From Caballeronia cordobensis (GTDB taxonomy: Bacteria; Pseudomonadota; Gammaproteobacteria; Burkholderiales; Burkholderiaceae): a stretch of DNA of 64,000 nucleotides. Location of the stretch: assembly GCF_001544575.2 (NCBI RefSeq), contig NZ_FCNY02000003.1, forward strand, positions 310,001 through 374,000, read 5' to 3'. Below the pieces are notes generated by a model. That model was not told where the DNA came from and did no database searches. It worked only from the letters and a program-made list of their open reading frames with translations. Made by a program: the position numbers and the translations under genes. Position 1 is the stretch's first letter. Each line of letters begins with the position of its first letter. Positions 1-64,000 of the stretch are shown piece after piece.

Positions 1-10
1 GAGAGCCGTC

Positions 11-1900
11 GTGCCCCGATCCCACCGTGCCAGCGACGCATTGCCCTTCAACCCGGACCCGGACAGCGCGGGCCGGCGTCAGTTTCTCGGTCTTGCCGGC
101 GCCGGGATGCTCGCGACACTGCTGCCGGGGTGCGGCAGCGACGACTCCGGTTCACAGATGTATCCGCAAACCGTCGCCATGGGGCAACAGGCCATCCAGC
201 AGGTGATCGGCGACCCGGCGCAACCTGTCGCGGCGATTTCCGTGGCCATGCTCAAGGGCAACAACGTCTTCTGGCAGCAGGCGTTCGGCGTATCGTCGGT
301 GCCGAACCAGACGAAGGCGACGACCCAGACGCGCTTCAATATCGGCTCGGTCAGCAAGCTTTTTCCGGCGCTCGCCGCCACGATTCTCCAGGATCGCGGA
401 CTGATCACGCTCGATACGCCGATCGTCCAGTATCTGCCGACGTTCACGATGCTTTCACCCGAGTTCGCGAAGATCACCACGCGTCATCTGCTGTCGCATT
501 CTTCGGGACTGCCGGGCACCAATTCGCGCAATCTCTTCACCTTCGCACCGGTTCCCGGTTACGCGGCCGATACACAGGCCGAACTGGCGAATACGCATCT
601 GAAGCATTTTCCCGGCGAGCTCGCCGTGTATTGCAACGACGGCTTCACGATGGTCGAGCAGATCGTCCTCGCGAGGACCGGGCAGAGCTTTGCGAGCTTC
701 GTTCAGGCGAACATCCTCGCGCCGCTCAAGATGACGAACTCCAGTTATCTCACCGCCGTGCCCACCGAGGGTTCCTTCTCGTATCCGTTTGCGCAGGGCA
801 CGCAGTATCAGGAATTCGTCAATGCCTACGCGACCGGCGGCCTGAGCTCGACACCGGCCGACATGATGAATCTCGCGCAGATGTTCCTCGGCGGCGGCGT
901 GTTCGACGGGAAACGCGTGGTGTCCGCCGAAGGCATCGCGCAAATGGGCACGGACCAGTCGACCGGCCTCCTCATCAACCCGTCGCCCGAATGGCGCTGG
1001 GGTCTCGGCTGGGATTCGGTCCAGCAGCCCGCACTGCAGGCCGCGGGCGTCCTCGGATGGGAAAAGGATGGCGGGACCGCGTTCTACACGAGCGAATTTT
1101 TCGTCGTGCCGAAGGCGCAACTGGCGTTGATGGTGACCGGCAACTCAGGCTACGACGCCCGCAAACTCGCGGAAAGTCTCGTGCTGTCCGCGCTAAAGGA
1201 AGACGGCACCATCACCTCGCTGCCGGCTAAAGTCAGCACGACCGCGCCGCCCGCTGCGTCCGGTCCGGGCATCACCACCGCGGGCGGCATCTACGGCAAT
1301 TCCGACTCGCCGCTTCAGGCGATTGCCAATCCGGATGGCAGCCTGCAACTCAATCAATGGGATGGCCCTACGCGTGCGTGGAAGCAGGTAGGCGCTTATC
1401 AATATCGCAGCGACGGCTGGTGGTGGAGCGGCACCGATACCGCGTCGTATCGTTTCGCGGTCGCTTCCGGAACGGACGAAAACGGCAATGCATTCAGCTA
1501 CCGCTATCTGATGAAGCGCGTCGCGCCGGGCGCCGGTTATGCCTATCTGACGCTGCCGATCGGTCAGCAGCTGGCCCCGCTTGCGCCGCTCGACAACGCG
1601 TGGCAGCAGCGCCTGGGCACGCAGTGGACCCTGACAAACGATTCGCCGACGGCCGTGCCGATCGTCATCCTCGGCAACGAGCCGGCCTTCCTCACTACCT
1701 TAACCGAGCTGCCGGGCTATGTTCTGTACGGCAACACGGACCTTCGCTATCAGCTCTTCGTGCCGCTTGCGGACGACCGTGGCGGGATGTCGGTCAAAGT
1801 GCCCGGCAACTTTGGTCGCGATCTCTATGAGATTCGTTTTGCATCGGCGGGCAGCGGAACGACTCTGACGCTGGGGAGTTCGATTTACACGAAGCTCTGA
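11..1900 (+). CDS. Serine beta-lactamase-family hydrolase, exported lipoprotein
   Basis: 629 residues from a GTG start; the window begins 10 bases upstream, so a start further left cannot be excluded. The N-terminus has a twin-arginine motif (RRQFLGLAG, residues 22-30) followed by a lipobox LPGC with Cys41, so export by Tat and lipid anchoring are likely. The catalytic SxxK is SVSK at 113-116, HSSGL lies at 163-167 and the YxN equivalent is YCN at 207-209. These are class C beta-lactamase/DD-peptidase-fold signatures (PF00144). The extra C-terminal ~230 residues look like a beta-rich accessory region. Substrate is unknown: esterase, D-aminopeptidase or peptidase activity are all possible, and true beta-lactam resistance is not indicated. 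Confidence 0.85.
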   Translation: MPRSHRASDALPFNPDPDSAGRRQFLGLAGAGMLATLLPGCGSDDSGSQMYPQTVAMGQQAIQQVIGDPAQPVAAISVAMLKGNNVFWQQAFGVSSVPNQTKATTQTRFNIGSVSKLFPALAATILQDRGLITLDTPIVQYLPTFTMLSPEFAKITTRHLLSHSSGLPGTNSRNLFTFAPVPGYAADTQAELANTHLKHFPGELAVYCNDGFTMVEQIVLARTGQSFASFVQANILAPLKMTNSSYLTAVPTEGSFSYPFAQGTQYQEFVNAYATGGLSSTPADMMNLAQMFLGGGVFDGKRVVSAEGIAQMGTDQSTGLLINPSPEWRWGLGWDSVQQPALQAAGVLGWEKDGGTAFYTSEFFVVPKAQLALMVTGNSGYDARKLAESLVLSALKEDGTITSLPAKVSTTAPPAASGPGITTAGGIYGNSDSPLQAIANPDGSLQLNQWDGPTRAWKQVGAYQYRSDGWWWSGTDTASYRFAVASGTDENGNAFSYRYLMKRVAPGAGYAYLTLPIGQQLAPLAPLDNAWQQRLGTQWTLTNDSPTAVPIVILGNEPAFLTTLTELPGYVLYGNTDLRYQLFVPLADDRGGMSVKVPGNFGRDLYEIRFASAGSGTTLTLGSSIYTKL

Positions 1901-1945
1901 ACATGGCGTGGCTCTGTCGCAGTGCCTCATTTCGCCCCCGTCGTG

Positions 1946-2590
1946 CTATTCGTCGCCAGCAAGCTCGCTGGCGCGATCCCCACGAAACACGGGAAGGCGC
2001 CAGCCAAACCGAAGCGACGCGAGCCGAATGACGACGCATAGGACTGTCGCGAACCACGGCGTCCACCACTGCGTCCAGTGCGCGTATGAGAACAACACTT
2101 GCGCGCCTGCACCGGCGAGCGCAGCCGTGGCATAGATTTCGCGATCCAGGATGGCCGGCAGGCGCGAGAGCACGACGTCGCGCATGACACCGCCGCCAAC
2201 CGCAGTCACGATGCCGAGCAAAATGGCGAGTTCCGCGCTATGCCCGAAGCTCAGGGCCTTTTGCGAGCCCGCCACGGCGAATAGGCCAAGCCCGATCGCA
2301 TCGAAGAAAAGGACAGGCTGTCGCAGGCGGCGTACCGGCGCATACGCAAAAATCGCGACAGCGGATGCGAGCACGGAAGCCGCCAGATATCTCCAGTTCG
2401 AAAGCCCCGCCGGCGGAATCGCGCCAATGCAGACATCGCGCACGATTCCGCCGCCGCACGCCACCATGAAGGCGATGGCCAGGATGCCGAACAGGTCGAG
2501 CCGCCTTTGGCGAGCGGCAACGGCTCCGCTGATGGCAAATGCAAACGTCCCGATCAGATCCAGGGCGAAGTAGACCGAGTGCGGATTCAC
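1946..2590 (-). CDS. TRIC/YadS-family membrane protein
   Basis: 214 residues if started at the GTG at 2590, which overlaps the stop of the upstream amidohydrolase in a GTGA arrangement (2587-2590) and implies translational coupling. The protein is almost entirely hydrophobic, with about seven predicted membrane segments. It carries two copies of a glycine-rich motif, GGGIVRD near residue 47 and GGGVMRD near residue 130, the internal-duplication signature of the UPF0126/TRIC family. Family members are trimeric cation channels or amino-acid-related transporters in the inner membrane. The specific ion or solute cannot be read from the sequence. Confidence 0.85.
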   Translation of the reverse strand: MNPHSVYFALDLIGTFAFAISGAVAARQRRLDLFGILAIAFMVACGGGIVRDVCIGAIPPAGLSNWRYLAASVLASAVAIFAYAPVRRLRQPVLFFDAIGLGLFAVAGSQKALSFGHSAELAILLGIVTAVGGGVMRDVVLSRLPAILDREIYATAALAGAGAQVLFSYAHWTQWWTPWFATVLCVVIRLASLRFGWRLPVFRGDRASELAGDE

Positions 2591-3855
2591 GCCGATGCAT
2601 CTCGCGGATCGAGCCACGCGCCCGCCGCACAAAGCATCGCCTCCAGGCCCGTACGCAGCGTGGGGTCGAGCACGGGCGCAAATTTGGGTGAATGGTTGCC
2701 GGGAATTTCGTTGAGCTTTTTCTCTTCCAACGCCCTTCTGAACGTATCCGGATTGGTCCCGCCGATGAACCAGAACGCATACGGCACGCCCCACTCTCGC
2801 CCGAAAACACTGAAGTCCTCGCTCGCCGCTGCCGGGTCGGTTTCGTAGGCGCGCTCGCCAAAGTGCGATTTGAATGCTTTGCTCACGCGCTGGGTCGTCT
2901 CTGCGTCGTTGATGGTCAGAGGGTAGCTCGAAAGCGTCGTAAATTCGGGTTCGCGTGGCGCGTTGGAGGCAACGCATTCCGCGCAGCAAATGCGACGGAT
3001 CGCGCCTAACATGTACTCGCGCACGTCTTCGTCAAATGTGCGCATGTTGAGCTTGAGCGTCGCGTCGTCGGGGATGATGTTCTCTTTCGTTCCCGCCTGC
3101 AGCGCGCCAATGGTCAGCACGGCACTATCGCGCGGCGAGACTTCCCGCGATACGATGGTCTGTAGACGGAGCGTCGTCGAGGCTGCCATGATGACCGGAT
3201 CGATCGACGCTTGCGGCTGCGATCCGTGCGCGCCGCGTCCGAACAACGTCACCTTCAGACTGTCGCCTGCCGAAAGAATCGTGCCGCTTCGATAACCGAC
3301 CGTGCCCGCCTCGCCCACCATGACATGCTGCCCGAATATCACGTCAGGCTTCGGGAAGCGTTCGGCCATGCCGTCGTCGATCATGCTGCGGGCGCCGCGC
3401 CCCACTTCCTCGCCTGGCTGGAAGACTGCCATCAGCGTTCCGCGCCAGGCGTCCCGATGCGCAGCCATCAGGTGCGTCACACCCATGAGCCAGGTCACGT
3501 GCATGTCGTGGCCGCACGCGTGCGCGACGCCCACCTCGATGCCTTCTTCGTCCTTCGCCCTCACCGTGCTTGCATACGGCAATCCGGTCGCTTCCGCCAT
3601 CGGAAGCGCGTCCATGTCGGCGCGCAACATCACGGTCGGACCGTCGCCGTTGCGTAACACCGCCACGACGCCGGTCCCACCCACATCGCGCGTCACGTCA
3701 TAGCCGAGCTTTTCCACATAGTCTGCCGCAATGCCTGCGGTGCGCACCTCCTGCATCGACAGTTCGGGATGCTGGTGCAGGTCTTTGTAGATCGCTTCGA
3801 GTTCAGGCAAGAGGTTTTCGATGGCGTCCTTCGTCGCTTCCACCAATGCTGGCAT
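2587..3855 (-). CDS. M20-family amidohydrolase (aminoacylase/hippuricase type)
   Basis: 422 residues. The start at 3855 (MPALVEATKD) is preferred because AAGGA lies seven bases upstream; the frame is open further upstream but without conserved sequence. The motif HACGHDMH (112-119) and the EE pair at 149-150 are the dinuclear-metal ligands of peptidase M20D enzymes, which hydrolyse N-acyl amino acids, hippurate or indole-acetyl-amino acids in the cytoplasm. A lid/dimerisation domain occupies roughly residues 185-295. It is followed by and coupled to a TRIC-type membrane protein. No neighbouring catabolic gene narrows the substrate. Confidence 0.9.
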   Translation of the reverse strand: MPALVEATKDAIENLLPELEAIYKDLHQHPELSMQEVRTAGIAADYVEKLGYDVTRDVGGTGVVAVLRNGDGPTVMLRADMDALPMAEATGLPYASTVRAKDEEGIEVGVAHACGHDMHVTWLMGVTHLMAAHRDAWRGTLMAVFQPGEEVGRGARSMIDDGMAERFPKPDVIFGQHVMVGEAGTVGYRSGTILSAGDSLKVTLFGRGAHGSQPQASIDPVIMAASTTLRLQTIVSREVSPRDSAVLTIGALQAGTKENIIPDDATLKLNMRTFDEDVREYMLGAIRRICCAECVASNAPREPEFTTLSSYPLTINDAETTQRVSKAFKSHFGERAYETDPAAASEDFSVFGREWGVPYAFWFIGGTNPDTFRRALEEKKLNEIPGNHSPKFAPVLDPTLRTGLEAMLCAAGAWLDPRDASA

Positions 3856-4159
3856 GATCGATCCTTTTCGATGTTTCATTGCGGTGGTCGATGTCGCGTC
3901 GCACGCGTCGGTCATCAGTGAAGCTTGAGTTTGAGGCTGGTCTTGCGGCCGATTAGAGCGAAACATAGAACATTCGGGCGGGCCACCCCTCCACCCTGAC
4001 ACTTCATATTATGTTTCCCGTCAAATTGCCTACTGCATCGAAATGGGACAGGGACACGACAAAACGATAGTCTCGATCACGATAATCGAAAAGGTCTTTG
4101 TTGCGGAAGCGCGACCTGCTCTTGTGGAGAGCAGGTCCTTCAATCCAGCACCAAGTGGA
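3856..4159. other. Intergenic region with one hairpin, no gene seen
   Basis: Both flanking genes are on the minus strand, so this holds the promoter region of the M20 amidohydrolase and the 3' end of the MFS transcript. Short frames exist on both strands but none has a plausible ribosome site or recognisable protein. The only clear structure is the inverted repeat at 4113-4137, listed separately. Confidence 0.5.
4113..4137 (-). terminator. Hairpin downstream of MFS gene, possible terminator
   Basis: Perfect 9-bp inverted repeat GACCTGCTC / GAGCAGGTC with a 7-base loop, lying 23-47 bases beyond the stop codon of the MFS gene in the direction of its transcription. There is no U-tract after it, so it may be a weak or factor-assisted terminator or an mRNA 3'-end stabiliser. 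Confidence 0.4.
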
Positions 4160-5425
4160 TCAACGAGAACGTCGCCCCTCGTCCGACCATACTTCCTCGC
4201 GTCCTTCTCCGAACGGCGCAGAAAGCTCGACGACACTTCCTGAAAAGCCGGCGCGAGTGTCTTCTGTTTGCGCGACAGTCCGGCGCGTCAGGTTAAAAAA
4301 CAACAATTGAGCCGCGACCAAAGCAATGGCCGCATAACCAATTGCATTGAATCCGATGAACTTCACAAGTGTCCCGCCAAGGAATGGCGCGATGGCGGCC
4401 CCCACCATGAGCATGGCAGGAGTTGCCGCCACCGCGCGCCCGGTAGAATCCAGGCGCGCAAGCAGTCCAAAAGCATAGGTGTGTACGAACAAAATTGTGA
4501 ATGCCATCAGCGCGCCTGATGCTGCAAACATCGCATAACTCCAGGTATGCGTCACGATCATGGAGCATACGGCCTGCATGATTGGCCCTATTGAAATAAC
4601 GGTCGTTGCCTTGATGCGCTTTTCAAGGAGACTAGCCAACGGTGTCGGCAGTAGCGCGACGATGCCATAAACCACCAGCGCCAAAGTCACCAGTTCCCGG
4701 CCAAAGCCTCGCGCCATTCCGATTCGCTCGTAAAAACAGAGTGTCATACCTTGGGTCATCGCGAGCAAAGCGATTCCGGCAATCGTGAACCAGACCGCCC
4801 GGTCGAGCGGCTGCGCTCGAACAGAAGATTGCTGGCGATCTTCCGCGATCTGCCGGCTCGGACATGGGAAAAAGAGCAGTCCCATCACGGCCGCCAGTCC
4901 CATGGTTCCCGCAAAGACAATAAAGAGCGTCGCCCCTCCAAACTTGGCTAGAACCTCTGGCGTACCGCCAAAAAAAACGATACCGAATACGCCAATAGCT
5001 AGCCCAGCCCATGCGAATACCTGGTGAGGATTGAGCGCACGCCCAATCGTGCCGTGCGTCGAACTCAAAGCGGCTCCCACCGCCAAGCCGCCGGCGAAAT
5101 GCAGGGGCGCCAGCGTGGCCATGGTGGATTGTCCGAAGCACAGCGCGAAGGCCAACGCCGCTGAAGCGAAGCCAATCACCGCAGTCCACTTTGCGTTCAC
5201 GCGGTTAAAGCGGGATGCAAAGAACATGCTGGACAGCGATGCGCCAATCAAAAATAGCGTCGGTAGTGTTCCCGCCTGTTGAGGATTGAACCGATAGTGC
5301 GCGATCAGCGTGCCCACCCATAACGGCAGTGCAACCAGGTCCAACATACCTGCGCAGTGGGACATCATTAGTGTCGCTATCCCGCGAGCACTCTCGATTC
5401 TTGGTAAGTCCTGTACCTTCTGCAT
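4160..5425 (-). CDS. MFS transporter of the degradation cluster
   Basis: 421 residues starting at MQKVQDLPRI; AGGAG is six bases upstream of this ATG, while the alternative ATG six bases earlier sits directly on that site. About twelve hydrophobic segments are visible, as expected for the major facilitator superfamily. It is the last gene of the minus-strand cluster and follows an outer-membrane channel-like gene by 13 bases, so the two probably form an uptake (or export) route for the cluster's substrate. It is divergent from well-known MFS subfamilies and I cannot name the substrate. Confidence 0.8.
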   Translation of the reverse strand: MQKVQDLPRIESARGIATLMMSHCAGMLDLVALPLWVGTLIAHYRFNPQQAGTLPTLFLIGASLSSMFFASRFNRVNAKWTAVIGFASAALAFALCFGQSTMATLAPLHFAGGLAVGAALSSTHGTIGRALNPHQVFAWAGLAIGVFGIVFFGGTPEVLAKFGGATLFIVFAGTMGLAAVMGLLFFPCPSRQIAEDRQQSSVRAQPLDRAVWFTIAGIALLAMTQGMTLCFYERIGMARGFGRELVTLALVVYGIVALLPTPLASLLEKRIKATTVISIGPIMQAVCSMIVTHTWSYAMFAASGALMAFTILFVHTYAFGLLARLDSTGRAVAATPAMLMVGAAIAPFLGGTLVKFIGFNAIGYAAIALVAAQLLFFNLTRRTVAQTEDTRAGFSGSVVELSAPFGEGREEVWSDEGRRSR

Positions 5426-5438
5426 GGCCATCTCCTGG

Positions 5439-6434
5439 TCAGAACGCATGAATCCAGCGCAGGTTCACATGAGTGCCGGAGTAAGTATTGCGCTCCACCA
5501 CCGGGAAATAGAGGTTTGCAAATACGAAGTTCTTATGATCGATCGTCCACTGGGCACCGGGACCGAGCGACAGGTTTGTCGTGCGGCCAGCGGCTTGGCT
5601 GGCGCCATTGACATGATCGTCCGAAATCTGGCGGAACCAGAACCCGTTCAAGCCGACATCGAGGTTCGGCATTATCTTGTAAGATGCGGCGAAGTTAGCC
5701 CACACCGCCTGGCCAGCCCGGAAGTTGACAATCCCCGGGACTTGGTAGAGGTTGTTGATGCCCGGATTGGTGTTCTTGAAGTTGTATAGATAGTGCATCC
5801 GCATCGACACTTCCGTCTTCGGCGTAGGCAAAACCGTCACCGACCAGTGCGGGTTCAGCGACCAGAATCCCGAACTCGGATTGACCAGCTTGTTCGGGTC
5901 ATAGGCGCCCGTCGGCGCGATTACGTCGAACTCGAAACGCTGCACGAAAACCGGGCGACCGTTGCTGATCACCGGAGCCATCTGCAAAAACGGCCCGAAT
6001 GTGATGTCACCAATGCCCGAACGCGCGGTCAGCGTCGGCGCATAAGGATTGAACTCGGTCGAGTGCGCGTTCAACGACGTAACCGGCAGCAGCGCCGTGA
6101 AGCCGAGCGCGCCCCCTAGTACGTGAATCGGCGACGTATAAATTAATTGCGGCACCCATACGAACGCATTGAGCTGCGCGTCCTTGAATGCGGAACTTTG
6201 CGCGCCGGTGTTCGTATAAAACTTGGTGTTGTGCTTGTACTGCAAGAGCTGGATCGTCGTCCAACCCGGCTCCATACTGCCAAACGCATCGTTGAACGTC
6301 GTCGCGCCAAGGTCGATGCCCGCCGGCTGGTATGTCGATGCCTGACTCGAACATGACATCGCAGCCAACGTCGCTCCAAGAACGACCTGTACGGATCGCT
6401 GTATCCTTCTTTGGGAAACACGCCCTCTTTTCAT
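5439..6434 (-). CDS. Outer-membrane channel-like protein (phenol MetA-pathway/SphA family)
   Basis: 331 residues with an N-terminal signal sequence ending near AMSCSSQAS. The mature part is rich in alternating aromatic/polar beta strands and ends in an aromatic residue (WIHAF), typical of outer-membrane barrels. The pattern matches the family annotated as 'involved in meta-pathway of phenol degradation' (PF13557), found in many proteobacterial aromatic and terpenoid catabolic operons and thought to aid hydrophobic substrate uptake. AGGAG lies eight bases before the start. Lies 13 bases upstream of the MFS gene. Confidence 0.75.
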   Translation of the reverse strand: MKRGRVSQRRIQRSVQVVLGATLAAMSCSSQASTYQPAGIDLGATTFNDAFGSMEPGWTTIQLLQYKHNTKFYTNTGAQSSAFKDAQLNAFVWVPQLIYTSPIHVLGGALGFTALLPVTSLNAHSTEFNPYAPTLTARSGIGDITFGPFLQMAPVISNGRPVFVQRFEFDVIAPTGAYDPNKLVNPSSGFWSLNPHWSVTVLPTPKTEVSMRMHYLYNFKNTNPGINNLYQVPGIVNFRAGQAVWANFAASYKIMPNLDVGLNGFWFRQISDDHVNGASQAAGRTTNLSLGPGAQWTIDHKNFVFANLYFPVVERNTYSGTHVNLRWIHAF

Positions 6435-6448
6435 TTCGTCTCCTATAG

Positions 6449-6458
6449 GTAGTACTAC
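6449..6458. promoter_or_regulatory. Perfect 10-bp palindrome upstream of channel gene
   Basis: GTAGTACTAC is its own reverse complement and lies 15-24 bases before the start of the outer-membrane channel gene. On the minus strand a -10-like TATAAA lies about 10 bases upstream of it (6468-6473). This may mark an internal promoter and operator for the channel and MFS pair. The upstream gene ends at 6578, leaving a 143-base gap that is the largest inside this half of the cluster. Confidence 0.3.
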
Positions 6459-6577
6459 TATTTACTTTTTATAGATCTCTATGTTCATCGACTTTCGACC
6501 ATCCCCTAAAACGACCTATTCAAAGGCAATGGCACGGCTATGCAGTGCCTATTCGGAAAAATTGAATGTCTTGCTGG

Positions 6578-8266
6578 CTATCTGTTCGAACACAACGCAA
6601 AAGGCAAAACAAGACGCGAAAGGTGCGTTGAATCTCGATAAATGGTGTGAGTCACTGCTCGTCCAACGGGCAGGTGAAATGCGTCGGGAGGCAACAGGGA
6701 ATTGTGCTCATCCACAAGCGGCTCATTACACATAAGTTCGACGACCAGCTTGTGGCCAGCCTTAAATTCATTTGCGAAGGGATAGAGTCGCACGACGTAT
6801 TCGTTGATCACTCCAGGCTCGACAGGCACACTGAGGGTATGTGGGTGATACGGACTGCCGTCGCTGGAACGTTCGTCGAGTTCGCGATGCGACGCCTTGA
6901 GGAAACCTGTCGTAACAAGCTGGCGCTTGCCAGTAGGCGCTTCGTCCCACAGGCGCAGGATAAGATTGGTATCGTCCTGGTCGATTGCGACATAAAGATG
7001 CGCGGCGCCCACGCCATGCGCCGATGTTGCAACCTGGAACGGTTCGGTGGACCATGTCAGCTTCTCGACCTTGTCTACCATTGTCAGCGGCGCCTGATAG
7101 AAGCCTTCGGGATGTGCATGATCCGCGTTCAACGGCTCGGGTTCGAACGCCAGCTTGCTACGCGTGCGCAAGTACAAAGCCTTGTATGTCACAGGCGTGA
7201 CGGGCCAATGGTCGGCGGCCATCCATTGACGGCTGCCTTCGACATGCACCTTCACCGCTGGCTCGTCCATGATCCCGTTGTCGATACCCTTTAGCCAGTA
7301 GTCGTACCAGCGGAACATGGTGTCGTGCTCGTCCACCCAAGGGCGCGTCTGCATCGGTGGATACGGACCGATTTCCAGCTTCTTCGGGCCTTTCAGCACA
7401 TCGAAGAGTTCGATCGTTCCGTCCATGGTCCAGCCGCGCCCCTGGTTGATCTGCAAATAGACAGGGATGTCGATGTTTTTAGCCAGATTGATCGGGTTCT
7501 GCTCTTCGTACCAATCGCCGTCGAGAGGGTTCATGACAATGTCGAACCAGGACTCGTGGTGAATCGGATAATTGAGTAGATGCACCAGGTTGGGCCAGGC
7601 GGCCACGTCGGGGTCGGCGAGTCGCTCTGCCACACGTCGCTTGATTTCCTCTTCGGAGTACGTCTCCAGCATGCGAGATTTGTGACGATGCGTGAAGGCC
7701 CAGCCCGAGTCGCCGCCACGGCCCTCTCGTGCAGCGCGCGGCATGAACCACATGACGCCGCCGTGATACGTCGTTTCGTAGAAGTCGAAATGCCCACCGC
7801 TCACGAAGATGGCCTTGAGATGCGGGGGGCGCTCGGCCGCGGCAAAGATCTGCATGGAGCCGAAATAAGAAATACCGATCATGCCCACCACGCCGTTGCA
7901 CCACGGTTGCGCGGCAACCCACTCAATGAAATCGTATGCGTCGCATCCGAGCGGAACGCCACCGGCGTTGTAGTTGCCGATGTGTTCTCCCTCTGAACCG
8001 CCGGAGCCACGTACGTCACCGATCACGTGGACGTAGCCCTCCTTCACCACACGAGCGATGTCACCCGCCTCGATGCATCCGTCCCACAACGGAGAGGGAC
8101 GTCGCTGGGGCGGAATGGTAAGCGCCAGCGCCTGTAATTCCTTGCCGTAAGGACTCAGCGCGACCAGTGCCGGGCGCGGCATATCGCCTTCGGCATGATA
8201 GGCGTCTGCGGCCAGTTGAATGCCGTCGCGCATAGGCACACGCAGGTCTTTGTGTACAACCATCAT
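6578..8266 (-). CDS. CocE/NonD-family hydrolase
   Basis: 562 residues from the first of two tandem ATGs, which overlaps the stop of the upstream gene (ATGA). The alpha/beta-hydrolase nucleophile motif is GISYFG with Ser133, in the X-Pro dipeptidyl-peptidase/cocaine esterase domain. The C-terminal ~200 residues form the jelly-roll domain typical of this family (PF08530), ending in the usual VELMCNEPLV strand region. Family members hydrolyse esters, amides or peptides with bulky acyl groups. Placement between an MBL-fold hydrolase and an uptake system suggests cleavage of an ester or lactone-derived intermediate. Confidence 0.88.
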   Translation of the reverse strand: MMVVHKDLRVPMRDGIQLAADAYHAEGDMPRPALVALSPYGKELQALALTIPPQRRPSPLWDGCIEAGDIARVVKEGYVHVIGDVRGSGGSEGEHIGNYNAGGVPLGCDAYDFIEWVAAQPWCNGVVGMIGISYFGSMQIFAAAERPPHLKAIFVSGGHFDFYETTYHGGVMWFMPRAAREGRGGDSGWAFTHRHKSRMLETYSEEEIKRRVAERLADPDVAAWPNLVHLLNYPIHHESWFDIVMNPLDGDWYEEQNPINLAKNIDIPVYLQINQGRGWTMDGTIELFDVLKGPKKLEIGPYPPMQTRPWVDEHDTMFRWYDYWLKGIDNGIMDEPAVKVHVEGSRQWMAADHWPVTPVTYKALYLRTRSKLAFEPEPLNADHAHPEGFYQAPLTMVDKVEKLTWSTEPFQVATSAHGVGAAHLYVAIDQDDTNLILRLWDEAPTGKRQLVTTGFLKASHRELDERSSDGSPYHPHTLSVPVEPGVINEYVVRLYPFANEFKAGHKLVVELMCNEPLVDEHNSLLPPDAFHLPVGRAVTHTIYRDSTHLSRLVLPFALCSNR

Positions 8267-9198
8267 GAGCGATAGCCCTTGTGAAAGTATCCGTGCATCG
8301 TGGTAAAGAACGGTGAGGGTTCCAAGGTTGGATCGCCGTCGTAGCGCAAATGCTGGGCGATACAGCAAAACGGCGAACAGGGAGCCGTGGCAATAGCCTT
8401 GCCGTCGAGGCCGAATTGCTTGGTGGCGGCACGCACCCTCGCCTCGATGTCGAGGCTTTCCTGGATCTTGGCTGCTGCCTGTTCGCGGTCCAGCACCACG
8501 CCCAATGATTCAGCACCCTGGCTGCGATAGGGATGACCGAGAAACAGGCGGTTTGGCTTGACGTGGTCGCGCAGGTGCAGCAGGCTGGCACGATACGCAT
8601 CAGGATCTGCATAGCTCGGAAATCCGTTGGCGGCACCGTGAATCTGCACGGCATCGCCGACGAATACATCGCGCTGCCCTTCCACCACATAGGCCACCGA
8701 ACCTGCCGTGTGACCCGGCACGGAGTGCACTGTGATCGTCACATCCGGTCCAAGCGATATCTGGTCGCCATGGCGGACAACCCGGTGCGGCTCCATTTCC
8801 CCGGAGATAGCGGCCTCACAGGCCGCCGTCAGCCTGGCTTCTCCTTCCGGGTCGTTGATATAGCGTCCACGCGCGGCCAGATATTCTTCGACGTGAGTGC
8901 GGCGCGATCGAAGGAACGGCGCATCCGCCTCGTGGATAACCACTTTGGCTTTGCGGCCGGTCAGCTCCCATAAGGCATGCGCACCACCCATGTGGTCGAT
9001 ATGCCCGTGCGTCAAAAGAATCCAGCGCACGTCTTCAATGCGTCGCCCCAATTGCTTCAGGGCTGGTGCAATGCCGTCCGCCGGCGATGATGCGATGCCA
9101 GTGTCAACGATAGCCGGCTCGCTTCCGTCGATGAAGAAACTGTAGAGGCCAAAACGCCCCCATTGCGAAAACAACGGGTGGATATCGACGGCGTTCAT
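8263..9198 (-). CDS. Metallo-beta-lactamase-fold hydrolase
   Basis: 311 residues. The zinc motif HGHIDH is at 64-69 (His64, His66, Asp68, His69), followed by VPGHTAGS, GDAVQIHG and FLGHPYRS, which supply the remaining ligands. This is a complete di-metal set. The family includes lactonases, glyoxalases and thioesterases. Start overlaps the upstream gene stop by ATGA, and its own stop overlaps the CocE start, so the three hydrolases are translationally coupled. A lactonase or thioesterase role in the cluster is plausible but inferred. Confidence 0.9.
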   Translation of the reverse strand: MNAVDIHPLFSQWGRFGLYSFFIDGSEPAIVDTGIASSPADGIAPALKQLGRRIEDVRWILLTHGHIDHMGGAHALWELTGRKAKVVIHEADAPFLRSRRTHVEEYLAARGRYINDPEGEARLTAACEAAISGEMEPHRVVRHGDQISLGPDVTITVHSVPGHTAGSVAYVVEGQRDVFVGDAVQIHGAANGFPSYADPDAYRASLLHLRDHVKPNRLFLGHPYRSQGAESLGVVLDREQAAAKIQESLDIEARVRAATKQFGLDGKAIATAPCSPFCCIAQHLRYDGDPTLEPSPFFTTMHGYFHKGYRS

Positions 9199-10136
9199 CG
9201 CTTTGCATTCCTGATGAAATCAGACGTTTCGGCGAACACGCCCTGGAATTCCGGCAGCCAGGAAAAATGCTGGACAAAACCATGCCCGGCCGATTCGTAG
9301 CGATGAACCGTGGCCGGAACGCCTGCCTGCTGCAGCTTTGCGCCATACAACTCCCCTTCGTCACGAAGGGGATCGCATTCTGCAGTGACAATGAGTGCCG
9401 GCGGCAATCCGGATAAATCCGCTCTCTTAATGGGCGACACGCGAGGATCGGCAGGGTTTGCACCGCTATCGATGTAGAACGCGTTGAATGGCTTCAACAT
9501 CGCCGTTTCCAGACCATTGCCAACGGCGTTGGTCTTCATCGACGCATAGCGCTCGACATCGAAGTCGAGATCGAGCGACGGGTAATAGAGCACCTGATGC
9601 GTGATGCATTTCAGACCCGCATCGACCGCCATCGCGGCGACCGCAGCCGCGAAGTTCCCGCCTGAACTGTCACCTGCCACTGCCAGGGTCTGACCGTCCC
9701 AGCCAATCCCGTTGCCCGGACTGCGGCCATTCTTTTCTATCCACTGAACCACGGCGTAGCAGTCGCTCAGGCCTGCGGGGAAGACGTGTTCGGGAGCCAG
9801 CCGGTAACCGACTGAAACGACAACGCATTGCGTGGCATTGGCCAGTGCGCGCGCAACATGATCGTGCGTGTTGAGGCTGCCAAGAAAGAACGCGCCACCG
9901 TGGAAATAAACCAGTACCGGATGGATGTCGGCTTCCGTCGGCTTGTAGACGCGCACGGGAACATCGCCGGCCGGTGTCGACAAGGACTGGTCGAATACCG
10001 AATGAACGGGAGGCCGCTTCTCTAACGGAGGAACGTGGCTCTCGTCAGCCGCTCGCATGGCCTCCGGATTGAGTGGACCGGGAGGTGGAGGCGGAAGGGA
10101 CGCGATGAACTCGGCCACAGTCGGATGCAGTGCCAT
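9195..10136 (-). CDS. Alpha/beta hydrolase, hormone-sensitive-lipase (HSL) family
   Basis: 313 residues from the ATG at 10136, chosen because GAGGAG lies nine bases upstream and overlaps the end of the preceding gene. The oxyanion motif HGGAFFLGS begins at 79 and the nucleophile motif is GDSSGGN with Ser157. The acid ECDPLRDEG and the histidine in AGHGF complete the triad. A proline run (five prolines near residue 15) precedes the fold. Enzymes of this family are carboxylesterases or lactone hydrolases active on small substrates. It is embedded between a flavin monooxygenase and an MBL-fold hydrolase. Confidence 0.9.
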   Translation of the reverse strand: MALHPTVAEFIASLPPPPPGPLNPEAMRAADESHVPPLEKRPPVHSVFDQSLSTPAGDVPVRVYKPTEADIHPVLVYFHGGAFFLGSLNTHDHVARALANATQCVVVSVGYRLAPEHVFPAGLSDCYAVVQWIEKNGRSPGNGIGWDGQTLAVAGDSSGGNFAAAVAAMAVDAGLKCITHQVLYYPSLDLDFDVERYASMKTNAVGNGLETAMLKPFNAFYIDSGANPADPRVSPIKRADLSGLPPALIVTAECDPLRDEGELYGAKLQQAGVPATVHRYESAGHGFVQHFSWLPEFQGVFAETSDFIRNAKR

Positions 10137-10140
10137 AGCT

Positions 10141-11259
10141 TTAGCTCCTCGCAGCGATTTCGCCCTGATGCTGGTTGGGGAAGACACTCTGAACTTCGTC
10201 TTCGCTCCAGCTTTGCCGGGACAGGCGTTGCAACTCATCGGTTACCGGCTTGCGGCTGGCCTGGTATCGCGCGAGTGCTTCGGGAATTGAATCGGCCTCA
10301 CGAAGCTTCTCGGCAAGCGCACCGGCATCCAGCACCGCCGAATTCGCGCCCTGGCCTTGATGGTGAAGCATCGCGTGCGAGGCATCGCCAATCAGCACCA
10401 CCGAGTTGGAATGCCAGACGGGAACCGGGTCGATGTCGTACACGGCACGCAGATTCACCTTGCTCAAGTCGAGCCCCTCCGCGATTGCCACTAATCGAGG
10501 ATCGAAACCCTCCACGACTTTCATCAACTGCTCCTTGCTGACGGCGGGCGCTGGCGTGGAGTCGGTCGCCAGACAAGTGACATCGAACGACACCTCGTTG
10601 CGATGGTGTAGTGGCAACAGGTAAATCTTGGTCCCATGCCCCAGGTACATGCGAAGGTTGCCATCAGCCACCAGGCCAAAGGTGTCTGCCGCCGGGATGA
10701 CCGCGCGATAGGCGTGCTCGCCGGCAAACACGGGGGGCTTATCGCTGAACAGATACTTGCGCACTTGCGAGCGGATGCCGTCGGCACCGACAATCAGATC
10801 GGCGTTGACCGTCACACCGTTCTCGAAGACAGCCGTGGCACCGTCGCCGTTGTCGACGATTCGGCTGAGACGGTGGTTCAGCTTCACCATGCCTGCGGGA
10901 AGCGTGCTCAGCAACGTCTCGATGAAGTCGCCCCGGTGCACGAAATGCGTGCTGGCGCCAAAGGCCTGCTTTTCGGGCCATTCCTCCATGGCAATTCGCT
11001 GACCGTGAGCGGTCAGAATTTCGAAGTAGTCGCTCGGCGAGGTCACGGCGGCGATTCGATCGAAGATTCCGAGCTTACGGAACTGGTCCATCGTGGAGGG
11101 ACGTAATCCAATTCCGGCCCCCACTTCGTTGATCTCTTGCGCCTGCTCGTACACCGTGACCGTTGCGCCTAACTGGCTCAGCGCCAGCGCCGCGGTTGCA
11201 CCCGCATAACCGGCGCCGATTACGGCGATATTCAGTTCCTTCAAAGTGCCGGGTGTCAT
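10141..11259 (-). CDS. FAD-dependent monooxygenase (salicylate-hydroxylase type)
   Basis: 372 residues starting MTPGTLKEL; a longer frame to a TTG at 11289 exists but lacks a ribosome site. The FAD-binding GxGxxG is AVIGAGYAG near residue 13, the second motif is GADGIRS, and the ribityl-contact motif is GDASHAMLHHQGQG. These define group A flavoprotein hydroxylases (PF01494), which use NAD(P)H and O2 to hydroxylate aromatic rings. It starts 26 bases after the phosphotriesterase-like gene. A ring hydroxylation or oxidative decarboxylation step is expected; the substrate is unknown. Confidence 0.88.
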   Translation of the reverse strand: MTPGTLKELNIAVIGAGYAGATAALALSQLGATVTVYEQAQEINEVGAGIGLRPSTMDQFRKLGIFDRIAAVTSPSDYFEILTAHGQRIAMEEWPEKQAFGASTHFVHRGDFIETLLSTLPAGMVKLNHRLSRIVDNGDGATAVFENGVTVNADLIVGADGIRSQVRKYLFSDKPPVFAGEHAYRAVIPAADTFGLVADGNLRMYLGHGTKIYLLPLHHRNEVSFDVTCLATDSTPAPAVSKEQLMKVVEGFDPRLVAIAEGLDLSKVNLRAVYDIDPVPVWHSNSVVLIGDASHAMLHHQGQGANSAVLDAGALAEKLREADSIPEALARYQASRKPVTDELQRLSRQSWSEDEVQSVFPNQHQGEIAARS

Positions 11260-11285
11260 GATTTGTCTCTCTGGTCCACTACGTT

Positions 11286-12263
11286 TCAATGATGGGAAAT
11301 AGGCGTCAAGGTCAGAAACTCGGCCGCGTTATGAACGAACAGCTGGTCGATGACCGAGTCATCGATACCTTCCGCATGCAGATCAGGGATGAGTTGCTCG
11401 AACAGATAGTTCACCGTGTGGCCTTTCACGCCTGGCCAACCCAGCGGTGAGCAATTGGCATCCGCCGAGGCAAGGACTTGTTTGGTCAAGCCACTTCTGA
11501 GGAATCGTAGAAAGTGGTGCAAACGCTCCTGACGGTGGCGGCCCCAGAATGGCGGATCGGGCAATTCAAGGTCGTAACCGAAGGTATCGAAGCCAATCCG
11601 TGCTCCCGCATCCAGAAGGGCCTTTTCGTTGATCAAGCCTTGGCTCACACCATCATCGGCATGTCCAAACAACACCCGATGGCAAGGCAACCGCTCCTCC
11701 GCAAAAATGTTCAGCGCCGGCGCGGAATCAACCGCAAGATGGGTGAAGATCGGTGCGCCGGTGATTCTGGAGGCACGCGCAGCAGCGCGATAGATACGCA
11801 GGTCGAGCTCTTTCATCTTGAAGCCGCGACTCACCCCGACCTTGATGATCCCGGCCTTCGCACCGGTGCCGCCAATTCCGACCTCGATTTCATGGATGAA
11901 GTGGTCGGTCAGATACTCGACGCTTGCCCGCTCGAAGAACGGCAATGCCGTGTCGCCGCCGACAAAGCCCGTGCTGGCGACGATGTGCACACCCGTCTTG
12001 TCCGACAGAGACTTGTAGTAGTCGATGTCGCGACCGTTGCAGATGCCCGTGGCCTCCACGAAGGTGGCTGCACCCCAGGGTTTCGTATTCTCATGAAACT
12101 GGCGCAGCTTCGGCACCGTCTCCTCATAGCGCTGCTCTGGCGTCTTCCACCACTTGCTGTCGAGTTCGCAACCCGGCATGCCATAGCCAATGTGCTCATG
12201 GATTGCGACAAACCCGAGCTCCGAAGCCGAAATGGTGCCCAGTACCGTATTCACTCGTGTCAT
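11286..12263 (-). CDS. Phosphotriesterase-family amidohydrolase, intact metal site
   Basis: 325 residues. All ligands of the binuclear site are present: HEH near residues 22-24, the carbamylated lysine in IIKVGVS, His in IFTHLAV, His in LFGHADD and Asp in ASADANC. Many homologues are lactonases rather than phosphotriesterases, and a lactone or ester substrate fits the other hydrolases here. Its start overlaps the stop of the upstream degenerate homologue (ATGA at 12260-12263), so the two are translated together. See the next entry for the partner. Confidence 0.88.
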   Translation of the reverse strand: MTRVNTVLGTISASELGFVAIHEHIGYGMPGCELDSKWWKTPEQRYEETVPKLRQFHENTKPWGAATFVEATGICNGRDIDYYKSLSDKTGVHIVASTGFVGGDTALPFFERASVEYLTDHFIHEIEVGIGGTGAKAGIIKVGVSRGFKMKELDLRIYRAAARASRITGAPIFTHLAVDSAPALNIFAEERLPCHRVLFGHADDGVSQGLINEKALLDAGARIGFDTFGYDLELPDPPFWGRHRQERLHHFLRFLRSGLTKQVLASADANCSPLGWPGVKGHTVNYLFEQLIPDLHAEGIDDSVIDQLFVHNAAEFLTLTPISHH

Positions 12264-13324
12264 TTGACCTCCCCATTCACGCTCAGCAATCGCGCGGTGT
12301 TCGTAATCAGCATTTGTGCGATGTGTGCCTGCGAAACACCCGCTGCCTGGAGCATGGGCGCGAACTTCGTCAGCACGTCGCTGTAGGGAATGTCGTTACC
12401 CGGTTCGCCAAAGGCCACCCCCGTGGCATTGGCGGACAGAAGGATGCGATCGGCATAGCCTTCTTCGATCAATTTGGATATCAAACTGACCCGTTCGACA
12501 TCGCTGAGATAAAGCGGGTCGTTCGAGCCGATGTGATCGATGCTCAAGCGGACACCGGCCCGCGCGACTGCCATGGGCCAGCCCTTGACCACGGCGTCGC
12601 GACGATCCATTCCGCCCATGATAAGGCGGTCCGGCTCCAGCACTTCGTCGATGGCCAACTGCATTTCAGCCAGAGCATCGGCACCGCTGCGGATGAACAC
12701 AGGCACGCCATAAGTCGAGCCAGCGCGCGCGGCGCCTCGCACGAGGTTGTCATCGGTGGGCGTCATGCCACTTTGGGTGACCGCGGTCACCACCATGCCA
12801 GCCGGCGCACGACGTTCCCTTCGAGGCACCACCATGCCCTCATTGACTTCTTTGCCGAACAATTCGGCAAACTTGCTTGCTGGCCACGGGGTGGGAGGAT
12901 TGGTCTGCGGCGTCAGAAAATATCCACCCAGCATGGACTCGGGCCCCTGCCCCGTGGAAGCGACGATGTGAACGCCGGTGTCACGTGACAGCGACTCGTA
13001 CATGCGCAGGTCGCGCCCTTGGAACATGCCCGTCGCATCGACGATGGTGCCCCCGCCGGCCGCCTTGAACGCGCTCAGCTTGGCCGCCAGGCGCTCAAAG
13101 ACTTCAGCGCGATCTATCTTGATGTCATAGGCGTACTGCGCTCCCGGTAACACATACATCAGCGATTCGCTGACGAGCGTGATGCCAAGCCGCCTTGCCT
13201 CGACCGGGCCGAGCACCGTGTTGACCAGCGTTGCATTGACACCGCCGTAATTGGGAGGGTCAAGGATCAGCGAAGTGAAAGGCGGCAAGGGTTCCAAGGC
13301 ACCCTGGCTGTGTTTAACGCACAT
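12260..13324 (-). CDS. Phosphotriesterase-fold protein lacking all metal ligands (probable pseudoenzyme)
   Basis: 354 residues from the ATG at 13324 (GGGAG seven bases upstream). It aligns along its length with the neighbouring intact phosphotriesterase-like protein, sharing NTVLG, the GRD..YESLS block and GVHIVASTG. Every metal ligand is replaced: HEH becomes SES, the lysine becomes Val (GMVVTAV), the two single histidines become Arg (VFIRSG) and Gly (IMGGMD), and the aspartate becomes Asn (LSANAT). The frame is intact with no stops, so this is not simple decay. Translational coupling to the active paralogue suggests a structural or regulatory subunit. Independent catalysis without metal remains possible. 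Confidence 0.85.
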   Translation of the reverse strand: MCVKHSQGALEPLPPFTSLILDPPNYGGVNATLVNTVLGPVEARRLGITLVSESLMYVLPGAQYAYDIKIDRAEVFERLAAKLSAFKAAGGGTIVDATGMFQGRDLRMYESLSRDTGVHIVASTGQGPESMLGGYFLTPQTNPPTPWPASKFAELFGKEVNEGMVVPRRERRAPAGMVVTAVTQSGMTPTDDNLVRGAARAGSTYGVPVFIRSGADALAEMQLAIDEVLEPDRLIMGGMDRRDAVVKGWPMAVARAGVRLSIDHIGSNDPLYLSDVERVSLISKLIEEGYADRILLSANATGVAFGEPGNDIPYSDVLTKFAPMLQAAGVSQAHIAQMLITNTARLLSVNGEVK

Positions 13325-13508
13325 ATTCGTCTCCCATAAGTGGCGAGACGCAATGCGCGTTATCAACGGTAGAAGCGGTCATCTCACTCAAAGCAAACTC
13401 CCCATCTAAAACATGATGTTCTTTGTAATGCCGTTCCCGTAGTACACCTACGTAATATCGCGGCTTTTCCGTTTGGCTTATGCTGGATCTATCGCTAACG
13501 CGTGCCGG
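13325..13508 (-). promoter_or_regulatory. Gap between ferredoxin reductase and phosphotriesterase-like genes
   Basis: 184 bases, the largest gap between the electron-transfer genes and the hydrolase genes of the cluster, so a second promoter is likely here. It contains a CGTAG / CTACG inverted repeat with a 5-base spacer at 13438-13452 and an AACAT-G-ATGTT element near 13410-13420. Neither matches the 27-base inverted repeat upstream of the P450 gene. Confidence 0.35.
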
Positions 13509-14654
13509 CTACAGGCTGCACGCAGCCACGCGGCGCAGCTTCGGGATCGGAACGCGATAGTCAATCGCGACGGCAGTCGCGGTGCCGTCCGATTGCCGCC
13601 AGCGAAGCACTCCCTGTTCACCGGTGCCTTCCACGATCTCCGCCTCACCCGCAACCGGCGTTGGCCCAATGGCTTTCAGAGAGACACCAAAAGCCTCTGT
13701 CCAGAAGTACTGCTGGAATGCCAGCTCCGGAGCATCCCGCTTGAGCAGCGCGGCGGCGGCCACTTTCGCTTGATCGATGGCGCTCGTCCATAGCGGAACA
13801 CGTGCGACGCGCCCCGCGTGCGGGAATGCGGCGACATCTCCCACCGCTGCAATGTTCGGGCGAACCAGGCCGCGCCGGTCCACCTCGAGCGCGCCTCCAG
13901 TGAGTAGCCCGGTGTTGGCAAGCCACTCCACATTGGGGGCATCGCCGATAGCAGAGACAATCACCTGCGCCTCGATTACCGTGCCGTCGCCGAGCGCCAC
14001 CACGGATGCACCATCGCGCATCACGATCTCGGCGGAGTCAGTCGTGACGATCTTGAGGCCCTGCGCGAGAGCCGCATCGTGGAACCGCGCCGCGAGCAAT
14101 GCGCCGAGATGGTCGGCGAGCGGCGCGCCTTTCGCAACGAGTGTCGTCGCGCATCCAGCCCCGATGGCGCCGGATGCGATCTCCATGCCGAGCGGGCCAC
14201 CGCCCACCACCACGACCGAAGGCCTTGTCGAGAGTCGCGCCCGCAACGCCAGCGCGTCGGCGAGCGTGCGAACGGTGTATTCAGTACTACTAGTGTTCAG
14301 GCCAAGGCGTCGGGCGCGCGTGCCGGTGGAGATCACCAGCGCGTCATACGGCACCTCGTCACCATCCGCAAGCCGCACGCGCTGCCGATCGACATCGAGA
14401 CCCACGGCAGCCATGCCGCGCCGTTCGATTGCCCCGTGCGTCGCCGCCGGCAACAAGTGCGAAGTCAGATCATCCTGGTAGCGCAGCATGGCCTTGGACA
14501 GGGCCGGACGGCTGTATGGCGCGACCGGCTCGTCACCGATTACCGTGATGCGGCCATCGAATCCTTCGGCGCGAAGCGTGTCGCAAGCGGTCAATCCCGC
14601 GATGCCACTGCCTACTACTACGATATCGCGGACGGCATTTCGAAGGACACTCAT
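13509..14654 (-). CDS. NAD(P)H ferredoxin reductase, FAD-dependent
   Basis: 381 residues with an FAD Rossmann motif GSGIAG at 15-20, the SRPALSK segment characteristic of putidaredoxin-reductase-type enzymes near residue 50, and a second NAD(P)-binding motif GGGPLGME near 150. It would transfer electrons from NAD(P)H to the ferredoxin encoded just upstream and on to the P450. The start overlaps the ferredoxin stop by four bases. Length is somewhat shorter than the usual ~400-420 residues, with an abbreviated C-terminal domain. Confidence 0.88.
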   Translation of the reverse strand: MSVLRNAVRDIVVVGSGIAGLTACDTLRAEGFDGRITVIGDEPVAPYSRPALSKAMLRYQDDLTSHLLPAATHGAIERRGMAAVGLDVDRQRVRLADGDEVPYDALVISTGTRARRLGLNTSSTEYTVRTLADALALRARLSTRPSVVVVGGGPLGMEIASGAIGAGCATTLVAKGAPLADHLGALLAARFHDAALAQGLKIVTTDSAEIVMRDGASVVALGDGTVIEAQVIVSAIGDAPNVEWLANTGLLTGGALEVDRRGLVRPNIAAVGDVAAFPHAGRVARVPLWTSAIDQAKVAAAALLKRDAPELAFQQYFWTEAFGVSLKAIGPTPVAGEAEIVEGTGEQGVLRWRQSDGTATAVAIDYRVPIPKLRRVAACSL

Positions 14655-14860
14655 CGCGTCGCCTCTTCGTCGACGAGCCTGAGCGCGGCTACCGGACAGA
14701 CGCGCGCCGCAGCCTGCGCCGTCGCCAGGATCGCATCGCTGATTTCGTTCATATCGATGGCGGCATAGCCTTCATCGTCGATATGAAGAAGCTGTGCGGC
14801 CACCTCTACGCAGAGACCATGACCTTCGCAACGAGGGCGATCAAGAATGAGTTTGATCAT
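14651..14860 (-). CDS. [3Fe-4S]-type ferredoxin for cytochrome P450
   Basis: 69 residues. Cysteines at 11, 17 and 55 (followed by Pro56), with His14 in place of the second cysteine (CEGHGLC), is the pattern of P450-associated ferredoxins that bind a [3Fe-4S] or [4Fe-4S] cluster with non-Cys ligation. It overlaps the P450 stop and the reductase start by four bases on each side, giving a complete three-component class I P450 system in one translational unit. Confidence 0.93.
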   Translation of the reverse strand: MIKLILDRPRCEGHGLCVEVAAQLLHIDDEGYAAIDMNEISDAILATAQAAARVCPVAALRLVDEEATR

Positions 14861-16032
14861 ACGGCCTCCAGCTCCATGACGGGGACGGTGTCGAACGACA
14901 ACGTGATATTGCTCGGCACGCGGGCGACATCGCCGATGCGGAACGATTTGATTTGAGTCGCAAGCGCCTCGATGATTGCGGCACCCTCCATGCGGGCAAG
15001 GCCTTGGCCGGCGCAACCATGCGGGCCATAGCCGAAGGAGAGATGGTCGATCGGGTTGCGTGTCACGTCGAAGACTTCAGGATCCTTGTAATGGCGCGGG
15101 TCGTGGTTGCCTGCGCCCAGAATGATCGCAATGCGCGAGCCGCCCGGGATCTTCACGCCGCCGACTTCCGCGTCTTGCGTCGCAACCCGGCTCCACACAT
15201 GGACGGGCGAGTAATAGCGCAGCACCTCGTTGAACGCCGAGGGAACCAGCGAGAGATCCTCGCGCACCTTGGCAAACTCTTCGGGAAAGCGCCCGAAGAG
15301 CGCGACGGTGTTGCCGATCGCGGCAAGCGTCGTGTCGAGGCCAGCGCCGAGATACTGGTGGATGATGTGGCGTGCGGCGCCTTCGGGAATGATCCCTTTG
15401 CGCTCCGCCTCGAAAACACCCCAGCCAACAGAGCCGTGGGTGAGCGCGTCCTGGGTGATCTGCGAGCAGTAGCCGTAAAGTTCACCCGCGATAGGGAAAT
15501 GCTCTGCCGTGCGTTGATTCATCGGCCCGACGACTTCCATCGCGGCCTGCCCCCAGCGCAACATATTCGCCCTGGCGTCACCCTGGAAGCCCACGAGGTC
15601 GGCAACAACGCCGATCGGAAAGCGCCGGGCGATGTCGTCGATTGCGTCGAAGGAGGGTTGTTTTACAAGGCGGGCCACCAGTGCCTGCGCATTGGCCTTG
15701 ATCTGCTCGCCCAGACCACGCAGCGCCCGCGGCGTGAGGTTCTCGGAAAGGGCTGCGCGCAACTGGGTGTGCACCGGCGGATCGGACGCCAGCGAGGTTC
15801 CCTGCAAAGCCTGGTTCACGCCGTCGTTGAAGCCGATGCCCTGAGCGGAAGAAAATCGCGTCGGGTCGGCCAGCGCCTCCTTGATAACGTCGTAGCCAGT
15901 CAGGGCATAGAGTTTCGAGTGCGTGAGATAGACGACTTCGCCGAGTTCGCGCAATGCCCGATAAGACGGATAGGGATCGACGAGCACATCGTCGGCCCAA
16001 AGGTCGATGCCGGATTGGGGGACGCTAGTCAC
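14857..16032 (-). CDS. Cytochrome P450
   Basis: 391 residues, a typical soluble bacterial P450. The I-helix motif is LGAGLDTT, the K-helix ExxR is EVLR, and the haem-binding loop FGYGPHGCAGQGLAR places the thiolate ligand at Cys340. It would hydroxylate or O-demethylate a small hydrophobic compound using electrons from the ferredoxin and reductase encoded directly downstream. It is the first catabolic gene after the TetR gene, and a strong inverted repeat lies 42-68 bases upstream of its start. The subfamily and substrate cannot be assigned confidently by eye. Confidence 0.95.
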   Translation of the reverse strand: MTSVPQSGIDLWADDVLVDPYPSYRALRELGEVVYLTHSKLYALTGYDVIKEALADPTRFSSAQGIGFNDGVNQALQGTSLASDPPVHTQLRAALSENLTPRALRGLGEQIKANAQALVARLVKQPSFDAIDDIARRFPIGVVADLVGFQGDARANMLRWGQAAMEVVGPMNQRTAEHFPIAGELYGYCSQITQDALTHGSVGWGVFEAERKGIIPEGAARHIIHQYLGAGLDTTLAAIGNTVALFGRFPEEFAKVREDLSLVPSAFNEVLRYYSPVHVWSRVATQDAEVGGVKIPGGSRIAIILGAGNHDPRHYKDPEVFDVTRNPIDHLSFGYGPHGCAGQGLARMEGAAIIEALATQIKSFRIGDVARVPSNITLSFDTVPVMELEAV

Positions 16033-16073
16033 AGGCCATGCTCCACGTCGTTGATCATGGCCTGCATTATCAA

Positions 16074-16100
16074 TTTCGCTTTACATCGTGTAAAGCGAAA
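16074..16100. promoter_or_regulatory. Perfect 12-3-12 inverted repeat, candidate TetR operator
   Basis: Left arm TTTCGCTTTACA (16074-16085), spacer TCG, right arm TGTAAAGCGAAA (16089-16100), with no mismatch. It lies between the TetR gene stop (16128) and the P450 start (16032). The core TTTACA-n3-TGTAAA is the size and symmetry of a TetR-family operator. A 3-base loop and absence of a T-run argue against a terminator. Confidence 0.65.
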
Positions 16101-16127
16101 GAATACCTTGATAGGGTAATCCCTGAA

Positions 16128-16751
16128 TTAAGGTGCGCCCAGCAATTTCCACCACATTTCGGTCAGCACGTCGAGGGCCGGTTCGGTCGTCAAATCCAGA
16201 TCGCCACGCATCCACGAGAGCGCAGTTTGGTCGAGCGCGACATAGGCCAATTCACCACGATAATGCCGCGTGTTCGGCTCATAGCGGTCGGCTGCATCGA
16301 GGCCTTCGCGGATGTCTGCCACCACCTCTTCGATCCAGCCGCGCAGCAGCGCACGCATTTCAGCATCGACAGCGGACGCTTCGGTTGCCGCCAGCACATA
16401 GGGTTTGATCGCCGGCCAGCGCGCAGCCTGGTCGCGCAGCCAGCCACCCAGTTGTTCGCGTGAGCCTTCGCGCACCACCGCGACCAGCAAGCTGGCCGTG
16501 GAGTTGCGACCGGGTTCTTCATGCCGCTCAAGGATGCCGTTGAGTTCGTGAATCAACGCACGCATCAATTCGCGGCGCGACTCGAAGTGAGAGTAGAAGG
16601 TGACGCGGGTGGTGTTGGCGGCGGCGGCGATGTCATCGACTGTAGTGACCACGTAGCCGCGCGAAACAAATAACTCGAGCGCCGTTGAGAGGATGCGCTG
16701 CCGAGTCGCTTCCTTCTGAATTTCTCTTTGATTTTTGGGTTGCTTTGTCAT
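16128..16751 (-). CDS. TetR-family transcriptional regulator of the P450 cluster
   Basis: 207 residues from the ATG at 16751. The N-terminal helix-turn-helix spans roughly residues 15-60, with RQRILSTALELFVSRGY and the conserved VDDIAAAANTTRVTFYSHFESRREL recognition region. The rest is the helical ligand-binding and dimerisation domain. It is transcribed in the same direction as and immediately before the P450 operon, and most likely represses it until the substrate binds. A smaller inverted repeat GTTGT-TCG-ACAAC at 16777-16789 lies in front of its own start. Confidence 0.9.
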   Translation of the reverse strand: MTKQPKNQREIQKEATRQRILSTALELFVSRGYVVTTVDDIAAAANTTRVTFYSHFESRRELMRALIHELNGILERHEEPGRNSTASLLVAVVREGSREQLGGWLRDQAARWPAIKPYVLAATEASAVDAEMRALLRGWIEEVVADIREGLDAADRYEPNTRHYRGELAYVALDQTALSWMRGDLDLTTEPALDVLTEMWWKLLGAP

Positions 16752-16776
16752 GGCGGGAACGATAACCCCGATCATT

Positions 16777-16789
16777 GTTGTTCGACAAC
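16777..16789. promoter_or_regulatory. Short inverted repeat upstream of tetR-type gene
   Basis: GTTGT and ACAAC around a TCG spacer, 26 bases upstream of the TetR gene start. Same spacer as the larger repeat but different arms, so autoregulation is only a suggestion. Confidence 0.25.
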
Positions 16790-16837
16790 CCTCCTCTAAC
16801 GCTCACGCGAAAATCCGAGTTTCCAGTTCCTGACCAC

Positions 16838-17407
16838 TCATGCGTGATCTTTGGCAGCCGAACGCACGCGTGCGGGATTGCCCACAGCAGTGGCGCCAGC
16901 CGGCACGTCGCGCGTGACGATGCTGCCTGCGCCGATCAATGCATCGTCGCCAATCGTCACGCCCGGCAGAATGATCGCGCCCGCACCGATCCAGACGTTG
17001 CGTCCGATTCTCACAGGGCGCCCGAATTCCAGCCCTGCCGCACGAACGGCCGGATCGCGAGGATGATCGGCGGTCAGAATCTGCACGCCGGTTGCAATCT
17101 GCGTCATGTCGCCGATCTCGACCTGAACGACATCAAGGATGATGCAGTTGTAATTGAGGAACACCCCCGCGCCCAGACTGATGTTGAAGCCATAGTCGCA
17201 ATGAAACGGCGGACGAATCATGGAGTCCGTTCCAATCGTGGCGAGTCTCTCTCGCAAGAGTTCGAATCTCTCCGAGAGCGGCATATCGATGGCTCCGTTG
17301 AAGCGGGCCATCCATGCCCGGGCTGCCGCCTGATCGGCCTGAATCTCGGGTGCGTTCGCCGTGTACAGTTCTCCGGCGAGCATCTTTTCTTTCTCCGTTC
17401 TGCTCAT
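16838..17407 (-). CDS. Hexapeptide-repeat O-acetyltransferase (maltose/galactoside type)
   Basis: 189 residues, matching maltose and nodulation acetyltransferases (~185). Start MSRTEKEKMLAGE has GGAGA eight bases upstream. The Mac domain (KMLAGELYTA) is followed by left-handed beta-helix hexapeptide repeats, with IGDMTQIATGVQILTADHP containing the catalytic histidine and the usual VWIGAGAIILPGVTIGDDALIGAGS run. It transfers acetyl from acetyl-CoA to a sugar hydroxyl. It stands alone between the P450 cluster and the first ABC operon and has no visible functional link to either. Confidence 0.92.
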   Translation of the reverse strand: MSRTEKEKMLAGELYTANAPEIQADQAAARAWMARFNGAIDMPLSERFELLRERLATIGTDSMIRPPFHCDYGFNISLGAGVFLNYNCIILDVVQVEIGDMTQIATGVQILTADHPRDPAVRAAGLEFGRPVRIGRNVWIGAGAIILPGVTIGDDALIGAGSIVTRDVPAGATAVGNPARVRSAAKDHA

Positions 17408-17707
17408 GACTATCTCTCCAGTCGAGCGCATCGCTTGCGTCACTTCCACTCGGGGTACATGGCGTCTGACCCATGGAACGCTTAAACGTTCGAATCGTCG
17501 AAGCGCGCAATCGAGAAAGGGGCAAGAACAGGTGACGGCCGACCGAGACAGATCGAGGGCCGGCAAACCTTCCTTGGCATGGCGCGCCAGGAGCGCGGCG
17601 CGGTTCGGCACATGGACGTGTTAACCGCGCTGCGTTTCGAGCGGCAGACACACGCCGAGTGGCCATTGCGACGCGCAGATCCGCGCGGTCGGCGAAGTGC
17701 GCGCGTA
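17408..17707. other. Intergenic region, no gene seen
   Basis: 300 bases between two minus-strand genes: the end of the fused ABC ATPase gene and the start of the acetyltransferase. It must hold the acetyltransferase promoter. I see no convincing hairpin terminator, RNA gene or small protein. Confidence 0.45.
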
Positions 17708-19405
17708 TCAGGCCGCCTGCGCATCGAATTGCCGCGACGGAACGGCGTCGAGCAGAGCGCGTGTATAAGCGTGCTGCGGCGAACGCCAGATCTCCCGATG
17801 ACTGCCGCTTTCGACGATGCGGCCGCCGCACATCACATGCACGCGATCGGCGATATAGCGCACCACGGACAGATCATGCGAAATGAAGAGATAAGCGAGA
17901 CCGAGATCGCGCTTGAGCTCGACGAGCAGATTCAGGATCTGCGCCTGAATCGACACATCCAGCGCGGACACCGGTTCATCGCAGATGAGCAACGCCGGTT
18001 CGAGAATCAACGCACGTGCAATGCCGATCCGCTGCCGCTGTCCACCGGAAAATTCGTGCGGAAAGCGATTGAGCGCGGCGCCTGGCAGCCCCACCCGATC
18101 GAGCATCGCGGCGGCTCGGCCGCGCCGTGTGCGCGCATCGCCGATACCGTTGACCGCCATCACCGTCTCGAGAATCTCGCCCACGCTGCGCCGCGGATTG
18201 AGCGAAGCGTACGGGTCCTGGAACACCATCTGCACCTGCCGCCGCAGCGGCCGCAACGCACGCTCGGAGAGCGGCGCGATATCCGTGCCGCCAAGGCGGA
18301 TCGCGCCGCTCGTGGCCGGGACGAGACGCATGATGGCGCGGGAAAGCGTCGACTTGCCGCAACCCGATTCGCCGACGAGCCCCACCGATTCCCCCCGCGC
18401 GATATCGAACGACACATCATCGACGGCGCGCATCACGCCCCTGCCATGCCGATGCGCATAGTCGACGGTCAGATTGCGTAGGGACAGCAGCGGCGCCCGC
18501 TCGTCCTCCGCCCCGGCCGGATCGGGCGCCACAGCGCGCGGCGCGAGAGGCGTCACGTTGAATGCGTGCTCGCCCTCGCCGGATGTCGTGTGGCGGATCT
18601 CGGGCAGCGTCCACTCGCGATAGTGCAGCCCGCTCGACACATTCAACGAGGTGCCGAGCAGGCCGCGCGTATAGGCATGCTTCGGCTGCAGGAACAATTG
18701 GGCGACCGGCGCCTCTTCCACTTTTTTGCCGGCGAGCATCACCGCCACGCGATCCGCATGCTCGCTCACCACGCCGAGGTCGTGCGTGATGAGCAGCAGC
18801 GACATCGACAGCTCCCGCCTCAGCTCGCCCAGCAGGTCGAGAATGCGGGCCTGAATGGTCACATCGAGCGCGGTCGTCGGTTCGTCGGCGATCAGCAGGC
18901 GCGGACGGCAGGCCACGGCCATCGCGATCATCACACGCTGGCGCTGCCCGCCCGACAGCTCGTGCGGATAGTCGGAGACACGCCGGTGCGGCTCCGGCAC
19001 ATGCACCAGGTCGAGCAGTTCGATGGCGCGTTTCCACGCCGCGTCTTTCGACAGGCGCTCATGCTGCCGCAAGGTCTCCACGATCTGCGCGCCGATCGAC
19101 AGCACCGGGTTGAGCGACGTCATCGGCTCCTGAAAGATCATCGAGATCTGGCCGCCGCGCACGTCGCGCATGTCGGCGGGGCTCAGGTCGAGCAGCTCGC
19201 GCCCGTCGAAACGCACGCTGCCGGACACGCGTCCCGGCGCAGGCAGCAGCCGCATGATCGACAGCGCCGTGGCGGACTTGCCGCAGCCGGATTCGCCCAC
19301 GAGCGCGAGCGTTTCGCCAGCGGCGATATCCAGGTCGATGCCGCCTACCGCACGATGCCCGCCGAAATTCACACGCAGATCGCGCACTTCAAGCTGATTC
19401 TTCAC
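17708..19405 (-). CDS. Fused dual ATP-binding protein of peptide-type ABC importer
   Basis: 565 residues with two complete nucleotide-binding domains in one chain. The first has Walker [11 protein letters not shown] (near residue 37), signature LSGGQRQRV and Walker B LLIADEP; the second has [20 protein letters not shown] and LLICDEP. This is the fused DppDF arrangement, as in GsiA. It energises the two permeases encoded just upstream. The last gene of a four-gene operon read from the SBP gene at 23005. Confidence 0.95.
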
Positions 19406-19421
19406 GAATACCTCGGAATGG

Positions 19422-20390
19422 TCAGGCGCGATTGCGCAGGCGCGGATTGAGCGCGTCGTTCAGGCCGTCGCCGAGCAGATTCAGCGCAAGCACCGCCAGC
19501 ACGATGGCGGCGCCCGGCAGCGCGGTCAGATACCACGCGGTGCGCAGCGAATCGCGTCCCGCGCCGATCATGCCGCCCCAGCTCACCACATTGGGGTCGC
19601 CCATGCCGAGAAACGACAGCGACGATTCGATGAGAATCGCGCTCGCCACCATCACGGACGCGGTGACGATCACAGGCGGCAGCGCATTCGGGAGGATCTC
19701 GCCGAAGATGATGCGCGCGCTGCTGAAGCCCTGGCTGCGCGCCGCGAGCACGAAGTCCGCATGACGCAGCGTGCGGAATTCGGCCCGCACGATGCGCGCG
19801 ACCGTGGGCCACGACGCAATGCCGATCGCGAGCGCGATGACCTTCACGCCCGGATTGCCGATCGCCACGATGACGATCACGAGCAGAAACGAGGGCACCG
19901 TCTGGAACAGTTCGGTCACGCGCACGAGCAGATCGTCGAGCACGCCGCCGAAGAAGCCGCCCAACGCGCCGACGAGCGTGCCGATCAGCAGCCCGATCGC
20001 CGCCGCCGACGCGCCGATCAGCAGCGAGACCCGCGTGCCGTGCGCAATGCCCGCCGCGACATCGCGTCCGAGCGAATCCGTGCCCAGACGATAGAGCGGA
20101 TCGGTGCCAGGCCATTCGAAGGGCGCGGCGACCATATCGAGCGGATCGCCCGGAAAGAAGTGCGGCGCGCCGATGGCCAGCACGACGAACGCCGTCAGCA
20201 GCGCCAGGCCCGCCGGCGCCGACGGATTGCGCAACAACGCGCGCAGAACGGTATGCGTGCCGCGCGCCGCGCGCGGAGCGGCCGGGTCCTGTCCGCGGCG
20301 CGCGCCGAACAGCGCGCCCGTGAGCTGACGCCGCCATGCAGAGCCGGCGGAAGCGGATGCCGTAACGAGTTCGGATGATTCAGAAGCCAT
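19422..20390 (-). CDS. ABC importer permease, DppC-like
   Basis: 322 residues. A cytoplasmic N-terminal extension of ~50 residues precedes about six membrane segments. The EAA loop (RAEFRTLRHADFVLAARSQGFSS...) that contacts the ATPase is near residues 215-235, and the conserved SLSFLGMGDPNVVSWGGMI segment near the end is typical of DppC/OppC. It pairs with the DppB-like permease encoded 23 bases upstream. Confidence 0.93.
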   Translation of the reverse strand: MASESSELVTASASAGSAWRRQLTGALFGARRGQDPAAPRAARGTHTVLRALLRNPSAPAGLALLTAFVVLAIGAPHFFPGDPLDMVAAPFEWPGTDPLYRLGTDSLGRDVAAGIAHGTRVSLLIGASAAAIGLLIGTLVGALGGFFGGVLDDLLVRVTELFQTVPSFLLVIVIVAIGNPGVKVIALAIGIASWPTVARIVRAEFRTLRHADFVLAARSQGFSSARIIFGEILPNALPPVIVTASVMVASAILIESSLSFLGMGDPNVVSWGGMIGAGRDSLRTAWYLTALPGAAIVLAVLALNLLGDGLNDALNPRLRNRA

Positions 20391-20413
20391 GCGTTACCCA
20401 GATGAAAGACGGT

Positions 20414-21394
20414 TCAGGCGATGCGCGGATCGAGCCAGGCCTGCAACAGATCGACGACCACGTTCGCCGCGATCACGAGCAACGACGACAACAGCAGCAC
20501 GCCCAGCAGCACGCTGAAGTCGCGCGCCATGACGGCGTCGAGCGCGAGACGCCCGAGCCCGGGCCAGCTGAACACCGTCTCGGTGACGGCTGCGCCGCCG
20601 AGCAGCGTGCCGAAGTGGATGCCCACCATCGTCGTGAGCGGCATCAATGCATTGCGCAGCACGTGGCGCACGCTCACACGCAGCGGATGCAGCCCCTTGG
20701 CATGAGCGGTGCGCACGAAGTCCTGACGCTGCACTTCAAGCATCGCAGCGCGCGTAAGGCGCGCGTAGATCGCCACGAAGAACGTAGCGAGCGTCGCTGC
20801 GGGAAGCAGCACGTGCCTGAGGACATCCGTGAGATAGGCGAAGCCATGCAGTTGCGCGCCGACCGTGACGTCGCCGCCGCTCGGCAGCCAGCCGAGATGC
20901 ACCGAGAACAGCACGATGGCGAGCAGCCCGATCCAGAAGCCGGGCGTCGAGTAAAGCAGCAACGCCAGCACGGACAGCACGCGATCCGGCCACTTGCCGG
21001 CCCAGTGCGCCATGATCGCGCCGAGCACCACGCCGACGATGATGGCGAACGTGAGCGCCGTGCCCATCAGGATCAGCGTATTCGGCAGCCGCCCGAGAAT
21101 CAACTCCATCACCGGCGCGTCGTAGCGCGGCGAATAGCCGAGACTGAAATGCGAGAGATGCGAAAGATAAGACCACAACTGATGCAGCACCGGCTGGTCG
21201 AGACCGAACTTGGCGCGCAGCGACGCGATCGTTTCCGCCGTCGCCGAGCCGGACTCGCCGGCCAGCACGTCGGCGGCGTCGCCGGGCATCCACCGGAGCA
21301 GGAAGAAGTTGAGGATCACGATGGCGAGCACGGTCGGCACAGCCTGCCATGCGGTGCGTCGCGCGATTGCGGCAAGGCGCGTGCGTCGGTTCAT
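20414..21394 (-). CDS. ABC importer permease, DppB-like
   Basis: 326 residues with about six membrane segments. The N-terminal LLRWMPGDAADVLAGESG region and the EAA loop (MLEVQRQDFVRTAHAKGLHPLRVSVRHVLRNAL) are diagnostic for DppB/OppB/GsiC permeases. Starts 12 bases after the substrate-binding protein gene. Forms the membrane channel with the DppC-like protein. Confidence 0.93.
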   Translation of the reverse strand: MNRRTRLAAIARRTAWQAVPTVLAIVILNFFLLRWMPGDAADVLAGESGSATAETIASLRAKFGLDQPVLHQLWSYLSHLSHFSLGYSPRYDAPVMELILGRLPNTLILMGTALTFAIIVGVVLGAIMAHWAGKWPDRVLSVLALLLYSTPGFWIGLLAIVLFSVHLGWLPSGGDVTVGAQLHGFAYLTDVLRHVLLPAATLATFFVAIYARLTRAAMLEVQRQDFVRTAHAKGLHPLRVSVRHVLRNALMPLTTMVGIHFGTLLGGAAVTETVFSWPGLGRLALDAVMARDFSVLLGVLLLSSLLVIAANVVVDLLQAWLDPRIA

Positions 21395-21406
21395 CGCGCG
21401 AACTCC

Positions 21407-23005
21407 TCAGGCGCTCAGCCAGACATCGGCGAGATTGCCTTCGAGCCCTTGCGCCGATACCGTGTGATTGCGCACGCGCCGGTTGGCGAGCGTAATCATG
21501 CGGGGCGCGACGAGACTCAGGATCGGCAGGTCGCGGTACACGATCTGCTGAAACTGCTGATAGAGCGCCACGCGCTTCTTCTCATCGGTTTCGATCGACG
21601 CCGATTCGAGCAGCGTGTCCACTTCCGCGTTGCTGTAATGCGGCGCGTTCGAGAACGGCACGCCGGGCCGGATGTTCTTCGACCAGTAGAGCCGCTGCAC
21701 GCCGACGCTCGGATCGAACAACGTATTCACCCCGATGCTCGTGAAATCGAACTGCCGGTCCGCATAGACGCGCTTGAGGAACGAAGGCAGATCCTGCGAG
21801 CGCACGGTCACGTCGATGCCCACGCGCGCGAGCGCCGATTTCACGTAATCGGCCTGACGGCGGTACATATCGCCATAAGGCAGGAAATCGTGCGTCAGTT
21901 GAAAGCGCGGGCCGCCGTTCTTGCGCGGATAACCCGCGGCGTCGAGCAGCTTTTCCGCACTGGCGATATCGAATGCGTAGGGCGTGAGCTTCGCGTCGTG
22001 ATACGGCGATCCCGGCGTGATGGGCGTCGGCGAGATATCGGCATAGCCGTAGGCGATCGTCTTCTGCACGACCTGCGGATTGATGGCATGCGCGATGGCC
22101 TGCCGCACGCGCACATCTTTCAGGATCGGATGATCGAGATTGAAGTCGATCTCCGAAAGCGGCTCTAGAAAGCGATAACCACGCGTCTCCACTGCGAGTT
22201 GCGGCAATTGCGTGAGACGCGGCAGATCCGAGAGCGGCACGGGATTTTCCCCGCCGAGATCGAGCGCGCCGGTTTCGAACGCGGCCGAGCGCGCGGCCGC
22301 ATCGGGAATCACCTTGAACACGAGCGAGTCGATATACGGTTTGCCCGCATCCCAGTAGTCCGGATTGCGTTCGTAGACGATGCTCGCGCCGCGCGTCCAC
22401 GACTTGAAGCGGAATGGCCCCGTGCCGATGGGCGCATTGTTATGCGGGTTTGAGAGCGGATCGCCGCTTGCGTAGAGATGCTTCGGCACGATCGGCGATT
22501 CGCCGGCGGACAGCGCCTTCAACAGATACGGCGCGGGCTTCGACAATTCGATGATCGCGGTGCGTGTGTCGGGCGTCGACACGCGCGTGACGTTGGCGAA
22601 GGTGCTGCGCCCACGCGGATGAATCGATTTCAGAAGCTCGATGGAGAACGCCACATCCGCCGACGTGAAAGGCTCGCCGTCGTGCCACTTCACGTTCTGA
22701 CGCAGCGTGAACGTGTACTTGAGACCGTCCGGGCTCACGTTCCACGCGGTCGCGAGCTGTGCTTTCGGCTTCAGATCGAAGTCGTACGCGAGCAGGCCTT
22801 CGAGCACCTTGGAACTCGCGACGAGCGCGGGACCTGTCGTCTGAAAGATCGAGACGAGCACGGGCGGCTCGGGGTTGATCAGCATGTTGAGTGTGCCACC
22901 GCGCCTGGGCGGGCCCTCTTGCGCGTATGCGAGCGAAGACAGGCCGGCGGACGCGAGCGCCACGCCTGATGAAACCAGAAAATCGCGTCGATTGAAGCCT
23001 GCCAT
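21407..23005 (-). CDS. Periplasmic substrate-binding protein, SBP family 5, Tat-type signal
   Basis: 532 residues. The N-terminus MAGFNRRDFLVSSG carries a twin-arginine motif, then a hydrophobic stretch ending AYAQ, so export may be by Tat, which is uncommon for this family. The body matches peptide/nickel-type binding proteins (PF00496), including LRQNVKWHDGEPFTSADVAFSIE. These capture oligopeptides, opines or other polar organic compounds. First gene of the minus-strand importer operon, divergent from a flavin monooxygenase gene with which it probably shares regulation. Confidence 0.93.
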   Translation of the reverse strand: MAGFNRRDFLVSSGVALASAGLSSLAYAQEGPPRRGGTLNMLINPEPPVLVSIFQTTGPALVASSKVLEGLLAYDFDLKPKAQLATAWNVSPDGLKYTFTLRQNVKWHDGEPFTSADVAFSIELLKSIHPRGRSTFANVTRVSTPDTRTAIIELSKPAPYLLKALSAGESPIVPKHLYASGDPLSNPHNNAPIGTGPFRFKSWTRGASIVYERNPDYWDAGKPYIDSLVFKVIPDAAARSAAFETGALDLGGENPVPLSDLPRLTQLPQLAVETRGYRFLEPLSEIDFNLDHPILKDVRVRQAIAHAINPQVVQKTIAYGYADISPTPITPGSPYHDAKLTPYAFDIASAEKLLDAAGYPRKNGGPRFQLTHDFLPYGDMYRRQADYVKSALARVGIDVTVRSQDLPSFLKRVYADRQFDFTSIGVNTLFDPSVGVQRLYWSKNIRPGVPFSNAPHYSNAEVDTLLESASIETDEKKRVALYQQFQQIVYRDLPILSLVAPRMITLANRRVRNHTVSAQGLEGNLADVWLSA

Positions 23006-23201
23006 GTAATGCCGTTCCTTTCTGTTCGTTGTTCGATGACGGCATATGACGCGCCGCAGCGATCACGATAGAACGGCGTTGCGTGCGCGTGAACCAACGG
23101 TTGCGCATATGAAAAGCAAGGCGTGTCGAAAAGCATGTGACGTGGACTGCAATACCGCGCGTCCAAAACAATCCACAAATGCTTCTTTGTCTGCGAGTGT
23201 G

Positions 23202-23211
23202 AGCACGTGCT
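23202..23211. promoter_or_regulatory. Palindrome in the divergent promoter region
   Basis: AGCACGTGCT, a perfect 10-bp palindrome, lies in the 261-base space between the divergent SBP gene and the flavin monooxygenase gene. Position fits a shared operator, but no dedicated regulator gene adjoins. Confidence 0.25.
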
Positions 23212-23266
23212 TAACTCTCGTGCTCCGATGCGCGACGTCGCCCGGTCAACCTTCTGGACATGCAAC

Positions 23267-24475
23267 ATGAGCGAGACAACGTACTCCGCGCACTCCGAGC
23301 CGCATGCAACGCAATCACGCGCGAGCGCGTTCGTGGACGTCGCGTCACCCGTGCAGTTTCCCGACAGTCCGGTGTCGCGCGTGTTCGCGCAGCCGCTCAT
23401 GCTCGGCCTCTTCCTGCCGATCCAGGCGGGCGGCTGGAGCGCCTCCACCCTGCCGCGCACGACCGACTGGTCTTTCGACTACAACGCCGATCTCGTGCTG
23501 AAGGCCGAATCGCTCGGCTTCGATCTCGTGTTCGCGCTGTCGCAATGGCTGCCGAAAGGGGGTTACGGCGGTGTCTTCAACGGCGAGGCGCTCGATTCCT
23601 TCATGACGCTCGCGGCGCTCACCGCACGCACCGAGCGCATCATTCTCGCGGCGACCAGCCACGTGCTATACGGCCCGTGGCATCCGCTGCACTTCGCGAA
23701 GTTCACCGCGACGCTCGATCATATCTCGCGCGGACGCTGGGCCATCAACGTCGTGACGGGACATCGCGCGGTCGAGCACGAGATGTTCGGCTGGAACCGG
23801 ATCGAGCACGACCGGCGCTACGAGATGGCCGCCGAGTTCATCGACGCCGTACAGCAGCTCTGGGCGCAACGCGAGAACTTCACGTTCGAACCTGAGCTAT
23901 CGAGCTGGAAGCTGAGTGGCGCGTTCGTCACGCCCAAGCCTCGCTACGGCCGGCCACTGCTCATCAACGCAACGGGTTCGGACGCGGGCATCGAGTTCGC
24001 CGCGCGCTATTCGGATGTCGTGTTCATCACGAGCCCGGCGGGGCCGGACATCGATCGCGCGCTGGAGGCGCTGCCCGCGCACGCCGCGCGTGTGAAAGCC
24101 GCCGCCGCGAGGCACGGCCGCACGATCCGCACGCTGCTCAACCCGCTTGTCGTGTGCCGCGAGACGGCGGCCGAAGCGCGCGCGTATCGCGATGCGATCG
24201 TCGCGCACGCCGACGAAGGCAGCTTCCAGCGCTTCGACAGCGACGCGCACGCGTGGCGCGGCGGCATGGATCAGCGCACTCAGGCCGCGGCGCGCGCGGT
24301 GGGCGGCAACGTGTCGATCACGGGATCGCCGGAGGAAGTGGCCGACACCATCGTGCGTCTGCATCGCGCCGGCATCGACGGCGTGCAGCTGAGCTTCTTC
24401 GATTTCAAGCCCGACCTAGACTTCTTCGGCGCGCGCGTGCTGCCGCTGTTGCGCGAAGCGGGCCTGCGACACTGA
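23267..24475 (+). CDS. LLM-class flavin-dependent monooxygenase (SfnG/SsuD-like)
   Basis: 402 residues from MSETTYS; in-frame starts upstream (23207, 23228) would add a non-conserved leader. It has the bacterial-luciferase TIM barrel, with TLDHISRGRWAINVVTGH near residue 155 and EHDRRYEMAAEFIDAV following, both typical of the FMNH2-dependent group that includes dimethylsulfone and alkanesulfonate monooxygenases and RutA. It needs reduced FMN from a separate reductase, which is not encoded nearby. Divergent from the first importer operon and upstream of the second. Confidence 0.9.
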   Translation: MSETTYSAHSEPHATQSRASAFVDVASPVQFPDSPVSRVFAQPLMLGLFLPIQAGGWSASTLPRTTDWSFDYNADLVLKAESLGFDLVFALSQWLPKGGYGGVFNGEALDSFMTLAALTARTERIILAATSHVLYGPWHPLHFAKFTATLDHISRGRWAINVVTGHRAVEHEMFGWNRIEHDRRYEMAAEFIDAVQQLWAQRENFTFEPELSSWKLSGAFVTPKPRYGRPLLINATGSDAGIEFAARYSDVVFITSPAGPDIDRALEALPAHAARVKAAAARHGRTIRTLLNPLVVCRETAAEARAYRDAIVAHADEGSFQRFDSDAHAWRGGMDQRTQAAARAVGGNVSITGSPEEVADTIVRLHRAGIDGVQLSFFDFKPDLDFFGARVLPLLREAGLRH

Positions 24476-24563
24476 TCTCTTCGAGGGTACCGAAGAAAAA
24501 TCGCGCATGCGCCGATGCTCAGCATAACGACGCAACGCGTGAAATCGACCTGAATGCCGACTC

Positions 24564-24575
24564 GATATCGATATC
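24564..24575. promoter_or_regulatory. Perfect 12-bp palindrome upstream of second importer operon
   Basis: GATATCGATATC, 108 bases upstream of the start of the second substrate-binding protein gene, in a 207-base gap that probably contains that operon's promoter. It could also be a chance product of the repeated CGATAT unit. Confidence 0.25.
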
Positions 24576-24682
24576 TCTTTTCGTCGTTTCGGATTCGGAA
24601 GCACGCGCGTCATCATATTCCATTCATCCGCCGGCTTCTCCAACCAAAAAAGGGCGCGCCCCGCCCAACAGCAGACCAACCT

Positions 24683-26251
24683 ATGCGCACGTTCTCGTCG
24701 GTCCTTCGCGGACTGGTCTTCGCCGCCACCCTGTCCGGCGCTTTCATCCTGCCAGCGCACGCCGCGAGCACGGCGCCCGCCGTCGATCGCGACACTGTCG
24801 TGATCGGCGTCGAAAAGGAGTTCTATAACCTCGACGGACTCGTTGCCGTGAGCGGCGATTCGCTTCGCTACGGCTGGCAGATCTACGACACGCTCTACGG
24901 GTTCGACCAGAAAGGCAATCTCGTGCCGCGCCTGGCGACAAGCGTGAGCGTTTCCGACGACGCGCGCGTGTTCACCTACAAGCTGCGTCCCAACGTCCAG
25001 TTCCATAACGGTGCGACGCTCACCTCGCGCGACGTGAAGGCATCGCTCGAACACGTGCTCGATCCGCGCAGCAAGAGCACGCGGCGGCCCTTCTTCGCGC
25101 CGGTCGTCGACGCGGTCGAGACGCCCGACGATCTCACCGTCGTGTTCAAACTGAAGCAGCCGGATGGCGCATTCGCCAACAAGGTCGCGGGCTATCTCTA
25201 TATCGTTCCGTCCGACTATCTCGCGAGCCTGCCGAATCCCGATGCGTTCGCGCAAAAGCCGGTATCGCTCGGCCCGTACAAGTTCAAGTCGCTCGCGCCC
25301 GGCGGCAGCGAGCTCGTGCTCGAACGCTTCGACGACTATTGGGGCGAGAAACCGCGCGTGAAGACGCTGATCTTCCGCGCGATCACCGAGCCGGCGAGCC
25401 GCGTCAATGCGGTGTTGCGCGGCGAAGTCGATCTCTCGGTGGCGCTGCCGTTCTCGGACTATGCGCGGCTCCGGAAGGAAAGCGGGCTCGACGTGATCGA
25501 GAGCCGCGTCGCGTCGCCCGTCTACGTGCGCGTCTATACCACCGACAAGAACTCGCCCTTCTCCAATGTCCAGGTGCGTCAGGCGTTGAGCTACGCGCTC
25601 GACACCAACGCGATCATCAAGAGCGTGCTGTACGGTGTGGGCGAGCCGCTCGGCACGATGATCTCGAACTACTATCCCTACGGCGCGGATCGTTCGATCA
25701 AGCCGTATCCGTACGACCCCGCGAAGGCACGCGCGCTGCTTGCGCAGGCCGGCTATCCGAAGGGTTTCGAGACCACCCTCAACATTCAGGGCGACATGCC
25801 GCAAGGCGTCGCGGAAGCGCTCGCGGCGTACTGGGGGCAAGTCGGGGTGAAGGTCAAGCTCAACCGCCTGACATATGCGACCTTCCAGCGCCTGAACAAC
25901 ACGCACACGTCCGGCCCGCTCGCGCTGAGCCAGTTCACCAACGCGCTGTACGACCCTGTGCATCCGGTGGGCGGCGCGTTCGCATCGAACGGAAGCTGGT
26001 CCGACTATTCGAATCCGAAAGTCGATGCGCTGCTCGCCGATGTCTCGCGCGTCAGCGACACGAAGCAGCGCGGCGCAGTGTTCCAGAAGATCGGCCGCGA
26101 ACTGCACGACGATGCCGCCGCGTTCTTCATCTCCGAGTTCACCTACGTGTATGCGAAGAAGAAGACGCTGCAATGGCAGCCACAGCAAGGCGGCGGCTTC
26201 CTGAACTTCCGCACGATCCAGTGGACGCCGCAAGCGGTGGCCGGGAACTGA
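24683..26251 (+). CDS. Periplasmic substrate-binding protein, SBP family 5
   Basis: 522 residues from MRTFSSVLRG; the frame runs upstream but without a signal-like sequence. A Sec signal peptide ends near PAHAAS. The body matches family 5 binding proteins, with YKLRPNVQFHNGATLTSRDVKASLEHVLDP. It is a different protein from the Tat-type binding protein at 21407-23005, so the two importers probably take different ligands. First gene of an eight-gene plus-strand operon. Confidence 0.93.
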   Translation: MRTFSSVLRGLVFAATLSGAFILPAHAASTAPAVDRDTVVIGVEKEFYNLDGLVAVSGDSLRYGWQIYDTLYGFDQKGNLVPRLATSVSVSDDARVFTYKLRPNVQFHNGATLTSRDVKASLEHVLDPRSKSTRRPFFAPVVDAVETPDDLTVVFKLKQPDGAFANKVAGYLYIVPSDYLASLPNPDAFAQKPVSLGPYKFKSLAPGGSELVLERFDDYWGEKPRVKTLIFRAITEPASRVNAVLRGEVDLSVALPFSDYARLRKESGLDVIESRVASPVYVRVYTTDKNSPFSNVQVRQALSYALDTNAIIKSVLYGVGEPLGTMISNYYPYGADRSIKPYPYDPAKARALLAQAGYPKGFETTLNIQGDMPQGVAEALAAYWGQVGVKVKLNRLTYATFQRLNNTHTSGPLALSQFTNALYDPVHPVGGAFASNGSWSDYSNPKVDALLADVSRVSDTKQRGAVFQKIGRELHDDAAAFFISEFTYVYAKKKTLQWQPQQGGGFLNFRTIQWTPQAVAGN

Positions 26252-26254
26252 GCG

Positions 26255-27175
26255 ATGTCCGCTTATCTCCTGCGCCGCATCGGGTCGGCACTGCTCACGG
26301 TGTGGCTGATGTCGGTGCTGATCTTCGTCCTGGTGCGCATGGTGGGCGATCCTGCCTATCTGCTGATGCCGCCCGAAGCGACCGAGGCCGACCGCCAGAT
26401 CTTTCGCGAGCAACTCGGCCTCGCCGATCCCGTTCCGCTGCAATACGCGCGCTTTCTCGCGGGTCTCTTGCGCGGCGACATGGGCAACTCCTTTCACTTC
26501 GGCGCACCGGCGCTCTCGATGGCGCTGAGCCGGCTCGCGTCGAGTCTTCTGCTCGTCGGGGTTTCGCTGACGCTGGCGCTGGCTATCGGCTTGTCGCTGG
26601 GCGTCGTGTCGGCGGTGCGCCGCGGCGGGTGGATCGACCGGCTGGCATCGATCTTCGCGGTGCTCGGGCAGGCCGCGCCGCCCTTCTTCGTCGCGTTGCT
26701 GCTGATTCGGCTCTTTTCCGTGCAATGGGGCTGGCTGCCGACCGGCGGACACGGCTCGTGGCGTCATCTGATCCTGCCCGTGTGCGCGCTGGCGTGGTAC
26801 TCCGCCGCGGGCATCGCACGGCTCACGCGTGCCAACTTGCTCACGGTGCTCGAAGCCGACTACATCCGCATGGCGCGCATCAAGGGGCTGCCGGAGCGTG
26901 TCGTGATCGGAACGCATGCGCTGCGCAATACGGCGCTGCCGATCGTCGCGTTCACGGCTTCGCAGTTCGGCGTGCTGATCGGCGGCGCGGTTGCGATCGA
27001 AACGGTGTTCTCGTGGCCCGGCTTCGGCAGTCTGATGGTCGAGGCCATCAGCACGCTCGATTTCACCGTCGTGCAGGCGGCCGTGATCGTGTCCGTACTG
27101 CTGTTCGTCTCGATCAATCTTGCGGTCGACGTGCTCTACGCGCTCGTCGATCCGCGTATCCGGTATCGGCAATGA
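26255..27175 (+). CDS. ABC importer permease, DppB-like
   Basis: 306 residues with about six membrane segments, the LVRMVGDPAYLLMPPEATEAD region and the EAA loop (TVLEADYIRMARIKGLPERVVIGTHALRNTALP). Begins three bases after the binding-protein stop, and its own stop overlaps the next permease start by ATGA. Confidence 0.94.
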   Translation: MSAYLLRRIGSALLTVWLMSVLIFVLVRMVGDPAYLLMPPEATEADRQIFREQLGLADPVPLQYARFLAGLLRGDMGNSFHFGAPALSMALSRLASSLLLVGVSLTLALAIGLSLGVVSAVRRGGWIDRLASIFAVLGQAAPPFFVALLLIRLFSVQWGWLPTGGHGSWRHLILPVCALAWYSAAGIARLTRANLLTVLEADYIRMARIKGLPERVVIGTHALRNTALPIVAFTASQFGVLIGGAVAIETVFSWPGFGSLMVEAISTLDFTVVQAAVIVSVLLFVSINLAVDVLYALVDPRIRYRQ

Positions 27176-27969
27176 GCATGCGATTCGTCCTGTTCGGCGG
27201 CCTGCTTGTCGCGATCGTCGCGGCGTCCGCGTGCGCACCCTGGCTCTCGGCCGTCGATCCGAACGCGATCGATCTGTCCGCGACCTTCCAGCCGCCGAAC
27301 TGGCATCACTGGTTCGGTACCGACCAGATGGGCCGCGACGTCTTCGCGCGCACGCTCTACGGCGGCCGCATTTCGCTCGCCATCGCGTTCTGCGCGGTGC
27401 TGCTGGCGGGCTTCTCGGGCGCGCTCGCGGGCTTGCTGTCCGCGTATATCGGCGGACGTTTCGATGCCGCGCTGATGCGCATCGTCGATGCGCAATACGC
27501 GTTGCCGCCTGTGTTCCTCGCGATGCTGATCGTCGGCATCTGCGGACCGAGCATGACGAACATCGTGATCGTGGTGACGCTCGCGAACTGGGGACGCTTC
27601 GCGCGCATCATCCGCGCCGAGGCGCTCAGCCTGCGCGAGCGCGACTTCATCCTGATCGCGAAGCTGGCCGGCGCGACGCCGCTGCATGTCGCGCTGCGGC
27701 ACCTTCTGCCCAACGTGCGCAATACCTTCGCGGTGCTGCTGACGCTGGACATCGGCCTCGTGATCTTCATGGAAGCGGCATTGAGCTTCGTCGGGCTGGG
27801 CGTGCAACCGCCCGATCCGTCGTGGGGCGGCATGATCGCGGACGGCCGTAATTATCTCGATACCGCCTGGTGGCTGTCCGCGCTGCCGGGGCTCGTGCTG
27901 ATCGCCACCGTGCTCGCGAGCAACCGCATCGGCGAATCCTTGCAGCGCGATGAAGGAGCGGTGCGATGA
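27172..27969 (+). CDS. ABC importer permease, DppC-like
   Basis: 265 residues starting at the ATG that overlaps the upstream stop (27172-27175). The FGTDQMGRDVFARTLYGGRISL block, the EAA loop (RAEALSLRERDFILIAKLAGATP) and SFVGLGVQPPDPSWGGMI identify a DppC/OppC-type permease. Compact N-terminus, unlike the extended version in the neighbouring minus-strand operon. Confidence 0.94.
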   Translation: MSMRFVLFGGLLVAIVAASACAPWLSAVDPNAIDLSATFQPPNWHHWFGTDQMGRDVFARTLYGGRISLAIAFCAVLLAGFSGALAGLLSAYIGGRFDAALMRIVDAQYALPPVFLAMLIVGICGPSMTNIVIVVTLANWGRFARIIRAEALSLRERDFILIAKLAGATPLHVALRHLLPNVRNTFAVLLTLDIGLVIFMEAALSFVGLGVQPPDPSWGGMIADGRNYLDTAWWLSALPGLVLIATVLASNRIGESLQRDEGAVR

Positions 27970-28961
27970 GCGTGCTGAGCGTGCATGACCTCGCCGTTGA
28001 AACCGAGCACGCGCGGCTTGTCGATGGCGTGAGCTTTTCCGTGAAAGCCCGCCGCACGCTCGGTCTCGTCGGCGAATCCGGCTCGGGCAAGAGCGTGACG
28101 TGCCTGTCGGTGCTCGGCCTGCCGCCGCGCGGCGTGCGCGTCACCGAAGGACACATCCTGTTCGACGGCGACGACCTGCGCGCGAAGACGCCCGCCGAAC
28201 TGAACGCGTTGCGCGGGCGCGAGATCGGCATGATTCTTCAGGACCCGATGACCTCGCTCAATCCGCTGCTCACGGTCGGCCGGCAGATCACCGAAATGTT
28301 CCGCTATCGCGACGGCATGACGAGCCGCAAGGAACGCGAGGCCCGCGCCATCGAACTGCTGCGGCGCGTGCGCATTCCCGCGCCGGAAAGCCGCCTGCAC
28401 AGCTATCCGCATCAGTTCAGCGGCGGCATGCGCCAGCGCGTGGCCATCGCCATGAATATCGCGTGCAATCCTCGCCTCCTGATTGCCGACGAGCCGACCA
28501 CCGCGCTCGACGTCACCGTGCGCCTGCAGATTCTCGATCTGCTGCGCGAAGTGCAGGCCGAACGCGGCACGGCGATCGTGCTCGTCACGCACGATCTGCA
28601 CCTGGTGCGCCGCTATTGCGACGATGTCGCCGTGATGTACGCGGGACGCATCGTCGAACAAGGGCCGGTCGGCGATGTATTCGCGCGGCCGCGACATCCG
28701 TACACGAAGGGTCTGCTCGGCGCCGTGCCGCGTCTGCGCGGCCCGCAGCGTCGGCTCACGGTGATTCCCGGTCAGCCGCCCTTGCCGGGCAGCATCGCGC
28801 AGGGATGCCGCTTCGCGCCGCGCTGTCCCGGCGCACGGGCCGACTGCATGAGCGCCTATCCCGCGACGCGCACGATCGACACCCATCGCAGCGTCGCGTG
28901 TTTTCATCCCGAGCCGGACGAAAGAACGGCTGAGGCTCTTCTCATGACGGCCACCTCATGA
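27966..28961 (+). CDS. ABC importer ATP-binding protein, DppD-like
   Basis: 331 residues: Walker [11 protein letters not shown] near residue 36, signature [14 protein letters not shown], Walker [13 protein letters not shown]. The C-terminal oligopeptide-transporter extension has the Cys-containing [14 protein letters not shown] segment typical of DppD/OppD. Start overlaps the permease stop (ATGA) and its stop overlaps the next ATPase start. Confidence 0.95.
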
Positions 28962-29923
28962 ACGCTCTCGAAGTGTCGGACATCCAGCGCGCCTTTCCCT
29001 TGCGCGGCGGCCTTTTCGCCAGGCCGAAACTGCTGCGCGCGGTGGAGCACGCGTCCTTAGCGCTGCCGCGCGGCGGCACGTTCGGCCTCGTCGGGGAATC
29101 GGGATCGGGCAAATCGACGCTCGCGAAAATCATCCTCGGCGCGGACGAGCCGACGCACGGCGAAGTGCGCTTCGGCACGCGCGTATTCGGCAAGCGCACG
29201 AGCGACAGCGACCGGCGCTGGCGGCAACGCGCGGTGCAGGCCGTGCTGCAAGACCCGTTCGGCTCGCTCGATCCGCAGATGAACGTCGGCGATATCGTGC
29301 TCGAACCGTTGCGCATCCAGCAAAGCGGCATAGTGAAAGAGGCCCTGCAAAAGCGTCTCGATGCACTGCTCGCCCAGGTCGGCTTGCCGGCGGAATTCAA
29401 GCGCCGCCGTCCCGGCGAACTAAGCGGCGGTCAGCGCCAGCGCGTGGCGATCGCGCGTGCGCTCGTGCTGGAGCCGGAGATTCTCGTGCTCGACGAGCCG
29501 GTCTCCGCGCTCGATGTCTCCATCCAGGCGCAAGTCCTCAATCTGCTGAAGGACCTTCAGGACGCGCTCGGTCTCTCGTATCTGCTGATCTCGCACGATC
29601 TCGCCGTGGTCGCGTTCATGAGCAGCCATATCGGCGTGCTCTATCTCGGCCGCTTCATGGAGCAAGGCACGCGCGAGGACATCGTGGAGCGCGCGGCGCA
29701 TCCGTACACCCATGCGCTGATCGCCGCATCCGAGCCGGATGCGCCCGACGTGCGCGTGATCGGTGGCGAAATTCCGTCGCCGCTCGCGCCGCCTGCCGGA
29801 TGCGTCTTTCATACCCGCTGCCCCGCCGCGCGCGATCCATGCCGCGTCGATGCGCCGCCCGAGCGACACCTGTCCGCAACGCATCGCGTGACGTGTCATT
29901 TCCCGATCACACCGAAAGCTTGA
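28958..29923 (+). CDS. ABC importer ATP-binding protein, DppF-like
   Basis: 321 residues: Walker [11 protein letters not shown], signature [13 protein letters not shown], Walker [12 protein letters not shown], and the C-terminal extension with FHTRCPAARDPC. Completes the second importer as two separate ATPases, in contrast to the fused ATPase of the first importer. The next gene follows after three bases. Confidence 0.95.
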   Translation: MNALEVSDIQRAFPLRGGLFARPKLLRAVEHASLALPRGGTFGLVGESGSGKSTLAKIILGADEPTHGEVRFGTRVFGKRTSDSDRRWRQRAVQAVLQDPFGSLDPQMNVGDIVLEPLRIQQSGIVKEALQKRLDALLAQVGLPAEFKRRRPGELSGGQRQRVAIARALVLEPEILVLDEPVSALDVSIQAQVLNLLKDLQDALGLSYLLISHDLAVVAFMSSHIGVLYLGRFMEQGTREDIVERAAHPYTHALIAASEPDAPDVRVIGGEIPSPLAPPAGCVFHTRCPAARDPCRVDAPPERHLSATHRVTCHFPITPKA

Positions 29924-29926
29924 GCC

Positions 29927-31318
29927 ATGTCAAAAGAGATTCGCATCAACGCATTTCTGGCCTTCGCACCGACGCATCTTTCGCCCGGACTCTGGGCGCA
30001 TCCGCGCGACCGCGCACTCGACTACAACGCGCTCTCGCTCTGGACCGATCTCGCGCGCACGGCCGAACGCGGTGGCTACGACGCACTCTTCTTCGCCGAC
30101 GGCATCAGCCAGTACGACGTCTACGGCGGATCGAACGCGGCCGGCGTGCGCTGGGGCCTGCAATTCCCGCGTCTCGATCCGCTGCTGCTCGTCTCCGCGA
30201 TGGCGCAAGTCACCGAGCATCTCGGCTTCGCCGTGACGAGCAGCGTAAGTTATGAGGCGCCGTTCCTGTTCGCGCGGCGCATGTCGACGCTCGATCATCT
30301 GACGCGCGGGCGCATCGGCTGGAACATCGTCACGAGCTTCGGACAAAGCGGCTCGCGCGCGATCGGCCAGCCCGATGCGCGTCCGCACGACGAGCGCTAC
30401 GACCTCGCCGACGAGTACATGGAGATCGTCTATCGGCTGTGGGAAGAGAGCTGGGAAGACGGCGCGGCCGTGCGCGACCGCGATGCGCGCATCTTCGCGG
30501 ATCCGCGCCGCGTGCATGAGATCCGTCATGAAGGCCGCTTCTTTTCGATGCAAGGCACGCATTATTCCGAGCCTTCGCCGCAGCGCACGCCGCTGCTGTA
30601 TCAGGCGGGCACGTCGAACCGCGGCAAGGAGTTCGCCGCGCGTCACGCCGAATGCGTGTTTCTCAGTTCGCCGACCGCGCATCTGGTCGCGCGCGATGTC
30701 GCCGACGTGCGTGCGCGCGCCGCCTCGCTCGGCCGCGATCCAGAATCGGTGCTGTTCTTTTCGCTCGCGACCGTGATCGTCGCGCCGACCGCCGAAGAAG
30801 CGCAAGCGAAATGGCAGGACATTCAGCGCCACGTGAGCCTCGAAGGCGCGCTTGCCTTGTTCTCGCGCTGGAGCGGCATCGACCTGTCGAAATACAGCCC
30901 GGACGATCCTTTGCAATACGTGAAGAGCGAAGGCATGCAGTCGGCGATCGAAGCCTTCACTGTTGCCGATCCCGAGCGCGTGTGGACTATCGGCGAGCTG
31001 GCGATCTTCAATGCGATCGGCGGCAAGGGGCCGGTGTTCATCGGCTCGCCCGCGCAGGTCGCGGATGCGCTCGAATGCTGGAAAGCGCAAACCGGCGTCG
31101 ACGGCTTCAATCTCAGTCATGCGCTGCTGCCGGGCACACACGAGGACTTCGTCGATCTCGTCGTGCCGGAGCTGCGGCGTCGCGGCATCTACAAACAGGC
31201 CTACGCCAAGGGCACGTTGCGAGAAAAACTCTACGGCGAAGGCCACGCGCATCTTCGCGCGCCGCATCCGGCGGCGGCTCATCGCGCCGCTCACATCGAG
31301 GAACACACTCATGCTTGA
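29927..31318 (+). CDS. NtaA/DszA-family FMN-dependent monooxygenase
   Basis: 463 residues. The family signatures are MSTLDHLTRGRIGWNIVTS near residue 120 and DERYDLADEYMEIVYRLWEESWEDGA, shared with nitrilotriacetate monooxygenase, dibenzothiophene-sulfone monooxygenase DszA and dimethyl-sulfide monooxygenase DmoA. These enzymes cleave C-N or C-S bonds with FMNH2 and O2. The C-terminus overlaps the dioxygenase start by eight bases. A paralogue at 32147 shares most of its sequence, so the two may act on sequential or similar substrates. Confidence 0.92.
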   Translation: MSKEIRINAFLAFAPTHLSPGLWAHPRDRALDYNALSLWTDLARTAERGGYDALFFADGISQYDVYGGSNAAGVRWGLQFPRLDPLLLVSAMAQVTEHLGFAVTSSVSYEAPFLFARRMSTLDHLTRGRIGWNIVTSFGQSGSRAIGQPDARPHDERYDLADEYMEIVYRLWEESWEDGAAVRDRDARIFADPRRVHEIRHEGRFFSMQGTHYSEPSPQRTPLLYQAGTSNRGKEFAARHAECVFLSSPTAHLVARDVADVRARAASLGRDPESVLFFSLATVIVAPTAEEAQAKWQDIQRHVSLEGALALFSRWSGIDLSKYSPDDPLQYVKSEGMQSAIEAFTVADPERVWTIGELAIFNAIGGKGPVFIGSPAQVADALECWKAQTGVDGFNLSHALLPGTHEDFVDLVVPELRRRGIYKQAYAKGTLREKLYGEGHAHLRAPHPAAAHRAAHIEEHTHA

Positions 31319-32150
31319 TACCGCATACGAAAGCATCACCGTGCAGCCGCTCACGCGTCATATCGGCGCGCTGATCGGCGGCATCGATCTGACGCGGCCG
31401 CTCGCGCAACAGCAGATCGCGGACGTGCGCCGCGCGCTGCTCGCCCATCAGGTCATCTTCTTTCGCGATCAGCCGATCACGCTCGATCAGCATCTCGCGC
31501 TCGGCCGGCACTTCGGCACGCTGCACGTGCATCCGAACAGTCCCGGACCGCAGGGCTATCCGGAGATCCTGACCATACATAGCGATGAGACCACGAAGCG
31601 CGTCGCCGGCGACCGCTGGCATTCCGATGTCTCGTGCGACGAAGCGCCCCCGATGGGCAGCATCCTGCATCTCCATACACTGCCGTCGCACGGCGGCGAC
31701 ACGCTCTTTTCCAGCTCGTACGCGGTGTATGAATCGTTGTCGCCCGGTTTGCGCACCTATCTCGAAGGTCTGACCGCGACGCACGATGGCGAGCCGACCT
31801 ATCGTCACCGCAACCGGCTGCGCGGCATCGACGACACCGGCAAGACGTTTCCCCGCGCCTCGCATCCGGTCGTGCGCACGCATCCGGAAACGGGCCGCAA
31901 GGGCATCTTCGTGAATTCGAACTTCACGACGCATATCGACAACGTGTCCGCCGCCGAGAGCGAAGGCATTCTGCGCCTCTTGTACGAACGCTTCGCGTCG
32001 CCGGAGTTTCAGGTGCGCTTTCGCTGGGAGCCGCATTCCATTGCCTTCTGGGACAACCGCGCCGTGCAGCATCTGGCCGTATGGGACTACTACCCGGAAG
32101 TGCGCTCGGGCTATCGCGTGACGATCAACGGAGACAAGCCGTTTCTATGA
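31311..32150 (+). CDS. TauD/TfdA-family 2-oxoglutarate dioxygenase
   Basis: 279 residues. The Fe(II) facial triad is visible as His104-x-Asp106 (WHSDVSC) and the distal His254 (VQHLAVWDYYP), with the 2-oxoglutarate-binding arginine in GYRVTI. Substrate-region WHSDVSCDEAPPMGS is typical for taurine and related sulfonate dioxygenases. It would release sulfite from a sulfonate, or oxidatively cleave another heteroatom bond. Coupled on both sides to NtaA/DszA-type monooxygenase genes. Confidence 0.93.
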   Translation: MLDTAYESITVQPLTRHIGALIGGIDLTRPLAQQQIADVRRALLAHQVIFFRDQPITLDQHLALGRHFGTLHVHPNSPGPQGYPEILTIHSDETTKRVAGDRWHSDVSCDEAPPMGSILHLHTLPSHGGDTLFSSSYAVYESLSPGLRTYLEGLTATHDGEPTYRHRNRLRGIDDTGKTFPRASHPVVRTHPETGRKGIFVNSNFTTHIDNVSAAESEGILRLLYERFASPEFQVRFRWEPHSIAFWDNRAVQHLAVWDYYPEVRSGYRVTINGDKPFL

Positions 32151-33518
32151 GCCCGAAGAAGGAAATACGCGTCAACGCCTTCGCGTTGCATAGTCCGGTG
32201 CATCATTCGCCGGGCATGTGGCGGCATCCGCGCGACCGTTCGCTGCACTACAACACGCTCGATTACTGGGTCGATCTGGCGAAGACGCTCGAACGCGGGC
32301 TGATCGATTCGCTCTTCATGGCCGACAGCATCGGCGTGAACGATGTGTTTGGCGGCAGCATCGACACCGCCTTGCGCCACGGCGCGCAGGTGCCCAAGCA
32401 GGACCCGATGATGGCGCTCTCCGCGATGGCCTACGCCACGCAGCATCTCGGCCTGTGCGTGACGAGCAATGCGAATCACGAGCCACCTTATGTGTTCGCG
32501 CGCCGCATGTCCACGCTCGATCATCTGACGCGCGGGCGCATCGGCTGGAACATCGTGACGGGCTTCGCGCAAAGCAGCGTGAAGGTGCTCGGCAAGGACG
32601 GCATCGCATCGCGCGACGAACGATACGACATCGCCGACGAATACATGGATGTCGTCTACAAGCTCTGGGAAAGCAGTTGGGAGGACGGCGCGAACGTGCG
32701 CGATACGGCCACAGGCATCTTCGCGGATCCGTCGAAGGTGCATCGCGTCGATCATCAGGGCAAGTACTTCAGGGTGCAGGGCATCCACATGACCGAGCCT
32801 TCGCCGCAACGCACGCCGGTGCTGTTTCAGGCGGGATCGTCGGCGCGCGGGCAGCGCTTCGCGGGACGTCATGCGGAAGGTATCTATTTGAGCGGACCGA
32901 GCAAGAAGGTGCTCGCGCCGGTCGTCGCGGGAACGCGGGCCGAGGCGGTGAAGGCCGGGCGCGATCCGGGCGATATCCAGTTCTTCACGATGGCGACCAT
33001 CATCACCGGCCGCACATCGAAAGAGGCGCGCGACAAGTATGAGGACTATCGCCGCTACGTGACGCCCGAAGCCGCGCTCGCGATGTTCTCGGGCTGGACC
33101 GGCATCGACTTCTCGACTTACGACCCCGACGAGCCGATCCGCTACATGCAGCTCGACGCGGGCACGTCGTCCGCGCTCGAAGGCTTCACGAAGCTCGATC
33201 CGGAACGCGTGTGGACAGTGCGTGAGCTTGCGCTGCACAACGCGATCGGCGGGCGCGGGCCGGTGTTCATCGGCGCGCCCGACGAGGTGGCAAGCGCGCT
33301 CGAAGAATGGGTCGACGAAACCGGCATCGACGGCTTCAACCTGAGCTATGCCGTCACCCCGGAGGCGTACGAGGATTTCGCGGATTTCATCGTGCCCGAA
33401 CTACAGGCGCGCGGCCGCTACAAGACCGGCTACGCCACCGGCACTGCGCGAAAAACTCGGCGGTACGGGCAGCCGGCTGAACGACCGTCACCCCGGCGCG
33501 GCGTTTCGCCTTCGATAA
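32147..33518 (+). CDS. NtaA/DszA-family FMN monooxygenase, frameshift at 3' end
   Basis: Start overlaps the dioxygenase stop (ATGA). Residues 1 to ~430 are intact and very similar to the product of 29927-31318 (MSTLDHLTRGRIGWNIVTG, DERYDIADEYMDVVYKLWESSWEDGA). Near 33441-33446, after YATGT, the annotated frame continues as a non-conserved basic sequence that would run to 34036, overlapping the next gene by 500 bases. One frame over, the sequence reads REKLGGTGSRLNDRHPGAA and stops at 33516-33518, matching the REKLYGEG tail of the paralogue. A one-base deletion there, real or a sequencing error, is the simplest explanation. The catalytic barrel should be complete. Confidence 0.85.
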
Positions 33519-33533
33519 CAACTCCACTCCATC

Positions 33534-34736
33534 ATGAGCACTCAGACCAGCAAACTATCCGACGCCCTCGCCGCCTTGCCCGCACTCGCCGAAGAAATTG
33601 GCGTCGATGCCGCACAGCGCGAAATCCGCCGCGAACTACCCTTCGCGGCCTTCGACGCGTTCCGTCGCTCGGGTCTCGGAGCACTGCGCATTCCGGTCGA
33701 ACGCGGCGGCCTCGGCGGCACGCTCGAAAACGCGCTTCACGTCGTGACAACGCTCGCCGCGGCCGAGTCGAACGTCGCGCATGCGCTGCGCGTGCATTTC
33801 GACGTGGTCGAGTCCTTGCGCCTCGCACCGCGCACGGCGTTTCACGACCGGCAAGTGAGCCGCATCGTCGAGGGCGCGCTGTTCGGCGGCGCATCGGGAG
33901 AACAGGGCACGGCGCGCGCGGGCGAGATCGAAACCGTGCTGCGCCGCGAAGGCGATCACTTTCGTGTGACGGGCAAGAAGTACTACACGACCGGCACCGC
34001 GTATGCGGATTTCGTCCGCACGAATCTCGTCGATGAACAGGGCAAAGGCGTCACCGCGATCATTCCGGTGCGCGCCGAAGGCGTCGACGTGCTCGACGAC
34101 TGGGACGGCATGGGCCAGCGCATGACGGCAAGCGGCAGCACGATGTTCAACGACGTTCGCGTCGATGCCAGCGAGGTCGTCGAGAAAGGCTATGGCTCGC
34201 TAATCGGCCGGCATGGCGGCGCATATCGGCAATTGCATCTGGTGGCGGTGGCGGCGGGCATCGTGCGCAACATCGTCGCTGACGCACGCGCTTATGTCAC
34301 CGGGCACGGGCGCCCCGTCATGCACTCCACCGCGCCGAGCGCGCGCGAGGACGTGTTCATCCAGCAAGTCGTGGGCGAACTGACGGCGCTGAGCCATACC
34401 ATCGACGTACTGGTGCGCGAGAATGCGCGCACGCTCGGCGTGTCTTCGGATGCGATCCTGCGCAACGATCCCGGCGCCGATGAGCTGGTGCTCCAGGGCG
34501 CGCTCGCGACGGCGCGCACGCAGATCGTCGTGGGCAAGCTCGCGTTGCAGGCGGGCGAGCGGCTCTTCGATGCGGGCGGCGCATCGGCGACGTCGCGCAA
34601 GCATAACTTCGACCGCCACTGGCGCAACCTGCGCACGATCTTCAGCCACAATCCGCTGCATCACAAGGCGAAGGTCGTCGGCGATTACGTGCTCAATGAC
34701 GTGAAGACGCATTTGATCGAAGGTCGCACGTTCTGA
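33534..34736 (+). CDS. Acyl-CoA-dehydrogenase-fold monooxygenase (DszC/SfnB type)
   Basis: 400 residues in the acyl-CoA dehydrogenase fold. GASGEQGTARAG near residue 120, GKKYYTTGTAYADF and the C-terminal GGASATSRKHNFDRHWRNLRTIFSHNPLHHK are features of the FMN-dependent DszC/SfnB branch, whose members oxygenate sulfur or nitrogen rather than dehydrogenate acyl-CoA. It follows two DszA-like monooxygenases, so a DszC-then-DszA type sequence of reactions is plausible. No flavin reductase gene is present in the operon. Confidence 0.9.
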   Translation: MSTQTSKLSDALAALPALAEEIGVDAAQREIRRELPFAAFDAFRRSGLGALRIPVERGGLGGTLENALHVVTTLAAAESNVAHALRVHFDVVESLRLAPRTAFHDRQVSRIVEGALFGGASGEQGTARAGEIETVLRREGDHFRVTGKKYYTTGTAYADFVRTNLVDEQGKGVTAIIPVRAEGVDVLDDWDGMGQRMTASGSTMFNDVRVDASEVVEKGYGSLIGRHGGAYRQLHLVAVAAGIVRNIVADARAYVTGHGRPVMHSTAPSAREDVFIQQVVGELTALSHTIDVLVRENARTLGVSSDAILRNDPGADELVLQGALATARTQIVVGKLALQAGERLFDAGGASATSRKHNFDRHWRNLRTIFSHNPLHHKAKVVGDYVLNDVKTHLIEGRTF

Positions 34737-34796
34737 GCGATGCGGCGGGCAGATTCGCTTAGAGACTTTCCTTATGCAGTAACGTGGAGAAAAGAC

Positions 34797-35453
34797 ATGT
34801 CAATTCGCATTGGCGATGAAGCCCCCGATTTCACGGCGGAGACGACCGAAGGGTCAATCCGCTTTCACGAGTGGATCGGCGACAACTGGGCAATACTGTT
34901 CTCGCATCCCAAGGACTTTACGCCCGTCTGCACCACGGAACTCGGGTATCTGGCCAAGCTGAAGCCCGAGTTCGACAAGCGCGGTGCCAAAGTCATCGGC
35001 TTGTCCATCGATCCCGTCACGAATCATTCGCAATGGGCCAGGGACATCGAGGAGACTCAAGGCACGGCGGTCAATTATCCGTTGATCGGCGATGCCGAGC
35101 TCGTCGTTGCGAAGCTGTATGACATGATTCATCCGAACGCGAGCGGCGGTAGTCCGCGCACGGCCAACGACAACGCGACCATCCGCGCGGTCTTTCTGGT
35201 TGGTCCGGACAAGCGCGTGAAGGCCACCCTCACGTATCCGATGAGTGCGGGCCGAAACTTCGACGAAGTCCTGCGCCTGCTGGATGCGTTGCAACTGAAC
35301 GCGAAGCATACGGTCGCGACGCCGGTGAACTGGAAGCCGGGTGAAGACGTCATCATTCCGACTTCAATATCGGATGAAGATGCGAAGCAGAAGTACCCGG
35401 AGGGATTCCGAACGCTCAAGCCTTATTTGCGCACGGTCGCACAGCCGAAGTAA
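34797..35453 (+). CDS. 1-Cys peroxiredoxin (Prx6 type)
   Basis: 218 residues from the ATG at 34797, with GGAG eight bases upstream. The active site PKDFTPVCTTE holds the peroxidatic cysteine near residue 45; the extended C-terminal domain (NWKPGEDVIIPTSISDEDAKQKYPEGF) is characteristic of Prx6-type enzymes. It reduces peroxides in the cytoplasm, and may protect against hydrogen peroxide leaked by the flavin monooxygenases upstream. It begins 60 bases after the DszC-like gene and may be co-transcribed. Confidence 0.95.
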   Translation: MSIRIGDEAPDFTAETTEGSIRFHEWIGDNWAILFSHPKDFTPVCTTELGYLAKLKPEFDKRGAKVIGLSIDPVTNHSQWARDIEETQGTAVNYPLIGDAELVVAKLYDMIHPNASGGSPRTANDNATIRAVFLVGPDKRVKATLTYPMSAGRNFDEVLRLLDALQLNAKHTVATPVNWKPGEDVIIPTSISDEDAKQKYPEGFRTLKPYLRTVAQPK

Positions 35454-35474
35454 GTCGTTCGTCCCGGCGAGCCA

Positions 35475-35504
35475 ACGCGCTGACCGTGCCCCAGGTCAGC
35501 GCGT
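35475..35504 (+). terminator. Strong hairpin between convergent genes
   Basis: Perfect 11-bp inverted repeat ACGCGCTGACC / GGTCAGCGCGT with an 8-base loop, 22 bases after the peroxiredoxin stop and 62 bases beyond the end of the opposing gene. No clear U-tract on either strand. Position and stem strength fit a bidirectional terminator. Confidence 0.55.
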
Positions 35505-35565
35505 CTGTCGCATGATGTGGATTGCGAGCAGGCGCAACGCGTCCATCGATGTATCAATCCATTCG

Positions 35566-36447
35566 CTATGGCTTGATGAACCTGAGCGTCATCCGATCCG
35601 ACTCGCCGATCGCGGCATAGCGCGACCGGTCGACGTCCCCACCCTGATAAGTGGGCGGCAACGACCAAACGCCGTGTGGATGGTCTTTCGTATCCTTCGC
35701 GTTCGAATTGATCTCGCTGCGCCCAACCAGCACGAAACCCGCCGCCTGGGCGTGCTCGATGACGAACGCTTCCGTCACGTAGCCCGAATCGATCATCTGC
35801 TGCACAGTCGTCCCCGCCCGCGCGCGATGCTCCTCGACGCCAAGCTCGCCGCCATGCTTCAGCGCGTCGAAGAACGCACGCAGGTTCGCATCGAGTTGCC
35901 CGTCCTTGATCCAGTTGTGGATGTTTCGAAACGTCAACACACGATCGAAGCGTTCGTGCGCGTCGAAGTCGATAAACCGGCCCGCGTGCAGTGTGCCGAC
36001 CACGACGTTTGCATACACCGCCGGTGCGCTCGCGAGTTTGCGCCGATAGGCCGTATCCGTTGCATTGTCCTCGGCGGCGAGATCAGCAGACGTGCTGAGA
36101 TACTGCGCTTCGTAAAGCTGACCCGCATCGTGCAGATAGGGCGCGAGAATGTCCGTGTACCATCCGCCTCCCGGGGCGATCTCCAGCACCGCCTGTGTCG
36201 GGGCGATCTCGAAGAACTCGAGCGTTTCCTTCGGATGACGATAGACATCGCGTGCACGCGCCCTATCGCTTCGTTGTGGTCCGCTAATGGCTGCATCCAG
36301 CGGCGCGGCGCCGGCAATCTTCGATTGCGAATCGCGCGATGCATTCTGCGCATCCGGTGCGGAGGACGCGCATCCGGCCAGCGTGACAATGAAGAAGGTC
36401 GCGGCGATCGTGATGGTGCGCGCCCGAACAAGCCGAATATGGGTCAT
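35566..36447 (-). CDS. Exported lipoprotein with SAM-methyltransferase fold
   Basis: 293 residues from MTHIRLVRAR. A signal segment ends in a lipobox (VTLAGCASS), so the protein is predicted to be lipid-anchored outside the cytoplasm. The remainder has a class I methyltransferase-like motif I (VLEIAPGGGWYTDIL) and motif IV-like FRNIHNWIKDG, as in the predicted methyltransferases of COG4798. SAM is not expected in the periplasm, so the biochemical role is unclear. A downstream cytoplasmic start would remove the lipobox but also conserved sequence begins only near residue 60. Confidence 0.8.
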   Translation of the reverse strand: MTHIRLVRARTITIAATFFIVTLAGCASSAPDAQNASRDSQSKIAGAAPLDAAISGPQRSDRARARDVYRHPKETLEFFEIAPTQAVLEIAPGGGWYTDILAPYLHDAGQLYEAQYLSTSADLAAEDNATDTAYRRKLASAPAVYANVVVGTLHAGRFIDFDAHERFDRVLTFRNIHNWIKDGQLDANLRAFFDALKHGGELGVEEHRARAGTTVQQMIDSGYVTEAFVIEHAQAAGFVLVGRSEINSNAKDTKDHPHGVWSLPPTYQGGDVDRSRYAAIGESDRMTLRFIKP

Positions 36448-36536
36448 AAAGTCGAGGCAGGTATGCGATACGAGACACGATACGCGTTTCTTGCACAATC
36501 TGCTCCATATGTCGATACACCCTTCGCTACAAGACC

Positions 36537-37451
36537 TCACTCAGGAACGAAAGCCTCCGGAATCGCTCGTTGCAAGAGAGTCGCCCGCTTGTACACGGCC
36601 TGCATGAAAACGCTCGCATTACGCGATGGCGGTGCAAAACGCGAATAGACGAAGTGCGCTGTCAAGTCGATAGCTTCACGCAGCGGGCGAATGACCAGCG
36701 CACTTCCCGTCGTAGCGAAATTATCGACGATCGTCACGCCAAGGCCGCCTTCCACGAGGGCGAGCGCCTGGTCCGCACGCATCACGTCGATCGTCGATTT
36801 GAGCTCAACGCCGGCTTGCTGACAGGCTTGCGCGATCACCGTTCCGAAAGGAATATCGCGCTTGAACAGCACGACGGGCTCTTCCGCCAGATCCGCGAGC
36901 GAGACTTCCTGTTGAGCCTCCAGCCTGTGCCCCTTCGGCATGGCGCAGACCATGCTCCCGTACATGAACGGCACGTTTTCCAGGTGCTCATGCAGCACCG
37001 GCATGGCGGCGATGGCGACCTCCGCTTCCTTGCTCAGCAACTCCATCGGCATGTCGGCCATCAGCGTGGTCTGCCAGCTTACGGTCAGCGCAGGGAGCTT
37101 TCTCTTGAGTTCGACGAGCGCCGGCGCGACCACGCTCATCGCCAGCGACGCGCTGCACGACACCCGGAGCAGACTCGACGGTCCGAGCGCAAGCGCGTGA
37201 GCGAACTCGTCCACGCGCACCGCCGCCTGATAGACCTGCTCGACTTCCCTGAAAAGCGCATGCGCTTCCGCCGTCGGCACCAGACGGCCTTTCGAGCGCT
37301 CGAACAGGCGCAAGCCGAGCGTCGTCTCGACATGGGACACGAGCTTGCTCACGGCGGGCTGTGAGACGAAAAGCAGCTTCGACGCCGCGTTGACCGACCC
37401 GGTCAGCATGACCGCGCGAAAAACCTCCATGTGGCGAAGTTTGAACCGCAT
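36537..37451 (-). CDS. LysR-family regulator, divergent from SDR operon
   Basis: 304 residues from MRFKLRHMEVF. The N-terminal winged helix-turn-helix has the classic GSVNAASKLLFVSQPAVSKLVSHVETTLGLRLFERS. The C-terminal half is a periplasmic-binding-protein-like effector domain. Divergent from, and 121 bases away from, the SDR/TIM-barrel/MHS operon, which it probably activates on binding an acid or sugar-derived inducer. Confidence 0.93.
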   Translation of the reverse strand: MRFKLRHMEVFRAVMLTGSVNAASKLLFVSQPAVSKLVSHVETTLGLRLFERSKGRLVPTAEAHALFREVEQVYQAAVRVDEFAHALALGPSSLLRVSCSASLAMSVVAPALVELKRKLPALTVSWQTTLMADMPMELLSKEAEVAIAAMPVLHEHLENVPFMYGSMVCAMPKGHRLEAQQEVSLADLAEEPVVLFKRDIPFGTVIAQACQQAGVELKSTIDVMRADQALALVEGGLGVTIVDNFATTGSALVIRPLREAIDLTAHFVYSRFAPPSRNASVFMQAVYKRATLLQRAIPEAFVPE

Positions 37452-37572
37452 TGCAGCCGCCCCGACGATTAACCAAAAGTTATACGTTAGCGGACTTTCG
37501 GCATACGACAAAGCGGGCGTTAGTCCCTAGTATCGGTTCAAACGAATTCACCCTCTCACGGAGACAGGAAAG

Positions 37573-38316
37573 ATGAACCAGCTGGACTTGCAGGATCGCC
37601 TATGCGTCGTCACCGGAGGGTCCGGCGCGATCGGCTATGCGATCGCGGAACGATTCGTCGCTTCCGGCGCGAAAGTCGTGCTTTGGGATATCGACGGCGC
37701 GGCCGCTCATGCGGCAGCCGAGAACGTTCGTGCTGTTTCGTCGGCTCAGGTCGATGTGACGGACGCCGCCAGCGTTGCCGCCGCGGCACAGTCTGCCGCC
37801 GAACGCTTCGGCTCCATCGACGTTCTGATCAACGCGGCGGGCATCAACGGCCCGATCGGCCCCGTCCAAACGTATGCGATAGACGCGTGGCGGCAGGTCA
37901 TCGATATCAACCTCACGGGCGTGTTCATCTGCTGCCGCGAAGTGCTGCCGTACCTGCGCCGTGCGCGGCATGGACGTATCGTCAACCTGTCGTCGGTCGG
38001 CGGCAAGGAAGGCAATCCCAATCAGGGCGCCTACGGCGCGTCGAAAGCCGGGGTGATCGCCCTGACCAAATCGCTGAGCAAGGAGCTCGCGGACACGGAC
38101 ATTCGCGTCAATTGCGTCACGCCCGCCGCCATCGAATCGGACATGCTGCGCAACATGACCGCCGATGCGCGCAGCTTCGTGCTCGCGAAGATTCCGCTCG
38201 GGCGCGCGGGCCGTCCCGACGAAGTCGCGTCGATGGTCGCCTGGCTCGCAACGGAAGAGTGCTCGTTCACGACGGGCGCCACATTCGATCTGACGGGCGG
38301 CCGTGCCACGTACTGA
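37573..38316 (+). CDS. Short-chain dehydrogenase/reductase
   Basis: 247 residues. NAD(P) motif TGGSGAIG near residue 15, NAAG near 88, catalytic Ser in NLSSVGG and YxxxK in YGASK near 156-160. Asp in the WDIDG segment after strand two favours NAD(H). Classic SDR enzymes with this context oxidise hydroxy acids, sugar acids or acyl alcohols. Followed after 18 bases by a TIM-barrel isomerase gene. Confidence 0.93.
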   Translation: MNQLDLQDRLCVVTGGSGAIGYAIAERFVASGAKVVLWDIDGAAAHAAAENVRAVSSAQVDVTDAASVAAAAQSAAERFGSIDVLINAAGINGPIGPVQTYAIDAWRQVIDINLTGVFICCREVLPYLRRARHGRIVNLSSVGGKEGNPNQGAYGASKAGVIALTKSLSKELADTDIRVNCVTPAAIESDMLRNMTADARSFVLAKIPLGRAGRPDEVASMVAWLATEECSFTTGATFDLTGGRATY

Positions 38317-38334
38317 CCGCCGGGACACGATCCA

Positions 38335-39144
38335 ATGAACAGGCTTTCCCTTGCTCATCTCACCGTGCTCGATGTCGGGCCGCCACATCTGATTCCGCTC
38401 GCCGCGCAAGCCGGCTTTCGAGCCGTCGGCATCCGCTTGTGTTCTCCCATGCCCGGTGGAATTGCGTATCCGCTGCGCGCGGGCTCGCCCGAGTTGCGCG
38501 CCACCCAGCGTCTCATGGAAGCGCACGATGTCGTGGTGTCCGACATCGAAGTGGTTCGCATCGCCGCGAATACGCGCGTCGACGACTACGCGCCTGCGTT
38601 CGAGGCAGGCGCGGAACTCGGCGCACGGCGCGTCGGCATCAATATCGACGATCCGGAGCGCGCACGCGCGATCGACTGTCTGGGCTCGCTATGCGATCTC
38701 GCCCGGCCGTTCGGACTCGCGCTCGACATCGAATTCATGATCTGGCGCCCGGTCGCCCGGCTCGAAGACGCGGTCGATATCGTCAAGGCGGTCGGCAAGG
38801 ACAACGCTTTCGTGCTGATCGATGCGCTACATCTGATCCGCTCGGGCGGCACCGTCGAAGCGGTCGCGGCGCTCGACCCCGCGCTGATCGGCAGCGTCCA
38901 GCTTTGCGATGCGCCGATCGAATCGCCGCCGCCTTCAGCGATCATCGACGAGGCACGCGGAAATCGGCTCTTGCCCGGCGAAGGCAACCTGCCCTTGCTG
39001 GCCTTGCTCGCTGCATTGCCCAAGGACGTGCCGCTATCGGTGGAAGTGCCGCTCGCCCACGAACCGCATTCGGCCAAACGGGCGGCCCTCCTTCGACAGG
39101 CCACCGACCAGCTGCTACAGGACAGTGCCCGGCCCCTGATCTGA
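38335..39144 (+). CDS. TIM-barrel sugar-phosphate isomerase/epimerase-like protein
   Basis: 269 residues of the xylose-isomerase-like/AP-endonuclease-2 superfamily (PF01261). Metal-ligand candidates are Glu in DIEFM, Asp and His in LIDALHL, Gln in VQLCDAP and Glu in VEVPL, in the order expected for this barrel. Family members isomerise or epimerise keto-sugars or act as dehydratases in catabolism. Context with an SDR and an organic-acid-type transporter points to a hydroxy acid or sugar acid pathway. Confidence 0.85.
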   Translation: MNRLSLAHLTVLDVGPPHLIPLAAQAGFRAVGIRLCSPMPGGIAYPLRAGSPELRATQRLMEAHDVVVSDIEVVRIAANTRVDDYAPAFEAGAELGARRVGINIDDPERARAIDCLGSLCDLARPFGLALDIEFMIWRPVARLEDAVDIVKAVGKDNAFVLIDALHLIRSGGTVEAVAALDPALIGSVQLCDAPIESPPPSAIIDEARGNRLLPGEGNLPLLALLAALPKDVPLSVEVPLAHEPHSAKRAALLRQATDQLLQDSARPLI

Positions 39145-39172
39145 ACTTGCAAACACATATACGGAGACAAAC

Positions 39173-40522
<1,350 letters not shown>

Positions 40523-40655
40523 GAACGGGTCTGCAACCTTGCTTCTCATGCGTTTGAGACGCCTGAGCCTATTTTCGAGCCTTCTGGACAGTGAAAAACG
40601 GGTAGCACGGCCCTACAGTTGAGCATGGGCCATCCGGAGATTCCCGCTTATTTGG

Positions 40656-40705
40656 GATAGACGGTTTGCCAAGTCTATCGACATGGTCGACGCGAAAACC
40701 ATGTC
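40656..40705 (+). promoter_or_regulatory. Two tandem inverted repeats upstream of DHA2 efflux gene
   Basis: GATAGAC / GTCTATC with a 10-base spacer at 40656-40679, then GACATGGT / ACCATGTC with a 10-base spacer at 40680-40705. The second ends 30 bases before the efflux pump start, in a 213-base intergenic gap with no other features. Could be a pair of operators, or two stem-loops in the leader mRNA. Confidence 0.35.
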
Positions 40706-40735
40706 CTGAACCGTCGCCATTTAAGCGGGAACATC

Positions 40736-42229
40736 ATGAGCACCATGTTAGGCAACCTGTCTTCCAGATCGAAGACATCCAGGCCCCTTGTCATCGCAGC
40801 CGTGATGGCCTCGCTCGCGATGGTCGCCATCGAAGCGACGATCGTCTCGACCGCCATGCCGCAGATCGTGACGAAACTCGGCGGACTGCATTTATATAGC
40901 TGGGTTTTCTCGTCGTTTTTGCTGACGCAGACCGCCATGACGGTGGTCTTCGGCAAGCTCGCCGATATCTTTGGCCGCAAGCGCATCATGCTGACCGGCA
41001 TCGCCATTTTTCTGGTCGGATCGGTGCTGGCGGGCTTCGCCTGGTCGATGCCCGCGATGATCGTCTCCCGACTCATTCAAGGCATCGGCGCCGGTTCAAT
41101 ACAACCGGTCACGCTGACCATCGTCGGCGATCTCTATCCGGCAAAAGAGCGTGGCAAGGTCCAGGGTTATCTGGCCAGCGTGTGGGCGACGGCGGCGGTC
41201 CTCGGACCGATGATCGGCGGCTTTATCGTGCGCGACTTTTCGTGGGCGTGGATTTTCTGGATCAACATCCCGATAGGATTGATTTCGGCGGCGGGATTTG
41301 TCCTGTTCCTGCATGAAGACGAAAGAGATGCCCGGTCGTCGATCGATATCGGCGGTGCGGTTCTCTTCACGGTCGCCATCGCCGCGCTCATGATCGGCTT
41401 GACGAGCCTGAGTACAGCGAACTATACGCACGCGATGCTCAGCGCCAGCGTGTTCATTTCAAGCGCAGCGCTCTTTGTCTGGCAGGAACGGCGAAGCCCG
41501 GACCCGATGATCTCGTTTAGCCTGTGGGGGCATAGGCCCATTGCGATGACCAACCTCGCGACGGCCTTCTCCGGCATGGCCTTGATGGGGCTGACAACGT
41601 TCCTGCCGATGTATGTTCAGGGTGTGCTGCATCGCACGCCGGTGGTCGCAGGCTTTGCGCTAACCATGGTCATGGTGGGGTGGCCGCTGGGCGCCACGCT
41701 TTCCGCCCGCTCCTTTCACCGGTTCGATCTGCGCAAGCTGCTGATCGGTGGAAGCGCGGTGATCCCGGTTGGCGCGATGGTCTTCGTCTCGTTGACCCCG
41801 CATAGCGCACCGCTTCTGGCCGGTATCGGATCGCTGGTCATGGGCTTCGGAATGGGCGCGCTCAGCGTCACTTCACTCGTCTTCATCCAGGAGCAGGTCG
41901 ACAAGTCGCAGCGCGGCAGCGCTACCGCGTCGAACCTTTTCTCGCGCAATCTTGGAAGCACACTGGGCGCGACCGTCTTCGGCGCGGTGCTCAACTACGG
42001 ACTCGCTCATTCGAAGACGCTTGGCGTGGTCACGTCCGATCAACTGCGCAAGGTGATCGAGTCAGCACCGGCCAGCATGGATAGCTTTGCCGCGATTCGG
42101 TTGGCGTTGCACCATTCGGTTCATCTGACGTTCGTCGGACTCTTGATCGTCGCGTTGGCAATCGTCGTGTTCACGGTTCTCGTGCCTACGGTTACTGCGA
42201 CCGGAAGCCGTGAAGCGCCTCAGCGTTGA
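40736..42229 (+). CDS. DHA2-family multidrug/proton antiporter (14-TM MFS)
   Basis: 497 residues with about fourteen membrane helices. Motif A is GKLADIFGRKRI after helix 2, motif C in helix 5 reads AAVLGPMIGGFI, and the first helix has the DHA2 motif IVSTAMPQIV. Exports toxic hydrophobic compounds in exchange for protons. The adjacent carboxymuconolactone-decarboxylase-like gene 52 bases downstream suggests a stress or xenobiotic response unit. Confidence 0.92.
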   Translation: MSTMLGNLSSRSKTSRPLVIAAVMASLAMVAIEATIVSTAMPQIVTKLGGLHLYSWVFSSFLLTQTAMTVVFGKLADIFGRKRIMLTGIAIFLVGSVLAGFAWSMPAMIVSRLIQGIGAGSIQPVTLTIVGDLYPAKERGKVQGYLASVWATAAVLGPMIGGFIVRDFSWAWIFWINIPIGLISAAGFVLFLHEDERDARSSIDIGGAVLFTVAIAALMIGLTSLSTANYTHAMLSASVFISSAALFVWQERRSPDPMISFSLWGHRPIAMTNLATAFSGMALMGLTTFLPMYVQGVLHRTPVVAGFALTMVMVGWPLGATLSARSFHRFDLRKLLIGGSAVIPVGAMVFVSLTPHSAPLLAGIGSLVMGFGMGALSVTSLVFIQEQVDKSQRGSATASNLFSRNLGSTLGATVFGAVLNYGLAHSKTLGVVTSDQLRKVIESAPASMDSFAAIRLALHHSVHLTFVGLLIVALAIVVFTVLVPTVTATGSREAPQR

Positions 42230-42281
42230 GTGTGGGCTCGTTGTTTTATATCTCTTAACCCGAAACATCAAAGGAGTTGGC

Positions 42282-42854
42282 ATGACCCGTCTTACTACCG
42301 CCACGCTTGAAACCGCGACTGGCGCAACCGCGGACGTATTCGCGAAGGTCAAAAAAAGCGTTGGTAAAGTTCCCAATGCATTTGCGACGATCGGCACCCA
42401 CAGTCCTGACGGACTTCAGGCCATATTCGCTATCGACGCAGCGGTCACCCGAAGCGAACTGTCGAACGCGGATATCGAAACGCTCAAGCTGGTCGTCAGC
42501 GAGATTTCGGGCTGCGATTACTGTGTAGCGGCTCACGCGCTGAAAGGCAAATTCTCGGGCCTGTCGCAGGACGTCATGGCCCTGATCCTCGCAGGAAAGC
42601 CTACGGGCGACGCCAGGCGAGATGCATTGATACGTTTTGTCCAGGTTCTTGTCGAAACCCGGGGCACGCTGCCCGCTGCCGAACTCGATGCGTTTCGCGC
42701 GGCTGGCTACAGCGAACATCAGGTGATCGGCGTGTCTCTGGCGATCGCTTCCATCACGTTTGGAAACCTGGTGAACCGGATCAACGATACCGTGATCGAT
42801 TTCCCGCTACCGGCTCAACTGGTGCCCGCGAACAACGAAAGCAGCCGCGGGTGA
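42282..42854 (+). CDS. Carboxymuconolactone decarboxylase/AhpD-like protein
   Basis: 190 residues; the start at 42282 has AAGGAG seven bases upstream. The CxxC motif is CDYCVAAH, the redox-active AhpD-type signature (PF02627). Such proteins are peroxidase-related helical proteins rather than true decarboxylases when they carry this CxxCxxxH motif. Likely co-transcribed with the efflux pump and involved in oxidative or xenobiotic stress. Confidence 0.9.
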   Translation: MTRLTTATLETATGATADVFAKVKKSVGKVPNAFATIGTHSPDGLQAIFAIDAAVTRSELSNADIETLKLVVSEISGCDYCVAAHALKGKFSGLSQDVMALILAGKPTGDARRDALIRFVQVLVETRGTLPAAELDAFRAAGYSEHQVIGVSLAIASITFGNLVNRINDTVIDFPLPAQLVPANNESSRG

Positions 42855-42876
42855 CAGATCTACCGAGTCGCATTGT

Positions 42877-43842
42877 TCAGGCAGAAGGAGAAGGCATCTG
42901 TTTCGTCCGCGCGGTCTTCGTTACGCGCGTACGTGTCGCCGAGTTCGCGAACAGGTCGATCACCATCCCGCGTAACCATCGATTGCCTTCGTCCTGCTGG
43001 ACGCGCGCATGCCAGAACAAATGAATCGGCGCGGCGGGCAACGTCGCGGGCAACGAGCGCAGGCTCAGTGAAAACGGCGCCGCCAGCTGCAATGCCAGCC
43101 GTTCCGGCACCGTGGCGATCAGATCGGTGCGTTGCAGGATATAGCCCACGCTCATGAAGTGCGGCACCGTCAGGCGCACGCGGCGCTGCACGCCCCGCTG
43201 TTTCAGCCAATCTTCCACCTGGCCGTGTCCGGTGCCCGCCGACACCACCACCAGATGCTCGGCTTCGCGCCACGCGGCGAGCGTGAGCGGCGCATCGTCG
43301 AGCGCATGGCCGCGCCTGAAAAGACACACATAGCCCTGATCGAACAGGCGGCGCTGATAGAACCCGCCCTTCAACTGCGGCAACAGGCCGATGGCGAGAT
43401 CGACCCTGCCCTCGGCCATTTCGTTGCTCAGATTGACGCTCGTGTCGCGCACGGTATTGAGCGCGATGCCGGGCGCCTCGCGCGATAGCCGTTCGACGAG
43501 CGCGGGCAGAAAGACGACCTCGCCGATATCCGTCATGCCGATCGTGATCGTGCGCGTGACGCGCAGCGGATCGAAACCCGTTGCAGGATTAAGCGCGTCG
43601 CGCAGGATCGCGAGCGCCTGATCGACCGGTTCCGATAAACGCAATGCGAACGGCGTGGGCACGACGCCGCCGGGGCCACGCACGAACAGCGGATCGTGGA
43701 GCCGCCGGCGCAGTTTCGCGAGCGCGTTGCTGACGCCCGGCTGACTCATGTTCATCTGCTCGGCCACCTTCGAGACGTGCCGTTCCTGCATCAGGCGCTG
43801 AAAAAGCAGCAGCAGATTGAGATCGACTTCATCGAGATTCAT
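42877..43842 (-). CDS. LysR-family regulator, NahR/NodD-type
   Basis: 321 residues beginning MNLDEVDLNLLLLFQRLMQERHVSKVAEQMNMSQ, the N-terminal style of the NahR/NodD/SyrM branch, which respond to aromatic ligands such as salicylate. HTH continues PGVSNALAKLRRRLHDPLFVRG. Divergent from the FAD monooxygenase gene across 128 bases, so it probably controls that gene. Confidence 0.93.
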   Translation of the reverse strand: MNLDEVDLNLLLLFQRLMQERHVSKVAEQMNMSQPGVSNALAKLRRRLHDPLFVRGPGGVVPTPFALRLSEPVDQALAILRDALNPATGFDPLRVTRTITIGMTDIGEVVFLPALVERLSREAPGIALNTVRDTSVNLSNEMAEGRVDLAIGLLPQLKGGFYQRRLFDQGYVCLFRRGHALDDAPLTLAAWREAEHLVVVSAGTGHGQVEDWLKQRGVQRRVRLTVPHFMSVGYILQRTDLIATVPERLALQLAAPFSLSLRSLPATLPAAPIHLFWHARVQQDEGNRWLRGMVIDLFANSATRTRVTKTARTKQMPSPSA

Positions 43843-43932
43843 GGCGCGCGTCCGGACTTATTGATTTCAGTGATGATGCTGATTCGCGCCATTTTATTGT
43901 GAAATACGCGCCCCGTACCGAGAATTCAGACA

Positions 43933-43953
43933 CCGACTCGAACACGGAGTCGG
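43933..43953. promoter_or_regulatory. Inverted repeat in leader of FAD monooxygenase gene
   Basis: CCGACTC / GAGTCGG with a 7-base spacer, ending 17 bases before the monooxygenase start and within the divergent promoter region next to the LysR gene. May be a regulator site or a leader hairpin. Confidence 0.3.
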
Positions 43954-43970
43954 ACCACTGGAGACATCGC

Positions 43971-45188
43971 ATGGAACGGCTGGATATGAAGATCGCGATC
44001 ATCGGCGCGGGCATCGGCGGCCTTACGCTCGCGCTCGCGCTGCGGGAACACGGCATCGACGTGCAGCTTTACGAGCAGACCGACGAGCTTCGCGAGGTCG
44101 GCGCGGCAGTCGCGCTCTCGGCGAACGCGACGCGCTTTTATGAGCGCATGGGATTGCGTGCGGCCTTCGATGCGGTGTGCGCCGAAATTCCCGCGCTGAT
44201 CTATCGCGATGGGCGCAGCGGCGAAGTGATCGGACAGCATCGCGGCGAACCGAGCTATCGCCAGCAGTTCGGAGGCGCGTACTGGGGCGTGCATCGCGCG
44301 GACCTGCAGGCCGTGCTGTCGAACGCGGTCGGGCTGGAACGCATCCATCTCGGTCATCGGCTGACCGATCTCGTGCAGCATGCGGATCGCGTGAGTCTGA
44401 GCTTCGCCGACGGCCAGCGCATCGACGCGGATCTGGTGATCGGCGCGGACGGTGCGCGCTCGATCACGCGCCGCTGGATGCTCGGCTACGACGACGCACT
44501 CTATTCAGGCTGCTCGGGTTTTCGTGGCGTGGTGCCGGCTGAACGCATGGATCTGCTGCCCGATCCCGAGGCCATCCAGTTCTGGGTCGGACCGCTGGGG
44601 CATCTGCTGCATTATCCGATCGGCGACAAAGGCGATCAGAACTTCCTGCTCGTCGAGCGCCATCCGTCGCCGTGGGCGTCGCGCGACTGGGTCACGCCCG
44701 CGAGCGAGGGCGAGCAGTTGCGCCTGTTCAAGCACTGGCATCCGGCGGTGGTGCAGATGATTTCGGCAGTGCCGATCAGCCAGCGCTGGGGGCTGTTTCA
44801 TCGTCCGCCGCTCGGGCGCTGGAGCAAGGGGCGCGTGACGCTCATCGGCGATGCCGCGCACGCGCTCGTGCCGCATCACGGCCAGGGCGCGAATCAGTCG
44901 ATCGAAGACGCCGTGGTGCTGGCCGCGCAACTGGCCAAGGCCGGCCCGGGCCGCTGGCGCGAAGCGCAGGAGGCCTACGAGCGCCTGCGCCGGGGCCGCA
45001 CGCGCAAAGTGCAGTACGCCTCGATCACGACCGCCGACGTGCTGCATCTGCCGGACGGACCCGAGGCGCAGGCGCGCAACGCCCGCCTTCGCTCACGCGA
45101 GAGCCTGCTGCATCATCTGGACTGGATTCACGATTTCGACGCGCTCGCGCAAGAGCCGACGGAACGCCAGGGCGGCACCTGGCTTTGA
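43971..45188 (+). CDS. FAD-dependent monooxygenase (salicylate 1-monooxygenase-like)
   Basis: 405 residues from the ATG at 43971 with GGAG eight bases upstream; conserved sequence begins at MKIAIIGAGIGG six residues later. FAD motif GAGIGG, second motif GADGARS and the third GDAAHALVPHHGQGANQSIEDAV are all present. A group A aromatic hydroxylase. The NahR-like divergent regulator supports an aromatic or heteroaromatic acid substrate. It is distinct from the monooxygenase in the P450 cluster. Confidence 0.9.
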   Translation: MERLDMKIAIIGAGIGGLTLALALREHGIDVQLYEQTDELREVGAAVALSANATRFYERMGLRAAFDAVCAEIPALIYRDGRSGEVIGQHRGEPSYRQQFGGAYWGVHRADLQAVLSNAVGLERIHLGHRLTDLVQHADRVSLSFADGQRIDADLVIGADGARSITRRWMLGYDDALYSGCSGFRGVVPAERMDLLPDPEAIQFWVGPLGHLLHYPIGDKGDQNFLLVERHPSPWASRDWVTPASEGEQLRLFKHWHPAVVQMISAVPISQRWGLFHRPPLGRWSKGRVTLIGDAAHALVPHHGQGANQSIEDAVVLAAQLAKAGPGRWREAQEAYERLRRGRTRKVQYASITTADVLHLPDGPEAQARNARLRSRESLLHHLDWIHDFDALAQEPTERQGGTWL

Positions 45189-45231
45189 GCCGCGCTTACC
45201 TCGCGCGAGCGCCGAGCGGGTGAGCGCGAGC

Positions 45232-47442
45232 CTACACGCTGCGTAGATCGAACGGCGTGTGCCGGAGCCGCTTGCCCGTCAGCCGGAACACCGCGTTCGC
45301 CACCGCGGGCGCAACCGAAGGACTCGACAACTCGCCGACGCCGCCGGGCTTCGACGCATCGCCCTGCACGATGACGATATCGATTTCCGGCATATCACTC
45401 ATCCGCATCACGCGATACGAATCGAAGCTGGTCTGCTGAACGCGCCCGTGACGAATATCGATGCGATCGGCCGTTGCGTGTCCGAGTCCCCACATCAGCC
45501 CGCCGTATAGCTGCTCCTCGACGCCCCCCGGCGACACGGCCAGCCCGCAGTCGGCGACGCACGTGAGCTTCTCGATCACGATGCCGTCCTTCGTCCGCGC
45601 CACCCGCGCGATCACCGCGATATAGCTGCCGTAGGCCCGATTCGTCGCGACGCCGAGTGCGGTTCCGTGCGGGATCGGCGTGTTCCATCCGGCACGCGCG
45701 GCGGCCTCGCGCAACACGGCGGCTTGGCGCGGATCCTTCATATGCGCGAGGCGAAAATCGACGGGATCGCGATGTCCCGCATGCGCCGCTTCGTCCATGA
45801 ACGACTCAACCGCGAACACGTTCGGGATATAGCTCACCGCCCGATACCAGCCGGTCGGCACGCCGGTCTCGTGACGCACCCAGCCGACATCGACGTTCGG
45901 CGCGCCATACGCGAACTCGTACTTGCTGATCGCCTCCGTGGTGCTGTAGTCCATGCGATCGGGCCGATCGAAATAACCCGGCTCCCATTGTTCCGGCGAG
46001 GCCGGCATCACGGCGCGCAATTCCAGCGCGGAGAGATTGCCTTTCGCATCGAGCACGGCGCGTCCGCGATGATGACTCGCGGCGTGATAGAACAGCGCGC
46101 GCATCTCGTCCTCGCGGCTATTCATCAGCTTGACGGGCTTGTTCGTTTGCAACGCGAGCCAGGTCACTTCGAACAGCCAGTATTTCGATTCGCGCGCGCC
46201 GAAGCTGCCGCCCGACACGCGCTCATGCAGCACGACGCGCTCCGCCGGAATATGGCCGATGACGGCGGTCGCCTCCTGCACCGTCGACGGCACCTGCAAG
46301 CCGCCCCAATACTCGATGCCGCCGTCCTTCGCCCATGCGGTCACGTTGATCGGTTCGAGCGGATTCTGCGCCTTGTACGGCATCGAATACGACGCCTGAA
46401 TCACGCGCGGGGCGCGCTTGAGCAGCGCTTGCGCATCGCCGTTCGTCACGGTCGGCACGACGCGCGCTTCTTTGTCATCGAGCCATGCGGCCTGACGCGC
46501 GGAGAGATCGCGGCTGTCGAAGTTTTCGAACGGACTGTCCTCCCATTCGATGTGCAGCGCAGCCTGACCCTTGTGCGCCGACCAGTAGTCGTCGGCGAGG
46601 ACGGCGACGCCCGCCTGATTGCCGCCCAGCACATCCGGACGGCCGGGAATCTGCAACACGCGCCGCACGCCGGGAATGGCCAGCGCGGCCCCGGCATCGA
46701 CGCTGCGCACGCGTGCATCGATCACCGGCGCGCGCGTGACGACCGCCACCAGCATGCCGGGCAGGCGCACATCGATGCTGTACTGAAACGCGCCCGTGGT
46801 CTTCGGCGCGGCGTCGCGTTTCTTCTTCAACTTGCCGATGTACTTGAACTGCGACGGGTCTTTCAACGGCACGTCTTTCGGCGCGGGAAGGCTCGCCGCG
46901 ACGACAGCGAGCGAGCCATAGCTCGCGCGCGCACCGCTCGCTTCGTCGACGACGACACAGTTGTCGGTCGAACAGGCGGAAGGCGGCACGTTCCATTGCT
47001 TCGCCGCCGCCGCGATCAGCATCGCGCGCGCGGTCGCGCCCGCGTGCCGCAAGCGATCGTATTCGAGCGACACACTCGTGCTTCCGCCCGTCGAAAACAC
47101 CTTCCACAAGGGATGAATGTAGTCCGCGTAGAACGGGTCCTCCGGCGTGATGACCTCGATGCGAAACGGATCGACATCGAGCTCCTCCGCGACGAGCGCC
47201 GCGAGCGCGGTGTGCGTGCCGGTGCCCGAATCGTGCTTGTGGACGACGAGCTTGATCGTGTCGTCGGGCAGCACGCGGACCCATGCGTTGGGCTTGAACT
47301 CACCGCGTTGCGGATCAGCATCGCCGTTTTTCGCGAGCGCGTCGGGCAGATGCAATCCGATTACGAGCCCCGAAGCGAGCAACGCCGAACTTTGCTTGAT
47401 GAAGCGACGCCGCGCCGCGCCATGATGATCGATACGCATCAT
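45232..47442 (-). CDS. Molybdenum hydroxylase large subunit (IorB/nicotinate-dehydrogenase type)
   Basis: 736 residues with a Tat signal ([20 protein letters not shown]) after a short lead, so the enzyme is probably periplasmic. The molybdopterin-binding regions [12 protein letters not shown] and the active-site glutamate motif [19 protein letters not shown] are present. Two-subunit members of this family (isoquinoline 1-oxidoreductase, aldehyde and nicotinate dehydrogenases) hydroxylate N-heterocycles or oxidise aldehydes. Start overlaps the small-subunit stop (ATGA). No cytochrome c subunit gene follows, though many relatives use one. Confidence 0.92.
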
Positions 47443-47894
47443 GCCTCCGATGCCGCGCGTTTGATTGCACGGCGAATGCGCGCATACGTCCCGCAGCGGC
47501 AGATATTGCCGGACATCGCGGTGGTAATGCTCGCATCGTCGATGGCGGGCTTGCCCTTCAGAAACGCCGCCGCCTGCATCAGTTGCCCCGACTGACAGTA
47601 GCCGCACTGCGGCACGTCCTCCGCGACCCACGCGCGCTGCAACGGATGCATGCCGTCCTTCGACAAGCCTTCGATCGTCGTGACGTGTCTGCCCGCGACG
47701 GCCACGGCAGGCAGCAGACAGGCGCGCACCGCTTCGCCCTCCAGATGCACCGTGCATGCGCCGCAAAAGCCGCCGCCACAGCCGAACTTCGTGCCCGTCA
47801 GCCCGATGCGCTCGCGCAGCACCCACAAGAGCGGCATGTCTTCCGGTACATTGTCGAGCGAGTGCCGCGTGTCGTTGACGATGATTTCGATCAT
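47439..47894 (-). CDS. [2Fe-2S] small subunit of molybdenum hydroxylase
   Basis: 151 residues from [10 protein letters not shown] (AGGAG upstream). Plant-type cluster motif [11 protein letters not shown] and a C-terminal helical cluster motif CGYCQSG...CRCGTY are both complete, as in IorA. It has no signal peptide and would be exported with the large subunit by Tat as a complex. Divergent from a LysR gene that likely regulates the pair. Confidence 0.95.
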
Positions 47895-47998
47895 GCGCCG
47901 TCTCCTGAATGTCGTCGTGTTTGCGGCCATTATTGGAAGCGCTCGAAAAGAGCGCCAGCGACGATTTCTTCCATCATCCGTAAGCCGGGCTAACACCC

Positions 47999-48904
47999 AT
48001 GCTCAAGCGCTACCCTTCGATCCAGTCGATGCAGGCCTTTCTGCACGCCGCGCGCGCCGGCAGCTTTTCGAGCGCGGCGCGCCAGTTGTCGCTCACGCAT
48101 AGCGCGATCAGCCAGCAGATCCGCACGCTCGAGGATTTCGTCGGGCAACCGCTCTTCGTGCGCGAAAGCGCGCGCGTCGTGCTGACGGATGCGGGCGCGC
48201 TCTTCGCCAAGCAACTGACCGATGGCTTCGAGCAGATCGATCGCGCGTTGTCGTTCGTGAAGGAGCGCGCGGTGAAACAGTCGATCACGCTCGACGTCGA
48301 TCCGGAACTCGCGCAAAGCTGGCTCGTCGCCCGGCTGCCCGCCTTGCTCGGCGGACTCTCGGCCACGTCGCTGACGCTGCTGTCCGCGCCGCGTCACGAT
48401 CGCAGCGCGTTCGAACGCGTGGATCTCGCGCTGCGTTACGGCTACGGCGAATGGGATGGCTTGGAGAACGCGCTGATCTGCGGCGATCGTCTGACAGTCG
48501 TGGGTTCGCCCGCGCTTTTGAAAGCGCGCGGGTTCGTTGCGCCGTTGAAACCCGAACAGGTGCTCGAACTGCCCTTGCTCGGCTACACGAAGCGCTCATG
48601 GATTCCGTGGCTCGATGCGGCCGGCCTGCCCGCCGTCGAACCCGAAGCGATCGCGATCTTCGATAACGCCGCCGGACTGATCGCGGCAGCGAGTGCGGGC
48701 GCGGGCGTCGGACTCGCGCGCGGCCTGCTCGCCGCAGATGCGCGGCGCGACGGCAGGCTGGTTGAGCTAACGCACATCGAGATTCCGACGCACTACAACC
48801 TCTACGCCGTGTGGCCGCACGAGAAAGCGGCGCGCGTCGCCCCGCTCGTCGAGGCAATCCGCGAACTCGTCGCGCAAACGGTCAGGCTGGACCTTGCGCC
48901 GTAG
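47999..48904 (+). CDS. LysR-family regulator, GcvA-like
   Basis: 301 residues. HTH region [39 protein letters not shown] is typical of the GcvA/AmpR branch. Divergent from the molybdenum hydroxylase genes across 104 bases. Its 3' end overlaps the convergent LysR gene by 23 bases (48882-48904). Confidence 0.92.
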
Positions 48905-49775
48905 CCGTTTCGCGCACGGTTTCGAGGAATCGCGCAAGCACCGGAGACGGCGTTTCCGCGCGATAGCGCGCATGCAGCGACACTTCCGGCGACGGCTCGG
49001 CGAGCGGCACGAATGCGACGCCGCCGCTCGACAACTGCCGCGCCGAAGAGGGCACGAGCGCGACACCGAGCCCTTCGCGCACGAGACACAGCAGCGTGTG
49101 CAACTCGACGACTTCCTGCTCGATACGCGGCGTGAATCCCGCTTCGACACAGCAGTCGCGCAGAAAACGCGCGAGTTGCGACTGCAACAGTCCGAACGAT
49201 AGAAAGCGCTCGCCTTCCAGTTCGCGCAACGCGATCTCCCCGTGCGATGCGAGCGCATGCGCGAGCGGCAGCGCGACCATCGCGGGTTCGCGCAAAACCA
49301 CCTCGCTGACGATCTCCGGATCGTCGTGCGATACGCGGAAGAAACACACGTCGAGCCTGCGCTCCTTCAACGCCTGAATCTGCGCGGCGGGCGTCATTTC
49401 GTGCAGCGTCCAGCGCACCTGCGGATGCTTGCGCGCGAACACCCCGAGCGTGCGGGGAATGGGTTCGACCATTGCGGAACTGATGACGCCGATCTCCAGG
49501 CTGCCCACTTCGCCGCGCCCCGCGCAACGCGTGAGATCGATCGCGCGCTCGAACTGCGCGAAGATCAGCGGCGCCTGTTCTTTCAGTGTTTTCCCTGCCT
49601 CCGTCAGTTCGACGCGATGCTGCGAGCGCAGAAAGAGCGCCGTACCCATCTCCTCTTCGAGGATTCGGATCTGCTGGCTCAAGGGAGGCTGCGAGATGTG
49701 CAGCCGCGCGGCTGCGCGGCCGAAATGCAGTTCATCGGCGAGCACCGCGAAGTACCGCAAAAGCCGCATGTCCAT
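48882..49775 (-). CDS. LysR-family regulator, BenM/CatM-like, divergent from UbiD operon
   Basis: 297 residues beginning MDMRLLRYFAVLADELHFGRAAARLHISQPPLSQQI, the N-terminus typical of aromatic-catabolism LysR regulators such as CatM, BenM and CbnR. It is divergent from the amidohydrolase/UbiD operon across 223 bases and is the obvious candidate regulator for it. The C-terminus overlaps the end of the convergent LysR gene. Confidence 0.93.
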   Translation of the reverse strand: MDMRLLRYFAVLADELHFGRAAARLHISQPPLSQQIRILEEEMGTALFLRSQHRVELTEAGKTLKEQAPLIFAQFERAIDLTRCAGRGEVGSLEIGVISSAMVEPIPRTLGVFARKHPQVRWTLHEMTPAAQIQALKERRLDVCFFRVSHDDPEIVSEVVLREPAMVALPLAHALASHGEIALRELEGERFLSFGLLQSQLARFLRDCCVEAGFTPRIEQEVVELHTLLCLVREGLGVALVPSSARQLSSGGVAFVPLAEPSPEVSLHARYRAETPSPVLARFLETVRETATAQGPA

Positions 49776-49998
49776 ATCGCTAACGTATCAAGATCGTGGT
49801 TAAAAAATATTGTACAGAGCGCGCGTTACTTGTGAGACTGCATCGCAAGCAGCAGTGCGCATCAGTGTGACACTCGATGCCGGCGAGGGGAAGACACCGC
49901 GATGTGTCTTGCAAAGGGCCGCATGGAAAAGCCTCGTTTCGAGCGCTTTCGTTCCATCGATACGCCTGTTAGCGATTCCCTCAAGGAGATCGAGAACA
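49776..49998. promoter_or_regulatory. Divergent promoter region of LysR and UbiD-cluster operon
   Basis: 223 bases. The AT-rich part near the LysR gene contains TAAC (49781-49784) and GTTA 14 bases later, a loose LysR-type dyad, followed by a TTAAAAAATATTGTA stretch. The part nearest the amidohydrolase is open in frame with it but lacks conserved protein sequence, and AAGGAG precedes the chosen start. Confidence 0.45.
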
Positions 49999-50931
49999 AT
50001 GATCATCGACACAAGCTGTTATCCGACGAATCTCGTCGACCTCGCCTGGCGCCATGACGGCGAGCCCTTCTCCGGCGAGCGTCTCATCGAAGTGATGGAC
50101 GGGCCGTACATCATCAACGGCAAGCCGCGACGCATCGACAAGGCGTTCATCCAGCCGCCGCAGGGCAACACCATCTATACATGGACCGATGGCGTGCGCA
50201 CGGGCCGCGAGTCGATCGACGACTACATGGCGTACACCGTCGAGATGACGCAGAAGTATCCCGACCGCCTGCTCGGCTGCTTCGTCTATAACCCGCGCTG
50301 CGGTCCCGAAAACGGCGCCGACGCCATCGAGTTCTACGCGAAGGAGCATGGCTTCAGGATGGTGCAGTTGCAGGCCAACATGCACGCGTATCGTCCGGAT
50401 CGCGCGCTCGACTGGCTGCGTCCGGCGTTGCGCAAATGCGCGGACCTCGGCCTGATCGTCAAGCTGCATACCGGCGACGGCCCGTACAGCATTCCGAGCG
50501 AATGGTATCCGCTGATCCGCGAGTTTCCGTCCGTGCCGTTCATCATGGCGCACTTCGGCGTGCAGACGGGCGGCGTGTACTGCTTCGAGCCGTATCAGAT
50601 GGCGCTCGACACGCCCAACGTGTATTGCGAATCGAGCTGGTGCCTGCAATCGCGCATCGTCGAATTCGCGAAGGTGCTGCCGACGCACAAGATTCTCTAC
50701 GGCTCCGATACGCCGCCGAACGAGCCCGGCATGTGGTTGCGCCTGCTCGAAGTGCTCTGCCACGAGCCGCCGCAAGGCCTGAATCTCGACGAGGACACGC
50801 TCGAGGACTATCTCGGCAACAACCTCGCGCGCATGCTCGGCATCGAACCGAGCGCGCCGCCCAAGACAGTCGAAGAAGCGCAAGCCTATCTCGACCAATG
50901 CAAAGAAGCCGACTACGCTGGAGCCCGCTGA
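49999..50931 (+). CDS. Amidohydrolase-2 family protein lacking the HxH metal motif
   Basis: 310 residues. It is closely similar over its whole length to the product of the next gene, including DGPYIINGKPRRID and YRPDRALDWLRPA. At the N-terminus, however, the HxH motif at the end of strand 1 reads DTSCYP instead of DTHLHP. The other metal and catalytic residues are kept: His in KLHTGDGP, His in MAHFGVQTGG and Asp in GSDTPPNEPG. ACMSD-type decarboxylases and hydrolases use all of these. It may be an altered-chemistry enzyme or a partner subunit of its neighbour. Stop and next start share a base (TGATG). Confidence 0.88.
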   Translation: MIIDTSCYPTNLVDLAWRHDGEPFSGERLIEVMDGPYIINGKPRRIDKAFIQPPQGNTIYTWTDGVRTGRESIDDYMAYTVEMTQKYPDRLLGCFVYNPRCGPENGADAIEFYAKEHGFRMVQLQANMHAYRPDRALDWLRPALRKCADLGLIVKLHTGDGPYSIPSEWYPLIREFPSVPFIMAHFGVQTGGVYCFEPYQMALDTPNVYCESSWCLQSRIVEFAKVLPTHKILYGSDTPPNEPGMWLRLLEVLCHEPPQGLNLDEDTLEDYLGNNLARMLGIEPSAPPKTVEEAQAYLDQCKEADYAGAR

Positions 50932-51866
50932 TGATCATCGATACCCATCTGCATCCGACCAATCTCGTCGACGAAGCCTGGCGTCATACGGGCGAGCCTT
51001 TCACCGGCGAGCGCCTGCTCAAGATGATGGACGGCCCGTACATCATCAACGGCAAGCCGCGCCGCATCGACATGGGCTTCATTCAGCCGCCCCCCGGCAA
51101 TACCGGCTATCGCGACGGCAACCGGCGCGGCCGCGAAGGCATTCGCGATTACATGTCGTATATCGCCGAATTGACGCAGAAGTATCCCGACCGCTTCATC
51201 GGCAACTTCACGTACAACCCGCGCTGGGGCCCGGAAAACGGCGCGGCCGAACTCGAATTCCACGTGAAGGAGTACGGCTTCAAGATGCTCAAGCTGCACG
51301 CGAACATGCACGGCTACCGTCCGGATCGCGCGCTCGACTGGCTGCGTCCTGCGATGAAGAAATGCGCGGAGCTGGGCGTCGTCGTGCTGATCCATACCGG
51401 CGACGGGCCGTACACCATTCCCACCCAGTTCTATCCGATCATCCGCGAGTTCCCGATGGTCAACTTCATCATCGGTCACTTCGGCATTCAGACGGGCGGC
51501 AACTACTCGTTCGAAGCCTTCTGGATGGCGATGGACACGCCCAACGTGTATTGCGAATCGGGCTGGTGCTATCAGTCGCGCATCGTCGAGTTCGCGCGCG
51601 AGTTGCCGCGCAACAAGATCGTGTTCGGCACGGACTCGCCGCCGAACGAGCCGGGCATGTGGCTGCGCGAGCTGGAGATGTTGTGCGGACCCGCGCCGCA
51701 AGGCATGGATCTCGACGAAGACGGACTCGAAGACTACATGGGCAACAACATTGCGCGGCTGGTCGGCATCGAGCCGACCAAACCGCCGAAGGATCTTGCC
51801 GAAGCGGAGAAGCGGCTGAAGGCCACTTACGTGAAGAGCGACGACGACATCGCTCAGCCTGCCTGA
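50931..51866 (+). CDS. Amidohydrolase-2 (ACMSD-like) decarboxylase/hydrolase, intact
   Basis: 311 residues. A full ligand set: HxH in DTHLHP (residues 5 and 7), His in LIHTGDGP, His in IGHFGIQTGG and Asp in GTDSPPNEPG. The family (PF04909) includes non-oxidative decarboxylases of aromatic and heteroaromatic acids and hydrolases of their ring-opened products, using Zn or Mn. Translationally coupled to the degenerate homologue upstream. Followed after 56 bases by a UbiD-like decarboxylase. Confidence 0.92.
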   Translation: MIIDTHLHPTNLVDEAWRHTGEPFTGERLLKMMDGPYIINGKPRRIDMGFIQPPPGNTGYRDGNRRGREGIRDYMSYIAELTQKYPDRFIGNFTYNPRWGPENGAAELEFHVKEYGFKMLKLHANMHGYRPDRALDWLRPAMKKCAELGVVVLIHTGDGPYTIPTQFYPIIREFPMVNFIIGHFGIQTGGNYSFEAFWMAMDTPNVYCESGWCYQSRIVEFARELPRNKIVFGTDSPPNEPGMWLRELEMLCGPAPQGMDLDEDGLEDYMGNNIARLVGIEPTKPPKDLAEAEKRLKATYVKSDDDIAQPA

Positions 51867-51922
51867 CATCACATGGGCGCGGTCGTCCACGCGCCCTCGC
51901 TTCTCTCACGACGGAGTTCACG

Positions 51923-53308
51923 ATGGCCGATAACCTCTTGCGCGCCACGCAGGACTTTCATCGTTTCGCGGAGATATACCGCGAGCGATATCCCGACGAT
52001 GTGCTGACGCTTCGCGAATCCGTTTCCGCCGATCAGGACGTGACCGCGATCGTCGCGCAACTCGCCGCGCGCGGACAACATCCGATGCTCGTGTGCGAGA
52101 ACGTCGACGGCATCTCGACGCCTCTGGCGACCAACTTCTTCGCATCGCGTGAACGCATCGCGCGTTTGTTCGATACGAACGCGAGCGGCTTGTTCGACGC
52201 CTATCAGCAGCGCGCCAACGCGCCCATCGCGCCGGTTCATGTATCGAGCGGTCCCGTGCTCGATGAAGTCATCGAAGGCGATTGCGTCGATCTCGCGCAA
52301 CTGCCGATGATCCGCCACTTCGACACCGATCGCGGTCCCTATGTGACGAATGCCGTGATCGTCGCGGAAGACCCGGTGACGGGCATCGCCAATCTCAGCT
52401 ATCACCGTTCGATGCGCCATGCACGCAACGCGCTCGCGACGAGCCTGCATTCGCGCGGCCATGCGTGGCGCATGCTTCAAACCGCGAAGGCGCGCGGCGG
52501 CACGTTGAAGGTCGCGATGGTCATCGGCGCGCATCCCTTGTTCATGCTTGCCGCGGCGGCGCGCGTGCCCTTCGGCATGGATGAGCGCGCAATCGCGGGC
52601 GGACTCTTCGGCGCGTCGCTCGAACTGGTGCGCACCCCGCGTCATGGCATCGGCGTGCCGGCCGCGGCCGAGTTCGTTCTGGAAGGCACGATCGATCCGG
52701 ATGAGCACGCCGAAGAAGGCCCGTTCGGCGAATTCACAGGCTACTCATCGGATCGTTCGACCAACAACGTATTGCGCATCGATACGATGATGCGCCGCCG
52801 CGATGCGTGGCTGATCGATGTCGTCGGCGGTCCGTATGCCGAGCATCTCACGCTCGCACGTCTGCCGCGCGAAGCCGAAATGAGCGAGAAGCTCAAGGCA
52901 CGTTTTCCTTCGGTGACCGCGCTGCACTATCCGAACTCGGGCACGCATTTTCATTGCTATGTCGCGCTCAATCAGACACGCGACGGCGAAGCGCGCCAGA
53001 TCATGCTCGCGCTGCTCGGCTGGGATCCTTATCTCAAGCATGTCGTCGCGGTGGACAGCGATATCGACATCGGCGACGACTCGCAGGTGCTCTGGGCGAT
53101 GGCGACGCATGCGCAGCCGCACGAAGACGTGTTCATCGTCGATGGCTTGCCGGGCAGTCCGCTCGATCCGTCTTCGTCGGCTAACGGCACGACATCGCGC
53201 ATGGGCATCGATGCGACGCGCGGCGCGAAGTTCGACGGCATACGCGCGCGCATCGGCGATGAAGCGATGCGGCGCGCGATGGACATCATCAAAGGAGCCG
53301 GACAATGA
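51923..53308 (+). CDS. UbiD-family prenylated-FMN decarboxylase
   Basis: 461 residues from the ATG at 51923 (GGAG seven bases upstream). The hallmark EEGPFGEFTGY holds the catalytic glutamate pair, and SYHRSMRHARN supplies the conserved arginine region that contacts prenylated FMN. These enzymes reversibly decarboxylate aromatic, heteroaromatic or alpha,beta-unsaturated acids. The cofactor is made by the UbiX-like protein encoded directly downstream. The operon context suggests a catabolic rather than ubiquinone role. Confidence 0.93.
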   Translation: MADNLLRATQDFHRFAEIYRERYPDDVLTLRESVSADQDVTAIVAQLAARGQHPMLVCENVDGISTPLATNFFASRERIARLFDTNASGLFDAYQQRANAPIAPVHVSSGPVLDEVIEGDCVDLAQLPMIRHFDTDRGPYVTNAVIVAEDPVTGIANLSYHRSMRHARNALATSLHSRGHAWRMLQTAKARGGTLKVAMVIGAHPLFMLAAAARVPFGMDERAIAGGLFGASLELVRTPRHGIGVPAAAEFVLEGTIDPDEHAEEGPFGEFTGYSSDRSTNNVLRIDTMMRRRDAWLIDVVGGPYAEHLTLARLPREAEMSEKLKARFPSVTALHYPNSGTHFHCYVALNQTRDGEARQIMLALLGWDPYLKHVVAVDSDIDIGDDSQVLWAMATHAQPHEDVFIVDGLPGSPLDPSSSANGTTSRMGIDATRGAKFDGIRARIGDEAMRRAMDIIKGAGQ

Positions 53309-53877
53309 GCACGCGGCGCATCGCGGTGGGCATCAGCGGCGCGTCGGGCTTCGTGTATGGCGTGCGGCTGCTGCAATTGCTGCGCGCACTCGACATCGAA
53401 ACGCATCTGACCGTATCTCGCAGCGCACTGCTGACGATGTCGCACGAAACGGACTACAAGCTCGCCGATGTCAGCGCGCTCGCGAGCGTCACGTATCGCT
53501 GCGACGACATGGCCGCGGCCATCTCTAGCGGCTCGTTTCGCACGTTGGGGATGATCGTCGCGCCCTGCTCGATGAAGACGCTCGCCGAAATTGCGAGCGG
53601 CCATTCGTCGAGCCTGATCTCGCGCGCCGCCGATGTCACGTTGAAGGAACGCCGTCCGCTCGTGCTGCTCGCACGCGAAACGCCTCTCACGCTGGCGCAT
53701 CTGCGCAACATGGTCGCGGTCACGGAAATGGGCGGCATCGTCGCGCCGCCGGTGCCCGCGTTCTACGCGCGCCCGGCCTCGCTCGACGCGATGATCGATC
53801 ACACGCTCGGCCGCGTGCTCGATCTGTTCGGACTCGATTGCGGCGCGGTCACGCGCTGGAAAGAACACGAAGCATGA
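53305..53877 (+). CDS. ubiX: UbiX-like flavin prenyltransferase
   Basis: 190 residues. [15 protein letters not shown] is the FMN-binding N-terminus, and [42 protein letters not shown] is the family core. It makes prenylated FMN from FMN and dimethylallyl (pyro)phosphate for the neighbouring UbiD-like enzyme. Start overlaps the UbiD stop (ATGA), ensuring cofactor and apoenzyme are made together. Likely a second, pathway-dedicated copy apart from the housekeeping gene. Confidence 0.95.
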
Positions 53878-53896
53878 CTCACTCGAAGGAGACAAG

Positions 53897-54946
53897 ATGA
53901 TGACGCATATCCACACGACGCATAACGCATTCGAAAAAATTCCCGTCACGGTGCTGACCGGCTTTCTCGGCGCAGGCAAGACCACGTTGTTGAACTACAT
54001 TCTGCGCGAGAAGCACGGCCACAAGATCGCGGTGATCGAAAACGAGTTTGGCGAAGTCGGCATCGATGGCGGGCTCGTACTCGAATCGACCGAAGAGATC
54101 TACGAGATGACCAACGGCTGCGTGTGCTGCGTCGGCGCGGTACGCGAGGATCTCGTGCGCATCGTGCGCATGCTCGTCGAGCGGCCGGAACGGCTCGATC
54201 ACATCATCGTGGAGACGAGCGGGCTCGCCGATCCGTATCCGGTCGCGCAGACCTTCTTCATCGACGACCCGATCGCGCAACGCGTGACGCTCGACGCCGT
54301 CGTGACCATGGTCGATGCGAAGCACATCGCCGCGCATCTCGACGATCTCGTGCTCGACGGCCGCGACAACCAGGCGGTCGATCAGATCGTGTGCGCGGAT
54401 CGCATCGTCATCAATAAGGTGGACCTCGTGACGTCTGCGGAAATCGCTTCGTTGAAAGAGCGGCTGCGCGGACTCAATGCGACGGCGGAGATCGTCGAAT
54501 CGAGTTATGCGCAAATCGATCTGCGCAGGATTCTCGGCGTGGGCGCAAACGAGTTCGCGCAACAGCTCGTCGAAGCGGAGGAACATCACCATCACGATCA
54601 TGAACATGAGCACGATCACGACGATCACCATCACGATGAAAGCGTGTCTTCCGTCGGTATCGAAGTGGACGCGGACATCGATCTCGATGCGCTGCAAACC
54701 TGGCTCGCCGAACTGCGCGCAGCCGATGCGACGAAGCTCTTTCGCATGAAAGGCATCTTCGCGGTGAAGGGTCAGCCCTACCGCTACGTGCTGCAAGGGG
54801 TACACGACATCATCGAACTGAAAGCGGCGCAGGCGTGGGGCAGCGAGCCGCGTTCGAGCCGCATGGTGTTCATCGGACGCGAGCTGGATCGCGCCACGCT
54901 GAACGAGCGCTTCCATGCCTGCCTCGCCGTGCCGGTCGCAGCCTGA
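53897..54946 (+). CDS. CobW/COG0523-family GTPase with His-rich metal-binding loop
   Basis: 349 residues. Walker [10 protein letters not shown] at 22-30, the metal-site CxCC at 75-78 (GCVCC), NKVDL for guanine recognition, and a C-terminal CobW domain. A stretch of ~20 mostly His/Asp/Glu residues around 230-250 is expected to bind Zn or Co. These GTPases deliver metals to target enzymes. The operon encodes at least two metal-dependent amidohydrolase-fold proteins, which are natural clients. Confidence 0.93.
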
Positions 54947-55009
54947 CGAGCGATAGCGTCCGGCGCGCACAGCGACGCGCCGGCGGAAAACATAATCAGG
55001 AGACACGTG

Positions 55010-56350
55010 ATGAACACCGAACACCACCCGGTCGACCGCGTCCTGCCCAAGCGGCAGATGATCACGCTCGGCTTGCAGCACATGCTGGTCGCGTATATCG
55101 GCGCGATCGCGGTTCCGTTGATCGTCGCGTCGGCGCTGAAGTTGTCGCCGGCCGATACCACCGTGCTCATCAGCACGGCCTTGTTCTGCTCGGGTATTTC
55201 GACGGTGCTGCAGACCGTCGGCATCTGGAAGTTCGGTGTGCGCCTGCCGATTCTGCAAGGCGTCGCGTTCAGCAGCGTGGGACCGGTCATCGCGATCGGC
55301 CTGAGTCCGGGCGTCGGCTTCGCGGGCGTGTGCGGCGCGGTGATCGGCGCAGGTATCTTCACGATGTTCGCCGCGCCCCTCGTCGGACGCTTGCGGCGCT
55401 TCTTTCCGCCGGTCGTCACGGGCTGCATCGTCACGGTGATCGGCTTGCAGCTCTTTCCCGTCGCGTATCAATGGGCAGGCGGCGGCGAGCATGCGCGGCA
55501 GCACTTCGGCGCACTGCCCTTTCTCTGCGTCGCGCTGTTCGTCGCGCTCGTGATACTCGCCGTCAATCGCTTCGCCAATGCGTTTCTGCGCAATCTTTCC
55601 GTGCTGATCGGTCTCGTCGCAGGCAGCGTGCTCGCCTGCGCGCTCGGCATGGGCGACTTCGCGAACGTCGCGAACGCGCCGTGGTTCACCATGCCGCTGC
55701 CCTTTCACTTCGGCATGCCCGTGTTCTCCTTCGTGCCCGTCATGACGATGATCGTCGTAATGGTCGTGCAGATGGTCGAGTCGATGGGCCTTTTCGTCGC
55801 GATCGGCGATATCGTCGAGAAGAACATCAGCGAGGAAGACGCGGTGCGCGGCATGCGCGCCAACGGGCTCGCGAGCGCGATTGCGGGCATGTTCGCCGCG
55901 TTCCCGTTCATCGCGTTCATGGAGAACGTCGGACTCGTCATTCTCACCGGCGTGCGCAGCCGCTGGGTCGTCGCGGTGAGCGGCGTGCTGATGTGCGTCG
56001 TCGCGCTCGTGCCGAAGATCGGCGCGGTGGTGGCCTCGACGCCATCGGCCGCGCTCGGCGGCGCGGGGATCGCGATGTTCGGCGTCGTGGTCGCGGCCGG
56101 CGTGCAGACGCTCGCGAAAGTGGACTTCGAGCGCAATCGATACAACGTGCTGATCGTCGGCTTCACGATCGCCACCGCGCTCATCCCCGTGATGGCGCCG
56201 CAGGTCTTCGGGAAGATGCCCGAGTGGACGCAGCCCTTCGTGCATAGCGGCGTCGTGCTCGCCTGCCTCGTATCGGTCGTGCTGAACGCCGTGCTCAACG
56301 GCGCGCATGAGGAAGACGTCGTGCCCGCGCACAACATGGTGCGCGAATGA
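55010..56350 (+). CDS. NCS2-family purine/pyrimidine-type permease
   Basis: 446 residues from the ATG at 55010 (AGGAG eleven bases upstream; a GTG three bases earlier is also in frame). Fourteen-helix NCS2 topology with the N-terminal GLQHMLVAYIGAIAVPLIV and the substrate-site region VMVVQMVESMGLFVAIGD. The family moves xanthine, urate, uracil or similar heterocycles with protons. This is the best clue that the operon handles an N-heterocycle. Its stop overlaps the next start. Confidence 0.93.
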   Translation: MNTEHHPVDRVLPKRQMITLGLQHMLVAYIGAIAVPLIVASALKLSPADTTVLISTALFCSGISTVLQTVGIWKFGVRLPILQGVAFSSVGPVIAIGLSPGVGFAGVCGAVIGAGIFTMFAAPLVGRLRRFFPPVVTGCIVTVIGLQLFPVAYQWAGGGEHARQHFGALPFLCVALFVALVILAVNRFANAFLRNLSVLIGLVAGSVLACALGMGDFANVANAPWFTMPLPFHFGMPVFSFVPVMTMIVVMVVQMVESMGLFVAIGDIVEKNISEEDAVRGMRANGLASAIAGMFAAFPFIAFMENVGLVILTGVRSRWVVAVSGVLMCVVALVPKIGAVVASTPSAALGGAGIAMFGVVVAAGVQTLAKVDFERNRYNVLIVGFTIATALIPVMAPQVFGKMPEWTQPFVHSGVVLACLVSVVLNAVLNGAHEEDVVPAHNMVRE

Positions 56351-57750
56351 ACGCAACCACAGGATCCACGATGAACACGCAAGCCTTACTGATCAAGAAT
56401 CCCGTCGCTGTGATGAGCGGATCGAAGGGCGGCGCCGCGCGTCCTGGCGCTGTCGATATCCGCATCCGCAATGGCGTGATCGACACCATCGCGCCGAATC
56501 TGGAAGCGCGCGCCGACGAGCGCGTCATCGATGCCCGTTCGTGCGTCGTGTATCCGGGATGGGTGAACACGCATCATCATCTGTTCCAGAACCTCCTGAA
56601 AGCGGTGCCGTCCGGCATCAACGCAGACTTGCAGGAATGGCTCGCGGCCGTGCCGTATCCGCGTCTCGCGCGCTTTACGCCCGAACTCGCACGCGTCGCG
56701 GCGCGTCTCGGCATGGCCGAACTGCTGCTCTCGGGCGTGACGACCTGCGCGGATCATCACTATCTCTATCACGCGGACGGCACGACCGAAACCGGCGATC
56801 TTCTGTTCGACGAAGCCGCCTCGTTCGGCCTGCGCTTCGTGCTGTGCCGTGGCGGCGCATTGCAGGCGGCGGGCGATCATCCCGGCTTCTCGAAGGTCGC
56901 GCTCAAGCCCGAGTCGCTCGATCAGATGCTGGCCGATATCGAACGCCTGAAGGCGCGCTATCACGATGCGACGCCCGCATCGATGCGCCGCGTCGTGGTC
57001 GCGCCGACGACGCCGACGTTCTCGCTGCCGCCCGCGCTGCTGCCCGAAATCGCGCGCGCGGCGCGGCGCATGGGCTTGCGCATGCATACGCATCTGTCGG
57101 AGACGCAGCGCTATGTCGACTTCTGCCGCGAGCGCTTCGACAAGCTGCCCGTCGAGTTCGTCGCCGATCACGAATGGCTCGGACCGGACGTGTGGTTCGC
57201 GCATCTCGTGCATCTGGAAGCGAGCGAAATCGCCATGCTCGCCGAAACCGGCAGCGGCTGTTCTCATTGCCCCGTGAGCAATGCGCGGCTCGGCAGCGGC
57301 ATCGCGCCCGCGCCGCGGATGGCCGCGGCAGGCGTGCCGATGTCGCTCGCGGTGGACGGTGTCGCATCGAACGAATCGGGCAGCATGACCAGCGAAGCGC
57401 ACTTCGCGTGGCTCGTGCATCGCGCGGCGCAGGGCGCATCGGCGACCACCGTCGATGAGATCGTCCACTGGGGCAGCGCGGGCGGTGCGGGCGTGCTCGG
57501 TCTCGATGCGGTCGGCACGCTCGAAGCGGGCAAGGCCGCGGATCTCGTGCTGTACGACATCGACAATCCGCGGTTCTACGGCTTTCACGATCTCGCCGTT
57601 GCGCCGGTCACTGCGGGCGAACCCGCGCGCGTGCGCTACAACATCGTGAATGGCCGCGTCGTCGTCGATGACGGCGTTATTCCCGGTCTCGATCTCGACG
57701 CCCTTCGCCATCAGGCGGCGGAAGGCGTGAAGCTGCTGTTGGAGGATTGA
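56347..57750 (+). CDS. Aminohydrolase of the TrzA/AtzA/8-oxoguanine-deaminase group
   Basis: 467 residues; the start at 56347 overlaps the permease stop, and a second ATG at 56371 also fits. Metal ligands: HxH in NTHHHLFQ (near residue 76), His in HTHLSET, the catalytic Glu in the same motif, and Asp in VDGVASNESG. The QNLLKAVPSGINADLQEWL region resembles 8-oxoguanine deaminases and hydroxyatrazine ethylaminohydrolase. It would remove an amino group from an N-heterocycle brought in by the permease. Confidence 0.9.
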   Translation: MNATTGSTMNTQALLIKNPVAVMSGSKGGAARPGAVDIRIRNGVIDTIAPNLEARADERVIDARSCVVYPGWVNTHHHLFQNLLKAVPSGINADLQEWLAAVPYPRLARFTPELARVAARLGMAELLLSGVTTCADHHYLYHADGTTETGDLLFDEAASFGLRFVLCRGGALQAAGDHPGFSKVALKPESLDQMLADIERLKARYHDATPASMRRVVVAPTTPTFSLPPALLPEIARAARRMGLRMHTHLSETQRYVDFCRERFDKLPVEFVADHEWLGPDVWFAHLVHLEASEIAMLAETGSGCSHCPVSNARLGSGIAPAPRMAAAGVPMSLAVDGVASNESGSMTSEAHFAWLVHRAAQGASATTVDEIVHWGSAGGAGVLGLDAVGTLEAGKAADLVLYDIDNPRFYGFHDLAVAPVTAGEPARVRYNIVNGRVVVDDGVIPGLDLDALRHQAAEGVKLLLED

Positions 57751-57753
57751 CGC

Positions 57754-58479
57754 ATGCGACGCGTTCGTATCGGCATATTGACGCCATCGTCGAACACTGC
57801 GCTCGAACCGGTCACGTCGGCGATGCTGAGCGCATTGCCGAACGTGAGCGCGCACTTCGCGCGTTTTACGGTGACGGAGATCGGCCTCACGCAACACGCG
57901 CTCGGCCAGTTCGATGCGCACCGCATTATCGACGCCGCGCGGCAACTCGCCGATGCCCGCGTTGACGTCATCGGCTGGAGCGGGACATCGGCGGGATGGC
58001 TCGGCTTCGAGCGCGACCAAGCGCTATGCGCTCAATTGACAGAGGCGCTCGGCATTCCCGCGACGACTTCCGTGCTTGCGCTGAACGAACTGCTCGCGAA
58101 AACGGGCGTGCGGCGTCTGGGGCTCGTCTCGCCGTATACCGACGACGTGCAGGAGCGCATCATGTGCAACTACGAGCGGCTGGGGATCGAATGCGTCGCG
58201 GAGCGTCATCTGGGCTTGACCGAGAATTTCCGCTTCGCCGAAGTGCCCGATAAGGTGCTCGCCGAGATGATGCACGAAACCGCGTTCGCCCGTCCCGACG
58301 CGGTGACGACGTTCTGCACGAACCTGCATGCGGCGCATCTCGCGCGCCCGTTCGAAGCCGCGACGGACATTCCCGCCTACGACACGGTCACGACTGTCGT
58401 ATGGAAGGCGCTGAGCATGCTCGACGTGGATATGTCCGCGCTTGGGGGCTGGGGAAGGATCTTTTCGATGAGGAAGTGA
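57754..58479 (+). CDS. Asp/Glu-racemase-superfamily enzyme, arylmalonate-decarboxylase/maleate-isomerase-like
   Basis: 241 residues. TPSSNTALEP at 10-19 is the shared carboxylate-binding signature. The first catalytic-cysteine position carries glycine instead (SGTS at 76-79), while the second cysteine is present (TFCTN, Cys188). Racemases and maleate isomerases use two cysteines; arylmalonate decarboxylase uses only the C-terminal one with Gly at the first position, which is the arrangement here. Last gene of the UbiD operon, three bases after the aminohydrolase. Confidence 0.88.
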   Translation: MRRVRIGILTPSSNTALEPVTSAMLSALPNVSAHFARFTVTEIGLTQHALGQFDAHRIIDAARQLADARVDVIGWSGTSAGWLGFERDQALCAQLTEALGIPATTSVLALNELLAKTGVRRLGLVSPYTDDVQERIMCNYERLGIECVAERHLGLTENFRFAEVPDKVLAEMMHETAFARPDAVTTFCTNLHAAHLARPFEAATDIPAYDTVTTVVWKALSMLDVDMSALGGWGRIFSMRK

Positions 58480-58498
58480 CCGTGGCAGGACAACAAAA

Positions 58499-59518
58499 TC
58501 AACTGACAGCACCTGGCGTCCCCGTGCTTTGCTCCTCATGCTGCCGGCAATAACGACATTGCTGCGTCTCTAACCGCGCCTGTTCGGTGAATGAGCCTTG
58601 ACTACGATCTACGTGGTGGCACTCATGATGCAGCCACTCGCCGAATCGCTGATAGCTTTCCATATTGCTACGCCGGTTAGGCGCGCAAAGGTAGTAGCCG
58701 AGCGGGCTCTCGAAGCGCTGCTCGAAGGGCTCAATCAGTTGTCCACTCGTCAACGCGTCGCTCACCAGGCAACTGGGAACCAGCGCAACCCCTAACCCAG
58801 ACACCGCAGCCTGGATAATCAAGCTGAAAAGATTGAAGCTGGGGCCGATGCGCGCGCTTTTGTGCTCGCCGGCGTAAGCGATGAACCAGTCTTCCCAAGC
58901 CGACGGAATCTCGTTGTGCTGCAACAGCGTGCGGTCTTTCAGATCATAAAAGTTCTTGATGTTATGGCGGCGCACATAGCCAGGCGAGCAAACGACGCTC
59001 GTTTCTTTGCCGATCAGGTAAGTAGCCTCTGCAATTGCCCAGTCGCCATAGCCGTATTGGATCGACGCGTCGTGATCGGGTCCGGCATCCATGCTGTCGA
59101 TCGTGTAATAGCGCACGAAGTTGATTGATATATCGGGGTTGAGCGACCTGAACGATTCCAGTCTGCAAAGCAGCCAGTTCGCCGCGAAGGTCGGCGCCAC
59201 GGAAAGATTCAACAAATGAGTGTGCCTGGCGGTGGACATCACCTGCGTCGTCGCGCTCTCCAGCGTCTGAAGGGCGGACCTCACCTGCTTGAGGTAAACC
59301 TCTCCGATATGCGTAAGCGCCAGACCGTTTCGGGACCGGATGAATACCGGATGGCCAAGGTAGTTCTCAAGCTCGGCAATATGCCTGCTGATGGCGCTTT
59401 GCGTCACGAACAATTCTTTCGCCGCCTTCGAGAACGACATGTGCCGCGCGGAAACGATGAACGCGTTCAGTTCCGAAATAGTTGGACAGCGTCTGCGCAT
59501 ACGTATGAGTAAGCTCAT
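58499..59518 (-). CDS. LysR-family regulator divergent from prolidase-like operon
   Basis: 339 residues, with the GcvA-type HTH CPTISELNAFIVSARHMSFSKAAKELFVTQSAISRHIAELE. No clear ribosome site at 59518, and the ATG at 59500 is an alternative. The C-terminus has an unusual Cys/His-containing tail (CRYCRQHEE) beyond the normal effector domain. Divergent from the amidohydrolase/MFS/GAF operon across 117 bases and probably controls it. Confidence 0.9.
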   Translation of the reverse strand: MSLLIRMRRRCPTISELNAFIVSARHMSFSKAAKELFVTQSAISRHIAELENYLGHPVFIRSRNGLALTHIGEVYLKQVRSALQTLESATTQVMSTARHTHLLNLSVAPTFAANWLLCRLESFRSLNPDISINFVRYYTIDSMDAGPDHDASIQYGYGDWAIAEATYLIGKETSVVCSPGYVRRHNIKNFYDLKDRTLLQHNEIPSAWEDWFIAYAGEHKSARIGPSFNLFSLIIQAAVSGLGVALVPSCLVSDALTSGQLIEPFEQRFESPLGYYLCAPNRRSNMESYQRFGEWLHHECHHVDRSQGSFTEQARLETQQCRYCRQHEEQSTGTPGAVS

Positions 59519-59635
59519 GGGGGTAGAAATATTTGGCAGGAGCTACATCGAAAAATTGACGGACTGCGGTTTTCGTCGTGGTTACAGTCAGCTGCATGGA
59601 GACAACTACGGCCGCGCCCCGCGGCAAGCTCGATT

Positions 59636-60871
59636 ATGCGACCAACCATCATCCGCAATGCAGCAATTCTCGACACTCGAAATCTCAAGCTGCAGTTTAC
59701 TCATAGCATACTGATCTCGGACGGCACGATCCAGAAAATTGGTGGCGGTGACCTCTCTTGCGAAGGCGCGCTCGAAATAGACGCCAAAGGCATGACGCTG
59801 ATGCCCGGTCTGATCGATTGTCACGTGCATGTGATGGCCTCTTCGTTCAACTTGGGCACGGTTGCGCGTCTGCCCAACGCGCTGGCGCTGCTCCGCGCGC
59901 TGCCGATCATGAAGGGCATGCTCGACCGCGGCTTTACCTCGGTACGCGACGCCGGCGGTGCCGACTGGGCGCTGGCCGAGGCGGTGAGGACCCGTCAGAT
60001 AGTGGGTCCGCGGATGTTCTGTGCTGGCAAGGCCCTGTCCCAGACGGGCGGGCACGGCGACTTTCGTGCGCGCAATGACATATTGGAAGACCCCTGCGCT
60101 TGCGCCTACAAGATCGGCAACATTGGCCGCATCGTGGATGGCGTCGATGCCTGCCGCCTTGCCGTGCGTGAGGAGATCCTGAAAGGCGCTGCGCAGATCA
60201 AGGTCATGGCTTCCGGCGGCGTGGCTTCGCCGAATGATCCCATCGACAACATGGGTTTTTCCGAGGCGGAGTTGCGTGCCATCGTGGAGGAAGCCAGTAA
60301 CGCCAACACATACGTCATGGCTCACGCCTATACGCCGAGGGCGATAACGCGCGCCATCCAATGCGGCGCGCGCACGATCGAGCACGGCAACCTGGTGGAT
60401 GAGGCCACGGCGCGACTGATGAAGGAGAAAGGCGCCTACATGGTGCCGACGCTCATCACCTACGAGGGTCTGGCCAACGACGGCCCGAAGTACGGCCTTC
60501 CACCAGAATCGGTGCGCAAGATCGCCAAGGTACGGACCAACGGCCTCGAGGCGCTAAAGGTGCTGGATAACGCAGGCGTAAAGATGGGTTATGGCTCGGA
60601 CCTATTGGGCGAAACGCACTACCTGCAGTCCGATGAATTGCTGTTGCGAGCCAAAGTCCTGGGCAGTCCCAAGACGATTCAGCAGGCGACACTGATCGGT
60701 GCCGAGATCCTCAATCACGAGGGCCTGCTCGGCGAGATCGTCGAACAAGGCTATGCCGATCTGCTGCTGATCGACGGCAACCCGCTCGACGACATCGCGC
60801 TGCTGACCCGGCATGACACGGCCATCAAGCTGATCATGCAGGACGGCGTCATCCACAAGAATTGCCTCTGA
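59636..60871 (+). CDS. Prolidase/imidazolonepropionase-like amidohydrolase
   Basis: 411 residues. HxH in IDCHVHVM near residue 64, the metal-bridging lysine in QIKVMASGG, His in MAHAYTP and IEHGN, and Asp in YGSDLLG make a complete binuclear site. It belongs to the Sgx9260-type Zn-dependent Xaa-Pro dipeptidase group (PF01979) within amidohydrolases. Substrates include N-acylated or Xaa-Pro dipeptides. First gene of a plus-strand operon with an MFS importer. Confidence 0.9.
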   Translation: MRPTIIRNAAILDTRNLKLQFTHSILISDGTIQKIGGGDLSCEGALEIDAKGMTLMPGLIDCHVHVMASSFNLGTVARLPNALALLRALPIMKGMLDRGFTSVRDAGGADWALAEAVRTRQIVGPRMFCAGKALSQTGGHGDFRARNDILEDPCACAYKIGNIGRIVDGVDACRLAVREEILKGAAQIKVMASGGVASPNDPIDNMGFSEAELRAIVEEASNANTYVMAHAYTPRAITRAIQCGARTIEHGNLVDEATARLMKEKGAYMVPTLITYEGLANDGPKYGLPPESVRKIAKVRTNGLEALKVLDNAGVKMGYGSDLLGETHYLQSDELLLRAKVLGSPKTIQQATLIGAEILNHEGLLGEIVEQGYADLLLIDGNPLDDIALLTRHDTAIKLIMQDGVIHKNCL

Positions 60872-60905
60872 TTGGCAACTTCTCCGCCCTCCTTCGGAGC
60901 AGCTC

Positions 60906-62267
60906 ATGCATACCGTATCGGAACGTCTGGAGCGGCTGCCGTTCAGCCGCTTTCATTTCAAACTTCTATTCATTGGCGGCCTGGGGCTCGCCTTTGAGGC
61001 GCTGGACGCGGGAATCATCGCCTTTATCTTGCCCTCCTTGCGCGCACAATGGCACTTGACCGGCGGCCAGGCGGGATGGATCGCGAGCAGTACCTATGTT
61101 GGTTTTCTGGTCGGCGCGCTCCTGTCAGGTCTGATGGGCGACCGGTTCGGCCGCAAGGTCGTCATGATGTGGGCGCTGGTGCTCTTTTGTGTTGCCACGT
61201 TCGCCAACGCCTTCGCGACCAATTTCCACGAGTTCTACATGCTGCGCATGATTGCGGGTGTGGGAATGGGTGCCGAGGGGGCCATTGTCGCACCGTATCT
61301 GGCCGAATTTGTCAGCAGCCGTTATCGCGGCCGCTTCACAGGAGCACTGGCGGGATTCTTCTCGTTCGGGTTCGTCCTGTCCGCGTTACTGGGCTATCTA
61401 ATCGTGCCGACGAGCGACGATGGCTGGCGTTATTTGATGGCCATCGCGGCCTTGCCCGTGGTGTTCCTGTTGTGGATGCGGCGCGCATTGATGGAATCGC
61501 CGCGCTGGCTGGAAGAGATGGGCCGCTTCGACGAAGCGGCGCGTATCTGCGATGCGATCGAGGTGCAGGTCGAAAAGGCGACTGGCCAGCCGTTGCCGGA
61601 GCCGGAGAGAGCGCCCAATCGTGCGACGCCAGCGAGCCCCGACGAACGCGGAAGTTTTTTTGGCCGACTGGCTCTGCTGTTCAAGCCGCATTACCTCACC
61701 ACGACCATCGTAGTCTGGGTCTTCTGGATTGCCGTTATTTTCTGCTATTACGCCTTTCTGGTCTGGATTCCGAGCCTGCTGGTGACCAAGGGCTTCGCCA
61801 TTACCAAGAGCTTTTCGTTCACCATCCTGATCTATCTGGCGCAGATTCCAGGCTATTACTCAGCCGCCTATCTTAACGACAAGATTGGCCGAAAGTACAC
61901 CATCCTGGTCTACATGCTGGCGTCGTGTCTGGCCGCACTCGGACTGGCTTTTGCAAGTGGCGATGCGCACATCGTCCTCTACAGCATGCTGCTGTCCTTC
62001 GGCATGAACGGCGTAGTCGCCGGCCAGTACACCTATACCGCCGAGATCTATCCCACCTCCATCCGCGCCACGGGTATGGGTACCGCGTCGGCGTTGGCTC
62101 GCATCGGCTCGATCGCATCGCCGACGATCGTCGGGGCTGCCTACCCGGTGCTCGGCTTCGGCGGGGTGTTCGTGCTCATTACCACGGTGCTCTTTATCGG
62201 AGGGCTCGGCATTCTCTTCTTTGGCAAGAACACTCAAGGCATTACCCTGGAGGGCATCAACGAATGA
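60906..62267 (+). CDS. MFS transporter, sugar/organic-acid family (SP/AAHS-like)
   Basis: 453 residues, twelve predicted helices. GDRFGRK between helices 2 and 3, EGAIVAPYLAEFVSSRYRGR after helix 4 and the PESPRWL-like MESPRWLEEMGR after helix 6 are signatures of the sugar/AAHS transporters. GGAG is seven bases upstream. Starts 34 bases after the amidohydrolase and probably imports its substrate. Stop overlaps the GAF gene start. Confidence 0.92.
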   Translation: MHTVSERLERLPFSRFHFKLLFIGGLGLAFEALDAGIIAFILPSLRAQWHLTGGQAGWIASSTYVGFLVGALLSGLMGDRFGRKVVMMWALVLFCVATFANAFATNFHEFYMLRMIAGVGMGAEGAIVAPYLAEFVSSRYRGRFTGALAGFFSFGFVLSALLGYLIVPTSDDGWRYLMAIAALPVVFLLWMRRALMESPRWLEEMGRFDEAARICDAIEVQVEKATGQPLPEPERAPNRATPASPDERGSFFGRLALLFKPHYLTTTIVVWVFWIAVIFCYYAFLVWIPSLLVTKGFAITKSFSFTILIYLAQIPGYYSAAYLNDKIGRKYTILVYMLASCLAALGLAFASGDAHIVLYSMLLSFGMNGVVAGQYTYTAEIYPTSIRATGMGTASALARIGSIASPTIVGAAYPVLGFGGVFVLITTVLFIGGLGILFFGKNTQGITLEGINE

Positions 62268-62809
62268 CACTAGAGCAAAAATTGGATCGCCTCGCGCAAG
62301 CCGCGCATGCGTTGGGGCGCGCCAAGGACGCCGAGGCGCGGTGGTCAGAGATCTCACGTGTAGCGGAGTCCGTCCTCGGCTACAGCCTGTTGACGGGACT
62401 TGTCTACCTGAAGGAGCAGCGGCTGATGCGCCGTATCTTCTCAAGTGACGAAACCGTGAGTCCGCTGGGCGGCTTCAAGGCAACGGGCAAGGGACCCTGG
62501 TCGACGCGGGTACTTGAGCAAGGGCTGCCCTACGTTGGAAGCGACGAGGCCGATATTCGGTCGGTGTTTTCCGAATCTGAAATGCTCATCGACCGCGGCC
62601 TGCATTCCGTACTCAATCTCCCCGTTTGTTGCGAGGGCAACGTGATCGGCTCGCTCAATCTATTGGATAGGCGACATGCGTACGATCATCTCGACGAGCG
62701 GGTGATGAATCTTTTCGCAGGTATTTGCGCGCCTACGTTTATGTTGGCGCACGAGGCGGAACGAGGGGCAGCGGCGGAACTGGATGCTTCCAAGCTGGAC
62801 AGCGTTTAA
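62264..62809 (+). CDS. GAF-domain protein
   Basis: 181 residues comprising a single GAF domain (residues ~20-160), with PVCCEGNVIGSLNLL as the core strand segment. No output domain such as a kinase, cyclase or HTH is visible. ATGA overlap with the MFS gene suggests stoichiometric production with the transporter. It could bind the imported compound or act as a small catalytic GAF enzyme; its function is not recognised. Confidence 0.8.
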   Translation: MTLEQKLDRLAQAAHALGRAKDAEARWSEISRVAESVLGYSLLTGLVYLKEQRLMRRIFSSDETVSPLGGFKATGKGPWSTRVLEQGLPYVGSDEADIRSVFSESEMLIDRGLHSVLNLPVCCEGNVIGSLNLLDRRHAYDHLDERVMNLFAGICAPTFMLAHEAERGAAAELDASKLDSV

Positions 62810-62863
62810 CGCCGATTCTTCTTTTGTTTCTATTTTTGCAATATCACGGCATTACAAAATTTC

Positions 62864-62886
62864 GTAGTACAAATCAGTTGTTCTAC
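62864..62886. promoter_or_regulatory. Imperfect inverted repeat upstream of porin gene
   Basis: GTAGTACAA / TTGTTCTAC (one mismatch) with a 5-base spacer, in the AT-rich 120-base region before the porin gene, 43 bases from its start. Likely an operator or a leader hairpin. Shares GTAGTAC with the palindrome at 6449-6458. Confidence 0.35.
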
Positions 62887-62929
62887 AAGGTTTAGAGGAA
62901 GAATTCACATCACAGGTTGGGGAGATTCA

Positions 62930-64000
62930 ATGAAAAAGATATGTCTTGCAGCAGTATCGATCTCGGCTGCAATGAGTAGCCATGCGCAGAGCGCGGTTAC
63001 GTTATACGGAACAGCGGATGACGGTATTACCTACACCAACAATCAAGGCGGACACAGCAATGTCCAGGCTTCAAACGGCGCACTTGGAAGCAGCAAATGG
63101 GGCTTCCAGATCAAGGAGGATCTCGGCGGCGGCTACAGCGCGCTCGCGCGTCTGGAGAACGGGTTCGACATCAACAGCGGGAAGCTGAACAACGGGGGCC
63201 GCCTGTTCGGGCGACAGGCCTACGTGGGCATAGGATCTCAGTTCGGCACCGTGACACTGGGCCGTCAGTACGACCTCGTTCTGGACTCACTGATCGGTCT
63301 TTCTGCGTCAAGCCGGTTCGGCGGGATCCTCGCGTCACACGCGGCAGATGTCGACAATGTCTGGGGCAACTATTCGTTGAGCAATTCAATCAAATATGTC
63401 TCACCGATCTACGGTGGCCTGAAGGTTTCGGCGCTGTTCAGCTTTGGAGGCGTCCCCGGCGATTTCTCGAATGGGAAAAAAGAGTCGGCCAGCATCAGCT
63501 ATGCGGGCGACGCGTTAAGCGCGGGAGCCGTCTTCTCGCGCATCAACAATCCTGCCACGTCCATCTACGATGCAACGGCCGCTCCCGTCGCGGGAGGCGC
63601 CTTCGCTAACCCGATTTCCAATCCGACGTTCAGCGGCTACACGTCCGCACAAACCTTGCAGGTCGCGGGAGCCGGTATCAACTATCGGGTGGGACAAGCG
63701 CTCATCGGCTTTACATATACGAACACTCGCTTTGAAAACGTGGTTCGCACTTCGTCGACGCCATTTTCCGGAACCGCGACGTTCAACAATTTCGAGGTTC
63801 TCGCGACCTACAACCTGACTCCGGCTTTTATGCTCGGGACCTCATACGACTACACGAAGGCCGAGACCGCAAAGTACCTGCAGCTCAATGCGGGAACCTG
63901 GTACAGCCTGTCCAAGCGAACGCTGCTCTATGCGACGACTTCGTGGGAGCGCGCGACGGGCATCGACTCGACTGGCAATGCCGCGGTCGCCGCGCTGGCA
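62930..64000 (+). CDS. Gram-negative porin, 3' end outside window
   Basis: 357 codons are present and open to the last base, so the gene is partial. GGGGAG precedes the start. A signal peptide ends near SHAQSA, and the mature start VTLYGTADDGITYTNNQGG, SKWGFQIKEDLGGGYSALARLENGF and GRQAYVGIGSQFGTVTLGRQYD are the standard beginning of Burkholderia trimeric porins (PF13609). It is 120 bases after the GAF gene with its own promoter-like region, and may help import the substrate of the neighbouring operon. Confidence 0.95.
   Translation, partial: MKKICLAAVSISAAMSSHAQSAVTLYGTADDGITYTNNQGGHSNVQASNGALGSSKWGFQIKEDLGGGYSALARLENGFDINSGKLNNGGRLFGRQAYVGIGSQFGTVTLGRQYDLVLDSLIGLSASSRFGGILASHAADVDNVWGNYSLSNSIKYVSPIYGGLKVSALFSFGGVPGDFSNGKKESASISYAGDALSAGAVFSRINNPATSIYDATAAPVAGGAFANPISNPTFSGYTSAQTLQVAGAGINYRVGQALIGFTYTNTRFENVVRTSSTPFSGTATFNNFEVLATYNLTPAFMLGTSYDYTKAETAKYLQLNAGTWYSLSKRTLLYATTSWERATGIDSTGNAAVAALA

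Follow-up and report, generated by a model that had tools for sequence, protein, structure and literature searches.

A phosphotriesterase-fold protein lacking all six metal ligands is maintained beside an intact family member in Burkholderiaceae

The phosphotriesterase (PTE) family serves as a model in studies of enzyme evolution and in the engineering of detoxifying and quorum-quenching enzymes. The closest described relatives of the two proteins studied here, designated A and B, are the phosphotriesterase-like lactonases (SsoPox, VmoLac, GkaP, and DR0930) and PTE/OpdA, which belong to the same Pfam family and have the same (beta/alpha)8 fold. B additionally shares the full set of metal ligands with these enzymes. 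In SsoPox, residue F104 is located in loop 3. According to one report, the dimer interface of SsoPox includes W263, located where loop 8 begins, which contacts F104 of the partner monomer (PMC3781021). The dimer interfaces are large, ranging from 1,473 to 1,770 square angstroms for VmoLac and five related lactonases in a second report (PMC4323659), and one study suggested that dimer formation is perhaps indispensable for activity (PMC7084321). SsoPox and VmoLac are described as homodimers containing a metal site in each chain, in contrast to A, which has no metal ligands.

Dihydroorotase belongs to the same superfamily as PTE. An inactive dihydroorotase is found in the dodecameric bacterial aspartate transcarbamoylase, that of Pseudomonas according to a cited title (PMC4581275). 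The Pseudomonas complex resembles the present case in that an inactive metal-hydrolase homologue is retained as a structural subunit; it differs in that the dead chain partners an unrelated enzyme, whereas the proposed partner of A is its own active paralogue. Deoxyhypusine synthase is unrelated to PTE in both fold and reaction. In trypanosomatids, a dead paralogue of deoxyhypusine synthase forms a heterotetramer in which activity is reported to be increased 3000-fold (PMC3663545). The likeness lies in a dead paralogue working with the other copy, and the difference in the eukaryotic origin of the system. Subunits of this kind are known elsewhere, and no pseudoenzyme or heteromeric pair of the phosphotriesterase family was found in the literature searched, which included few subscription papers.

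Genes A and B were analyzed in a 64,000-nucleotide stretch of Caballeronia cordobensis DNA, referred to as the window. The initial annotation described two frames overlapping by ATGA, the first of which aligned with its neighbour over the whole fold and had all six metal ligands replaced. Each of these points was recovered, both frames being located on the minus strand (Table 1). A and B displayed 30% identity over 335 columns (BLASTP, E value of 5e-34). The Pfam PTE profile (PF02126, curated cut-off of 22.4 bits) matched B with 149.7 bits and A with 107.5 bits, in each case over positions 1 to 297 of 298, indicating that both proteins are members of the family. No other PTE-family match was found in the whole 8.2-Mb genome containing the window. 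The metal ligands of B are H22, H24, K141, H175, H201, and D268. The alignment places S52, S54, V178, R212, G238, and N299 of A at these positions, corresponding to replacement of HEH by SES, Lys by Val, one His by Arg, the other His by Gly, and Asp by Asn.

Table 1. Location of the A-B gene pair, of residues and segments of A, and of neighbouring genes (positions in the window).
Feature	Position	Strand	Basis or comment
Gene A, PTE-fold protein, 354 aa, six metal ligands all replaced	12260..13324	-	PF02126, ligand columns, fold prediction
Gene B, PTE-family protein, 325 aa, ligand set complete	11286..12263	-	PF02126, ligand columns
ATGA shared by A stop and B start	12260..12263	-	Present in 9/9 genomes
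GGGGAGG, ribosome-binding-like site of B, within A	12268..12274	-	Sequence
GGGAGA, ribosome-binding-like site of A	13330..13335	-	Sequence
A residues 52-54, SES for HEH	13163..13171	-	9/9 orthologues
A V178 for bridging Lys	12791..12793	-	Ligand columns; Val or Ala in orthologues
A R212 for His	12689..12691	-	9/9 orthologues
A G238 for His	12611..12613	-	Ligand columns; Asp in MAG
A N299 for Asp	12428..12430	-	Ligand columns; Ser in remaining eight orthologues
A N-terminal extension, residues 1-30, not in B	13235..13324	-	Low model confidence
A loop 3, residues 127-148, proposed B contact	12881..12946	-	18/22 sites unchanged in nine sequences
A loop 8, residues 300-310, proposed B contact	12395..12427	-	7/11 sites unchanged
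FAD-dependent monooxygenase, adjoins A-B in core	10141..11259	-	PF01494; 8/8 comparison loci
Alpha/beta hydrolase, core	9195..10136	-	PF07859; 313-aa start per C. insecticola annotation
Metallo-beta-lactamase-fold hydrolase, core	8263..9198	-	PF00753
CocE/NonD-type hydrolase, core	6578..8269	-	TIGR00976 above cut-off
Ferredoxin reductase, ferredoxin, P450 module, upstream of A	13509..16032	-	Domain matches

Nine distinct A-B pairs were retained after removal of duplicates. They originate from the window, C. arvi, C. megalochromosomata, C. insecticola, P. panacisoli, P. oxyphila, two P. tropica genomes, and one MAG. In all nine genomes, A was open, was devoid of the six ligands, and overlapped an intact B by ATGA. 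The ligand set of the metal hydrolases (HxH, Lys/Glu, two His, and Asp) was complete in the nine B sequences and in none of the nine A sequences. The same set (His-His-Lys/Glu-His-His-Asp) was complete in 28 of the 28 other homologues checked (23 distinct and five more). The four His and the Asp were all present in ten further homologues; the Lys/Glu column had slipped in this larger alignment, with Gly read in eight of the ten added sequences, and one further row (L076), a fragment, was not counted. Ligand loss as found in A is therefore unusual among the PTE-family homologues inspected.

A contains only four His residues; H5, H119, and H264 are unchanged in all nine sequences. A hidden second metal site of the four-His type, built from invariant residues, is thus excluded, and the His residues are too few for other residues to complete a site of the family type. 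By alignment, H264 is the only invariant His in the vicinity of the old pocket, where it presumably corresponds to a His of PTE that is not a ligand. A weak single metal site may exist at position 238 of A, at which the MAG sequence has Asp. The hallmark of phosphotriesterase-like lactonases is an Arg residue following the Asp of strand 7. At this position, B has Thr227 (FDTFG) in contrast to the Arg of the related structure 3f4c (FDRFG); A reads IDHIG. The label 'lactonase' should therefore not be assumed for B.

Identity to the window copy was 73-89% for the A orthologues and 88-97% for the B orthologues. The median dN/dS ratios (NG86, 36 pairs) were 0.134 for A, with a maximum of 0.284, and 0.057 for B, and 195 of the 354 sites of A were unchanged over the nine genomes. 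Among the six core genes of the cluster, A ranked last in conservation in eight of eight comparisons. A flanking gene of C. insecticola encoding an MFS transporter was less conserved than A (82.9% versus 84.2%). Together, these results indicate that A evolves faster than its close neighbours yet is under clear purifying selection. On the basis of nine open copies in distinct genomes, decay, a frameshift, and an assembly artefact were rejected. The possibility that A is a foreign or unusual gene was also rejected, as its GC content (0.608) and third-position GC content (0.724) are in the range of those of eight other measured cluster genes. The initial annotation had proposed that A is a kept pseudoenzyme rather than a decaying gene, and had called for a search for co-conserved pairs with the same substitutions. 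The nine pairs bear out this proposal: the A homologues are neither single nor decaying, display the same losses, and adjoin B wherever they are found. A has the features of a dead paralogue, namely the same fold, lost catalytic residues, and a conserved gene. A tree of 46 rows grouped the nine A sequences in one clade and the nine B sequences in another (support of 100/100 in both cases). The two clades were sisters with a support of 90/95, which is below the threshold of the program, and had stems of about equal length (1.8). The tree fits an old duplication separating A from B, short of proving it.

Within the genus of the window, 58 genomes were searched and four, including that of the window, contained the pair. 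A scan of 84,980 species, each represented by one genome, based on exact short patterns reaching close relatives only, detected the pair at seven contigs, with both genes in all seven. The C. insecticola copy was retrieved from the plasmid collection and is located on a plasmid. In profile searches, strong matches to A (E value below 1e-200) and strong matches to B were obtained in the same five of 398 genomes of the family, the active and the dead gene occurring together; the pair of the fifth genome did not differ from that of P. tropica LMG 22274. The only match to the A profile in a sixth genome, G301, was weak (6e-22) and was an ordinary PTE harboring the ligands (L033). Lone copies of A or B were not seen in these searches. 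Beyond the nine, no ligand-less copy was found among the sequences inspected in a class sample of 369 genomes and a phylum sample of 398 genomes, about five candidates being scored per genome in the genome searches. No relative was detected in the viral contigs searched, and no other ligand-less copy was present among the plasmid loci inspected (eight besides that of C. insecticola; 40 of 147 records were listed). A census of PF02126 revealed a match in 18 of 374 genomes and two genes in two of these: the genome of the window, and G1068, in which each of the two genes retains the ligands. A remnant of a PTE-family gene was noticed in a genome of another member of the Pseudomonadota (L075, G825:C1:8873-9130); it spans positions 68 to 155 of the 298 positions of the profile and contains a TAG stop within the match.

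The ATGA overlap is compatible with coupling of A and B. It is silent on the amounts of the two proteins, and hence on the about equal synthesis proposed in the initial annotation, since B carries its own strong ribosome-binding-like sequence. A GGAG-type site precedes gene A in eight of the nine genomes, at a position which supports the ATG at 13324 as the start of A; the MAG has GAGGA slightly more distant. The region immediately preceding A (window positions 13325-13400), which contains TTTGAGTGAGATGACCG..., shows good conservation across eight Burkholderiaceae loci and might function in regulation or contain a short leader frame.

The order A, B, FAD monooxygenase, alpha/beta hydrolase, metallo-beta-lactamase-fold hydrolase, and CocE/NonD-type hydrolase was the same in the eight comparison loci. 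Co-occurrence consequently does not single out B as the partner of A, since the whole core cluster is linked. The P450/ferredoxin/ferredoxin reductase module was present in six of the eight loci, the P450 gene being partial at a contig end in one of them (L022), and did not appear within the 6 kb preceding A at the remaining two (L026 and L027), the P. tropica LMG and MAG loci. The domains encoded by the cluster (P450, FAD monooxygenase, and four hydrolases including B) pointed to no named substrate. In the two P. tropica loci and in the MAG (L023:5118-5864, L026:4894-5865, and L027:5059-5853), A is immediately preceded by a gene for a GntR/UTRA-type regulator that does not occupy this place in the window, and the regulator of the cluster may have been exchanged between lineages. 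The listed frame of the alpha/beta hydrolase (9195-10238, 347 aa) extends back into the FAD monooxygenase gene; its true start is probably near 10136 since the C. insecticola homologue is annotated with a later start (313 aa). Elsewhere in the window (20414-29923), genes for oligopeptide-type ABC transporters form two neighbouring groups of opposite orientation. The minus-strand group (20414-23005) encodes a permease and a binding protein, and the plus-strand group (24554-29923) a binding protein, a permease, and two ATPases.

The AlphaFold2 model of A, obtained with a 16-row alignment, had a mean pLDDT of 72.9 and a pTM of 0.78, and consisted of strands alternating with helices. Phosphotriesterases were its best matches in Foldseek (E value of 2.2e-23, TM scores of 0.73 and 0.79). 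According to this prediction, A has the PTE fold. The pLDDT was under 50 for residues 1-30, 57-69, 100-103, 127-144, 166-170, 300-310, and 350-354, which include most residues of loops 1, 3, and 8, the loop numbers of A presumably corresponding to those of the solved dimers. Loop 3 of A is proline-rich and longer than that of B. The N-terminal extension, with 10 of its 30 sites unchanged, is more variable than the average of A.

Variability within A was unevenly distributed. The mean pairwise difference among the nine A sequences was 0.278 for strands 5-8 versus 0.173 for all positions, making these strands the most variable class measured in A. The corresponding values were 0.000 versus 0.065 for the nine B sequences and 0.057 versus 0.107 for 12 single PTEs. 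The positions of two lost His and of the lost Asp fall within strands 5-8 or close to their ends. Taken together, strands 1-4 showed no such relaxation (0.128), strands 2 and 3 being almost unchanged. For loops 1, 3, and 8 of A, the mean pairwise difference was 0.088 versus 0.173 for all positions, and the three loops jointly displayed 0.304 changes per site versus 0.802 for the whole protein. Values as low as those of the three loops were obtained with three of 323 cyclic shifts; loop 3 alone was unexceptional (34 of 323). The loops were selected after the model had been viewed, and did not include two other inner segments of low confidence (100-103 and 166-170); including these segments gave 0.084 versus 0.082 (window A counted twice). 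Counting the window A twice left the pairwise differences of the strands and loops nearly unchanged. Conservation of loops 1, 3, and 8 is likewise found in B (0.017 of 0.065) and, to some extent, in single PTEs (0.076 of 0.107), and the stretch 88-182 of A has the same value as the loops (0.088). Thus, the conservation of the loops is not a signature peculiar to A. Judged from these sequence comparisons, the pattern of constraint in A is unlike that of an enzyme. The relaxed strands 5-8 speak against ordinary metal catalysis, and the conserved loops are only compatible with a face directed towards a partner.

A could be a metal-free enzyme or a ligand-binding protein with a rebuilt pocket (SES, R212, D240/R241, and H264) acting alone on a pathway intermediate. 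The use of such a pocket fits the invariance of S52, E53, S54, R212, D240, R241, D243, and H264 in the nine A sequences, the low variability of the six replaced positions (0.074 versus an average of 0.173 for A), and the conservation of the loops above the pocket mouth. We nevertheless consider this reading unlikely: three of the six positions lie in or at the ends of strands 5-8, the most variable class measured, V178, G238, and N299 differ among species, and no known catalytic constellation was recognised in the pocket. Alternatively, A might serve as a scaffold for another enzyme of the cluster, the FAD monooxygenase or another hydrolase, as the invariable order of the core links A equally to all its members. 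This is improbable given that B is the sole scanned cluster protein belonging to the family of A and is joined to it by the ATGA overlap, and that the lactonase relatives SsoPox and VmoLac are described as homodimers.

The last rank of A in conservation among the core genes and a median dN/dS more than twice that of B would also be in agreement with a weakly constrained protein that is slowly degenerating and is retained mainly because its translation feeds B. Against this, the dN/dS ratio of A is far below 1, more than half of its sites (195/354) did not change, its frame is open in every genome, and B possesses its own ribosome-binding-like site. Such a passive role is the least probable of the explanations considered.

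The reading that we favour, with moderate confidence, is that A is a non-catalytic subunit that would pair with B and shape the mouth of the B active site. The heteromer raised in the initial annotation has indirect support, from the distribution of conserved parts in A. A and B would be ancient paralogues in a catabolic-type operon. B, which retains the ligands of a binuclear metal centre, is presumably a hydrolase. A, having lost its metal centre, would most likely stand in for the second monomer of the dimer formed by the lactonase relatives. Loops 1, 3, and 8 of A would form the side directed towards B, and the long conserved loop 3 might shape or stabilise the mouth of the B active site. 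If the lactonase geometry were kept, the loops of A would be located next to the B active site and part of the A barrel would drift. A stronger version, in which A and B are obligate partners in a heterodimer, the first heteromer of the phosphotriesterase family, with loop 3 of A reaching into the substrate channel of B and with B inactive or mis-specific on its own, is conceivable from the sequences but less likely than not.

A conserved metal-free paralogue beside an intact one would show the PTE fold splitting into catalytic and helper chains. The A-B pair would also provide a natural system for testing how a dimer partner controls an active site.
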